A stretch of 45,574 bases of DNA from contig JAUSCY010000080.1 of the NCBI GenBank assembly GCA_030650995.1, positions 1-45,574 of the forward strand. Reading direction: 5' to 3'. The translations under genes were made by a program, and so were the position numbers. Positions 1-45,574 of the stretch are shown here, piece after piece. Source of the stretch: Sheuella sp. GTDB lineage: Bacteria; Pseudomonadota; Gammaproteobacteria; Burkholderiales; Burkholderiaceae_B. Positions within the stretch are counted from its first letter, which is position 1; each line of letters opens with the position of its first letter. Under the pieces are notes generated by a model, which was not told where the DNA came from, did not search any database, and saw only the letters and a list, made by a program, of their open reading frames with translations.

Positions 1-729
1 CATCATCATATTCCATCGTGCATGCAGGTCATCACCATCAGTTGCTGCACGCTCAATATTCATAAATAGTCTTTTCAACCCATCCATTGCAATTGCATCT
101 GAAGGCGGATTAATCGCTGGCGAACAAAAGGTCTCCACGCAATGCGCGATCGCATCCATCCCGGAAGCCGCAGTCATCATGGGCGGCAACTTAATAGTCA
201 GATCCGGATCACAAATTGCCGCTTTCACAACAGTCGGGCAACCAATTCCTGCCTTGACACCATTACGAAAAATAATGACTGCAGACCGCCCCACCTCGCT
301 CCCGGTACCTGACGTGGTTGGCATCAGAATGACTGGTGGAGCATTTGTGATCGGACGCGGCTGGGGATGCCGATTACAGTATTCCCATAACGGAGCTGCC
401 TGACCACACAGCACTGAGACTGCTTTTGCAAGATCCAGTGAAGCCCCCCCACCCACACCAACAATGCCATCACACTGATTAGCATGATAAGTCGCTGCGC
501 AGGCCTCAACCGCATCCTCGGTTGGGTTCGGTGGAGTCTGATCAAACACGACGGCTCCGGGTATTGCGCCAAGCGATTCGATCGCCTGAGCGAATACGCC
601 AGCCGTTTTTACGCCCAGATCAGTCACGAACAAAGGACGCTTAATATTATTGAGTCTGAGCTCGTGCACGAGTTGTGCGCGTTCACCATGTCCGAAATGC
701 ACTTTGGTGTTGAATGTAAGAATTGCCAT
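1..729 (-). CDS. Iron-containing alcohol dehydrogenase (3' end cut by window edge)
   Basis: The frame is open from an ATG at 729 down to base 1, giving the first 243 residues of a roughly 380-residue group III (Fe-dependent) alcohol dehydrogenase. The NAD-binding GGGAS loop is at residues 93-97, followed by SLDLAK. The family motif TTSGTGSE is near residues 138-145. MDAIAH at 191-196 supplies the first two metal ligands (D192, H196); the other two histidines would lie beyond the window. Enzymes of this family interconvert short aldehydes or semialdehydes and alcohols with NAD(P)H in the cytoplasm; the substrate cannot be told from sequence. The gene starts 5 bases after the stop of the upstream Bug receptor, so the two are almost certainly co-transcribed, and the enzyme probably acts on something that receptor binds. 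Maleylacetate reductase is a less likely alternative. Confidence 0.85.
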   Translation of the reverse strand, partial: MAILTFNTKVHFGHGERAQLVHELRLNNIKRPLFVTDLGVKTAGVFAQAIESLGAIPGAVVFDQTPPNPTEDAVEACAATYHANQCDGIVGVGGGASLDLAKAVSVLCGQAAPLWEYCNRHPQPRPITNAPPVILMPTTSGTGSEVGRSAVIIFRNGVKAGIGCPTVVKAAICDPDLTIKLPPMMTAASGMDAIAHCVETFCSPAINPPSDAIAMDGLKRLFMNIERAATDGDDLHARWNMMM

Positions 730-734
730 ACTGT

Positions 735-1766
735 TTAACCTACTGTAATTTTTGCCGTACGAATAAGCTTCTGCAACAGCTCTCGCTGCTGATTGAGCCA
801 CATTGTGAAGTCTTTTGTACTATTGGCCACAGGAACCTGCCCAGCCTGCTCCATACTTGAAATTAATACGGGGCTGCCCGCAGCTCTCACTATAGCCTCT
901 TGCATACGAGGTAATATGGCTTCAGGAGTGCCGGTCGCGGCAAACAATCCGAACCAGTCATCCATGTCATAACCCGGCAAGCCGCTTTCTGCCAGCGTAG
1001 GTACATCAGGATATACCGAACTGCGCGTTGCACTGGTCACTGCTAGTAAGCGGGCTTTTCCTGCGCGGTAAGGACCACGCGCCGAAGAGGCCGTAATCAG
1101 AATCGAATCAATCTGGCCGCCCATGATATCTCGTGCGGCATCTGCCCCACCCCGGTAAGGCGTATGGATAAGCTGGATATTAGCCCGCTCCTGTAAGAGT
1201 GCCAGCGCCAGATGTGCCATCCCACCTGAAGGAGGGGTCCCGCAGGAGACTTTGCCGGGATGTGCCTTAACATACTCAAAAAATTCATGAATATTTTTTG
1301 CAGGGAAATCCTGCCTGACTGCAATCACCTGTGGTGCACGTACCGGTAAGGTAATTGGGGTAAAAGAAGTTTGATAGTTAAACGCCAAATCCTTAATCAG
1401 CAATGGATTTGTCAGGCAATTCGCAGCATCCCAAATAAATGTGTAACCATCGCGTGGCGCTTGCAGGACAGCACTTGCAGCCACGACCGCGTTGCCACCG
1501 GTACGGTTCTCTACGACCACATTTTGACCGAGAATTTCAGTCAGCTGGACTGCGAAAGCTCTTGCTGAGGTATCTGCTGCGCCACCAGCGGAAAATGGTA
1601 CGACAAGATGTATTGCGCGATTAGGCCATTTTTCCTGAGCAAAACTGAATCTCGAAGAAAGCAAACCCGCCAGACCAGAAAGCATCACAGTGCGACGCAG
1701 ATTGCTTTGAAGCGACTCGTGGGCGACTGGTCGCGCGTGGTGATCATTTTCCATTTTATATTTCAT
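735..1766 (-). CDS. Bug/TctC-family periplasmic solute-binding receptor
   Basis: This 343-residue protein belongs to the tripartite tricarboxylate receptor (Bug) family, which captures carboxylates and related small molecules in the periplasm. The family hallmarks are present: WPNRAIHLVVPFSAGGAADT after the signal peptide, VVENRTGGN, PRDGYTF, and HTPYRGGADAARD around the middle. The leader is long; an RR pair (LRRTVMLSGLAGLL) precedes a hydrophobic stretch and cleavage after SFAQ, so Tat export is possible. A GGAGAGACA ribosome-binding site sits directly upstream of the ATG at 1766. It is followed by the iron-dependent alcohol dehydrogenase and is divergent from a second Bug gene. No TctA or TctB permease gene is in the window, as is common for orphan Bug receptors, so the transport partner is unknown. 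Confidence 0.92.
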   Translation of the reverse strand: MKYKMENDHHARPVAHESLQSNLRRTVMLSGLAGLLSSRFSFAQEKWPNRAIHLVVPFSAGGAADTSARAFAVQLTEILGQNVVVENRTGGNAVVAASAVLQAPRDGYTFIWDAANCLTNPLLIKDLAFNYQTSFTPITLPVRAPQVIAVRQDFPAKNIHEFFEYVKAHPGKVSCGTPPSGGMAHLALALLQERANIQLIHTPYRGGADAARDIMGGQIDSILITASSARGPYRAGKARLLAVTSATRSSVYPDVPTLAESGLPGYDMDDWFGLFAATGTPEAILPRMQEAIVRAAGSPVLISSMEQAGQVPVANSTKDFTMWLNQQRELLQKLIRTAKITVG

Positions 1767-1871
1767 TGTCTCTCCGTTGATTTTTTATTCGTTTTGTAGT
1801 CTAGCCTTCATTGTCTGGCCCTGTAGGGTGACTTAGGCTTATGATTAGCAAAATTAATTATAGAGACAACT

Positions 1872-2852
1872 ATGCATACTACGATGTTCTCCCGGATCAG
1901 AATTTTTATACTCGCCCTATTGCTTGGTATGTTGCCGATATCAACCGTTTGGGCACAAGGCTTTCCCAATAAGCCCCTGCGTTTAGTTGTGCCCTACCCT
2001 CCGGGTGGTGGTGCGGATGGCAATGCGCGTCTACTTGCTCAGCCAATGGCCGCCTGGCTTGGCCAGCCTATTGTGGTTGAAAATCGGCCAGGCGCAAGCG
2101 GCATTCTGGCGGCCAACTCGGTCTTGCAATCTCCGGCCGATGGCTACACGATGCTTTTTGATACCTTTCCATATGTTGTCAATGCTGTACTGCACAAACT
2201 ACCGTTTGACCCGATCAAGGATCTGTTACCTGTCTCCCAGGCAATTAATATGCCTCTGATCCTGGTTGTTCCGGCTGCAACACCCTTTAAAAGTGTGCAG
2301 GAGCTGATTACCTATGCAAAAGCTAATCCGGGTAAATTGAATTATGGCTCCTATGGTGCGGGCGGCGCAGCCCATCTTGCAGCCGAATTACTCGCTCGCG
2401 ATGCAGGGATTGAATGGGTGCACGTCCCTTATAAGGGCGGTGCGCCAGCCATGGCAGACGTCCTGGCCGGAAGACTCTCGGCGTATTTCACTAATCCGAT
2501 TACAGGTCTGGCCCATATCCAGTCAGGGAAAATCAGAGCGCTTGCGACGACTGGCGACCAGCGCATGAAAGTATTACCTGACGTGCCGACGATCAAGGAA
2601 ATTGGTTATAAGGACTTTGAGGTTGTTGAGTGGAATGGTTTTTTTGTTCCTGCAGGCACTCCTGCCGATGTGATTAACAAGCTCTCAGAATCAGTCAGAC
2701 TTGCCACGCAGCAACCGGAAGTTCAAAAACGTATGGCAGCCCAAGGGGTAGAGCCTGTGGGCAACACGCCAAAAGAATTCGGAATATTTTTACAGGGGCA
2801 AATTGAAAAATGGAGCGCCCTGGTTAAAAGTAATAATATCCGCGCAGACTGA
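1872..2852 (+). CDS. Bug/TctC-family periplasmic solute-binding receptor
   Basis: A 326-residue receptor of the tripartite tricarboxylate family. A Sec-type signal peptide (hydrophobic ILALLLGMLPISTVWAQ) precedes the mature start GFPNKPLRLVVPYPPGGGAD. Further family motifs are VVENRPGASG, SPADGYT, NYGSYGAGGAAHLAAE and VHVPYKGG. AGAGACAACT immediately upstream of the ATG serves as ribosome-binding site. The gene lies 105 bases from a divergent Bug gene and 42 bases upstream of an HpcH/HpaI aldolase, with which it probably forms an operon. That pairing suggests uptake of a hydroxy- or keto-acid whose cleavage the aldolase carries out. Ligand identity is inferred only; the family assignment is secure. 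Confidence 0.93.
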   Translation: MHTTMFSRIRIFILALLLGMLPISTVWAQGFPNKPLRLVVPYPPGGGADGNARLLAQPMAAWLGQPIVVENRPGASGILAANSVLQSPADGYTMLFDTFPYVVNAVLHKLPFDPIKDLLPVSQAINMPLILVVPAATPFKSVQELITYAKANPGKLNYGSYGAGGAAHLAAELLARDAGIEWVHVPYKGGAPAMADVLAGRLSAYFTNPITGLAHIQSGKIRALATTGDQRMKVLPDVPTIKEIGYKDFEVVEWNGFFVPAGTPADVINKLSESVRLATQQPEVQKRMAAQGVEPVGNTPKEFGIFLQGQIEKWSALVKSNNIRAD

Positions 2853-2894
2853 TATCAACACCTACTCACCCATATACTCAGGAGAATCAACAAA

Positions 2895-3698
2895 ATGCGT
2901 ATGAACAACGTCAAAAAACTCTGGCGCGAAGGTAAACCCGCGATCGGAGCCTGGCTATCGATCCCGAATTGTTTTTCTGCAGAAGGTATGGCACACACAG
3001 GTGTGGACTGGCTCTGTGTCGATATGCAGCACGGCTGCATTGACTACTCTGATGTCGTCCCGATGCTGACAGCTATCTCCACGACCAATGTGACACCTTT
3101 TGTACGGGTTCCCTGGAACGAGCCTGCAATGATTATGAAAGTACTCGATGCGGGTGCCTATGGCGTAATCGTCCCCATGGTGAGCAATCGTGAAGAAGCA
3201 GAGCGTGCAGTCGCTGCATGTCGTTATCCGCCAACAGGTATGCGCAGCAACGGCCCAAACCGTGCAATGTATTACGGTGGTCCGGACTATCAGAAACATG
3301 CAGACCGGGAAATGGCCTGCATCGTCATGATTGAAACGCCTGAAGGTATCGAGAAAATGGAGGAGATCATCTCGACCCCAGGGCTGGACGGCGCATACAT
3401 TGGCCCTACAGATCTGGCGCTTGCATTAGGTTTGCCACCTGTGATGGATAACGACGAGCCACTGCACATCGCCACAGTCAATCGTATGCTGGAGCTATGC
3501 AAAAAACATAAGGTCATTGCAGGCATGCATACCAATAGTTCGAAATTTACACAACGCTATATCGATCAAGGCTTTCAGATGGTGATGCTGGTCAGTGACC
3601 GCGGTGCCATGACCAGTTTTGTTAAAGCTGAGGTTGGACGACTGACGGGCTGGACACCTGCCACCCCTACCGCAGGTCAAGGAAACGGCGGCTACTAA
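2895..3698 (+). CDS. HpcH/HpaI-family aldolase (2-oxo-acid aldolase)
   Basis: A 267-residue class II (metal-dependent) aldolase of the HpcH/HpaI/citrate lyase beta family. These enzymes reversibly split 4-hydroxy-2-oxo acids to pyruvate and an aldehyde. Visible active-site elements are D43 and H46 in DMQHG, R71 in PFVRVP (binds the pyruvate carboxylate), the metal ligands E147 in IVMIETPEG and D173 in IGPTDL. Length matches HpaI (about 260). A GGAG sequence lies 10 bases before the ATG; a second in-frame ATG two codons later is an alternative start. It follows a Bug receptor and converges on the mltD-like gene 24 bases away. The natural substrate is not determined by the sequence; 2,4-dihydroxyhept-2-ene-1,7-dioate aldolase is the customary annotation, but there are no other homoprotocatechuate genes here. 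Confidence 0.9.
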   Translation: MRMNNVKKLWREGKPAIGAWLSIPNCFSAEGMAHTGVDWLCVDMQHGCIDYSDVVPMLTAISTTNVTPFVRVPWNEPAMIMKVLDAGAYGVIVPMVSNREEAERAVAACRYPPTGMRSNGPNRAMYYGGPDYQKHADREMACIVMIETPEGIEKMEEIISTPGLDGAYIGPTDLALALGLPPVMDNDEPLHIATVNRMLELCKKHKVIAGMHTNSSKFTQRYIDQGFQMVMLVSDRGAMTSFVKAEVGRLTGWTPATPTAGQGNGGY

Positions 3699-3722
3699 GC
3701 TGAAGTAAACAAACTGGTTCGT

Positions 3723-4820
3723 TTATTTCTTTTTCTTAGCCACAGGCAGAATCGGATCAGTTTGTTTCCAGGTAGTTAAAGGCCTGGAATAATTTTTCAG
3801 ATTATTTTGAAAGCTTTCTGTATTTTTATAAGGCAATAAAATTTTCTGTTCGGGTGCGCTCAGAATCACTGGCCTGTTAAAGGAAGGGTTGAGCTTAAGA
3901 AAGTCTTCTTTTGAAATTTCAGCGAGTTCAAGTACGACACTAATATCGATATCCCGTGTCACATCAATCACCACAAAATAGGGGAAGTTGTCCAGCTGTG
4001 GCAAGCTCACTCCATAGCGTTCAGGGTGCAGGACAATATCTTTATAGGCTGCGACCCAGACCAGATAGTCCCGTACAGCTTTTGGAAAACTGATACTGTC
4101 ATAGTTGGCTGTTAGTTTTTGTGATTTAGCCTTGGCGACAGCTCGGATGACATTGCCTGAACCCCAGTTATAGGCAACGATGGCAAGTTGCCAGTCGCCG
4201 AATATGCCATACAACTGTTGCAGATAATCAAGTGCCCCTTGCGTAGAACGCAAAATATCCCTGCGCTCATCTTTGAATGCATTCTGTGCAAGGCCTAAGT
4301 GCTTACCTGCTGCAGGCATGATTCCCCAAATGCCTGCGTGATGAACAGTACCTTTTTGTAAGGGGCTATAACTACTTTCAATAAATGGGATCAGCGCGAT
4401 TTCCATCGGCATATCTCTGGCGCGTAACTCCTGAATAATATAAAACAAATACAGTGAGGCACGATCAAGGGAGGGTTGCAAATGGTATCTGCCCGAAGCG
4501 AAACGACGAGCCTGCTGATGAACAGCAGCACTATTGATTTCAGGTAGTTTGAAGCCATCGCGCATCACCTGCCATAAATCATTGGAAGCAGAAGTCTGAG
4601 CACCATTCGGTTGACCGACTAAAACAGAATGACTCAACTCTGTAATATGAAAATCAGCCTGGTTAATGAACAGAGGCTTGTTTTCTGGAGGCGTCGCGAC
4701 GGGTGCGCACCCTGATAGCGCAAGCGCAACCAGGCACGCACCGAGCCTGACCGTGTTGTGTTGAACAATAAAAGCTAGCGCCATGTTGACTAAAACTCGT
4801 ATTTGCAACTCTTTACACAC
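3723..4820 (-). CDS. Membrane-bound lytic murein transglycosylase, MltD-like lipoprotein
   Basis: A 365-residue exported lipoprotein with a goose-lysozyme-like SLT domain, which cleaves peptidoglycan glycan strands to 1,6-anhydro products. The lipobox LSGC places the lipidated cysteine at residue 38 (26 if translation starts at the in-frame ATG at 4784, which gives a more ordinary signal length; neither ATG has a clear ribosome-binding site). The catalytic glutamate is E148 in IPFIESSYSP, followed by GIWGIMPAAGKHLGL and AYNWGSGNVIRA, all typical SLT motifs. The C-terminal segment (LNPSFNRPVILS then ILLPYKN) matches the linker seen in MltD before its LysM repeats, but no clear LysM repeat follows. 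The protein is therefore a short MltD variant, shorter than E. coli MltD (about 450). Confidence 0.85.
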   Translation of the reverse strand: MCKELQIRVLVNMALAFIVQHNTVRLGACLVALALSGCAPVATPPENKPLFINQADFHITELSHSVLVGQPNGAQTSASNDLWQVMRDGFKLPEINSAAVHQQARRFASGRYHLQPSLDRASLYLFYIIQELRARDMPMEIALIPFIESSYSPLQKGTVHHAGIWGIMPAAGKHLGLAQNAFKDERRDILRSTQGALDYLQQLYGIFGDWQLAIVAYNWGSGNVIRAVAKAKSQKLTANYDSISFPKAVRDYLVWVAAYKDIVLHPERYGVSLPQLDNFPYFVVIDVTRDIDISVVLELAEISKEDFLKLNPSFNRPVILSAPEQKILLPYKNTESFQNNLKNYSRPLTTWKQTDPILPVAKKKK

Positions 4821-4876
4821 ATTGCGTTAAGAGTAATTTAACGTCCGCGTATTTTATTTGATAAACCGACAGATGG

Positions 4877-4957
4877 ATGTATTCTTTCGCTCAAGCCGAA
4901 GTACAAGCTAATGCAGATGCAGATGTAGATGCATCAGCAGCAGAAACAGAAACGTAA
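4877..4957 (+). other. Short Ala/Asp-rich open frame, possible remnant of a secreted protein
   Basis: A 26-codon open frame begins at an ATG at 4877 and ends at TAA 4955-4957. Its peptide begins MYSFAQAEVQAN and continues as an Ala/Asp/Thr/Glu-rich tail. SFAQA resembles the end of a signal peptide, and the tail is built on a GCAGAT hexanucleotide repeat (4912-4932). There is no obvious ribosome-binding site. It could be the 3' stub of a decayed exported protein, a leader, or chance sequence in front of the oxidoreductase gene. Confidence 0.25.
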
Positions 4958-5017
4958 TCAAAAGCACGTTTATTGACGTTATCACAATCGAATACTTACC
5001 AAGTCAGGAATCAAATC

Positions 5018-5995
5018 ATGTTGTCATACTGGATGCAAACCGTATCAAACGAAAGCGTACTTGAATTACGAGAAACTGCCCGCCCCACGCCTGGCCCCGA
5101 TCAGGTCTTGGTGCAGCTGCATGCCGCGAGCCTGAATCGTGGTGAGTTTGTAATCGGTCATGGTTTACATAAAAGCGGTGTGGCCAATGCCATAGGCATG
5201 GAAGGTGCTGGCGTCGTTGTTGAACTTGGCACAAACGCCAAAGGCATCAAAGTTGGTGACAAAGTCATGGGGCGCTGCCGTGCGGCATTTGCAGAATATG
5301 CCTGCATGGATGTGCGCGAAGCGATGCAAATACCTGCGTCAATTTCTTTTGAACAAGCCTCAAGTATTCCACTGACATTTTTAGTCGTGCATGACATGCT
5401 ATCGATTCAGGGAAAACTAAAAGCTGATGAATGGCTTTTAATCAATGGTGTTTCTTCAGGTGTTGGTGTAGCGGCATTACAAACGGCCAAGGCAATGGGT
5501 GCAAAAGTAATCGGCACCTCTGGTTCACCGGAAAAGCTCAAGCGTCTTGAACAATTTGGACTGGATGTTCCAATTTGCTCCAGAGGTCCGGGTTTCGCAT
5601 CACAGATCATGGAGCTCACGGACGGTGTCGGTGTTAATTTAGTGGTCAATACTGTTGGTGGCACGGTCTTTGCAGAAGATATTCGCTGTATGGCGTTTGA
5701 AGCCCGACTAGCAATGGTTGGCTATGTAGATGGTGTATTACACGCTGATCTTGACTTACAGGCTTTACACGCCAAGCGGCTTAAACTTTTCGGCGTATCC
5801 AATAAGCTGCGCACTGCAGATCAACGCGCAGAATTTTTACCTGAATTCAAAGCAGAGGTTTTACCTGCCATCGCAGATGGCCGAATCAAACCTCTTGTCG
5901 ATCAGGTATTTCCTTTCGACCAGTTATCTCAGGCTAAGGCAATGATGGAGTCCAACCAGCACGTTGGAAAAATTGTTTTGCGTATGCCCGTTTAA
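5018..5995 (+). CDS. Medium-chain NAD(P)-dependent oxidoreductase, quinone-reductase type
   Basis: This 325-residue protein has the two-domain MDR fold: an N-terminal GroES-like domain (TPGPDQVLVQLHAASLNRGE, GMEGAGVVVELG) and a C-terminal Rossmann domain with INGVSSGVGVAALQTAKAMG at about 150-170. The catalytic-zinc ligands of true alcohol dehydrogenases are absent, so it is probably a quinone reductase or enoyl reductase using NADPH. The chosen ATG at 5018 has AGGA about 9 bases upstream and begins right before the conserved N-terminus; an in-frame ATG at 4973 would add 15 unconserved residues. The next gene, a Bug receptor, starts 22 bases after the stop, suggesting co-transcription. The substrate is unknown. 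Confidence 0.85.
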   Translation: MLSYWMQTVSNESVLELRETARPTPGPDQVLVQLHAASLNRGEFVIGHGLHKSGVANAIGMEGAGVVVELGTNAKGIKVGDKVMGRCRAAFAEYACMDVREAMQIPASISFEQASSIPLTFLVVHDMLSIQGKLKADEWLLINGVSSGVGVAALQTAKAMGAKVIGTSGSPEKLKRLEQFGLDVPICSRGPGFASQIMELTDGVGVNLVVNTVGGTVFAEDIRCMAFEARLAMVGYVDGVLHADLDLQALHAKRLKLFGVSNKLRTADQRAEFLPEFKAEVLPAIADGRIKPLVDQVFPFDQLSQAKAMMESNQHVGKIVLRMPV

Positions 5996-6017
5996 CCCAC
6001 GGCTCACTCACACGACA

Positions 6018-7016
6018 ATGCATATTCAATTCAAATACAAAAAAAACGCTTTACTGACAAGCGTCCTATTGTTATCAACACTCTCATTCACAGGTAGTAG
6101 CCTCGCACAGACTTCGCCCTATCCAAACAAACCGATTCGGTTTCTGGTGGGCTTTGCGCCAGCCGGAGCCGCCGACTATGTTGCCCGTGTCATCAGCGAC
6201 CCCCTATCCAAAGCACTTGGACAACCCGTAATCGTGGAGAACCGTGCAGGAGCCGGCTCCAGTATTGCCGCGGATCTGGCTGCCAAGGCCGCGCCTGACG
6301 GCTATACGATCCTGCTGGCGAGTCCAAGCAGCATTTCTGTGAATCCCGCCCTCAATCCAAAGCTGAACTACTCAGCTAAAGACCTGCTCCCCGTCACCAA
6401 GGTTACCTCTTCACCGCTTGTGATCGCAGTCAATACCTCAACGGGTATCAACTCCATTCAGGAGCTGATCGCCAAAGCCAAGAGCGCTCCTGGCGTACTG
6501 AATTACGCAACATCAGGCAACGGCTCCGCACCGCACCTTGCTGCAGCACTTTTCCTGGAGCAAGCAGGTGTCGAAATGATGCACATCCCTTTCAAGGGTG
6601 GAAGTCTGGCGATTCAATCCGTTGTGTCGGGAGACACGCAACTCACCTTTGGTACTCCGCCGTCTGTGTTACCGATGGTGCAGGCGGGACGATTAAAAGC
6701 AATCGGCGTGAGCTGGCAAGAAAGTACAAATCTGGTACCTGGAGTACCAGGCATGAAAGAGTCAGGTATGCCTGACTACAGTATGGATTTTTGGTATGGG
6801 ATTTTTGTTCCGGTTGGAACGCCTGCGACTGTCATACAAAAACTCTTTGAGGCGACACAATCTGTCATGGCACTACCAAATGTGCGTTCAGCACTCGCCA
6901 GAGAAGGCACCGATGTTTCGGTCTCAGAATCTCCTGCAGCTTTTAGAGACTTTTTAATGCAAGACGAAAAGTTCTGGATAAAGCTTGTCAGGGATGCTGG
7001 CGTCAAACTCGACTGA
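6018..7016 (+). CDS. Bug/TctC-family periplasmic solute-binding receptor
   Basis: A 332-residue tripartite tricarboxylate receptor. After a signal peptide (KNALLTSVLLLSTLSFTGSSLAQ) the mature part starts SPYPNKPIRFLVGFAPAGAAD and carries VVENRAGAGSSIAA, APDGYTI, ATSGNGSAPHLAA and MHIPFKGGS, all family motifs. I prefer the ATG at 6018 because the longer in-frame start at 5964 would overlap the preceding oxidoreductase and add unconserved residues. It is the second gene of an apparent two-gene operon with the MDR oxidoreductase. An inverted repeat lies just downstream of its stop. No membrane transport partner is nearby. Confidence 0.92.
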   Translation: MHIQFKYKKNALLTSVLLLSTLSFTGSSLAQTSPYPNKPIRFLVGFAPAGAADYVARVISDPLSKALGQPVIVENRAGAGSSIAADLAAKAAPDGYTILLASPSSISVNPALNPKLNYSAKDLLPVTKVTSSPLVIAVNTSTGINSIQELIAKAKSAPGVLNYATSGNGSAPHLAAALFLEQAGVEMMHIPFKGGSLAIQSVVSGDTQLTFGTPPSVLPMVQAGRLKAIGVSWQESTNLVPGVPGMKESGMPDYSMDFWYGIFVPVGTPATVIQKLFEATQSVMALPNVRSALAREGTDVSVSESPAAFRDFLMQDEKFWIKLVRDAGVKLD

Positions 7017-7021
7017 CATAC

Positions 7022-7059
7022 ACCCCACGAAAGTGATGCGAACATCCCTGTCGTGGGGT
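7022..7059. terminator. Possible stem-loop terminator after the Bug receptor
   Basis: ACCCCACGA at 7022-7030 pairs perfectly with TCGTGGGGT at 7051-7059 across a 20-base loop, just after the stop at 7016. It lies between the plus-strand Bug operon and the end of the minus-strand Bug remnant. There is no clear T-tract on either side, so termination is only a possibility. Confidence 0.35.
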
Positions 7060-7075
7060 CTATTAAACATCCTGA

Positions 7076-7342
7076 TTATTTTGCAGCCCCTGCTTTGGGT
7101 TTGTCTTTATAAACATTCGCCCAATACGCTAGTGCATCTGCGTAGTATTTCTCTGATTCAGCCAGAGTAGCTGGAGTGACCTCAATTGCCATTTCAGCAA
7201 TTTTTTTCTGGATTTCAGGATCCTTTAACGCGTTATTCAACGCCACATTGAACCGCTCAGCCATGGGTTTAGGCAAAGCTTTAGGCGCATACACAGCAAA
7301 CCAGTTATCTCGGCTTCCATATTTAAAACCTTGATCAGTCGT
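7076..7342 (-). pseudogene. C-terminal remnant of a Bug/TctC receptor gene
   Basis: About 88 codons ending at a stop at 7076 encode the C-terminal part of a Bug-type receptor: DQGFKYGSRDNWFAVYAPKA, then NNALKDPEIQKKIAEMAIEV and a terminal helix ending PKAGAAK. This matches the last third of complete family members (the segment that begins near their WYGIFVPAGTP motif). The homology starts at about 7342, exactly where the 3' end of the glutathione S-transferase gene lies. The open frame does continue upstream, but only as an antisense-like shadow inside the transferase gene. The N-terminal two thirds, including the signal peptide, are missing. The simplest reading is a deletion that joined the transferase gene to the tail of a receptor gene. 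Confidence 0.7.
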
Positions 7343-8024
7343 AACCGGGTGCTGACTGAGCCAAACCATTGAATGCGTTGAGTAAACGCGTGCGCCAAAG
7401 CGCCACCGGATCATCTGCGGCAAGCAGTTCAAAGGGACTGATACAGCGTGCCCATTGAAAAACACCAAACAAAGCATAATCTGCATAGAGAGGTTGATCT
7501 CCACCGAAGAATTCCTGTTGCTTAAGCGTCATACGTAAAGGCATCAAACCATCCCGGAATGGCTGAAGCTTTGATTCGCGATCCGCCACCACCTGCTCGA
7601 GCGACATACCAAAACGCTGCTCACGCGACTCGCGAAAGTAAGGTTTATCAGTTTCTGTCAGGTGATCATAAATATCGACCAGAATCATCCGGATTGCCTG
7701 ACTGGCCATCACAACAGCAAAATTACAGTAGAACTTACTCAGTGCAGTTCCCTGTGGCCCGCCAAACAAAGTAGGACGGTCAGGGAAGGTTTGCTCAAGA
7801 TAATTTGCGATATCCCAAGACTCAGATAACCATTTATCACCGTGCACTAGAACAGGAACCTTCGTCTGACCTGAAGGCGCCAGCACATCCCTATCCATAA
7901 AACGCCATGGAATAGTTTGAACATCCAGACCTTTGTGGGCAAGTGCCATACGGATCGCCCAGCAGTAAGGACTAAAGCGTCGCTCGGGGTCTGAGCCGGA
8001 TAATTCGAAAAGTTTGATTGTCAT
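7335..8024 (-). CDS. Glutathione S-transferase family protein
   Basis: A 229-residue cytosolic GST-like protein. The N-terminal thioredoxin fold begins MTIKLFELSGSDPERRFSPY, with the SPYCW segment in the position of the catalytic/GSH-binding serine or cysteine, followed by KVPVLVHGDKWLSESWDIA (the cis-Pro and glutathione-contacting ES pair). The C-terminal half is helical. The ATG at 8024 is chosen because the extra 18 residues from 8078 do not look like the family. The C-terminus, ending APGYD, coincides with the junction to a truncated receptor gene, so the last residues may be altered. It resembles the LigF/beta-etherase-type branch of small bacterial GSTs; its substrate is unknown. It is divergent from the spermidine-synthase-like gene. 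Confidence 0.83.
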   Translation of the reverse strand: MTIKLFELSGSDPERRFSPYCWAIRMALAHKGLDVQTIPWRFMDRDVLAPSGQTKVPVLVHGDKWLSESWDIANYLEQTFPDRPTLFGGPQGTALSKFYCNFAVVMASQAIRMILVDIYDHLTETDKPYFRESREQRFGMSLEQVVADRESKLQPFRDGLMPLRMTLKQQEFFGGDQPLYADYALFGVFQWARCISPFELLAADDPVALWRTRLLNAFNGLAQSAPGYD

Positions 8025-8098
8025 GATGATATTCTTGAGGACTATTTTTGGAATTGATTCAATCAATATAACTGACATTTTTTAAAAAGGTACCACTT

Positions 8099-8833
8099 CT
8101 GCATCCCTCGAATCACCTAACTGTCTCGGATGAACACGGCATACGAAATCTGTCGTTCGGCACACGTTTTATACAGGGAGGCATGCGGATCCACGATCCC
8201 TATGCCCTGGAGTTCGAATACATACAGCAGATGATGTTGTGGATGTTATTTAGTCGATCACCCTCGCATATTGTCCAGCTAGGGCTGGGCGCCGCGTCAT
8301 TGACCAAGTTTTGTTACAAGCATTATCCTCGCAGCAAAATTACTGCCGTTGAGCTCAACCCCGCAGTGATCGAGATTTGTCGCTCGGAATTTTATTTGCC
8401 ACAAGATGACAAACGACTATCCGTGATCGTGATGGATGCGATGGACTACGTCACGAACAAGGCGAATCACTCCAGAGTGGACATCCTGCAAGTCGATTTA
8501 TATGACGCGCAAGCTGAAAAACCGGCACTTGATTCGCCAGAGTTTTATCAAGCCTGCTCGGAGTGTCTTTCACCTGAGGGCATGATGACCGTCAATCTTT
8601 TTTGCGATGCGCCTGATCACTCTAAAAATATAGAATCGATGGAGCAATCATTTGAAGCCGTAGCATGGCTCACTGAAGTCCATGACAGCAATATCGTTGC
8701 GATCGCATTCAAAAAATCGCCGTCAATTAATTTTGAAAAACTCTATGAGCGTGCCGCATTGCTTGAGCAACAGCTTAAGCTACCCGCGAGCACCTGGGTC
8801 GATGGACTGGTTCAGTGGATGCACGGACCCTAA
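8099..8833 (+). CDS. Spermidine-synthase-like protein (SAM-fold); start codon unclear
   Basis: The protein has the Rossmann-like core of the spermine/spermidine synthase family: LGLGAASLTKFCYKHYP (nucleotide-binding loop), ITAVELNPAVIEICR, VIVMDAMDYV and ILQVDLYDAQ. Proteins of this type often occur as stand-alone polyamine-synthase-like or methyltransferase-fold proteins of unclear substrate. The first ATG is at 8183, but recognisable family sequence (LTVSDEHGIRNLSFGTRFIQ) lies in frame before it, back to about 8114. The frame is closed by TAA at 8069-8071 and holds no ATG, GTG or TTG before 8183. The best candidate is CTG at 8099, with AAGG 8 bases upstream (8087-8090). Otherwise translation starts at 8183 and loses a conserved segment, or the N-terminus has been damaged. 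Function confidence is higher than start confidence. Confidence 0.7.
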   Translation: MHPSNHLTVSDEHGIRNLSFGTRFIQGGMRIHDPYALEFEYIQQMMLWMLFSRSPSHIVQLGLGAASLTKFCYKHYPRSKITAVELNPAVIEICRSEFYLPQDDKRLSVIVMDAMDYVTNKANHSRVDILQVDLYDAQAEKPALDSPEFYQACSECLSPEGMMTVNLFCDAPDHSKNIESMEQSFEAVAWLTEVHDSNIVAIAFKKSPSINFEKLYERAALLEQQLKLPASTWVDGLVQWMHGP

Positions 8834-8856
8834 CCAGGCACGTGCATCGTGGAGTA

Positions 8857-10008
8857 TCACTCAGATTTTGAGTTATTTCTCTTGATAAAGTCGATCAATA
8901 TCTGGCTGACTTTTTCGGGCTGCTCCTGTTGCACCCAGTGTCCAGCGCCTTCAACCAGAACGGTACCCTGATACTTGGTGCAAAGCGTCTGCTCTACACG
9001 CTCAAGACCTCCAGGTGTCTGATATACACCCCAGTCACTTTTTCCACCCATAAACATTGCTGGCACATTGATCGTAAGACCCGCAAATACAGCTAGATCC
9101 TTATCGCCCGGATTCCTGCGATACCCTTGCAACCCTCCCTGAAAACCTGTACGACTGTACTCTTCTGTATAGACCTTCAATTCATCATCAGGTAACCACT
9201 TACAGGCGCGGATGTTCTCCGGAGAAGGCATATCAGGCGCAACGGACTCGGCCATACCTTTTTCCAGATCCATTACATAATACCGGGGAAGCTTGGCCCA
9301 TTCACTCGCACTTAGCTCTGAGAGTGGGTGAGGTTTGTTCTTTACCCAGTCAGCACTTTTCATATGGTAATAAGCACGTAAAAAATCGTGCAGACCCTGA
9401 CTAGGATGCCAGATATTTTCATTCGCAGGTTTGGTTGCGTAATAGTTCATGTAGTACTTGCGAGGCGGATTAAGCTTTGCCAGATCTTCGTTGATCCGAA
9501 CCGGTTCAACAGGCGCAGCAAGTACATTCGCAGTATTAAAGGGCAAGGACTCCGGCCCTCCCCTAAAGGGCGAACTCATCATGACGACCGATCTGAATAC
9601 ATCCGGGCGCGTAAGTGCGCACCAGCCTGCAAGAGGCGATCCCTGATCATGACCGATCACTGCCGCAACAGAGCGATAACCCAGCGCATAGACCAGAGCC
9701 AGCATGTCATGAATTTTATTCAGCGTACTAAATGGTCTCAAATCATCGTCATACTGCACATCCGAGCCAGAACTACGTCCGTACCCTCTGACATCAGGCG
9801 CGATCACATGATAGCCAGCCTGGGCGAGAGGAACCATGACTTTACGCCAGCTATAGGCGAGCTCGGGAAACCCATGTATGAGAAGCAATAACGGCCGGCC
9901 AGCGGTTTCGTAGCCAGCCTCAAGAACATGAAACCTGATTCCATTTACATCGTCAACAAAACGTGAACGAATGCCAGTGGGGAGAGTTGAGGCGTTGAGT
10001 GGTGTCAT
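8857..10008 (-). CDS. Alpha/beta-hydrolase, epoxide hydrolase type
   Basis: A 383-residue cytoplasmic alpha/beta-hydrolase. HGFPE at residues 45-49 forms the oxyanion region, DVRGYGRSSG follows at 72-81, and the nucleophile elbow is GHDQGS at 119-124, with aspartate D121 instead of serine, the signature of epoxide hydrolases and haloalkane dehalogenases. The cap domain spans roughly 165-275, and GAGHWVQQEQP near the C-terminus holds the catalytic histidine. Soluble epoxide hydrolases add water to epoxides through an alkyl-enzyme ester on this aspartate, giving diols. The usual W or F after HD is replaced by Q. It is convergent with the spermidine-synthase-like gene (23 bases apart) and appears to be a single-gene unit. 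Confidence 0.87.
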   Translation of the reverse strand: MTPLNASTLPTGIRSRFVDDVNGIRFHVLEAGYETAGRPLLLLIHGFPELAYSWRKVMVPLAQAGYHVIAPDVRGYGRSSGSDVQYDDDLRPFSTLNKIHDMLALVYALGYRSVAAVIGHDQGSPLAGWCALTRPDVFRSVVMMSSPFRGGPESLPFNTANVLAAPVEPVRINEDLAKLNPPRKYYMNYYATKPANENIWHPSQGLHDFLRAYYHMKSADWVKNKPHPLSELSASEWAKLPRYYVMDLEKGMAESVAPDMPSPENIRACKWLPDDELKVYTEEYSRTGFQGGLQGYRRNPGDKDLAVFAGLTINVPAMFMGGKSDWGVYQTPGGLERVEQTLCTKYQGTVLVEGAGHWVQQEQPEKVSQILIDFIKRNNSKSE

Positions 10009-10101
10009 TTGTCAGCGGTGCAAAGGATTTGTATTTTTGAACAATACCATCATCGCTTTAAAACCAACAAGCCCACCCAGATAGCCAGTCAGTAAAGAAA
10101 A

Positions 10102-10302
10102 TCAAGCTCTATCTACGGAACCGCGCCTGGATTGAGACTGATTTCTACCACCTATATGTGTTTCCCTGTCGCTGCGACTCAGTGGGGTTCTCCTGCCCTG
10201 GTTAATTTGAGTTGTATCTTGATGCCCCTGTTTATTCACATCATTTTCAACTTTGCCTGAATGTGGTGTTTGATGGTCAGACGCGTCGGGACGATTTTTC
10301 AT
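10102..10302 (-). CDS. Small hydrophilic, probably disordered protein
   Basis: A 66-residue open frame from an ATG at 10302 (an in-frame start at 10338 would add 12 residues). The product is almost entirely polar and charged, rich in Arg, Asp, Gln, Ser and Gly, with no predicted membrane segment and no domain I recognise. The tail SRSDRETHIGGRNQSQSRRG looks like low-complexity disordered protein rather than random translation, and the rarity of hydrophobic residues supports real coding. No function can be assigned. It stands alone after the epoxide hydrolase promoter region. Confidence 0.5.
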   Translation of the reverse strand: MKNRPDASDHQTPHSGKVENDVNKQGHQDTTQINQGRRTPLSRSDRETHIGGRNQSQSRRGSVDRA

Positions 10303-10360
10303 GATTATCTCGATAATGTGAAAAAGTTTTTTCATCAAATTACATTTTTCTTATGTTCAG

Positions 10361-10393
10361 GCAGTAGTGTCCAGTTTAACCGGACACTACTGC
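10361..10393. repeat. Perfect 12-bp inverted repeat
   Basis: GCAGTAGTGTCC (10361-10372) and GGACACTACTGC (10382-10393) are exact reverse complements around a 9-base spacer. There is no T-tract. It lies at the left edge of a patch of decayed coding sequence. It could be the fused ends of a lost insertion element or a dyad binding site; a terminator is less likely. Confidence 0.7.
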
Positions 10394-10445
10394 AAACTTA
10401 TATCTCTCCATATATTTTCAATTATTTTTTTAAAATCCAAACTGA

Positions 10446-10628
10446 AATCACGCTCTGGGTTCTGTTCTAAATCATGTTCTGGGTTCTGTTCAATACACGA
10501 TTGAAGAAACCCGCCACGGGGAAGCGCAAGCCGAAAATGGATGTGAGTTTGTTGATCTCAGCACATTAAATAAAATCAACATCCGGATGTTCATGTCGCG
10601 AATGGCATCCGTCGAAAACCATCCATGA
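10446..10628 (+). pseudogene. Probable remnant: C-terminus of a PilZ/YcgR-like protein
   Basis: An open stretch without a usable start ends at TGA 10626-10628. Its C-terminal part, GCEFVDLSTLNKINIRMFMS, resembles the end of the PilZ domain in YcgR-type flagellar-brake proteins (typically G-x-x-F-V/L-D-L followed by an IQRYI-like helix). The upstream part translates a 24-bp repeat (14 identical bases at 10454-10467 and 10478-10491) as NHALGSVL/NHVLGSVQ. No ATG, GTG or TTG precedes the conserved part and the N-terminal YcgR domain is absent, so I call it a fragment. The family identification rests on about 30 residues read by eye. Confidence 0.4.
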
Positions 10629-10753
10629 GGTGGTGCTAACCAATCATGGATATGGGTTTATCGGTATCGCCATAGAAAAAAATCGACAGGCAGTAGATCA
10701 CTTCTCCTGCAGAAAATGCAACCGAACTCGCAAAACACGCTGCCGAAAACGCG

Positions 10754-11002
10754 ATGGAGTCTTTGCATATTGCGGTTCAGGCTGCTGAACAAGCACTTAA
10801 AGATAGTCAGGAGGCAGTCAAGTCAACTGAGAAAGCCAGTAAATTAATCATGGAACGAGGTAAAGAAGTCGTTGCACAATCTGTCGAGTCAATCCGAGAA
10901 GCTGCGATCAGGTCACGGACGGCATCCAAGCGTGCAGCCGACCAGTCCTCAGTCATGGATCCACCCAAGGATAGGCCTAATGACATTCAAAAAATTCAGT
11001 AA
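10754..11002 (+). CDS. Short helical protein, phasin-like; possibly a truncated gene
   Basis: An 82-residue open frame from ATG 10754. The first 55 residues are a long amphipathic, Ala/Glu/Lys-rich helix (AAEQALKDSQEAVKSTEKAS and VVAQSVESIREAA), reminiscent of phasins or other coiled-coil proteins, followed by a basic Pro/Asp-rich tail. The same helical pattern continues in frame upstream of the ATG (ENATELAKHAAENA) back to a stop at 10694-10696. No other start codon and no ribosome-binding site are present there. It is therefore probably the surviving 3' part of a larger gene in a decayed region, although expression from 10754 cannot be excluded. No confident family assignment. Confidence 0.4.
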   Translation: MESLHIAVQAAEQALKDSQEAVKSTEKASKLIMERGKEVVAQSVESIREAAIRSRTASKRAADQSSVMDPPKDRPNDIQKIQ

Positions 11003-11203
11003 TCTTTTATTTCAAACCAAGACGACAGGCACTTTAGTCTCCTTTATTTAGAAAATTAAAATGTAAAGACGTCCAATCTAGGGTTTTCTCTCCCCTCCGC
11101 ATACTGTAATTTTTCCGAGTTTAGTGCAAGATACTGAAGTTGGCTAAAGGTAACTTGTGCTTAAACAAGATTTCAAAATAATCGCAGTACTCGGAGACAA
11201 GTA

Positions 11204-12436
11204 ATGAATTTCAAGAAATCAGTTCTTTCCACCCTTCTCACAGGAGCCCTGCTTAGCGCCGGCATCCTGACAAGCGTTGCTCAGGCCCAAGATGCCAAGC
11301 CATTCCGTATTGGTGCGATGGTTGATATGTCGGGCATTTATTCCGCGCTGGGCGGCCCCGGCATGGTTAACGCCATCAAAATGGCTTCAGAGGACTTCGG
11401 CGGCAAAGTACTGGGTCGCCCTATCGAAATTCTCTCCGCGAATTACCAGAATAAAGTCGACATCACTTCAGCACGCGCACGTGAATGGTATGACCGTGAT
11501 GATGTCAACATGATTATCGAATCAAGTGACTCAGCATCGGCCCTAGCTATCCAGAAAATTGCGCGTGAGAAAAAGCGTATCGCAATCTTCGCCGGCTCTG
11601 CAAGTTCAGCCTTGACGAACGCCGAATGCTCACCTTATGGCGTGCACTATGTATACGATACCTACGCGCTTGCGCACGGCACAGGTGCGGCGGTAACAAA
11701 AGCCGGAGGCGATAGCTGGTTCTTCATCACTGCAGATTACGCATTTGGTCAGGCACTGGAAAAAGATACCAGTGAAGTAGTCGTCGCCAATGGAGGCAAA
11801 GTAGTTGGCAGCGTTCGTGCACCACTGAACTCACCTGATTTCTCCTCTTACCTTTTGCAGGCTCAAGCATCCAAAGCTAAAGTCATTGGTCTAGCCAATG
11901 CTGGCACGGATACACAAAACGCTGTCCGTCAGGCCTCTGAGTTCGGTATTGTTCAGGCTGGCCAGAAAATGGCTACTCTTCTTGTTTTCCTGACCGATAT
12001 CAAAGGAATGGGATTGCAAGTTGCACAAGGTCTGATGTTTACCAACGGATTCTATTGGGATCGTAACGACGACACGCGCGCCTTTGCAAAACGTTTCGGT
12101 GAGCGCAATGGTGGTGCAATGCCTTCAATGGTTCAAGCTGGCGCCTATTCTGCTACCATGCACTATCTGAAATCAGTCGCTGCTGCGGGAACCGATGATG
12201 CTGATGCAGTTGCAGCCAAAATGAAAGAAATGGAAATCAATGATTTCTTTGCGACAAAAGGTAAAATCCGTGTGGATGGCCGTATGGTCCACGACATGTA
12301 CCTGGTAGAAGCCAAAAAACCCTCAGAATCGAAAGGTCCCTGGGACTTAATGAAAATCATATCGGTTATTCCTGGCGACCAAGCTTTCCGCCCCCTGTCA
12401 GAAAGTGTTTGCCCATTAGTTAAGAAAGCTGGCTAA
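11204..12436 (+). CDS. ABC transporter receptor, branched-chain amino acid (LivJ/type I) family
   Basis: A 410-residue periplasmic binding protein of the Peripla_BP_6 family. A Sec signal peptide (LLTGALLSAGILTSVAQAQ) precedes FRIGAMVDMSGIYSALGGPG, the family's N-terminal signature, followed by IEILSANYQNKVD and WFFITADYAFGQALEKD. GGAGACAAGTA precedes the ATG as a strong ribosome-binding site. Homologues near aromatic or amide catabolic operons bind branched-chain amino acids, amides, urea or aromatic acids; the ligand is not evident here. No liv-type permease or ATPase adjoins it, so it is an orphan receptor that must share a transporter encoded elsewhere. A strong intrinsic terminator follows, showing a monocistronic unit. 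Confidence 0.92.
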   Translation: MNFKKSVLSTLLTGALLSAGILTSVAQAQDAKPFRIGAMVDMSGIYSALGGPGMVNAIKMASEDFGGKVLGRPIEILSANYQNKVDITSARAREWYDRDDVNMIIESSDSASALAIQKIAREKKRIAIFAGSASSALTNAECSPYGVHYVYDTYALAHGTGAAVTKAGGDSWFFITADYAFGQALEKDTSEVVVANGGKVVGSVRAPLNSPDFSSYLLQAQASKAKVIGLANAGTDTQNAVRQASEFGIVQAGQKMATLLVFLTDIKGMGLQVAQGLMFTNGFYWDRNDDTRAFAKRFGERNGGAMPSMVQAGAYSATMHYLKSVAAAGTDDADAVAAKMKEMEINDFFATKGKIRVDGRMVHDMYLVEAKKPSESKGPWDLMKIISVIPGDQAFRPLSESVCPLVKKAG

Positions 12437-12483
12437 GCAGGTGGGTAACATACCTTTGTAATAAATTTAAAGTTATACCCACT

Positions 12484-12523
12484 AAATGGATACCTGAAAT
12501 ATTTTCAGGTATCCATTTTTTTT
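12484..12523 (+). terminator. Strong intrinsic terminator
   Basis: A 16-bp perfect stem (AAATGGATACCTGAAA at 12484-12499 with TTTCAGGTATCCATTT at 12503-12518) has a 3-base loop and runs into an eight-T tract. It lies 48 bases after the receptor gene's stop and is the clearest terminator in the window. Confidence 0.93.
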
Positions 12524-12582
12524 AATTACACTGGGTCGTAGGGTCTGGAACTTATTGACCTTTGTATTTAAAAATTTAAAAT

Positions 12583-13407
12583 ATGAAAAAAACGATTCAA
12601 AATGTGCCTACCTTCAGGCAACATTTACAAAAAATTATCTTTGATTCGGATACCCCTGCCGGCAGGATGTTCGATAAAGTATTAATTACAGTGATTCTGT
12701 TATCACTTGTAATGGTCATTCTCGATAGCGTAGAGTCGATTTCTAAAAGATATTATTTTCAACTGTCCTTTTTAGAATGGGTTTTTACAGGTTTATTTAC
12801 ACTCGAATACGCAGCCAGAATTTATTGCTCACCACAAAGATTGCGTTATATCCGCAGCTTTTTTGGCATCGTCGATCTTCTGACTCTGATTCCTCTATAT
12901 TTTGCGATGCTTTTTCCAGAACTTCATTCGTTGATAGATGTAAGAGTACTCAGATTGATTCGTATATTTCGAATTTTCAAACTGACGGCTTATATTTCTG
13001 AATACACCCATCTAGCCAATGCTTTCAAGGCAAGCAGAAGAAAAATTCTTGTTTTTCTATCAATCGTATCGATGGTTGTACTCGTGATGGGGACACTCAT
13101 GTATGTCGTGGAGGGTCCTCAACACGGCTTTACCAGTATCCCCGTTGGAATTTACTGGGCTATTACTACGATGACTACGGTTGGTTATGGTGACATCACA
13201 CCCAAAACAGATCTGGGCAGACTGATCTCGTCTGTCATGATGTTAATGGGTTGGGGTACTTTAGCTGTGCCAACTGGAATTATGACCGCAGAGATGACGC
13301 AACTTTCACGCAAATCTAATTATAAAAAATGTACTTACTGTCACAGAGACAATCTAAATGAGTCTGATATTTACTGTGGCTCATGCGGAATGGATCAACG
13401 TAAGTAG
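12583..13407 (+). CDS. Voltage-gated-type potassium channel with C-terminal zinc ribbon
   Basis: A 274-residue inner-membrane protein with the six-segment ion_trans fold. S1 lies around 33-50, S2 around 62-80, S3 around 93-110, and S4 contains the regularly spaced arginines RVLRLIRIFRIF at 121-132. The pore carries the K+ selectivity filter TTVGYGD at 198-204. S6 spans about 213-238. The C-terminus holds two CxxC pairs (C250/C253 and C265/C268, separated by 11 residues), a probable zinc ribbon in the cytoplasm that replaces the usual tetramerisation or nucleotide-binding domain. It passes K+, with gating by voltage inferred from S4. It sits alone downstream of a terminator and is convergent with a KefB-type antiporter. 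Confidence 0.9.
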   Translation: MKKTIQNVPTFRQHLQKIIFDSDTPAGRMFDKVLITVILLSLVMVILDSVESISKRYYFQLSFLEWVFTGLFTLEYAARIYCSPQRLRYIRSFFGIVDLLTLIPLYFAMLFPELHSLIDVRVLRLIRIFRIFKLTAYISEYTHLANAFKASRRKILVFLSIVSMVVLVMGTLMYVVEGPQHGFTSIPVGIYWAITTMTTVGYGDITPKTDLGRLISSVMMLMGWGTLAVPTGIMTAEMTQLSRKSNYKKCTYCHRDNLNESDIYCGSCGMDQRK

Positions 13408-13445
13408 CTTGATCCAATCATGCTTACAGTTATTGCGGTTGAAAA

Positions 13446-15158
13446 CTAATCAGTCTTTGAGGTGAAACGCTGAAAGATATGACGCGTCATTCCTTTTGCC
13501 AGCTCTTCTTCACCAAAGAATATTGTTCCCATACCGTCCTGACTTAACAACTGCGACTCTTGCTCGGTATGCGTACGGATAACAACTTCAATTCCTGGAT
13601 TGAGTGTTCTTGCCGTGTCGACCATTTGTCTGACCTGAATGGTATCTGGCGTAGCGATGACCAACATTGCTGCCTCAGCAATATGGGCCTGAATTAAAAC
13701 CGCCGGCTCACCCGCATTACCAGAAACCGCTGCGATACCTTTTGTCCTCAAGACTTCAACCAGCTCCCGGTTCTGTTCTGCGATGACGTAAGGGATGCCC
13801 TGTTCATCAAGTGCTTGAGCAATTCTTCTACCTACCCGACCATAGCCTACGAGTACAACCTGACCTTCCAAATATTTTTCAGTTGTATTTACAGGTAAGG
13901 TCGCTGTTTGATCCAGTCGCGCATTTAACTTGCGCGCAAATGAAAAACGATGAAGTAGCCAGCCAAGTGACGGCTCAATCAATTTAAATAAAAACGAATT
14001 GAATGCAATGGACAACAATACGCCTGAAAGAATGAGCGTCATGCCATCCTTTTTCAACAAACCAAGCGTCACGCCCAGGCCTGACAAAATAATTGAAAAC
14101 TCACCAATTTGTGCCAGGCTTACACCGATTGAAAATGCAAGGCGCAAAGGATATCTGGATAACAGAATCACGGCTACGGCTGCCAAAAAGTTGATCAACA
14201 CTACGATCATGAATACAATCATCACACGCAAAGGTTGTTCATAGAGAATCGCAGGTTCTACAAGCATTCCTATCGATACAAAAAACAATACTGAAAATGC
14301 GTCTCTCAGTGGCAAAGTCTGCTCTGCTGCACGGTGACTAAATTCAGATTCGCGCATGACGGTACCAGCAAAAAAGGCACCGATTGCGAAAGAAACATTA
14401 AATAGTTCAGAGGCTCCATATGCAATACCAATGGCGGTAGTGATGACAGCGAGAGTGAATAGCTCTCTTGAGCCGGTTTGAGCAACTTGCCATAACAGAT
14501 AGGGCAGCACCCGTTTACCTACGATCAACATCACCGCCACAAAGGCTGACACTTGCAATAGCGTTTTGCCAACCTCTTTCCATACACTGATCGCTAAAAG
14601 GGGTTGAGCACTGGCGGGCGCAAGCATCTCCGCAAAGGCTGGCAGCATCACGAGTGCGAAAACAGTTACGAGATCCTGTACAACCAACCAGCCCACGGCA
14701 ATACGTCCGCTCAATGAGTCAAGCTCATCTCTGGCTTCCAGTGACTTCAGCATGACAACTGTGCTCGCGCACGCAAGACAAAGCCCGAAAATGAGCCCAC
14801 TCGCGGCACTCCATCCCCATAAACTGGAGACTAGGAAACCAACTGCTGTCGTTGCGGCCATCTGAATGAAAGCCCCAGTCATCGCAATTCGCTTGACCGC
14901 CATCAAGTCACTGGGAGAGAAATGCAAACCAACGCCAAACATCAACAGCATGATGCCGATTTCAGAGAGTTGCGATGCAATATGTGGATCTGCCACAAAT
15001 CCTGGCGTGGCTGGTCCGATGATGATACCCGCGACAAGATAACCAACAATGGCGGGCACTTTGCTTCGCTCAGCCAGCAGGCCAAGAATCAGTGCCATTA
15101 CAAAACCAACTGCGATGGTCGTAATTAAAGGCAAACTGTGCGTCAAAGCTTTCACCAT
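13446..15158 (-). CDS. CPA2 cation:proton antiporter, KefB/YbaL type
   Basis: A 570-residue inner-membrane antiporter. About 12 hydrophobic segments fill residues 5-400 (Na+/H+ exchanger fold, with GYLVAGIIIGP and MLLMFGVGLHFSPSDL near the N-terminus). They are followed by a cytoplasmic RCK/TrkA-N domain beginning VVLVGYGRVGRRIAQALDEQ (GxGxxG nucleotide-binding). This architecture belongs to KefB/KefC and YbaL, which export K+ or other cations in exchange for H+, sometimes gated by glutathione adducts or NAD(H). Length is close to YbaL (about 560). The longer frame to 15167 begins with TTG; the ATG at 15158 is preferred. No KefG/KefF ancillary gene adjoins it, so regulation by electrophile stress is unproven. 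Confidence 0.9.
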   Translation of the reverse strand: MVKALTHSLPLITTIAVGFVMALILGLLAERSKVPAIVGYLVAGIIIGPATPGFVADPHIASQLSEIGIMLLMFGVGLHFSPSDLMAVKRIAMTGAFIQMAATTAVGFLVSSLWGWSAASGLIFGLCLACASTVVMLKSLEARDELDSLSGRIAVGWLVVQDLVTVFALVMLPAFAEMLAPASAQPLLAISVWKEVGKTLLQVSAFVAVMLIVGKRVLPYLLWQVAQTGSRELFTLAVITTAIGIAYGASELFNVSFAIGAFFAGTVMRESEFSHRAAEQTLPLRDAFSVLFFVSIGMLVEPAILYEQPLRVMIVFMIVVLINFLAAVAVILLSRYPLRLAFSIGVSLAQIGEFSIILSGLGVTLGLLKKDGMTLILSGVLLSIAFNSFLFKLIEPSLGWLLHRFSFARKLNARLDQTATLPVNTTEKYLEGQVVLVGYGRVGRRIAQALDEQGIPYVIAEQNRELVEVLRTKGIAAVSGNAGEPAVLIQAHIAEAAMLVIATPDTIQVRQMVDTARTLNPGIEVVIRTHTEQESQLLSQDGMGTIFFGEEELAKGMTRHIFQRFTSKTD

Positions 15159-15219
15159 CCATATCAAGAAAGACTAGTCTATATGATGAGGGAGATTCTT
15201 ATATGAACGCAACCTTTAA

Positions 15220-15744
15220 TTAGTGATCTACAAATCCTCTTCGCTGCGCCATCTTCAGACCAAGAGCCCGAAGTGTTTCCTGAGTCAGAAATGCTGCATG
15301 AGGATATATCTCTGCCTCCTCTTGTGCGGCATGTCTTTGATACTTCTCCACGAATTCTTTCAAGTGCACGGGTACAGGGTGATTCTCACCCTGTTCAAGT
15401 TTCTCCAGCCAGACGCTGCAGATTACCCATAACTGATTAAGAACCTGATGCTCGGCCTCCAGACGATTAATCGCTTCAGATAATATCTGGTACAGATCAG
15501 CACCCATCGCATCGGGGCTCAATATTCGCAGCGCAGGAAAAAGATCCTCTTCTTCATCCTGATGATGCAGGGGCGCCGCCATCGTGAAATAGCGCATGAT
15601 GCTTTGCGCTGCTTCACGTGCACTGTCATCCACCCCACGCTTTGACACATGGGTTTCCAGCTTAAGCATCAGATTTGTAAATCGCCGTACTTTTTCATGG
15701 CAGGTTTTTAACAAATCGATTGGCGCATCAAAGATTGTGTTCAT
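15220..15744 (-). CDS. Hemerythrin-domain protein
   Basis: A 174-residue all-helical protein with hemerythrin/HHE-type iron ligands in the expected order: H16 in CHEKVRRF, the HHQDEEEDLFP cluster in the second helix, EAEHQVLNQLW in the third and YQRHAAQEEAEIYP in the fourth. Such domains bind a di-iron centre that reacts with O2 or NO. Its ATG overlaps the stop of the upstream ytfE-like gene by 4 bases (ATGA), so the two are translationally coupled. It therefore falls under the same NorR/sigma-54 control. A role in NO binding or in iron supply to the repair protein is an inference from this linkage. Small cytoplasmic, no signal peptide. Confidence 0.85.
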   Translation of the reverse strand: MNTIFDAPIDLLKTCHEKVRRFTNLMLKLETHVSKRGVDDSAREAAQSIMRYFTMAAPLHHQDEEEDLFPALRILSPDAMGADLYQILSEAINRLEAEHQVLNQLWVICSVWLEKLEQGENHPVPVHLKEFVEKYQRHAAQEEAEIYPHAAFLTQETLRALGLKMAQRRGFVDH

Positions 15745-16421
15745 GCTGCCAGAGTTTTTTTATCGCTGGTAAAGAGAATATTGTTTTCAAGGTGAATATG
15801 CTGCATGAGGTCTTCACGCAGCTGCCTGAGTCCTGCGTAAAGCGCTCTCCATGTATTGCACGCATCCGCAGGCTCAGTAATGTCCTGTGTTAAATCTTCA
15901 AGACGTGCCAGAGCCTCTCCATGCTGATCATGCTCAAATCGCATCATGGAAACAGGTGCCATCACAGTATCAGCGCTAACTCGTCTTAGCATCGGGAAAA
16001 GGATTTGCTCCTCTTTCAGCATATGGCTTTCAAGCTCTTGCTGCATATCTGTCAAATGATCGGCAAGACCAAGAGGACATCCTGCACGTTCAGCATGGAC
16101 TTGCTCGACCCTGCGCGCCAGACGAATCAGTTCAGGTAATTCTTCCCGGTGTCGTGCATGATAACGCTCGAGAATATGGTCGATGAGATCATCTTTAGAT
16201 TCCTCCCTCCAATCCAGCTCGGCATGCTGGCCAAGTGCAATCAGCGCGTTTAACTGCTCCAGTACTGGTTCAGTATTCTCAATTTTTCTGCGTGCAAGCG
16301 CTTCTCGCAGACTTTTTTGACCACCACAGCAAAAATCCAGCTTGTTCGTATGAAAAATTCGCGTTGCACCCGGAATATCGCAGGCAATCGTGCCAATGGT
16401 CTGATCAAGTAATGTAGTCAT
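15741..16421 (-). CDS. ytfE: Iron-sulfur cluster repair di-iron protein (YtfE/ScdA/NorA family)
   Basis: A 226-residue cytoplasmic di-iron protein that repairs nitrosative or oxidative damage to iron-sulfur clusters. The ScdA_N domain has the diagnostic DFCCGG motif at about 29-34. A hemerythrin-like domain follows, with ligands in DLIDHILERYHARHREELPE, LESHMLKEEQILFP, RFEHDQHGEAL and LMQHIHLENNILF. The ATG at 16421 has an AGAG ribosome-binding site; longer frames do not match the family. In Ralstonia/Cupriavidus the homologous norA is NorR-controlled. Here too norR is divergent, and a sigma-54 promoter with three NorR boxes lies directly upstream. The hemerythrin gene overlaps its 3' end. 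No nitric oxide reductase gene follows. Confidence 0.93.
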   Translation of the reverse strand: MTTLLDQTIGTIACDIPGATRIFHTNKLDFCCGGQKSLREALARRKIENTEPVLEQLNALIALGQHAELDWREESKDDLIDHILERYHARHREELPELIRLARRVEQVHAERAGCPLGLADHLTDMQQELESHMLKEEQILFPMLRRVSADTVMAPVSMMRFEHDQHGEALARLEDLTQDITEPADACNTWRALYAGLRQLREDLMQHIHLENNILFTSDKKTLAA

Positions 16422-16458
16422 AGCGTTCTCTTTGTTTGGGTTTCCATTTTGATATTTA

Positions 16459-16473
16459 GCAAGAGCCATGCCA
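16459..16473 (-). promoter_or_regulatory. Sigma-54 promoter of the ytfE-hemerythrin operon
   Basis: Read on the minus strand, TGGCATGGCTCTTGCT has the -24 GG (16471-16472) and -12 GC (16459-16460) separated by exactly 10 bases, matching the RpoN consensus TGGCAC-N5-TTGCT in all core positions. It lies 38 bases upstream of the ytfE ATG and downstream of three NorR boxes, the order required for an enhancer-activated promoter. Confidence 0.88.
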
Positions 16474-16513
16474 GGGTACAACCCTTTGATTTACATCGGA
16501 TTTTTTAATTAAT

Positions 16514-16572
16514 GGTAATATATACCCTAACATAAAAGGTATTAAATACCTTTTTTTATGGTACTTATTACC
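16514..16572. promoter_or_regulatory. Three NorR enhancer boxes
   Basis: Three copies of the NorR site GT-N7-AC occur as near-palindromes: GGTAATATATACC (16514-16526), GGTATTAAATACC (16538-16550) and GGTACTTATTACC (16560-16572). Their centres are 24 and 22 bases apart, about two helical turns. The triple array between norR and its target copies the arrangement known for norVW in E. coli and norAB in Ralstonia, where three sites support assembly of the NorR hexamer. Confidence 0.88.
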
Positions 16573-16643
16573 TTTTATGTTCATCACTATCATCTGCCAA
16601 AACCATTCAAGCATTTTTCTTATCAAACAGGACTGGATCAATA

Positions 16644-18191
16644 TTGAAAACAGAACTCTCTCTGATCGCAGACCTGGTCACGGATCTGCCGCGTGCTATT
16701 CGCGCACAACGCATGGTCAAAACCGTACGTGAAGAGTTTGGATGCCATGCGGTCGGTTTACTCAAGATAGAAGGTGACAGCATGACACCGGTTGCATTTG
16801 AAGGGCTTGCAAAGGAAACGCTTGGCAGGCGATTTGTGATCGCTCAGCATCCAAGGCTTGGCAGCATTATCTCCACCAGGAGTCCTGTTCGTTTCCTGCC
16901 TGGAAATCCGCTACCCGATCCGTATGACGGTCTGCTAGACGAGAAAATCGGACAAGCCCTGCCTGTGCATGACTGCATGGGAATCAGCCTGTATCTCGAA
17001 GGTCAGGTCTGGGGTGCTTTAACACTCGATGCATTTGATGGCAAAACTTTCAAAGCAAGTGACATTGCAAAGCTCACTACCTACGGGCTTTTAGTTGAGG
17101 CGGGAGTAAGAGTCTCCAGACTTGAGGAAGACAATAGAAATTTACGGGCACTGCGCGGGACAGACTCAGTCAATCCAGTGAATGTAAAAGTAAATCAGGA
17201 AATCGTCGGGCAGAGTGCAGTCATACGCAACTTAATTCACGAACTCGACGTTGCAGCAGACTCGGATTTACCAATATTGCTTCTTGGCGAAACCGGTGTT
17301 GGCAAAGAACTGTTTGCACAGCGTATCCATCAGTCATCTCAACGTAAAAAGGGACCGATGATCCATGTTAATTGTGCGGCACTGCCTGAATCGCTGGCAG
17401 AGAGTGAGTTATTTGGACACGTAAAGGGCGCGTTTTCTGGTGCAACGAGCGATAGAGCCGGACGAATTGAAGCAGCGGATGGTGGTACGCTTTTTCTTGA
17501 TGAAGTGGGTGAACTCCCCCTCACCATCCAAGCAAAACTGTTGCGTACCGTTCAGAATGGTGAGATCCAGCGGCTAGGCGAGGATCATCCGCGAAAGGTC
17601 AATGTACGCATTGTTTCGGCTACAAATCGGCAGCTACAAGACACCATCCGGCAAGGACGCTTTCGGGCCGACCTCTATCATCGGCTTTCTGTCTATCCAG
17701 TTCATGTTCCTCCACTGAGGGAGCGCGGAACAGATGTCTTGATTTTGGCAGGACGATTTTTGGAGCTCAATCGCTCGCGACTTGGTTTGCGAAGCTTGCG
17801 GCTTTCAGAAGCTGCAGAACACGCCCTATGCCAGTACTCCTGGCCAGGTAACGTACGGGAACTTGAGCACGTCATCAGTCGGGCCGCATTGCGCGCACTC
17901 AGCCAGGGTGCGAGTCGGGATGATATCGTGACTTTGGAGCCAAAATCACTGGCCCTTGAGTCTGAGGGTTTAGTCGTAGCTAGCGAGAATGAAATATACT
18001 CCGCAGAGATAAACACTCCTGAGAACGAAAAGATGCACGACTCACTGAAACAATTGACTCAAGCCTTTCAGCGTGCACAAGTCCGCTCCCGACTCCAAGC
18101 CCATCAAGGAAGATGGGTCGATGCCGCACAAAGCCTGGGCATCGACACCAGCAATCTTCACAAGCTTGCCAAACGTCTGGGAATCAAATGA
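16644..18191 (+). CDS. norR: Nitric-oxide-responsive sigma-54 activator NorR
   Basis: A 515-residue enhancer-binding protein. The N-terminal GAF sensor (about 1-160) keeps the residues implicated around the NO-binding mononuclear iron: D92-P-Y94-D95, H109 and C111 align with D96/Y98/D99, H111 and C113 of E. coli NorR. The AAA+ domain has Walker A GETGVGKE (215-222), Walker [12 protein letters not shown] and the sigma-54 contact loop GAFSGA at 262-267, where serine replaces the usual threonine of GAFTGA. A Fis-type helix-turn-helix closes the protein ([20 protein letters not shown]). The start is TTG at 16644, with AGGA upstream. It is divergent from ytfE and should activate it from the three boxes at 16514-16572 when NO binds the GAF iron. 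Confidence 0.95.
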
Positions 18192-18200
18192 ACGACTTAT

Positions 18201-19763
18201 TTAAACCACGGGTGTGCGAATCAGATAATCAAATGCACTGAGTGCTGCCTTGGAGCCCTCGCCTGCAGCAATCACAATCTGTTTAAAAGGTACAGTTGTG
18301 CAATCACCTGCGGCAAATACACCTGGTACGTTTGTGTGGCCTTTGGCATCTACGACGATTTCACCAAACTTGGTTAAGTCCAGAGTTTCTTTGAGGAACT
18401 CCGTGTTCGGAACCAAACCAATTTGTACAAACACACCTGCGAGTTCCACATGGTGTTCCACACCCGTGGCGCGGTCTTTGAAGCTAATACCGTTGACTAT
18501 GCTGCCGTCACCTGTGATCTGCGTGGTTTGGGCATTTGTGTAGACGTCAACATTGGGCAAGCTGTTGAGCTTGTTAACCAATACCGCATCCGCCTTTAAC
18601 TGGTCTGCGAATTCAATCACTGTAACGTGTTCGACTACACCTGCCAGATCGATTGCCGCTTCAATACCTGAATTACCGCCACCAATCACTGCTGTACGCT
18701 TGCCTTTGAACAAAGGACCATCGCAGTGCGGGCAATAGGCTACGCCCTTGTTTTTATACTCCTGCTCTCCAGGAACATTCACGTTGCGCCAGCGTGCGCC
18801 CGTTGACAGGATCACAGTTCGTGCATTGAGTGTGCCGCCATTTTCCATCTGTACCTGAATCATTGCGCCCGGCGTTGAAGCAGGGATCACTTTGGTGGCA
18901 CGCTGAAGATTCATGATGTCAACACCATAATGACGCACTTGTGCTTCGAGAGCCGCGGCGAATTTAGGGCCGTCTGTTTCCAGGACAGAAATATAGTTTT
19001 CGATTGCCATCGTGTCATTTGTCTGGCCACCGAACCGCTCCGCGGCAACACCCACGCGAATACCTTTTCGCGCAGCGTAAATCGCAGCAGCAGCCCCTGC
19101 TGGACCACCGCCAACAATCAGCACATCAAAATCTTCTTTCGCATTGAGCTTTGCTGCTTCACGCGCACCTGCATTGATATCGAGCTTGGCAACAATTTCC
19201 TCGACATTCATGCGTCCTGAACCAAACACTTTGCCATTGAGAAAGACCATAGGTACGGCCATGATTTCGCGCTCGGTGACTTCTTTTTGAAAAGCACCAC
19301 CTTCGATCACGACTGTTTTAACCTTGGGGTTAAAGATTGCCATCAACGACAATGCCTGCACAACATCGGGACAGTTATGGCAAGACAAAGACATATAGAC
19401 CTCAAAATTGAAGTCGCCGTCCAGCGCTTTGATCGAGTCGATTATGTCTTGCTCGACTTTCGGAGGATGACCGCCGGTCCACAGCAATGCCAGCACCAGC
19501 GAAGTGAATTCGTGTCCAAGGGGCAATCCGGCAAAACGCACGCCCGTTGACTCGCCATCACGCGCAACCACAAAAGAGGGTTTGCGAATATCGTCGCCCG
19601 TCGTCTCGAGTGTGACCTTGTCCGAGAGCGCCACAATAGTCTCAAGCAGGTTACGCATCTCAGCGCCTGTCTCGCTATCGTCAAGTGAAGCGATCAGTCG
19701 GATTGGCTGGCGCAGCATGCCCAGATAAGTCTGTAATTGGGATTTGAGGGTGTCGTCGAGCAT
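18201..19763 (-). CDS. ahpF: Alkyl hydroperoxide reductase subunit F
   Basis: A 520-residue flavoprotein disulfide reductase that passes electrons from NADH through FAD and two CxxC pairs to AhpC. The N-terminal tandem thioredoxin-like domain carries C128-H-N-C131 (E. coli C129/C132). A FAD-binding [17 protein letters not shown] begins around residue 217, the active-site pair is in [10 protein letters not shown] near 340-350, an NAD-binding [15 protein letters not shown] follows, and the C-terminal GVFAAGDCT completes the fold. Length equals the E. coli protein (521). It lies downstream of ahpC in the same direction, separated by 163 bases that hold stem-loops, and converges on norR with 9 bases between the stops. 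Confidence 0.97.
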
Positions 19764-19850
19764 AGTTCTCTCCTGTTACGGGCAAAAATTTTCCACTACT
19801 GACAAAAACAGTCAGTCTGAATCGTTAAGTGTTGGGGGTTTGAGCTGAGG

Positions 19851-19913
19851 GTAAGGCACGTGGCTGTGTTCGACCGCCAGATGCCTTACGCTCAACGCCC
19901 TGCGTGTCAGGGC
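19851..19913 (-). promoter_or_regulatory. Stem-loops in the ahpC-ahpF spacer
   Basis: Two hairpins can form: GTAAGGCA (19851-19858) pairs with TGCCTTAC (19882-19889), extendable to 13 bp with one mismatch. GCCCTG (19897-19902) pairs with CAGGGC (19908-19913) over a 5-base loop. Neither has a T-tract in the direction of transcription. They may stabilise the ahpC message or partly attenuate ahpF, giving the usual AhpC excess; this is inference. Confidence 0.45.
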
Positions 19914-19926
19914 ATTAAAACTGGAT

Positions 19927-20490
19927 TTAGATCTTACCGACCAGATCCAGTGATGGAGTCAGAGTCTTTGAACCTTCGTTCCACTTAGCTGGGCACACTT
20001 CACCTGGGTGAGCAGCTGTGTACTGAGCAGCTTTTAGTTTACGTACGGTTTCCTTCACGTCGCGGGCAATTTCGTTTGAATGAATTTCGAGTGTTTTAAT
20101 CACGAGATCCGGATTGACGATAAATGTACCGCGCAGCGCCAGACCTTCCTCAGCGATATGCACGCCGAAAGCGTTAGTCAACGCATGTGTTGGGTCACCA
20201 ACCAATGGGAACTTAGCCTTGCCCACAGCTGGCGATGTCTCGTGCCAGACTTTGTGTGAAAAATGTGTATCTGTGGTGATGATGTAAACCTCAGCACCCA
20301 TTTTCTGGAATTCAGGGTAGTGTTCAGCTGCGTCTTCGATCTCTGTAGGGCAGTTGAAAGTGAACGCTGCAGGCATGAATATCAGAACCGACCACTTGCC
20401 TTTCAGGCTGGCTTCGGTAACTTCGATGAACTTGCCATTATGGAAAGCTTGGGCTTTGAAAGGCTGGACTTGTGTGTTGATCAGGGACAT
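19927..20490 (-). CDS. ahpC: Alkyl hydroperoxide reductase subunit C (2-Cys peroxiredoxin)
   Basis: A 187-residue cytoplasmic peroxiredoxin that reduces H2O2, organic peroxides and peroxynitrite. The peroxidatic cysteine is C47 in AAFTFNCPTEIED and the resolving cysteine is in HPGEVCPAKW near the C-terminus. Length equals E. coli AhpC. The ATG at 20490 has AAAGGAATCTTT upstream; the longer frame to 20526 adds unconserved residues. The MPAAFTFN variant before the cysteine, instead of YPADFTFV, is familiar from other betaproteobacterial AhpC proteins. ahpF follows downstream and supplies electrons. Next to the NorR operon it completes a nitrosative/oxidative defence block. Confidence 0.97.
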   Translation of the reverse strand: MSLINTQVQPFKAQAFHNGKFIEVTEASLKGKWSVLIFMPAAFTFNCPTEIEDAAEHYPEFQKMGAEVYIITTDTHFSHKVWHETSPAVGKAKFPLVGDPTHALTNAFGVHIAEEGLALRGTFIVNPDLVIKTLEIHSNEIARDVKETVRKLKAAQYTAAHPGEVCPAKWNEGSKTLTPSLDLVGKI

Positions 20491-20653
20491 AAAGATTCCT
20501 TTGTAGAGGGTTATTAGAAAAAACAATCGAATTGGTGAATTCGTTAGGCTCTATCATAATCGCACTGAGGAATTATGCTAATTGTTTGTTTTAATGATGT
20601 CGATTGTCCAAACCTATCTCCAGAAAAAATAAACCGATAAAAAAGGAAACCTA

Positions 20654-21634
20654 ATGAAAGCTGCCTGGTATGAACGAAATGGCGAGGCTCGCGATGTGCT
20701 GGTTGTTGGGGAAATGCAAACCCCTGTCGCCGGACCGGGAGAAGTCCTAGTTAAAGTCAGTGTTTCAGGCGTGAATCCGTCCGACGTGAAATCCCGGCGC
20801 GCTCGACCTTTGATCGCTCCGCGTATCGTGCCGCATAGCGATGGTGGCGGCGTCATCGAGGCTGTCGGAGCAGGTGTTGCATCGAGCAGGATCGGGCAAC
20901 GTGTCTGGATCTGGAACGGTCAGTTTGGACGTCCCATGGGAACATGCGCGCAATATATAGCGGTCCCTGAAGAACAGGCGGTCAGCCTGCCTGCCGACAC
21001 CAGTTTTGACGCAGCCGCGTGCATGGGGATACCCGGTTTGACTGCCTTTGAAGCCGTTCGTCGTTGCGGTGAAATTAAGGGAAAAAACATTTTAGTGATC
21101 GCTGCAGCGGCCTCGGTTGGTCATTACGCAGCACAAATGGCTGCCCTCAAGGGCGCGCGAGTCATAGGAACGGTCAGTTCTGAAACTAAAGCCGCTCACG
21201 CACGTATGGCTGGTGTAGCAGAGACCATTAACTACAAAACAGAAAATGTTGCAGAGCGCGTCAAAGCACTGACCGGCGGGCGTGGCGTGGATGCAATCAT
21301 TGATATGGATTTTTCTACAACGGCTGATCTGCTCAGGAAAGGGGCTCTGGCACCACATGGAACAGTATCTTGCTATGGTTCAAACTCAGTCGAAGACACA
21401 CCTATTCCATTCAGGGTCTGTTTGCCAAACAGCTTAAGCTTGCAGTTTTTTCTTATATACGACTTAACACCTCAAGAGCGTAGCTTTGCTTTGCAAGAAC
21501 TCAGCGCCCTGCTGAAGGCTGGAGTTCTGTCGCATGCAATCGGAGCGCGTTACCCGCTGTCAGACATCATCAAAGCGCACGAAGCGGTTGAACAAGGCAA
21601 AGTCATGGGCAATATAGTGATTGATATTGCCTAA
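20654..21634 (+). CDS. NADPH:quinone oxidoreductase-type MDR protein
   Basis: A 326-residue medium-chain reductase. The GroES-like domain opens MKAAWYERNGEARDVLVVGE and contains SGVNPSDVKSR and PHSDGGGVIEAVG. The Rossmann domain carries IAAAASVGHYAAQMAALKGA around 152-171, then GGRGVDAIIDMDFS. Catalytic-zinc ligands are missing, so it is a zeta-crystallin/QOR-type enzyme reducing quinones or enones with NADPH. AGGAAACCTA lies directly before the ATG. It is divergent from ahpC across 163 bases and converges on the ABC importer; coregulation with ahpC in redox stress is possible but not shown. Confidence 0.88.
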   Translation: MKAAWYERNGEARDVLVVGEMQTPVAGPGEVLVKVSVSGVNPSDVKSRRARPLIAPRIVPHSDGGGVIEAVGAGVASSRIGQRVWIWNGQFGRPMGTCAQYIAVPEEQAVSLPADTSFDAAACMGIPGLTAFEAVRRCGEIKGKNILVIAAAASVGHYAAQMAALKGARVIGTVSSETKAAHARMAGVAETINYKTENVAERVKALTGGRGVDAIIDMDFSTTADLLRKGALAPHGTVSCYGSNSVEDTPIPFRVCLPNSLSLQFFLIYDLTPQERSFALQELSALLKAGVLSHAIGARYPLSDIIKAHEAVEQGKVMGNIVIDIA

Positions 21635-21649
21635 ACCCTCCTCTGCGCC

Positions 21650-22636
21650 CTAGACCTGTCTCAAGTGACAAGCGACCATGCGTCCGGAGGGCATGATCGT
21701 TTGTCTGGGTTCCTGGACTTTACAAATGTCCATCACATCTGGGCAGCGCGTATGAAAATGGCAGCCACTAGGGCGGTTGACAGGGCTCGGCACATCACCC
21801 TGTAAAACGATCCGGTGGGCCTTCTTTTTGGGATCAGGTACAGGCACAGCGGATAGCAAAGCTGTTGTGTAGGGGTGTTGTGGATTTGAAAACAACTCTG
21901 TGCGATCGGCCAGCTCCACTATCCGGCCCAGATACATGACTGCAACGCGATGCGTCATGTGCTCAACAATCGCGAGGTCATGGCTGATAAACAGCAACGC
22001 CAGACCAAGTTCTTTTTGCAGATCCTGCAATAGGTTAACAATCTGTGCCTTAACCGATACGTCAAGCGCCGAAACTGCCTCGTCGCAAATAATCAAATCG
22101 GGCTCTGCAGCCAAGGCGCGCGCAATACAGATCCGCTGCCGCTGTCCGCCAGAGAACTCATGTGGCCAACGCTCACCAGCATCTTTAGGCAAACGCACTT
22201 TATCCAGCAACTGAACAACGCGAGCTTTGATTTGCTCTTGGTCAGATGCAAGACCAAAATTACGGATTGGTTCGGCAATAATATCGTGCACCCGCATGCG
22301 CGGATTCAAGCTCGAGAACGGGTCCTGAAAAATCACCTGAATACGTTTACGCAAGGGGCGCAGCGCGCTCGCAGACAAAGAGTCGATGCGCGTCCCGTCC
22401 AGTATCACTTCACCAGATGTCAGATCAAACAAACGCAGGATCGAACGACCCACAGTGGACTTACCACAACCAGACTCTCCGACCAGCGCAAGCGTCTCGC
22501 CTTTCTTGATAGAAAACGAAACACCATCGACTGCATGGACATGGCCCGTGACCTTACTAAAAATACCAGTCTTGATCGGAAAGAATTTTTGAATCTGACG
22601 GACTTCAAGTAGGGGGACGGAGGCGGACGTAGACAT
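21650..22636 (-). CDS. Oligopeptide/dipeptide ABC transporter ATPase (DppF/OppF type)
   Basis: A 328-residue ATPase. Walker A is GESGCGKST, the Q-loop lies in VIFQDPFSSLNPRM, the signature is FSGGQRQRICIARAL and Walker B LIICDEAVSALD, followed by the switch histidine in FISHD. The C-terminal oligopeptide-type extension with clustered cysteines and histidines (CHFHTRCPDVMDICK) identifies the peptide-transporter subfamily. The ATG at 22636 follows CAGGTTAACCGA, a good ribosome-binding site; longer frames begin with TTG or lack one. It is the last gene of the importer operon (receptor, permease, permease, ATPase, ATPase) on the minus strand. Confidence 0.94.
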   Translation of the reverse strand: MSTSASVPLLEVRQIQKFFPIKTGIFSKVTGHVHAVDGVSFSIKKGETLALVGESGCGKSTVGRSILRLFDLTSGEVILDGTRIDSLSASALRPLRKRIQVIFQDPFSSLNPRMRVHDIIAEPIRNFGLASDQEQIKARVVQLLDKVRLPKDAGERWPHEFSGGQRQRICIARALAAEPDLIICDEAVSALDVSVKAQIVNLLQDLQKELGLALLFISHDLAIVEHMTHRVAVMYLGRIVELADRTELFSNPQHPYTTALLSAVPVPDPKKKAHRIVLQGDVPSPVNRPSGCHFHTRCPDVMDICKVQEPRQTIMPSGRMVACHLRQV

Positions 22637-22672
22637 TCGGTTAACCTGATTCGAGTAAGTCATGAGCAAAGC

Positions 22673-23665
22673 TTAATCATTAGCAAAAGCAACTTCACCA
22701 GCAAAGTGGCAGGCCACCTGATGACCGGACTCTTTGATTTGCATGGCGGGTGCGATCTCATGACAAGGTTCTTTTGCCAACGGACAGCGTGATGCGAACA
22801 CGCAACCTGTGATCTTTTGTTTCAAGCTAGGTACCAGCCCGGGGATCTCTTTCAAGCGCGTAGAATGTCCCGCAGCCGATGTGCCAAGCTTGGGTACCGC
22901 GCCTAGCAAACCCTGCGTGTAGGGATGCAACGGGTTGGCAAACAACTCCTCCACTGGCGCCTCTTCGACCTTGCGTCCGGCATACATCACCATGACACGC
23001 TCAGCGACTTCGGCTACAACTCCCAGATCGTGCGTAATCAGTACGATGGCAGCTCCAATTTTATTTTTCAGGTCTGCCATCAGATCCAGAATCTGCGCCT
23101 GAATTGTGACGTCAAGCGCAGTAGTTGGTTCGTCAGCAATTAACAACTTCGGATTACAGGCAAGTGCCATCGCAATCATCACCCGTTGACGCATGCCTCC
23201 TGAGAGTTGATGCGGATATTCATTGAGCCGACGCTGACTTTCTGCAATACCGACCAAATCCATCAGCTCAAGGGCACGTGCCATGGCCTGATCCTTGGAG
23301 ATGTCTTGATGCAAGCGCAACGTCTCACACAACTGACGTTTGATTTTCAGCACCGGATTCAGACTTGTCATCGGCTCCTGAAAAATCATTGAAATCGCAT
23401 CACCACGAATAGCACGCATCTCTTTATCGGATAACTTGAGCAAATCCTTGCCCTGGAATTTTATAGAGCCTGCAATCTTGCCAGGTGGCTCGGGTATCAG
23501 GCGCAGGATAGACATTGCCGTCACGGACTTGCCGCAACCGGACTCCCCCACAATGGCAAGTGTTTCTCCCTCGTTCACGATAAAGCTCACACCATCCACG
23601 GCACGGTTGATTCCGTCCGGAGTACGAAAGTGTGTCTGAAGGTTTTCGACTTCTAATAAGGCCAA
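22673..23665 (-). CDS. Oligopeptide/dipeptide ABC transporter ATPase (DppD/OppD type), TTG start
   Basis: A 330-residue ATPase with Walker A GESGCGKSV, signature LSGGMRQRVMIAMAL, Walker B LLIADEPTTALD and the cysteine-bearing peptide-family C-terminus (CVFASRCPLAKEPCHE). The proposed start is TTG at 23665, with GGAG 7 bases upstream, giving the standard N-terminus ALLEVENLQTHF and only 13 bases from the preceding permease gene. An in-frame ATG at 23728 would overlap the permease by 50 bases and add 21 unrelated residues. It forms a heterodimer with the neighbouring DppF-type ATPase. Confidence 0.93.
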   Translation of the reverse strand: MALLEVENLQTHFRTPDGINRAVDGVSFIVNEGETLAIVGESGCGKSVTAMSILRLIPEPPGKIAGSIKFQGKDLLKLSDKEMRAIRGDAISMIFQEPMTSLNPVLKIKRQLCETLRLHQDISKDQAMARALELMDLVGIAESQRRLNEYPHQLSGGMRQRVMIAMALACNPKLLIADEPTTALDVTIQAQILDLMADLKNKIGAAIVLITHDLGVVAEVAERVMVMYAGRKVEEAPVEELFANPLHPYTQGLLGAVPKLGTSAAGHSTRLKEIPGLVPSLKQKITGCVFASRCPLAKEPCHEIAPAMQIKESGHQVACHFAGEVAFAND

Positions 23666-23678
23666 GAGATATCTCCGA

Positions 23679-24569
23679 TCAGCTCGATTTCGACTTGCGA
23701 GGATCCAGCACATCGCGGAAACCGTCACCCATCAGGTTGACAGCCAGCACAGTGAGAGACAAGAAAATAGCTGGAAAAAATATGATGTACGGCTTGATTT
23801 GGAACAAGGTCCGGCCATCGGCCATGATGTTGCCCCAAGAAGGGATGATTGGTGGCACGCCAGCACCAATAAACGACAAGATTGACTCGGTGATCATCGC
23901 AGAGGCACAAATATACGTCGCCTGCACGGTCAGCGGTGCGAGTGTATTGGGCAAGATATGCCGCCAGATCAGCATAGGCATGCGACAGCCACAAGATATC
24001 GCCGCATCAACATATGCCTGTTCACGCAGTGACAAAACAACGCCTCGGACCAGACGCGAAACGCGTGGAATCTCAGCAATCGTAATAGCAATTACAACGT
24101 TCTGGACACTCGCTCGCGTCAGCGCCATCAAGGCAATTGCTAACAAGATAGGTGGGATCGACATCAGGCCATCCATGACACGCATGATGATGGCATCCAG
24201 GCGTCGGAAAGTGCCCGAGAGCAGACCGATTGTCAGGCCAATCAGAGAGGCTAATAACGCAACGGCAAAACCGATCGTGAGCGATACCCGCGCACCATAC
24301 AAGACACGCGAATAAATATCGCGGCCAAACGCATCTGTACCAAACCAGTAAAGCGCAGAAGGTTCAAGATTGCGCTTGCGCGGTGCAAGCTCGGTTGGAT
24401 CGACCGTACCTAGCCAGGGGGCCGCAACCGCTATGAACAGCATCACGAGCAGCAGACCGGCGCCGAAGGCGATCGTCGGATTGTTGAGTAGGAAACCCCA
24501 TAAGCCTTTACGTTGGCGTCGTGGTTTAAGCAGATCAGGTAGTGAAGGCGCAGCAGCAAAAGTATTCAT
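23679..24569 (-). CDS. Peptide-type ABC transporter permease (DppC/OppC type)
   Basis: A 296-residue inner-membrane permease. The N-terminal LKPRRQRKGLWGFLLNNPT precedes TM1, as in OppC/DppC. YWFGTDAFGRDIYSRVLYGA is the family's periplasmic OppC_N signature, and the EAA loop is in VDAAISCGCRMPMLIWRHIL. Five or six membrane segments are visible. Its ATG overlaps the stop of the preceding permease gene by one base (TGATG), indicating translational coupling. Partners are the DppB-type permease and two ATPases in the same operon. Confidence 0.94.
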   Translation of the reverse strand: MNTFAAAPSLPDLLKPRRQRKGLWGFLLNNPTIAFGAGLLLVMLFIAVAAPWLGTVDPTELAPRKRNLEPSALYWFGTDAFGRDIYSRVLYGARVSLTIGFAVALLASLIGLTIGLLSGTFRRLDAIIMRVMDGLMSIPPILLAIALMALTRASVQNVVIAITIAEIPRVSRLVRGVVLSLREQAYVDAAISCGCRMPMLIWRHILPNTLAPLTVQATYICASAMITESILSFIGAGVPPIIPSWGNIMADGRTLFQIKPYIIFFPAIFLSLTVLAVNLMGDGFRDVLDPRKSKSS

Positions 24570-25510
24570 CAGTAACGTATCCTAGGATCGACGATCGTAT
24601 AGATCACGTCAACGCACAGATTAACCAGCACATATACAAAACTAAATACCACCACCAGCCCCTGGATAAGCGGATAGTCGCGACGCACAATCGCATCAAT
24701 CGTCAATCGTCCCAAACCAGGAATCGCGAAGACGCTCTCTGTCACCACCGCACCGCCGATCAGTAAGGCGATACCAATACCAATCACCGTGACAACTGGA
24801 ACCGCAGCATTTTTTAATGCATGCAGAAACAAGATACCTATTTGCCCCATACCCTTTGCTTTCGCCGTCCGGATGTAATCCTGCGACAACACCTCAAGCA
24901 TGGTGGCACGGGTGATGCGAGCGATCAATGCAATATAAACAAAGCCAAGAGCAATCGATGGCAGCACAAGGTGCTCAAACCATTGACCAATGTCTTTCTT
25001 AAACGAAACATAGCCCTGTACTGGAAACCAGTCCAGTTCAAGAGAAAGAAAAAAACTCATCAGATATCCGACTACAAATACCGGAACAGAAAAACCAATG
25101 ACCGAGATAGCCATGATGCTGCGGTCAATCCAGGTACCCGCCTTCCAGGCTGCTAAAACACCGATAGGAACGGCTACAGTGATCGCAATCACCAACGTCA
25201 GCACCATCAAAGATAGTGTCGGCTCGACTCGCTGTCCAATCAACTCAATGACTGGCATACCCGTGAACATTGAGGTTCCCAAATCTCCCTGCAGGAGATT
25301 AAAAAACCACTCTGAAAATCTGACAAGAAACGGACGGTCCAGTCCCAGATTGGCGCGAATTTTTTCAACGTCCGCCGGACTAGCCTGATCGCCAGCAATG
25401 ACCGCGGCGGGATCGCCCGGAGCAATATAAAGCAAGCTAAATACAAACAGGGCAACAATCAACATGACCGGTATGGTGGCCAGTACCCTGCGAAAAATAT
25501 AACTAAACAT
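24569..25510 (-). CDS. Peptide-type ABC transporter permease (DppB/OppB type)
   Basis: A 313-residue inner-membrane permease beginning MFSYIFRRVLATIPVMLIVA, typical of OppB/DppB, with GDPAAVIAG and LGLDRPFLVRFSEWF in the first periplasmic loop. The EAA motif lies in DYIRTAKAKGMGQIGILFLH, and the end GLVVVFSFVYVLVNLCVDVI is the usual last membrane segment. It follows the receptor gene by 106 bases in the same direction and overlaps the second permease. It helps form the import channel for the receptor's ligand. Confidence 0.94.
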   Translation of the reverse strand: MFSYIFRRVLATIPVMLIVALFVFSLLYIAPGDPAAVIAGDQASPADVEKIRANLGLDRPFLVRFSEWFFNLLQGDLGTSMFTGMPVIELIGQRVEPTLSLMVLTLVIAITVAVPIGVLAAWKAGTWIDRSIMAISVIGFSVPVFVVGYLMSFFLSLELDWFPVQGYVSFKKDIGQWFEHLVLPSIALGFVYIALIARITRATMLEVLSQDYIRTAKAKGMGQIGILFLHALKNAAVPVVTVIGIGIALLIGGAVVTESVFAIPGLGRLTIDAIVRRDYPLIQGLVVVFSFVYVLVNLCVDVIYTIVDPRIRY

Positions 25511-25616
25511 AGTGATCGATATTCCGTACTTCTAGATTGGGGCCGAAACGGCAATGGATCAAAGAGACCAGCCCACTCAGACGAACGGGGCCGGTCTCAA
25601 TCCTATCAAACCAGAG

Positions 25617-27218
25617 TTAGGTTTTTTTCACACCACTAAACCATGGCAGAGGGCCGCCAGCGATACCAGTGACGTTCTTGCGCCAAGCTTGATGCAATAA
25701 GAAAAAGCCTGTGGGAATGTATTCAACATCTTCCATTGCAGACTTGTTAATAGCAGCAATCGCAGTTTTCTCAGCTTCCAGTGTTGAGGCATCAAACCAC
25801 TCACCAACGCCTTTTTCGACTACAGGATTAGTCGGCCAGCCAAACCACGCCTTGTCACCGTTGGCGCGCACGCCTACGTTGCCCGCAATGGTTGCACAGT
25901 CCGCACCGGAGTGCCATGTGTGGAACATGCTCCAGCCACCTTGACCGGGTTCGTTTTTGGAGGCACGACGTTGTCCCACAGTACCCCAGTCAGTTGCCAC
26001 AAAATCAACGTTCATTCCCAAACGTTTAAGTACGTCGGCAGTAATTTCGCCTTGCGCCTTGGTAATTGAGTTGTCCTGCGCCACGATACATGTCACGGGC
26101 TCGCCCTTATAACCGGATGCAGCAAGCAGCTTTTTAGCGGCTTCCAATTGCGGGCCATTCTTCAGAACCTCGCCACCATTCTCTGTTGAGAAAGGTGTTC
26201 CGGGAGTAAAGAAACTGGGCAGCGGCTTCCACAAGTTAGTGTCAGAACCCGCAACTGCGCGCATGTAGTCTTCCTGACTGATCGCCATCTGAACAGCCTG
26301 GCGCACTTTCACGTTGTTAAAAGGTGCGTGCAGGTGATTCATACGAAATGAGCCGATGTTACCCAGCGGATCGGCGATTTCGACAACGATATTTCGGTTT
26401 TTCTTAAGTAGCGGTACCAGATCCGGCAGTGGCGACTCCCACCAGTCAACCTCGCCATTCTGCAATGCGGCAGATGCGGTTGCTGGATCAGGCATGACGA
26501 TCCACTCAATCCTGTCGAAATTAATGGCTTTGCTACCAGACATCCAGCTAGGCGCTTCGCTGCGCGGGTTATAGCCGTCAAATCGCTCAAAAACCGCCAG
26601 TGCACCTGGTTTCCATTCCTTTCGGGCGAAACGCATTGGTCCCGAGCCAACATACTCTTCGATCTGTTTGAAAGGATCGGTCTTGGCAATCCGCTCTGGC
26701 ATGATGAAACAGCAGGGCGTACCGGCCTTACCCAAAGCGAGCAGCATCTTTGGATAGGGTTTAGAGATTACCCATTTGAAGGTCGTGTCATTGACAGCCA
26801 CCAGTTCTTGCTGGATTGCCTTGAGCATCAGCCCCATCGGATCTCGTGCTGACCAACGAGTAATACTGGCCACGCAATCGACAGCGCGCACAGGCTCACC
26901 GTCATGGAATTTCATTCCAGGACGAAGCTTGAAAGTCCAAGTCAACCCATCAGGCGACATTTCTTCACTTTCAATCATCTGACGCTGTGGCTTTAACTTG
27001 TCATCGATCCCATACAAAGTATCCCAGACAAGTTGTGAAGCATTGCGAACAACGTACTGCGAGCCCCAAATTGGATCAAAATTCGCCAAATTCGCCTGAG
27101 GCACGAACCTCAGCACACGTGAGGAAGACTGCGAAAATGCTGGTGTACCAATCATGCCCGTAGCTGCCAAACCCAAGCCAGCCGCGCCCTTCAGTAAATC
27201 ACGTCGATTAAGATTCAT
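25617..27218 (-). CDS. Peptide-type ABC transporter receptor (DppA/OppA family), probable Tat substrate
   Basis: A 533-residue periplasmic receptor of the SBP_bac_5 family. The leader MNLNRRDLLKGAAGLGLAAT carries a twin-arginine motif (RRDLLK) before a modest hydrophobic core ending AFSQ, so Tat export is likely. Family motifs include NFDPIWGSQYVVRNASQLVW and the DGLTWTFKLRPGMKFHDG segment. Members bind dipeptides, opines, glutathione or modified amino acids. The divergent enzyme genes (deacylase, diaminopropionate ammonia-lyase, two carbamoylase-type hydrolases) suggest a ligand that is an N-acyl or N-carbamoyl amino acid. It is the first gene of the importer operon; about 200 bases of shared promoter region separate it from the deacylase gene. 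Confidence 0.93.
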   Translation of the reverse strand: MNLNRRDLLKGAAGLGLAATGMIGTPAFSQSSSRVLRFVPQANLANFDPIWGSQYVVRNASQLVWDTLYGIDDKLKPQRQMIESEEMSPDGLTWTFKLRPGMKFHDGEPVRAVDCVASITRWSARDPMGLMLKAIQQELVAVNDTTFKWVISKPYPKMLLALGKAGTPCCFIMPERIAKTDPFKQIEEYVGSGPMRFARKEWKPGALAVFERFDGYNPRSEAPSWMSGSKAINFDRIEWIVMPDPATASAALQNGEVDWWESPLPDLVPLLKKNRNIVVEIADPLGNIGSFRMNHLHAPFNNVKVRQAVQMAISQEDYMRAVAGSDTNLWKPLPSFFTPGTPFSTENGGEVLKNGPQLEAAKKLLAASGYKGEPVTCIVAQDNSITKAQGEITADVLKRLGMNVDFVATDWGTVGQRRASKNEPGQGGWSMFHTWHSGADCATIAGNVGVRANGDKAWFGWPTNPVVEKGVGEWFDASTLEAEKTAIAAINKSAMEDVEYIPTGFFLLHQAWRKNVTGIAGGPLPWFSGVKKT

Positions 27219-27415
27219 ATAAGACTCCAGATAAATTGAAATGTCTAATACCTATGAAAGCAATTACCGTGCCATTTCCAAAGCAAATACGGAACATCCA
27301 AGAGTGAATCGCGTGACACCACTCCAAAAACAAAACCAACAATCATAAAAAATCAGTGAATAAGTTACAACCTTGTACCATAATGGTTCAACTTACAACA
27401 CTGAGTTTATCCCCC

Positions 27416-28846
27416 ATGAAATGTGATCTCCTTCTGAAGAACGGCGTGGTCATTGACGGTACGGGTAATCCCCGATACCGTGCAGATGTGGCTATTCACA
27501 ACGGCAAAATCAGTGCGGTTGGTCTAAACCTCCAGGTTCAGGCCGCTACTGTTGTTGATGTCGCAGGTGCAACAATTTCGCCTGGCTTCATTGATGTGCA
27601 TACACACGATGACCGTCTGGTGCTAGCTGATCCATCCATGCAACCCAAGGTCAGTCAGGGCGCAACTACGGTGATCACAGGTAACTGTGGCATCAGTCTG
27701 GCACCACTTGGACGCACCATTCCAGTGCCTCCGCTCAATCTTGTTGCAGACGACTCGGCGCAGCGGTTTGAATCTTTTCGGGAATATTTTGACGCGCTTG
27801 AGAAAACACCCTCAGCTATGAATGTCGCATCGCTCGCCGGACACACCACAATGCGTGCAGTCACGATGCAGGAATTAGATCGTCCGGCTAACGCGTCTGA
27901 AATCGCTCAGATGCAAAAGCTCGTTCAAGAAGCCTTAGATGCAGGTGTAGTGGGTGTTTCAACCGGCCTTTACTATGCACCCGCACAGGCGGCTACTGCA
28001 GAAGAAATTCAAGCTGTTTTCGAACCACTACGCGGCACCACTGCAGTGATTGCCTCACATATTCGCAATGAAGCCGAACAAGTCCTCGAAGCAATGACCG
28101 AAGCAATGTCTATTGCCAATGCGCTCGGCGTTCGCCAGGTCATTTCCCATCACAAGGTCAATGGTCGCGCGAACCACGGTCGCTCTGTGGAAACACTCGC
28201 TCTCATTGATGAGGCGAGCACACGTGGTGATGTGTGTATGGATTGTTATCCTTATGTCGCCTCATCAACTGTATTGCGCCAAGACGCCGTTGAGCAGGCC
28301 GCCCGCACACTGATCGCATGGTCAACCGCGAAGCCCGAGACCGCAGGACGTTATGTCGATGAGCTGCTCACAGAGCAAAATCTGGACTTAACCGAATACC
28401 TGGCCTCACTTCAACCCGCAGGGGCCATTTATTTTTCAATGGACGAAGCCGACGTTGAACGCATCATGGCGCATCCAGAAACAATGATCGGATCAGATGG
28501 TCTGCCACACGACACCTTTCCACACCCTCGTTTGTGGGGTGCTTTCCCGCGTGTGCTGGGACACTACACGCGCGATCGCAAGATTTTCTCTCTTGAAACT
28601 GCGATACACAAAATGACCGGCATGCCCGCCTCAAAATTTGGTCTGAAAGATCGTGGTGTCATCGCGCCCGGCTTTGCAGCGGACTTGGTCGTTTTTGACC
28701 CCGAACAGGTTCGAGACTGTGCGACCTTTACCGATCCTAAACGACCTGCTGCAGGCATCCAGCGTGTTTATGTCAATGGTATAGCGAGTTGGCGCAATGG
28801 TGCCTCAACAGGCGCACGTGCAGGACAAGTATTACGCCGGTCATGA
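27416..28846 (+). CDS. N-acyl-D-amino-acid deacylase (D-aminoacylase)
   Basis: A 476-residue amidohydrolase-superfamily enzyme that removes the acyl group from N-acyl-D-amino acids. The HxH metal motif is in GFIDVHTHDDRLVL, the family's metal-binding cysteine in ITGNCGISLAP, with HIRNEAEQVLEAMTEAM, VISHHKVNG and IGSDGLPHDTFPHPRLWG further on. The ATG at 27416 gives the usual N-terminus MKCDLLLKNGVVIDGTG and typical length (about 480). Longer in-frame starts at 27356 (GTG) and 27383 exist without better ribosome-binding sites. It opens the plus-strand enzyme operon, followed by diaminopropionate ammonia-lyase 43 bases later. Confidence 0.92.
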   Translation: MKCDLLLKNGVVIDGTGNPRYRADVAIHNGKISAVGLNLQVQAATVVDVAGATISPGFIDVHTHDDRLVLADPSMQPKVSQGATTVITGNCGISLAPLGRTIPVPPLNLVADDSAQRFESFREYFDALEKTPSAMNVASLAGHTTMRAVTMQELDRPANASEIAQMQKLVQEALDAGVVGVSTGLYYAPAQAATAEEIQAVFEPLRGTTAVIASHIRNEAEQVLEAMTEAMSIANALGVRQVISHHKVNGRANHGRSVETLALIDEASTRGDVCMDCYPYVASSTVLRQDAVEQAARTLIAWSTAKPETAGRYVDELLTEQNLDLTEYLASLQPAGAIYFSMDEADVERIMAHPETMIGSDGLPHDTFPHPRLWGAFPRVLGHYTRDRKIFSLETAIHKMTGMPASKFGLKDRGVIAPGFAADLVVFDPEQVRDCATFTDPKRPAAGIQRVYVNGIASWRNGASTGARAGQVLRRS

Positions 28847-28889
28847 GTTCATTCTCATCCATGCATTTTTTTCAGGTTGAAGTTTCACA

Positions 28890-30119
28890 ATGAATGCTCA
28901 AATACTACATGGCGATGGAATCGCCCTCTACACCAACCCGATTGGCTGTGATGCCACAGAGGACTACGGCCAGTTCAGGGCAGCGATCCTGCATGAACAA
29001 GGATTTGATGCTGCTGAAAAAGAAATCTCTGGCTGGCCTGGCTATTCAAGCACGGCACTCCACACATTGCCTAACCTCGCCAGGAAGCTCGGTATCTCTG
29101 CCCTCTACTACAAAGACGAGAGCACACGCTTTGGCTTGAAGAGCTTCAAAGCACTGGGTGGTGCGTATGCAGTATTTCGCCTGATCCAGAAAGCAGTCGC
29201 TCTACAACACAACGGTCATTTACCCTCCCCTCAGGAAATATTATCCGGCCGATACGCCGACATCATTTCCAAAATGACAGTGACCTGCGCCACAGATGGC
29301 AACCATGGCCGCTCAGTTGCGTGGGGTGCGCAACTGTTTGGTTGCCGTTGCGTGATTTACATTCATGCTACGGTCAGTGAAGGCCGTCGCGCAGCTATCG
29401 CGTTTTATGGAGCCGAGGTGATTCGAGTCCAAGGTAATTACGATGACTCTGTACATCACGCAGCATCAGAGGCTGCTAAAAACGGCTGGACAGTTGTTTC
29501 GGACACGACCTACGAAGGCTATCGCGATATACCGATCGATGTCATGCACGGCTACGGTGTGATGTCCAGAGAGATTGTTAAACAACTCCACGATGCTCCC
29601 CCCACGCATGTACTTGTGCAGGCAGGTGTGGGTGCCCTTGCAGCGTCAGTCTGTGCAACGTTCTGGCAGAAATGGGGCGCAGCGCGTCCCAAGTTCATCA
29701 TCATAGAACCCGAGCATGCGGATTGTTTTTTCCAGAGCGGACAAGTCGGGCATCCAGTGATAGTCACGGGTGATCTGGAGACCGTCATGGCGGGCCTTGC
29801 CTGCGGTGAAGTCTCTCCTGTTGCCTGGGATATTTTGAAAAGTGGCATTGACTGCTACGCAACGCTCGCTGACAAGTTCGCACTCGAAGGCATGCGCGTG
29901 CTGGCCAACCCCATAGGCGATGACCCAAAGATTGTCTCTGGCGAAACAGGCAGCACAGGACTCGGTTTATTGATGGCCGCACACGAAAATACAGTAGCGT
30001 GGAATACGCTGGGCTTAGGTCCAGAGTCACGCGTACTGATGATTGGCAGTGAAGGCGACACGGATCCGACTATTTATAAACAAGTCGTGGGGCGCACAGC
30101 AGAAGAAGTATTGGCTTAA
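28890..30119 (+). CDS. dpaL: Diaminopropionate ammonia-lyase
   Basis: A 409-residue fold-type II PLP enzyme that converts D- and L-2,3-diaminopropionate to pyruvate and two ammonia; the family also acts on D-serine. The PLP lysine is K87 in RFGLKSFKALGGAYAV, and TCATDGNHGRSVAWGA, YEGYRDIPIDVMHGYG and the glycine-rich SGETGSTGLG are characteristic of YgeX/DpaL rather than of threonine deaminase. Length matches E. coli YgeX (398). The following gene, an M20 hydrolase, starts 14 bases after the stop. In E. coli ygeX also neighbours an M20 peptidase gene (ygeY), which supports a functional link. Confidence 0.94.
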   Translation: MNAQILHGDGIALYTNPIGCDATEDYGQFRAAILHEQGFDAAEKEISGWPGYSSTALHTLPNLARKLGISALYYKDESTRFGLKSFKALGGAYAVFRLIQKAVALQHNGHLPSPQEILSGRYADIISKMTVTCATDGNHGRSVAWGAQLFGCRCVIYIHATVSEGRRAAIAFYGAEVIRVQGNYDDSVHHAASEAAKNGWTVVSDTTYEGYRDIPIDVMHGYGVMSREIVKQLHDAPPTHVLVQAGVGALAASVCATFWQKWGAARPKFIIIEPEHADCFFQSGQVGHPVIVTGDLETVMAGLACGEVSPVAWDILKSGIDCYATLADKFALEGMRVLANPIGDDPKIVSGETGSTGLGLLMAAHENTVAWNTLGLGPESRVLMIGSEGDTDPTIYKQVVGRTAEEVLA

Positions 30120-30133
30120 CAGGTATAGAGGTC

Positions 30134-31366
30134 ATGACCACACAACACTCAATTAATGGATCACGTTTATTACGTCAGCTCAACACGCTTGCTGACATCG
30201 GACGCACAGACACCAACGCATGCTGTCGGCTTGCCCTCACAGATGAAGATAAGCAAGGCAGAGACCTGATCGTGCGCTGGATGAAAGAGCTTGGCATGGA
30301 GATCAGCATTGATCCAATTGGCAATATTTTTGGCGTACGCGCAGGCTCACGCCCAGAGCTCGCGCCTGTAATGACCGGCTCACACATCGATACAGTTCGC
30401 ACCGGTGGCGCCTATGACGGCAATTACGGCGTGCTGGGAGGACTTGAGGTTGTCGCCACACTAAACGACGCACAACACACGACTGAGCGCTCGCTCGTAG
30501 TGGGAGTCTTCACAAACGAAGAAGGTGCGCGCTTCGCACCTGACATGCTGGGCTCACTCGTTTACGTGGGCGGCATGACAATCGAAGACGCACTGAACGT
30601 CAAAGCAATCGATGGTGCCGTGCTCGGTGACGAACTCAAACGAATCGGTTACTACGGCAACTCAGCGCTTGGGATACACAAGCCCCACGCATTTGTCGAA
30701 CTCCACATCGAACAAGGTCCTTTACTTGATATCGAGGGCATCAAGATCGGTGCGGTCGAAAATCTTCAGGGTATTTCCTGGCAGGAGCTCACAATCGTGG
30801 GCCAGTCTAACCATGCGGGTACCACCCCGATGTACCTGCGCCATGATGCGGGCTACGCGGCAAGTGCTATCTCACACTTTGTGCGCGAACTCACACGCAG
30901 TATGGGCGGCAATCAAGTGGGGACCGTTGGTCATGTTGTGCTCACTCCAAATCTGATCAATGTGATCGCTGCCCGCGCGACAATCACTGTCGATCTGCGC
31001 AACACAGATGAAGCATTATTACAGCAAGCCGAGCGTGCGCTCAATGATTTTCTTAAATCCCTCGCTGAATCAGAAGGTGTCACCATCACCTCGCGTCAGT
31101 TGGCGCGCTTTGAACCTGTCACGTTTGACGCAGCACTTGCCGACCGCATCGCGTACCATGCAGGAAACATGAACCTCTCGCACCGGCGGATGACCTCAGG
31201 TGCCGGACATGATGCACAAATGCTGGCACGCATCTGTCCGACGGCAATGATTTTTGTACCGAGCGTAGGTGGCATCAGTCACAACCCAGCCGAGCACACA
31301 GACCCTGCTGATCTGATTGCTGGTGCTAATGTACTGCTCGCCACACTCACTGAACTTGCTCACTAG
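30134..31366 (+). CDS. M20-family Zn hydrolase (hydantoinase/N-carbamoyl-amino-acid hydrolase type)
   Basis: A 410-residue dinuclear-metal amidohydrolase of the M20C group, which contains allantoate amidohydrolase, beta-ureidopropionase and L-carbamoylase. Ligand motifs are TGSHIDTV, GGAYDGNYGVLGGLEV, FTNEEGARF, ELHIEQGPLL and, near the C-terminus, SGAGHDAQMLA and SHNPAEHTDP; QSNHAGTTPMYLRHD is the dimerisation/substrate segment. The family hydrolyses a ureido or amide group to release ammonia, CO2 and an amine. GAGGTC precedes the ATG. Placed between diaminopropionate ammonia-lyase and D-carbamoylase, it probably deacylates or decarbamoylates a precursor of diaminopropionate; exact substrate unknown. 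Confidence 0.92.
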   Translation: MTTQHSINGSRLLRQLNTLADIGRTDTNACCRLALTDEDKQGRDLIVRWMKELGMEISIDPIGNIFGVRAGSRPELAPVMTGSHIDTVRTGGAYDGNYGVLGGLEVVATLNDAQHTTERSLVVGVFTNEEGARFAPDMLGSLVYVGGMTIEDALNVKAIDGAVLGDELKRIGYYGNSALGIHKPHAFVELHIEQGPLLDIEGIKIGAVENLQGISWQELTIVGQSNHAGTTPMYLRHDAGYAASAISHFVRELTRSMGGNQVGTVGHVVLTPNLINVIAARATITVDLRNTDEALLQQAERALNDFLKSLAESEGVTITSRQLARFEPVTFDAALADRIAYHAGNMNLSHRRMTSGAGHDAQMLARICPTAMIFVPSVGGISHNPAEHTDPADLIAGANVLLATLTELAH

Positions 31367-31378
31367 GAGTCCTTATTC

Positions 31379-32314
31379 ATGACACGTATCGTGACCGTCG
31401 GCGCCGCACAACTCGGCCCGATTCAACGCGCGCATACCCGCAAAGAAGTTGTCGCCCGACTGATCGCTTTGCTCGAGCAAGGTGCTCGGCACGGTTGTGA
31501 TTTAGTCGTTTTCCCAGAGCTTGCGCTGACGACTTTTTTCCCGCGCTGGTATTTTGAGTCTCAGCAAGAAATCGATAGTTTTTTCGAAACGCAGATGCCT
31601 GGACCAGATACACAAGCCTTGTTCGATGCGGCAATCAAGCTCAAAACAGGCTTTTATCTTGGCTATGCAGAAATCACCGAGGAAGAAGGTCGTACCCGCA
31701 GGTTCAATACCTCGATACTGGTCGATCAATCGGGTGCGATTGTGGGTAAATATCGTAAGGTGCACCTGCCTGGCCATGCTGAGCACGAGCCATGGCGTCA
31801 GTTTCAGCATCTCGAAAAGCGCTACTTTGAAACTGGCAATCTCGGCTTTCCAGTTTTCAGGGCCTTTGGCGGCATTATTGGTATGGCCGTATGTAACGAC
31901 CGTCGCTGGCCCGAAACCTATCGCGTCATGGGCTTGCAAGGCGTTGAAATGATTTTGATCGGCTACAACACGCCAGTACATAATCCGCCCGCACCAGAGC
32001 ATGACAATCTCTCGCACTTTCATAACGAGTTGGTAATGCAAGCTGGTGCCTATCAAAATGCCACCTGGATCGTTGGTGTTGGCAAGGGCGGACGCGAAGA
32101 AGGCGTTGATCAGATTGGGAATTCGATCATTGTTGCCCCCTCTGGCGAGATTATTGGCGCCTGCAGCACGCTCGGAGACGAGTTGGCGATTGCACGCTGC
32201 GATCTTGACCTAACCTTGTCATACAAAAACTCTGTGTTTAATTTTGCCAAGCATAGAGAACCCCATGCCTACAGCATGATTGTCGAGCGTAAGGGTGCGA
32301 TTATCAAGGTGTAG
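31379..32314 (+). CDS. N-carbamoyl-D-amino-acid hydrolase (D-carbamoylase)
   Basis: A 311-residue nitrilase-superfamily enzyme. The catalytic triad falls at the same residue numbers as in the Agrobacterium D-carbamoylase: E47 (FPELALTTFFPRW), K127 (GKYRKVHLPGH) and C172 (AVCNDRRWPETYR). Other shared blocks are RRFNTSILVD, FQHLEKRYFE and GYNTPVHNPP. The reaction hydrolyses N-carbamoyl-D-amino acids to the D-amino acid, CO2 and ammonia. AGGAGT lies 7 bases before the ATG and only 12 bases separate it from the M20 hydrolase gene, so it is the fourth gene of the operon. A hydantoinase, its usual partner, is not encoded in the window. Confidence 0.95.
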   Translation: MTRIVTVGAAQLGPIQRAHTRKEVVARLIALLEQGARHGCDLVVFPELALTTFFPRWYFESQQEIDSFFETQMPGPDTQALFDAAIKLKTGFYLGYAEITEEEGRTRRFNTSILVDQSGAIVGKYRKVHLPGHAEHEPWRQFQHLEKRYFETGNLGFPVFRAFGGIIGMAVCNDRRWPETYRVMGLQGVEMILIGYNTPVHNPPAPEHDNLSHFHNELVMQAGAYQNATWIVGVGKGGREEGVDQIGNSIIVAPSGEIIGACSTLGDELAIARCDLDLTLSYKNSVFNFAKHREPHAYSMIVERKGAIIKV

Positions 32315-32330
32315 GATTTAACTTACTATT

Positions 32331-32360
32331 AGACAGTCGTTATTAAGACAGTCGTTATTA
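32331..32360. repeat. Perfect 15-bp tandem duplication
   Basis: AGACAGTCGTTATTA occurs twice head to tail (32331-32345 and 32346-32360), in the 76-base gap between the D-carbamoylase and dps genes. It could be a recent slippage duplication or a duplicated operator upstream of dps. Confidence 0.9.
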
Positions 32361-32390
32361 ATTATTTAACCGTATGAACTGGAGAGACTG

Positions 32391-32882
32391 ATGAGCGCAA
32401 AATCAATTGTGTCAAAGATCGATATTGGTATTAATGATAAAGATCGCAAAGCGATTACAAAGGGTCTTTCCGGCTTATTGGCGGATAGCTATTCTTTATA
32501 TTTAATGACGCACAATTTTCACTGGAACGTGACAGGGCCGCAATTCAATACCCTGCACACCATGTTCATGGCTCAATACACCGAGCAATGGGCTGCACTC
32601 GATCTGATTGCAGAGCGGATTCGTGCCCTGGGTGAATATGCTCCCGGCACCTATAAGGAATTTGCAAAGCTCACCTCCATCCAGGAAGTATCCGGGACGC
32701 CCAAGGCAATGGAAATGGTCCAGCTGCTCATCAATGCGCAAGAAGCAACTGCACGAACCGCTCGCAAACTTTTTCCCTTAGTTGAAAAAGCGAAAGATCA
32801 ACCGACAGCGGACTTACTTACACAACGACTCAATGTTCACGAAAAAACAGCATGGATGTTGAGAAGCCTGTTGGAAAGTTAA
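32391..32882 (+). CDS. dps: Dps-family DNA-protecting ferritin-like protein
   Basis: A 163-residue ferritin-like protein that forms dodecamers, oxidises and stores iron with H2O2, and protects DNA in starvation or oxidative stress. The ferroxidase ligands lie in LYLMTHNFHWNVTGPQF (His of HNFHWN) and in EQWAALDLIAERIRALGEYAPG (D and E of the partner subunit). The short N-terminus holds several lysines (KSIVSKIDIGINDKDRK). GGAGAGACTG precedes the ATG. A small perfect hairpin (CAGCGAT-ATAA-ATCGCTG, 32901-32918) follows the gene. It fits the other stress genes of the window but is not linked to them in an operon. Confidence 0.93.
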   Translation: MSAKSIVSKIDIGINDKDRKAITKGLSGLLADSYSLYLMTHNFHWNVTGPQFNTLHTMFMAQYTEQWAALDLIAERIRALGEYAPGTYKEFAKLTSIQEVSGTPKAMEMVQLLINAQEATARTARKLFPLVEKAKDQPTADLLTQRLNVHEKTAWMLRSLLES

Positions 32883-32947
32883 TCACTGCGCTATGCATGA
32901 CAGCGATATAAATCGCTGCTAAATAAATCAGTACTGGAGACAAAATA

Positions 32948-33931
32948 GTGATCCGCTTTCATCAAAAAATCACAACACTTGCAGTGTTAACTGTTGCGCT
33001 CTGTGCGACTAACCATTCGGTCGCGCAGAGCAGTGATTACCCAAACAAGCCGATACGACTTGTAATTGGATTTACACCAGGCGGATCCACTGACACCGTT
33101 GGGAGACAGCTGGCCAATTCCTTCAGCAAAATTCTTGGCCAATCGGTCATTGTTGAAAACAAGCCAGGCGCAAACGGTAATCTCGCGACGGATGCTGTGC
33201 GTCGTGCCGCTCCTGACGGCTACACGATTTTCTACACATCAATTGGGCACGTCACCAATCCACTCATTTATAAAGATGCAAAATACGATCCAGTAAAAGA
33301 CTTCACACCAATCGGTCAAGTGCTGGCCGGTCCGAATGTCTTGGTCGTACCCGGCAACTCTAAATTTAAAACGCTCCAGGATCTGATTGATTATGGCCGG
33401 GCGAACCCTGGAAAAATCAATTTTGCCTCGTCGGGTATTGGTTCATCTGTGCACTTATCCGGAGAATTGTTTAAACAACTCTCCGGTGTCGATATGGTTC
33501 ATATTCCCTATAAAGGTTCTGGCAATCTGCTGCCTCATTTGATTGCGGGCACTGTTGATCTAGCCTTTCCGAATCTGCCGACTGGCGTTGCACTCGCGGA
33601 ACAAGGTCAGTTACGTGCACTGGGTGTGACAACCAGCACCCGTTCCAATGCAGCACCCAATATTCCAACTATTGCAGAGGCAGGTGTACCTAACTATGAC
33701 ATGTCAACCTGGTACGGGCTGGTCGGTCCTGCCAATATGCCTGCAGATGTTCAAAAGAAATTGAGTAACGCACTCCTGCAGACAGTCAATGCGCCTGAAT
33801 TCAAGGAACGGCTGATCGCTCAGGGTATGGATCCCAGAGCATCCACACCTCAGGAATTCGCCAAGTTTATTGATGCTGAATCGGTCAGGTGGTCTGGAAT
33901 CCTGAAGGGAATGGATTTCAAGGAAAACTAG
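32948..33931 (+). CDS. Bug/TctC-family periplasmic solute-binding receptor, GTG start
   Basis: A 327-residue tripartite tricarboxylate receptor. The signal peptide (LAVLTVALCATNHSVAQ) is followed by DYPNKPIRLVIGFTPGGSTD, VVENKPGANGNLA, APDGYTI, SSGIGSSVHLSGE and VHIPYKGSG. The start is GTG at 32948, with GGAGACAAAATA upstream. It is the fourth complete Bug gene in the window and appears monocistronic, between dps and a convergent secreted-protein gene. The mature sequences of the four are clearly different, so these are paralogues with distinct ligands rather than recent duplicates. Confidence 0.92.
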   Translation: MIRFHQKITTLAVLTVALCATNHSVAQSSDYPNKPIRLVIGFTPGGSTDTVGRQLANSFSKILGQSVIVENKPGANGNLATDAVRRAAPDGYTIFYTSIGHVTNPLIYKDAKYDPVKDFTPIGQVLAGPNVLVVPGNSKFKTLQDLIDYGRANPGKINFASSGIGSSVHLSGELFKQLSGVDMVHIPYKGSGNLLPHLIAGTVDLAFPNLPTGVALAEQGQLRALGVTTSTRSNAAPNIPTIAEAGVPNYDMSTWYGLVGPANMPADVQKKLSNALLQTVNAPEFKERLIAQGMDPRASTPQEFAKFIDAESVRWSGILKGMDFKEN

Positions 33932-33994
33932 TATTACTGGTTACAGTCAAACCTGGGCGTGATTTGCCTCAGCAAAATCTTACTTTTTTGAACC

Positions 33995-34975
33995 TTAATT
34001 GCTGCTGATTTGACTGATCTGCTTCAGGGCAGATGGCGTGAGCACGTGCTTAAACATATCCCACCCGATGGTTACGCCATCCAAGGCCTGGACAACGTGG
34101 GGCAAGAATCCTTCGACGAATATTCCTTTGGAACTCAGGCAGAACTGAAAATCTTTTTCCATACTGACTTCAAACTGCTCGTATCCACCGAGCATCTCCA
34201 GCGGAAAGTCTTTCTCCTTTCTTGCTAACGCCTTGAAATGATTACTAACAGCAGTCTTCGCGATAGTCTGCCAGGATCGATTCATAAAAATATCGCCGTA
34301 TCTCACTGCACGACTAAACTCTAGCGAATAGATAGAACAACTATTAGTCGTCTGGGGGTAAGCACCGATCATATGATCGGCATGTAACTCTTTAACTAAC
34401 CAGTCGGCTGTAAGGTGTTTAAGACTCACGCTGTAGGATTCACTGCCGCGTGAATCATCGGCCATGACCACTTCGATCTCTGCCAGGAATTTATTTAAGC
34501 GAGTCCCTTTTTCTGATTCACTGTCGACCTGAGGGTAACTGCGCTCGACTGTGTAGATGAATTTTTCGGTCGGCACAATCTTGATCGAGTCATCAATCAT
34601 CAAATAGGTTTTATATCCAGCTACGATGCCTCCCGTCGCATTGAGCTGCTCAATGCGTAGGCCGAATGTATCAATGAGGCACTTGTTTGCATTTGCCGGT
34701 AATGCTGGCATGGCGTCGTAATCGACGAAGCAATAGCTGGCTGTATAGCGCAGCCAGGAAACCTGACCTTTCATCAACATACTGCCTGACTGGGAGGACA
34801 GGCGATTCTTTGCCGATTTATAAGAGGCCGCGAGCACCTCATCCAGCCTGGATAGTTCTGGACTAGCGCAGATGGCCTTCTCCATCTTTGTTACCGCTTT
34901 GACACAATCAAAACTTGCAGCCTGGGAACTGCTTGCCACAGAGAGCGCAAAAAGTAAAAATATGATGGACTTCAT
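33995..34975 (-). CDS. Secreted protein with LprI-like (DUF1311) N-terminal domain
   Basis: A 326-residue exported protein. After a signal peptide (IIFLLFALSVASSSQA) it has the LprI/DUF1311 pattern ASFDCVKAVTKMEKAICASP with LSRLDEVLAASYK, a cysteine-bracketed helical domain found in lysozyme-inhibitor-like proteins. The C-terminal part (about 130-326) resembles the DUF3298-type domain often attached to it, ending LDGVTIGWDMFKHVLTP. The function of the combination is unknown; a periplasmic or envelope role is inferred. It lies 7 bases after another small secreted-protein gene on the same strand, so the two are probably co-transcribed. Confidence 0.75.
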   Translation of the reverse strand: MKSIIFLLFALSVASSSQAASFDCVKAVTKMEKAICASPELSRLDEVLAASYKSAKNRLSSQSGSMLMKGQVSWLRYTASYCFVDYDAMPALPANANKCLIDTFGLRIEQLNATGGIVAGYKTYLMIDDSIKIVPTEKFIYTVERSYPQVDSESEKGTRLNKFLAEIEVVMADDSRGSESYSVSLKHLTADWLVKELHADHMIGAYPQTTNSCSIYSLEFSRAVRYGDIFMNRSWQTIAKTAVSNHFKALARKEKDFPLEMLGGYEQFEVSMEKDFQFCLSSKGIFVEGFLPHVVQALDGVTIGWDMFKHVLTPSALKQISQISSN

Positions 34976-34982
34976 GTAATCC

Positions 34983-35426
34983 TTAACGGGTGCATACGCC
35001 AGAAAATTCTGTAACTGTAGTCAGATTCTCGTTGTTATGCGACCAAGAGTCAGATACCTTAATGCGTAAGGAATGACGATCAATCTCAATCATGCCGTGC
35101 GTTTTTGATACCTTAATATTTTGGGAATATGACCATTTGAAATACTTATCATCAGAAATATTTCTTACTGTCATGGTCTTTAGAAAGTCTCCCATGAAAA
35201 AGGAATAATCTGCGGCACTTTTAAACCTGACAGTCATATCAGGTTTGGCATCGTCAATCGTCACGACCACCTTTTCAGATGGCAGACTTTCCGTTGTGAC
35301 ACGCACCCCATTGGTATATTTCACTTCGCCAGAAACCCTGCACTCAAGCATGACTTTTGCGAACGTAGTCATTGGCATAACCAAAAATATAACCAGGCAT
35401 AAGGTACAGGAGTGATTAAGCTTCAT
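34983..35426 (-). CDS. Small secreted protein of unknown function
   Basis: A 147-residue protein with a signal peptide (CTLCLVIFLVMPMTTFAK) and a beta-rich polar mature part. Two cysteines, one after the signal (LECRVSG) and one at the C-terminus (SGVCTR), could form a disulfide joining the ends. I recognise no domain. The ATG at 35426 is 24 bases after the stop of ygiQ and the stop lies 7 bases before the LprI-like gene, so it may belong to a yghU-ygiQ-secreted-pair run on the minus strand. Confidence 0.65.
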   Translation of the reverse strand: MKLNHSCTLCLVIFLVMPMTTFAKVMLECRVSGEVKYTNGVRVTTESLPSEKVVVTIDDAKPDMTVRFKSAADYSFFMGDFLKTMTVRNISDDKYFKWSYSQNIKVSKTHGMIEIDRHSLRIKVSDSWSHNNENLTTVTEFSGVCTR

Positions 35427-35450
35427 GAATCCTGCACAGTATGAATGATG

Positions 35451-37763
35451 TTATTTACTACGCGGGGGCAAGCCAGTATGTTGCGTCAACAGACGACCTG
35501 ATTTGACGCTACGCCGAACGGTAGTGGTTGCCTGGGTACTGTTTTTACGTCGGTTACTCGTATAGCTTCCGTCGGTCACGGGCTGATGGAAAGGGATCAG
35601 ATGTTTTTTACCGTTTCCGATCAGATCAGCGCGGCCCATCGCCTTAAGTGCCTCGCGCAACACAGGCCAGTTATTGGCATCGTGATAACGTAAGAACGCC
35701 TTATGCAGTCTGCGGCGACGATCACCGCGAACAATATCAACAGTTTCGCTCTCTCGCGTCACCCGCCCAAGCGGATTACGTCCGGAGTGATACATGGCGG
35801 TAGCAGTCGCCATCGGGCTCGGATAGAAAGTTTGTACCTGATCAGCACGAAAACCATGGCTCTTGAGCCACAGAGCCAGATGCATCATGTCCTCGTCGCT
35901 GGTACCTGGGTGGGCAGCAATGAAATAAGGAACCAGGAACTGCTTTTTACCGGCCTGCTCACTGAACTTATCGAATAGTCGCTTAAACGTGTCGTAACTA
36001 CCGATACCAGGCTTCATCATCTTGGAGAGCGGTCCCATCTCGGTGTGCTCTGGAGCAATTTTCAGATAGCCACCCACATGATGTGTGACAAGCTCTTTTA
36101 TATACTCAGGAGACTTCACAGCCAGGTCGTAACGCAAACCTGAACTGATCAGAATTTTCTTAACTCCTTTTAGTTCCCGGGCACGTCGATACATGTGAAT
36201 CAGCGAACTGTGATCTGTATTGAGATTCTGGCAGACATCAGGGTAAACACAGCTCGGCTTGCGACAGGCAGACTCAATTTCCGGACTTTTACACCCGATA
36301 CGATACATATTGGCAGTCGGGCCGCCAAGATCCGAGATAACACCGGTAAAACCTGGCACTTTATCGCGAATATCTTCTATCTCACGGATGACGGAGTCTT
36401 CGCTTCGACTCTGAATGATCCGGCCTTCGTGCTCGGTGATCGAACAAAACGTACAGCCACCAAAACAACCCCGCATGATGTTCACGCTAAAGCGAATCAT
36501 TTCCCAGGCTGGAATCTTGGTCGCGCCATCGTGACTGCCATTCTCGTCGGCATAGAAGGGATGAGGACTACGCGCGTAGGGCAAATCAAAAACCAGGTCC
36601 ATCTCAGCTGTTGTGAGAGGAATCGGTGGTGGATTAATCCAGACATCACGCGCTGTACGTCCCTCACCGTGCGCCTGAACAAGTGCGCGTGCATTGCCGG
36701 GATTCGTCTCCAGATGCAGAACACGATTGGCATGCGCGTACAAAACGGGATCTGACTTTACCTGCTCATAGGATGGCAGGCGGATCACGCTGCGGTCTCG
36801 AGGAGGAACCTTAAGCTTACCGATTACCTGTAAGGATGGATTTGGTGAAAAGACAAGCGGCACCTCCCCACCTTTTGATTTAGTTTTACCACCGCTTGTT
36901 GAATTCGCGGCATCCGCGACTGCACGCGCCTCATCATTTCTTGCACAACTTTGACCTTGCTCTAACGCCTGCTCACTAATCATTAGATAGGGATTGACAT
37001 GGGCTTCAACTCTGCCCGGCGCATCCACGCTTGTCGAGTCAATCTCTGACCAGCCTTCTGGTGTCTCGCGTCGAACAAAAACAGTACCTCGCACATCAGT
37101 AATCTGACGCACAGGCTCTTTGGCAGCCAACCGATGCGCGATCTCAACTACTGCGCGTTCAGCATTACCGTACAGCAACAAATCACACTTGCTATCGACC
37201 ACTACAGAACGGCGAACCTTATCAGACCAGTAGTCGTAATGCGCGATCCGTCGCAGCGACCCCTCGATCCCGCCTAATACAATCGGGACATCTTTATAAG
37301 CTTCTTTGCAGCGCTGGGTATAAACAATCGCAGCGTGGTCGGGACGCTTACCCCCGACATCACCTGGCGTATACGCATCATCGCTACGCATTTTGCGGTC
37401 TGCGGTGTAGCGATTGATCATCGAGTCCATATTGCCTGCAGTCACGCCAAAAAAGAGATTTGGCTTGCCCAGGGCTTTAAAAGGCTCGGCACTTTGCCAA
37501 TCAGGCTGCGCAATGATTCCAACCCGGAATCCCTGGTTTTCAAGCATCCGTCCGATCACGGCCATACCAAAGCTCGGATGATCCACATAGGCGTCCCCCG
37601 TGACAATAATGATGTCACAGCTATCCCAGCCGAGCTGAGTCATTTCATCACGACTCATCGGTAAAAAGGGTGCCGTACCAAAGCGTTCAGCCCAGAACTT
37701 ACGATAACTGCTCAGGGGTTTAGCGTTGCGCGGAAAAAAAGAAACATCGGTGTAGGCTGTCAT
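35451..37763 (-). CDS. ygiQ: YgiQ-family radical SAM protein
   Basis: A 770-residue protein of the UPF0313/YgiQ family. The radical SAM cluster motif CFGGCTFC lies at 433-440 (C433, C437, C440), preceded by the family's N-terminal region ([20 protein letters not shown]) and followed by [15 protein letters not shown] and [15 protein letters not shown] cobalamin-binding-like N-terminal domain is usual in the family; the substrate is not established. A Ser/Gly/Lys-rich stretch around residues 285-300 looks like a disordered linker insertion, and the C-terminus is basic. It starts 8 bases after the yghU stop on the same strand, an operon-like spacing. Confidence 0.95.
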
Positions 37764-37771
37764 ATAAATTA

Positions 37772-38647
37772 CTAAGTTGCTCCAATGAGCTTGTCCTGCG
37801 TGTTGGTATCAAAATCGCTCGCATCGTGTCGCTCGCGCAATTGCTCGAATGGCTCGCCAGTCAGCCGGTTCACCATGCGGCCACGTTTGACTGCGGGACG
37901 ACTGTAAATCAGGTCGGCCCATCGCTGCACGTGTTTATATTCACTCACGCTTAAAAATTCAGCTGCGCCATATGACCACCCCTTAACGAGACCACCATAC
38001 CAGGGAAAGACAGCAATATCGGCGATTGTGTATTCATTGCCAGCGAGGTATTCATTCTCGGCAAAATGACGATCCAAAACATCTAATTCTCGTTTCACTT
38101 CCATTGCGAAACGATCTATCGCATATTCGATCTTGGTCGGTGCATAGGCATAAAAGTGACCGAACCCTCCTCCCAGATAGGGCGCACTGCCCATCTGCCA
38201 GAAAAGCCAGTTCAAAGCCTGCGTGCGAGCGGTAAGTGTCCGAGGTAAGAAGGCTTCGAATTTCTCTGCGAGATAGAGCAGGATGGAACCCGACTCAAAC
38301 ACTCGAATCGGCTCTGCCCCGCTTCGATCAAGTAAGGCAGGAATCTTGGAATTCGGATTGATCTCTACAAAACCTGAACCGAACTGATCCCCTTTGCGGA
38401 TATCGATCAACCAGGCGTCATACTCTGCACCCGAGTGACCGAGTGCAAGCAACTCCTCGAGGAGGATTGAAACTTTTACGCCATTTGGCGTGCCCAGCGA
38501 ATAAAGCTGTAGCGGATGTCGACCGATGGGGAGTTCTTTTTCGTGCGTCGCACCAGCGATCGGTCGATTAATGCTCGCAAAGGCTCCGCCATTGGGCTGA
38601 GTCCAGGTCCACACTTTAGGTGGGACGTAGGAGTTGGGGTCTGTCAT
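37772..38647 (-). CDS. yghU: Glutathione-dependent disulfide-bond oxidoreductase YghU
   Basis: A 291-residue Nu-class GST. It begins [20 protein letters not shown], a recognisable N-terminal extension of YghU/YfcG-type proteins, then has the thioredoxin-fold segment [20 protein letters not shown] (TPN binding glutathione) and [14 protein letters not shown] with [14 protein letters not shown]. Nu-class enzymes bind two glutathiones and reduce disulfides rather than conjugating electrophiles. Length equals E. coli YghU (288). It is the first gene of a likely operon with ygiQ; upstream are 378 non-coding bases before divergent kup. Confidence 0.95.
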
Positions 38648-39025
38648 ATTGGCTCTCGAAGTCTTCTGTAAATTGCTTGAGCGATTACAAAAGAAAGCAT
38701 TATTGCACTGATTATCAAAGACTTAAGTAAAAACCCTCGTATTTTTAATGACTTAGCAGAGATTTAAGCCTTCACTTTTGCTATCGCAGCGAGATTTTCC
38801 TGATGAACTCGTAGTGACGTGAAGTCAAAGATATCTGATGTGAAGATACAAATTTTTAATCTAGAACAACCTGAATCATAAGTATTTTTTTAAAATGACT
38901 CGTTATCTCAGTTTCAGGCATATAGAATCTTTTAAAAAATCGCTTCCCATCATGAAATATCTGGTGATGCGTTGAGGCCAGCCTAGAGGGCTAAAATTTA
39001 ATTTAATAAAACAAGGTCATTTTTC
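38648..39025. other. Intergenic region between yghU and kup
   Basis: This 378-base AT-rich gap separates the divergent yghU and kup genes and must hold both promoters. I see no open frame with coding character, no RNA gene, no intrinsic terminator and no recognisable riboswitch. AAGGTC just before 39026 is the probable kup ribosome-binding site. Confidence 0.6.
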
Positions 39026-40894
39026 ATGAGTAAACAATCAAGCTCGGCGCTGGCACTCGCTGCACTAGGTATTGTGTATGGTGATATTGGCACCAGCCCA
39101 CTTTATGCTTTTGAGCAGGTTTTTTCGAACGGCGACCATTCTGTGCCGATCAGCCAGGCAAATATTCTTGGTGTGCTCTCAGTGTTCATGTGGTCACTCG
39201 TGATGATTGTGACAATAAAGTATGTTTTCTTTATTATGCGTGCCGACAATCAGGGCGAAGGCGGAATCATTTCGCTGATGGCACTCTCGCTAGAAAAGGC
39301 AAAAAATAACGCCACATCTCAAAAATGGATTTTAGGCTTAGGTCTGACTGGTGCCGCATTCTTCTATGGTGACGGTGTCATCACTCCAGCTATTTCAGTT
39401 TTGTCCGCCGTAGAAGGTTTAGAACTCATATCACCAAAATTAAAGGATTTGGTGTTGCCTGTTTCCATAGCAATACTGTGCTTTTTATTCTGGTCTCAAA
39501 GAAAAGGAACAGCGACGATTGGCTTGTTTTTCGGACCAGTCATGCTGCTATGGTTTGTCGTCATTGGTCTGCTAGGCATATGGAATATCGCACAGCAGCC
39601 CGGTGTCTTGTTAGCCATCAATCCACTTTACGCTCTTGAGTTTCTCAGCTCACATGGATTCCTATCCTTCTTTGCCTTGGGCGCAGTCGTTCTTTGCCTG
39701 ACCGGGGCTGAAGCCTTATACGCCGACATGGGGCACTTTGGTCGACGTCCCATCCGTATCATGTGGATACGTCTTGTATTTCCTGCTCTTTTATTAAACT
39801 ACTTTGGCCAGGGTGCATTACTGCTGCACCAGCCTAGCGCACTGGACAATCTGTTTTATCTGATGGCACCAGCTTTTTTGCACACACCGATGATCATCCT
39901 CGCCACGCTGGCTACGGTGATTGCATCACAAGCCGTGATATCCGGGGTGTTCTCGATGACCAGACAAGCGATTCGTTTGGGCTTTCTACCTCGTTTGCAA
40001 ATTTTGCAGACCTCTGCCGATGAAATTGGTCAGATTTATTTGCCCTTGATCAATTACTTGCTTGCAGCAGCCGTTATTGGTGTGATTTTGATTTTCCAGA
40101 CCTCCAATGCCCTCGGATCTGCTTATGGCATCGCTGTCACTGGAACCATGCTGATTACTGATTTTTTAGCGATTTCAGTTGCAATTAAAGTCTGGAACTG
40201 GCAACCCTGGCGCGCTATTTTGGGCGCGGTAGCTTTTGTGATCATTGATTCTGTTTTCTTTAGTGCGAACGCACTGAAATTCATCGATGGTGGCTGGATG
40301 CCCGTACTGCTGAGCCTGATGGTGCTCATCGTCTTGACGACCTGGAATCGCGGCAGATTAATTGTGGAAGATTTTATAAGAGCACAAGCAACGCCACTGA
40401 GTGAATTTATAACAACTGAAGTCACTGAAGAGACACCTCGTATTGATGGCACAGCGATCTACCTTTCCTCAGACTTGAACAAAACACCTATTGCTTTGCG
40501 CAAAACATTGCATCACTTTAATGTCATTCACAAACAAGTCATCATCCTGGCAATTAGTTATGAACTCGTTTCACATGTAGCAGACGAGTCTCGCGTAACG
40601 ACGACGCATTGCGACAAGGGTTTTATGAAAGTTCAATTCAGATTTGGTTTTATGGAGCAAGTCAATATCGCCGATATGCTCAAAGCACATTGGCCTGAGA
40701 CGCTGGCAAAAAATTTAAGTCCCACTTCATACTTTGGAAACCGACTCGTAATCATTCAGGAGGGTAATCGTGGAATGCTTGCCTGGCGTAAACGACTCTT
40801 CCGATTTATGTATCGCAACGCGCAGCATCCAACAGACTATTTGAATGTGCCGGTTGCTGATTCCATGAGTGTGAGCACACGTGTGATTATCTAA
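39026..40894 (+). CDS. kup: Low-affinity potassium transporter Kup
   Basis: A 622-residue inner-membrane K+:H+ symporter of the KUP/HAK/KT family. The conserved first segment reads ALGIVYGDIGTSPLYA, with GEGGIISLMAL, FFYGDGVITPAISVLSAVEG and GHFGRRPIRIMW as further family motifs; about 12 membrane segments are followed by a hydrophilic cytoplasmic domain from about residue 450. Length matches E. coli Kup (622). It is monocistronic, ending at a bidirectional terminator 34 bases downstream. With the K+ channel and the KefB-type antiporter it makes three K+ proteins in this window, though they are not linked. Confidence 0.97.
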   Translation: MSKQSSSALALAALGIVYGDIGTSPLYAFEQVFSNGDHSVPISQANILGVLSVFMWSLVMIVTIKYVFFIMRADNQGEGGIISLMALSLEKAKNNATSQKWILGLGLTGAAFFYGDGVITPAISVLSAVEGLELISPKLKDLVLPVSIAILCFLFWSQRKGTATIGLFFGPVMLLWFVVIGLLGIWNIAQQPGVLLAINPLYALEFLSSHGFLSFFALGAVVLCLTGAEALYADMGHFGRRPIRIMWIRLVFPALLLNYFGQGALLLHQPSALDNLFYLMAPAFLHTPMIILATLATVIASQAVISGVFSMTRQAIRLGFLPRLQILQTSADEIGQIYLPLINYLLAAAVIGVILIFQTSNALGSAYGIAVTGTMLITDFLAISVAIKVWNWQPWRAILGAVAFVIIDSVFFSANALKFIDGGWMPVLLSLMVLIVLTTWNRGRLIVEDFIRAQATPLSEFITTEVTEETPRIDGTAIYLSSDLNKTPIALRKTLHHFNVIHKQVIILAISYELVSHVADESRVTTTHCDKGFMKVQFRFGFMEQVNIADMLKAHWPETLAKNLSPTSYFGNRLVIIQEGNRGMLAWRKRLFRFMYRNAQHPTDYLNVPVADSMSVSTRVII

Positions 40895-40927
40895 GCGTAT
40901 TTATTCATGCGACAGAGGCTCTAATAC

Positions 40928-40972
40928 AAAACGCCCAACCCATTGAAATGATCACTTAGGGTTGGGCGTTTT
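40928..40972. terminator. Bidirectional intrinsic terminator between kup and the VOC gene
   Basis: AAAACGCCCAACCC (40928-40941) pairs perfectly with GGGTTGGGCGTTTT (40959-40972) over a 17-base loop. A-rich and T-rich ends flank the GC-rich stem, so it can terminate kup from the left and the VOC-protein gene (stop at 40976) from the right. Confidence 0.88.
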
Positions 40973-40975
40973 AAC

Positions 40976-41359
40976 TTACTTAGGCTCTCTGAACATTGAA
41001 CAGAGTTTATTACCCGTCGGATCGCGCAGATATGCGAGATACATTTTTCCTGCAGGACCTTCACGATAGCCAGGAGGGTCTTCACAGGTGACTCCACCGT
41101 TCGCAATACCTGCCGCATGGAATGCATTGACTTGCTCAACTGACTGCGCCCCGAAACCGATTGTTCCGCCATTGGCTGGATTTGCAGCTTTGCCGTCGAT
41201 TGGCAAGGTAAACCCAAAATTACCTGAAGGCGTGCGATAAAAATACCTGATATCGCGATTCAGCACACCAGGCGCGATGCCCAATGCACCTAAGATCGCA
41301 TCATAAAATTTTCTTGACGCTTCTAAATCGTTTGTACCCACCATAACGTGACTGAACAT
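40976..41359 (-). CDS. VOC (glyoxalase/bleomycin-resistance) family protein
   Basis: A 127-residue cytoplasmic protein with the betaalphabetabetabeta VOC fold: MFSHVMVGTNDLEASRKFYD at the start and RDPTGNKLCSMF at the end, where the second metal ligand of the family usually sits. Small VOC proteins act as dioxygenases, glyoxalases or antibiotic binders; nothing here tells which. The ATG at 41359 has GGAG 5 bases upstream; a longer frame starts with TTG. Single-gene unit sharing the terminator with kup. Confidence 0.85.
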   Translation of the reverse strand: MFSHVMVGTNDLEASRKFYDAILGALGIAPGVLNRDIRYFYRTPSGNFGFTLPIDGKAANPANGGTIGFGAQSVEQVNAFHAAGIANGGVTCEDPPGYREGPAGKMYLAYLRDPTGNKLCSMFREPK

Positions 41360-41412
41360 ATTGTCTCCAGACAAAAGTAATAATCTAAAAACGATATCCT
41401 AGCCCAATTAAT

Positions 41413-41517
41413 GCTGTGACAGTACTCGCTGAAGGATTTGTATGGAAATCCGCTCGCGTGAGTGAACGCGGTGAACTAGATGCGACCATTCAGATAGCCC
41501 TGCAGAGTGAAAATTGA
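41413..41517 (+). pseudogene. Remnant of a ThDP-dependent enzyme C-terminus
   Basis: Thirty-four codons ending at TGA 41515-41517 translate to AVTVLAEGFVWKSARVSERG followed by ELDATIQIALQSEN. This resembles the C-terminal end of acetolactate-synthase-like thiamine diphosphate enzymes (A-x-x-F-G-W-x-x-x-x-V then L-D-x-A-I-x-x-A-L). No start codon with a ribosome-binding site precedes it and the rest of the gene is absent. The fragment lies in the 5' region of the VOC gene. The identification is by eye on a short segment. Confidence 0.4.
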
Positions 41518-41687
41518 CGATAGTTCAAGGGAGAGCTTGAAAACTTAAGACATACAGGCTCACAGAATATATTTCATGAGCCGGATTTTTAAGGCTCCCT
41601 GGTCGAGTAAGATGAATTTCATCCATTTACTCTTAGGCCTCTGTGAATTTCTAATACAACAAAAGATTTCTAGTTTCTGGCCTTGTC

Positions 41688-42083
41688 ATGTTTGTACTTG
41701 GTCTGTTAGCTCCCATTTATTCACCCTATGCGCTGGCAAAAATCGGGCTCTTACAGGCTCACTTAATAGGAGCTGTCCAAGCATTAGTTTTCTTCTCTTT
41801 TGCCTGGATGTGGCCGCAATTATCCCTTCCAAAGTTCACCAAAACTATCGCTACCGTATCCTTGTATGTATCCCTCTGGGCTAACTGGATTGGCACTTTA
41901 TTCGTTGGCATTTTTGGTGCAGGAAAAGAGCAATACATCGTCAATCAAGACCTTGTGCCAGGCGCAAAGGGGTTTTGGAATCTAGCAACCCTGTTACTGA
42001 TCAATCTCTCGCAATTAGCTTTAATATCCGTAGTACTGGCCATCATTGGTTTTTTAGGGTGGTCATGGACATTTGAATACTGA
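41688..42083 (+). CDS. Small four-helix membrane protein (hydroxylaminobenzene mutase-like); N-terminus possibly frameshifted
   Basis: A 131-residue inner-membrane protein with four hydrophobic segments (about 1-20, 24-46, 56-76 and 98-128). The order of motifs (KIGLLQAHLIGAVQAL, WANWIGTLFVGIFGAG) is like that of HabA/HabB-type hydroxylaminobenzene mutases and related small membrane proteins, but similarity is read by eye. The ATG at 41688 has no ribosome-binding site and falls inside the first hydrophobic segment. Hydrophobic sequence continues in frame upstream (RFLVSG) to a stop at 41652. In another frame MNFIHLLLGLCEFLIQQ (from 41612) would join it by a one-base shift at the A4 run 41661-41664. 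The gene may therefore be frameshifted or start unusually. Confidence 0.55.
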   Translation: MFVLGLLAPIYSPYALAKIGLLQAHLIGAVQALVFFSFAWMWPQLSLPKFTKTIATVSLYVSLWANWIGTLFVGIFGAGKEQYIVNQDLVPGAKGFWNLATLLLINLSQLALISVVLAIIGFLGWSWTFEY

Positions 42084-42169
42084 ACCAAACTGTAATATTT
42101 ATAGTGCGCCACCCGGTAGCAAATGCATGAGTCTGAAATAAAGGGACTTATGAAGATCCCTTGGTAATT

Positions 42170-43294
42170 ATGAGAAATAAAGACAACATGATTGACTGTA
42201 AAAATCCAGGAAGACGCAAAACAATTCTTGGACTGTCTATTTTCCTGACTGCGCCACTGACTCATGCGCAGAGTTTTGTTTTTAAACCAAATCAGAGATA
42301 CCCTGACGCATCGATATTGATTCTTGATCCTAGTTTCGAGAAATATCGGCTATATAACAGCACGCTAGAGCAATTATCCACAGGCATGCGCTGGTCAGAA
42401 GGACCGGCTTATTTTCCTTATGGCGAATATTTATTATTCAGTGATATTCCGAACAACCGGATAATGAAGTATTCAGAAAAAACCGGCAAAACCACTATAT
42501 TCAGAGGTCAGGCAAACTTTGCTAATGGCAACACACGAGATAACCAGGGTCGCCTGATTACATGTGAGCACTCGGTAACCAGAAGGGTAACCAGGACGGA
42601 AGCTAGCGGAAAAATCACCGTAATTGCAGATAGCTTTGAAGGCAAGAGACTCAACGCCCCAAATGACGTAATAGTCAAATCGGACAACTCTATCTGGTTT
42701 ACCGACCCAACCTTTGGAATTAACGGAGAGTGGGAAGGATTCAAAGCAAAATCAGAACAAAAAACAACTAATGTTTATCGAGTCGATTCAGTCGGTAAAA
42801 TTTCCGCTGTAATAACTGACCTCGTTAATCCGAATGGTCTCGCATTTTCACCGAACGAAAAGAAACTATATGTCGTTGAGTCAAGTGCGACACCAAACAA
42901 TTGTCTTTGGGTATACGATCTGAATGATGACGGTACGTTGTCTGGTAAAACCAAGCTGATTGATCCCACAGACAATGCTGCTATAGATGGCTTAAAAGTC
43001 GATATTGACGGTAATCTCTGGCTTGGATATGGAACTGATGGTGCGATTGAAAAAACACCCTCGATCGTGCAGGAACACATGGCTTATGCCTTGAAGAGTC
43101 AACCTGAGCAAATGGATGGCGTCATGGTCTTGAACTCTGCGGGAAAAAAAATTGGATTCATTAAATTGCCCGAGCGATGTGCGAATCTCACATTCGGCGG
43201 ACCTAAAAATAATCGACTTTATATGGCGAGTAGCCATTCAATATATTCTTTGTACGTCAATACTCAAGGGGCAGTGACTCTTTTTTCACCTTAA
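42170..43294 (+). CDS. Secreted SMP-30/gluconolactonase/LRE-family protein
   Basis: A 374-residue six-bladed beta-propeller enzyme. MRWSEGPAYFPYGEYLLFSD holds the first metal glutamate (E of SEGP), with NTRDNQGRLITCEH, LNAPNDVIVKSDNSIWFTDP (the conserved N and D metal region) and PNGLAFSPNEKKLYVVES following. Such proteins hydrolyse sugar lactones or similar esters with Ca2+ or Zn2+. The leader (GRRKTILGLSIFLTAPLTHAQ) ends in an AxA-like site and carries an RRK motif, so export, possibly by Tat, is likely. The ATG at 42170 is preferred over TTG at 42161. frmA starts only 9 bases after its stop, suggesting read-through. Confidence 0.87.
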   Translation: MRNKDNMIDCKNPGRRKTILGLSIFLTAPLTHAQSFVFKPNQRYPDASILILDPSFEKYRLYNSTLEQLSTGMRWSEGPAYFPYGEYLLFSDIPNNRIMKYSEKTGKTTIFRGQANFANGNTRDNQGRLITCEHSVTRRVTRTEASGKITVIADSFEGKRLNAPNDVIVKSDNSIWFTDPTFGINGEWEGFKAKSEQKTTNVYRVDSVGKISAVITDLVNPNGLAFSPNEKKLYVVESSATPNNCLWVYDLNDDGTLSGKTKLIDPTDNAAIDGLKVDIDGNLWLGYGTDGAIEKTPSIVQEHMAYALKSQPEQMDGVMVLNSAGKKIGFIKLPERCANLTFGGPKNNRLYMASSHSIYSLYVNTQGAVTLFSP

Positions 43295-44413
<1,119 letters not shown>

Positions 44414-44448
44414 TCAATACTTGAATCGTACAAAGAGACACTTCACAT

Positions 44449-45279
44449 ATGAAACGCATCGAACATCACGCGTGCTTTGGAGGGTCGCAGGAGGTATGGG
44501 AACACGCCTCCTCCACGCTGGGCTGCAGTATGAAGTTTGGGATTTATTTGCCAAAAATTGCCATACAAGGCGAAAGGTGCCCGGTTCTCTATTGGCTCTC
44601 GGGTCTGACTTGTAACGAGCAAAATTTTATTACCAAAGCTGGCGCCCAACGCTACGCTGACGATTACGGCCTCATAATTGTTACGCCAGATACGAGTCCG
44701 CGCGGGGACGATGTACCTAACGATCCAGCCTACGACCTGGGCCAGGGCGCAGGCTTTTATCTCAATGCGACGCAGTCCCCGTGGTCTAAGCACTATCGCA
44801 TGTACGATTATGTCGTTGATGAACTGCCCGTGCTTATTGAGAAACATTTTGCAGCGAACGAGAAGCGTTCGCTTAGCGGCCATTCGATGGGTGGGCACGG
44901 CGCACTGACACTCGCACTGCGCAACCCTAAACGTTATTGCAGCGCCTCGGCTTTTTCGCCCATCGTGGCACCTAGCCAAGTGCCGTGGGGTATCAAGGCC
45001 TTCACGGCCTACCTCGGCGAGGATCGTGCGTCGTGGAAACAATACGATGCGGTGGCTCTGATTCATGCAGGTCACCAACCCCCTCCACTGTTGATTGACC
45101 AGGGTGAGGCCGACGAATTTTTGGAGTCCCAGCTCAAGCCTGAGCTACTGCAAGAGGCATGCCGTGTCGCGGGATATCCATTGGAATTTAACCGTCGAGC
45201 TTGTTACGACCATAGCTACTATTTCATCGCGAGTTTGATCGGCGAGCATCTGAAATTTCATGCGGCGCTGTTGAAATAA
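44449..45279 (+). CDS. frmB: S-formylglutathione hydrolase
   Basis: A 276-residue serine hydrolase of the esterase D family that splits S-formylglutathione to formate and glutathione. The nucleophile elbow is SGHSMGGHGAL near residue 147, the oxyanion region is YWLSGLTCNEQNFITKAGAQ, and YDHSYYFIASLIGEH near the C-terminus holds the catalytic histidine. Length matches the family (about 280). AAAGAG lies before the ATG. It is the second gene of the frmA-frmB operon. Confidence 0.96.
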   Translation: MKRIEHHACFGGSQEVWEHASSTLGCSMKFGIYLPKIAIQGERCPVLYWLSGLTCNEQNFITKAGAQRYADDYGLIIVTPDTSPRGDDVPNDPAYDLGQGAGFYLNATQSPWSKHYRMYDYVVDELPVLIEKHFAANEKRSLSGHSMGGHGALTLALRNPKRYCSASAFSPIVAPSQVPWGIKAFTAYLGEDRASWKQYDAVALIHAGHQPPPLLIDQGEADEFLESQLKPELLQEACRVAGYPLEFNRRACYDHSYYFIASLIGEHLKFHAALLK

Positions 45280-45398
45280 GCGCTGCAGTTTTAAGTGAAT
45301 GAGACTATGATCCCTAGGCACTTTTCAAGCCAGTCAGCATGTACTGTCAAACTGTATTGGCATTTTTAAAAATTTGGAACGGATAAACTCCTATTTCT

Positions 45399-45574
45399 TT
45401 GATTGATCTCGACTTTATCCCCACTGCGCCTCACGCCGTTGAAAATGAATTACGCCACGTGCGTGCACTGTTGCAACTTGAGCAAAAAGAAGACCAAGCT
45501 CAATTCAAACTCAAAAATACCAGTGCCAGCATCAAGGAGCGTCGACGGCGCGGCTTCACTTGGTACCCCATCAC
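45399..45574 (+). CDS. Superfamily I helicase (SMUBP-2/AAA type), N-terminus only
   Basis: The frame is open from a stop at 45384-45386 to the window end and encodes 58 residues. The segment RALLQLEQKEDQAQFKLK followed by TSASIKERRRRGFTWYPI matches the N-terminal region of SMUBP-2/Upf1-like superfamily I helicases, which carry a conserved xxERxxxGxxWYP motif just before the helicase core. No ATG precedes it; TTG at 45399 is the likeliest start, with a weak GGATAAA upstream. The ATPase motifs lie beyond the window, so the call rests on this short segment. Confidence 0.55.
   Translation, partial: MIDLDFIPTAPHAVENELRHVRALLQLEQKEDQAQFKLKNTSASIKERRRRGFTWYPI

Follow-up and report, generated by a model that had tools for sequence, protein, structure and literature searches.

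Gut bacteria degrade uric acid by a reductive urate pathway, the tail of which, as set out in 2025 in the available text of PMC12507026, runs from 2,3-diureidopropionate through albizziin and diaminopropionate to pyruvate. According to the same text, E. coli YgeY and YgeX together convert albizziin to pyruvate, and the C. difficile D-aminoacylase homologue UacY, with HyuA, yields albizziin from ureidomethylhydantoin. The lower half of the pathway comprises HyuA, YgeW or UacY, YgeY and YgeX in E. coli and C. difficile (PMC12507026, PMC12990295), and the order in which the ureido groups are removed is left open in the available part of PMC12990295. Diaminopropionate lyase genes also occur in some cyanobacteria, according to the accessible portion of a BMAA review. 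Our literature search returned no paper pairing a carbamoylase with diaminopropionate and, judged by title, no bacterial pathway for albizziine degradation.

We analysed a 45,574-nucleotide stretch of DNA (the window) from a freshwater bacterium close to Zwartia (Alcaligenaceae), in which a five-gene Opp/Dpp-type importer on the minus strand faces a run of four enzyme genes on the plus strand. The island shares with the reductive urate pathway the end reaction of diaminopropionate ammonia-lyase (DpaL/YgeX), an M20-fold enzyme and a D-aminoacylase homologue; in the urate pathway the ureido groups are taken off by the M20-fold enzyme and, in C. difficile, by the D-aminoacylase homologue. It differs in having an M20C amidase in place of YgeY, an extra D-carbamoylase and the Opp importer. 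An earlier note on this DNA knew of no pathway described with precisely this combination, which is literally true but overlooks the 2025 urate tail with its D-aminoacylase homologue, M20 enzyme and DpaL. The island appears to be a variant of that tail which works by hydrolysis, is supplied by an importer and lacks the enzymes of urate reduction. The reading we favour, held with roughly even confidence, is that it may be a module that breaks down N-blocked 2,3-diaminopropionate (DAP), the D series being the likeliest, where we infer the substrate, the order of steps and the ligand of the importer.

Gene content of the island

ORF order and strands were checked, giving the following features.

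21650..22669, minus strand: OppF/DppF-type ATPase (PRK11308 388.9 bits, below the 408 cut-off)
22673..23665, minus strand: OppD/DppD-type ATPase (PRK09473 380 bits, below the cut-off of 575)
23679..24569, minus strand: OppC-type permease (Opp4C 255.6 bits, below the cut-off of 350)
24569..25510, minus strand: OppB-type permease (Opp2B 319 bits, below the cut-off of 350)
25617..27218, minus strand: family-5 solute-binding protein, SBP (SBP_bac_5 225.5 bits; 8vdx 391 bits)
27219..27415, no strand: divergent intergenic region of 197 bp between importer and enzyme operon
27416..28846, plus strand: D-aminoacylase (Amidohydro_3; best solved relatives 1m7j/1rjp, 524 bits with alignment)
28890..30119, plus strand: DpaL (NCBIfam PRK08206 513.7 bits, cut-off 276)
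30134..31366, plus strand: M20C hydantoinase/carbamoylase-family amidase (TIGR01879 411 bits, cut-off 204)
31379..32314, plus strand: N-carbamoyl-D-amino-acid hydrolase, nitrilase fold (best solved relatives the same enzyme, 426 bits)

The OppD/DppD-type ATPase is given with a TTG start at 23665, which agrees with its family; a longer ORF call begins at 23728. The match of the SBP to a TAT signal is weak (PF10518, 21.7 bits versus a cut-off of 22.7). Gaps of 43, 14 and 12 bp separate, in order, D-aminoacylase, DpaL, M20C carbamoylase-type amidase and D-carbamoylase. The gene order, 12-43 bp spacing and motifs reported in the earlier note are borne out by the ORFs, these gaps and the intact catalytic residues.

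DpaL scores below the stricter equivalog TIGR03528 (371 versus a cut-off of 532 bits) and is 43% identical to YgeX over 357 residues. Its K87, D136 and D205 align with E. coli YgeX K77, D120 and D189, the lysine being present in 91/91 rows of the alignment and each aspartate in 89/91. We take K87 to be the PLP lysine, and D136 and D205 the two catalytic aspartates. In an alignment to 1m7j, the D-aminoacylase retains H62, H64, C91, H215, H245, D361 and R372, presumably the metal and substrate residues. The M20C amidase carries H84, D95, E129/E130, H191, H227, N276, R289 and H383, which we assume to be the functional residues of the family; it matches the solved N-carbamoyl-beta-alanine amidohydrolase 8c46 with 330 bits, and YgeY over 57 residues only. 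That its family includes this amidohydrolase is a likeness to the reductive pyrimidine pathway, from which the island differs in having no dihydropyrimidinase and in a product that would be expected to reach DpaL. The D-carbamoylase has E47, K127 and C172, taken here as the catalytic triad, together with R175/R176, presumably functional arginines; its D-specific carbamoylase activity is putative.

Membership of the reductive urate pathway was rejected, given that neither SsnA nor YgeY ever exceeds its cut-off in the genus. SsnA passed in 0/32 genus genomes and in 1/14 control genomes, with weaker matches to related amidohydrolases in 31/32 genus genomes (best 148 versus 455.5 bits), while YgeY passed the PRK13004 cut-off in 0/32, with weaker matches in 29/32. 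XdhD, YgfK and YgeW were absent from the window stretch examined. Among the loci compared, ygfK, ygfM, ssnA and ygeW gave no match at E ≤ 1e-20, and the same search returned one 27% match for xdhD (L152) and one 43% match for yqeA (L092).

Recurrence of the enzyme set

Of 32 genomes of the genus, 28 contain DpaL, and wherever the contig extends far enough these partners almost always accompany it. Zwartia panacis and Z. vadi (L035, L038) are among the carriers of the island. Within 5 kb, M20C accompanies 26/28 of the genus DpaL loci and D-carbamoylase 20/28; in seven of the eight loci without carbamoylase, the contig breaks off no more than 1.6 kb away on the relevant side. In the host assembly (91% complete), searches at E ≤ 1e-15 gave only two matches for M20C and two for D-carbamoylase, and DpaL has one of each as a neighbour. 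Because these copies are so few and the arrangement recurs in other genomes, the grouping is more than chance.

Outside the genus, 50 DpaL loci were compared over 5 kb. M20C was found in 22/50 (a count that includes two DpaL genes of L150 sharing one M20C), carbamoylase in 9/50 and both in 7/50; the other 43 have no such pair, a few of them lying at contig ends. A different family of the order (L171, L172) also has the four enzymes with an Opp importer, and so does a genome from a different class, where they span ~19 kb (L126 with L241). The genome comparison called for in the earlier note thus showed co-occurrence: the four enzymes form a conserved unit, and the objection that they are not found together elsewhere therefore fails.

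The gene triad of DpaL, M20C and D-carbamoylase turns up again in other families and classes next to different importers, a TRAP system in L082, L128 and L129 and a Pot-type ABC system in L155 and L156. Two near-identical Rhizobium plasmids carry the gene triad opposite a dihydropyrimidinase. Downstream of the gene triad, two of the three Cupriavidus plasmids and one further genome encode a YgeY-family hydrolase (L161, L182 and L174: 393, 381 and 356 bits, cut-off 321); L182 is from Cupriavidus necator N-1. The Cupriavidus protein is 30% identical to E. coli YgeY and misses TIGR03526 (219 versus 321.5 bits); the third Cupriavidus locus, L181, has no YgeY-family match. D-aminoacylase was not found in the examined stretches of the TRAP, Cupriavidus and Rhizobium versions, all of which keep the carbamoylase. 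The D-aminoacylase thus lies outside the conserved core.

In a DpaL tree (quick method, 84 rows including duplicates), the window falls firmly within a group of 10 rows bearing the gene triad. Other such DpaL fall elsewhere, and triad-locus DpaL do not form one clade. The M20C tree (44 rows) included only two hydantoinase-linked controls.

Carbamoylase signature, importer and alternative readings

W139 and the 201-HNPPAPEHD-209 loop of the window D-carbamoylase are common to DpaL-linked members. H201 and H208 occur together in 19/19 DpaL-linked D-carbamoylases versus 1/20 hydantoinase-linked ones, L155, which lies beside both, being counted as DpaL-linked. Rows were labelled by DpaL or hydantoinase within 8 kb, with 20 later-added rows labelled by hand, among them L241, whose DpaL lies ~10 kb away; 20 of 54 rows, near-identical or duplicate, were left out of the tree and the signature count. 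The motif is not exclusive to DpaL, and is also seen in 6/6 solitary copies, L240 and L193. In the first tree, a clade of 26 DpaL rows plus one other reached a support of 83/90, short of the 95/80 mark. With a carbamoylase-recruited sample added, the wider group held 36 rows (19 DpaL, 6 alone, 5 hydantoinase, 5 other and 1 further). A separate clade of DpaL-linked D-carbamoylases is weakened by this sample, which was not recruited via DpaL and broke the split; it is the loop signature, not the clade, that holds.

Compared with D-hydantoinase/D-carbamoylase utilisation, the window has the same D-carbamoylase family with the same catalytic triad, and the Rhizobium version includes a dihydropyrimidinase. 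The window differs in having DpaL but no hydantoinase in the operon, and its carbamoylase has another loop after N197-T198. Neither the ORFs of the island nor the adjacent ones include a hydantoinase; a partial hydantoinase, cut by the contig end, lies on contig C9 beside a D-carbamoylase paralogue. An ordinary hydantoin operon was rejected on the basis of the missing hydantoinase and this separate paralogous pair.

Two architectures within the genus differ in their importer, with SBPs 45-46% identical. Outside the genus, SBPs of at least 66% identity occur at six loci (L145, L240, L245, L262, L263 and L264), three with a D-carbamoylase within ~5 kb and one with a D-carbamoylase 8.6 kb off. 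In L245 the window-like importer accompanies a hydantoinase and a D-carbamoylase; at L263 the neighbour is a TonB siderophore receptor, and the genes of L264 are laid out in the same way. Specificity of the importer for DAP derivatives is weakened by these relatives. Nor is the importer tied to DpaL.

The L245 arrangement lends some support to a somewhat unlikely alternative, a general salvage island for N-carbamoyl- or N-acyl-D-amino acids (hydantoin-type or racemised peptide products) with DpaL as one promiscuous deaminating outlet, e.g. for D-serine-like products. Neorhizobium L200 combines a peptide-type importer, D-carbamoylase, M20C and D-aminoacylase with dihydropyrimidinase and without DpaL, and in Pantoea L197 a D-carbamoylase accompanies a D-amino-acid transaminase and an ABC importer. 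Against this, a distinctive loop marks the carbamoylase linked to DpaL, and the hydantoinase-linked paralogue that the genus maintains separately (L179, L180) lacks the motif; in addition, M20C adjoins DpaL at 22/50 loci outside the genus, and the residues for catalysis on DAP are present in DpaL.

Salvage of N-acyl-DAP (siderophore or peptide fragments, plant N-acyl or N-oxalyl DAP) is improbable. Here the D-aminoacylase and, in relatives, an ArgE-type deacylase would do the work, with the carbamoylases acting on other caps. The D-aminoacylase does lie within the operon, an ArgE-family deacylase sits beside DpaL in 9/28 genus loci (family confirmed for L061), other DpaL loci combine M20C with an M20 aminoacylase, and the TonB receptor beside the importer relative in L263 would also fit; it is nevertheless the carbamoylase that persists in the TRAP, Rhizobium and Cupriavidus versions, in the examined stretches of which no D-aminoacylase was found. 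Joining of unrelated genes by chance or transfer was rejected as highly implausible: despite the differing importers of the two genus architectures and the scattered triad-locus DpaL, several families show the association again, with the genes reordered and the importer exchanged.

A putative route for ureido-diaminopropionates

In the favoured module for N-blocked DAP, the Opp/Dpp-type importer would take up a ureido (or acyl) DAP derivative. D-carbamoylase would remove the alpha (2-) carbamoyl group and M20C amidase, kin of beta-ureidopropionase and L-carbamoylase, the other (3-) carbamoyl group, with D-aminoacylase possibly acting on an N-acyl-D or 2-ureido-D form. DpaL would then yield pyruvate and ammonia from D- or L-DAP. 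The most economical substrate would be 2,3-diureidopropionate or albizziin, with which the module would resemble the final three reactions of reductive urate breakdown, hydrolases replacing YgeW and YgeY. Among the substrates suggested in the earlier note, 3-ureidoalanine (albizziin) fits the YgeY, YgeX and UacY biochemistry given in the available text of PMC12507026; for the beta-N-acyl and N-oxalyl forms, support comes from the enzyme classes only.

More tentatively, DpaL, M20C and the distinct D-carbamoylase subfamily (W139, GYNTPxHxPPxPxHD loop) might constitute a pathway, widespread in Pseudomonadota unable to reduce urate, that degrades D-2,3-diureidopropionate or albizziin by hydrolysis alone. 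Several types of importer would supply this undescribed environmental ureido-DAP sink, as would, in Rhizobium, a dihydropyrimidinase that opens ureidomethylhydantoin or 5-ureidodihydrouracil. The carbamoylase signature could serve directly as a marker when searching for the pathway and selecting enzymes. If the proposal is true, ureido-diaminopropionates would be a nutrient in the environment as well as an intermediate in the anaerobic degradation of urate in the gut, the enzymes could help settle which ureido group leaves first, and DpaL would gain a physiological role in organisms without urate reduction.

Gene organisation of the island and its conservation in the genus

The coordinates, order and spacing that the earlier note had assigned to the genes of the island (21650-32314) were all found to be correct on re-check. 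The genes are arranged around a 197-bp gap as follows:

Leftward from the gap: importer, with two ATPases, two permeases and a family-5 solute-binding protein (SBP) with a weak TAT-signal match
Rightward from the gap: four enzyme genes, with gaps of 43, 14 and 12 bp
Enzyme 1: D-aminoacylase
Enzyme 2: diaminopropionate ammonia-lyase (DpaL)
Enzyme 3: M20C hydantoinase/carbamoylase-family amidase
Enzyme 4: N-carbamoyl-D-amino-acid hydrolase (D-carbamoylase)

A residue check by alignment shows the catalytic positions of the enzymes to be intact, the checked residues presumably having the roles described in the structural literature. None of the importer genes scored above the cut-off of a named Opp, Dpp, Gsi or Nik model among the NCBIfam matches listed (the best 25 for the ATPases), and hence family membership gives no indication of the ligand. 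The island is flanked by a peroxiredoxin and an AhpF-like disulphide reductase (18201-20526) on one side, and by a ferritin-like (Dps-type) gene (32391-32882) on the other.

The window corresponds to contig C27 of a 3.13 Mb assembly (151 contigs, 91% complete). The closest named relatives of the locus are those of Zwartia panacis (L035, DpaL 86%) and Zwartia vadi (L038, DpaL 85%). DpaL is present in 28 of the 32 genomes of the genus, including that of the window, and was not found in the remaining genomes G012, G013, G020 and G022. Two architectures are seen. The window type has a divergent importer, followed by D-aminoacylase, DpaL, M20C and carbamoylase; in the second the D-aminoacylase is divergent, with the importer either located between D-aminoacylase and DpaL (loci L065, L071 and L073, with an SBP only 45-46% identical to that of the window) or not seen nearby. 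M20C occurs in 26/28, carbamoylase in 20/28 and D-aminoacylase in 23/28 genus loci at a distance of up to 5 kb from DpaL, the D-aminoacylase of L065, L071 and L073 being present but located further than 5 kb away. In seven of the eight loci lacking a carbamoylase, the contig breaks off at most 1.6 kb away on the relevant side; the other, L074, lacks it despite 9 kb on either side, and has a DpaL that is only 49% identical. In L072, a D-carbamoylase match (12392-13329) is divided between two reading frames. DpaL is adjoined on the D-aminoacylase side by an ArgE-family deacylase (family assigned by a scan of L061) in 9/28 loci; the window has no such gene. As a search of the window's assembly (E≤1e-15) yielded no more than two matches each for M20C and D-carbamoylase, chance adjacency of the island genes is not a serious option.

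DpaL partners outside the genus

DpaL homologues were collected from samples of the class (369 genomes, E≤1e-60), phylum (398 genomes, E≤1e-90) and order (399 genomes, E≤1e-90), with matches outside the genus in 12 genomes, 27 genomes (30 loci) and 12 genomes (8 of these new) respectively. Within 5 kb of the resulting 50 DpaL loci, M20C (counted at 200 bits or more) is found in 22, D-carbamoylase in 9 and both in 7; the M20C count includes twice the single gene of L150, which lies between, and is shared by, two DpaL genes ~1.5 kb apart. An M24 peptidase lies beside DpaL in 12 of the 42 loci sampled from class and phylum; other DpaL loci outside the genus have an M20 aminoacylase as partner, or none of the genes sought. 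These varied partners indicate DpaL is a hub joined to different deblocking enzymes, the window's kind being one of several.

The earlier note had proposed looking for co-occurrence of these enzyme families elsewhere, and full or near-full copies indeed exist. In two loci from another family of the order (L171, L172), a D-aminoacylase is divergent from SBP-OppBCDF-DpaL-M20C-carbamoylase; L173, also from another family of the order, reads RpiR-DpaL-M20C-carbamoylase-SBP-OppBCDF, and one genome outside the class (L126 and L241) has the four enzymes, along with two Opp systems, within ~19 kb. Furthermore, the triad of DpaL, M20C and D-carbamoylase occurs with TRAP transporters (L082, L128, L129), and plasmids from Rhizobium (L155, L156) and Cupriavidus (L161, L181, L182) carry it too. 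The DpaL sequences from triad loci do not form a single clade in the tree, and thus the set may have been assembled on more than one occasion.

The loci with an M24 gene (Xaa-Pro peptidase family), sometimes accompanied by an M20 aminoacylase, are L083, L084, L086, L088, L090-L092 and L132-L136. This pairing resembles ectoine-hydrolase/deacetylase pairs, and may deblock a cyclic or acylated 2,3-diaminopropionate (DAP). The second common context combines DpaL, M20C and M20 aminoacylase (L137-L139, L143, L144, L148, L150, L151, L154, L176-L178).

D-carbamoylase subfamily and importer relatives

We aligned 54 D-carbamoylases, labelling 19 as DpaL-linked (DpaL no further than 8 kb away in 18, and ~10 kb away in L241; L155, which adjoins both DpaL and a dihydropyrimidinase, was counted here). 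H201 and H208 occur in 19/19 of these, and W139, P203 and P204 in 18/19 each, the signature stretch starting directly after N197-T198. In the hydantoinase-linked enzymes (n=20) each of these five residues occurs once, always in L244. The H..H loop is also present in 6/6 solitary D-carbamoylases, as well as L240 and L193, and therefore, as judged from the alignment, marks a subfamily and not strictly DpaL linkage. A hydantoinase-linked paralogue lacking the motif also exists in the genus itself (L179, from the window's assembly, and L180) and offers a helpful internal comparison.

Other D-carbamoylase neighbourhoods were observed. L200 1-10566 (Neorhizobium sp. NCHU2750) resembles the island in gene content but is without DpaL; it contains a peptide-type ABC system, dihydropyrimidinase, D-carbamoylase, M20C, isochorismatase and a divergent D-aminoacylase, while L251 has a matching D-aminoacylase, isochorismatase, carbamoylase and hydantoinase. 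A recurrent Rhizobiales neighbourhood (L160, L192, L194, L195) features an XRE regulator, an adenine-deaminase-C-terminal protein and an alanine racemase, with an ABC importer directly upstream in 3/4.

Importers of the window's kind are not restricted to DpaL loci. SBP relatives of at least 66% adjoin carbamoylase, amidase and M20C with (L145) or without (L240) DpaL, hydantoinase and carbamoylase (L245), an amidohydrolase (L262), or follow genes for a TonB siderophore receptor and a PepSY protein (scanned in L263; L264 is laid out alike). A 55% relative in Roseomonas adjoins (S)-ureidoglycine aminohydrolase; no carbamoylase is annotated near those of Sagittula (52%) and Methylobacterium (47%). 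N-carbamoyl compounds or ureides are plausible putative ligands.

Relation to the reductive urate pathway

According to PMC12507026, the tail of the reductive urate pathway runs from ureidomethylhydantoin to 2,3-diureidopropionate (HyuA), to albizziin (YgeW, or the D-aminoacylase homologue UacY), to DAP (YgeY) and to pyruvate (YgeX). A commentary (PMC12990295) states that the other study places cleavage of the 3-ureido group first, and mentions a proposed R configuration, which would be in keeping with a D-carbamoylase and D-aminoacylase. The window resembles this tail in its D-aminoacylase type, M20-fold amidase and DpaL, and adds a D-carbamoylase, which could perform the 2-ureido step.

The neighbours of some triads hint at the substrate. 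Rhizobium daejeonense and Rhizobium sp. ACO-34A, whose stretches are almost identical and were taken as a single observation, carry DpaL-M20C-carbamoylase in divergent orientation to an RpiR regulator, a Pot-type ABC importer and a dihydropyrimidinase. A YgeY-family hydrolase follows the triad in Cupriavidus oxalaticus L161 (393 bits), C. necator N-1 L182 (381) and L174 from the window's family (356), versus a cut-off of 321; in L161, where intervening ORFs were scanned, an MFS transporter separates the two. The Cupriavidus protein shares only 30% identity with E. coli YgeY and falls below the cut-off of a second YgeY model, and no YgeY match was found in the third Cupriavidus locus, L181. After the ACO-34A triad, on the other strand (L156 13369-17465), lie two genes annotated as aldehyde dehydrogenase with a (2Fe-2S) protein gene between them, perhaps a molybdenum hydroxylase judging by size and order.

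Across the 32 genomes of the genus, neither SsnA nor YgeY exceeds its cut-off (weaker matches in 31 and 29, respectively). Among the loci compared, ygfK, ygfM, ssnA and ygeW have no match at E≤1e-20; single matches were obtained for xdhD (weak, L152) and yqeA (L092). The genus is thus without the head of the pathway, ruling out the window as a urate-reduction cluster.

These genes form a genuine, coherent and conserved island. Ureido-DAP catabolism, as suggested by the earlier note, is the best reading, with roughly even chances of being correct; the note knew of no described pathway with exactly this set, an impression of novelty since overtaken by the tail outlined in PMC12507026. No paper describing an environmental hydrolytic version was found among open-licence PubMed Central full texts, although this is not proof of absence. 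What is new here is such an environmental, hydrolytic version of the pathway, with its own D-carbamoylase subfamily.
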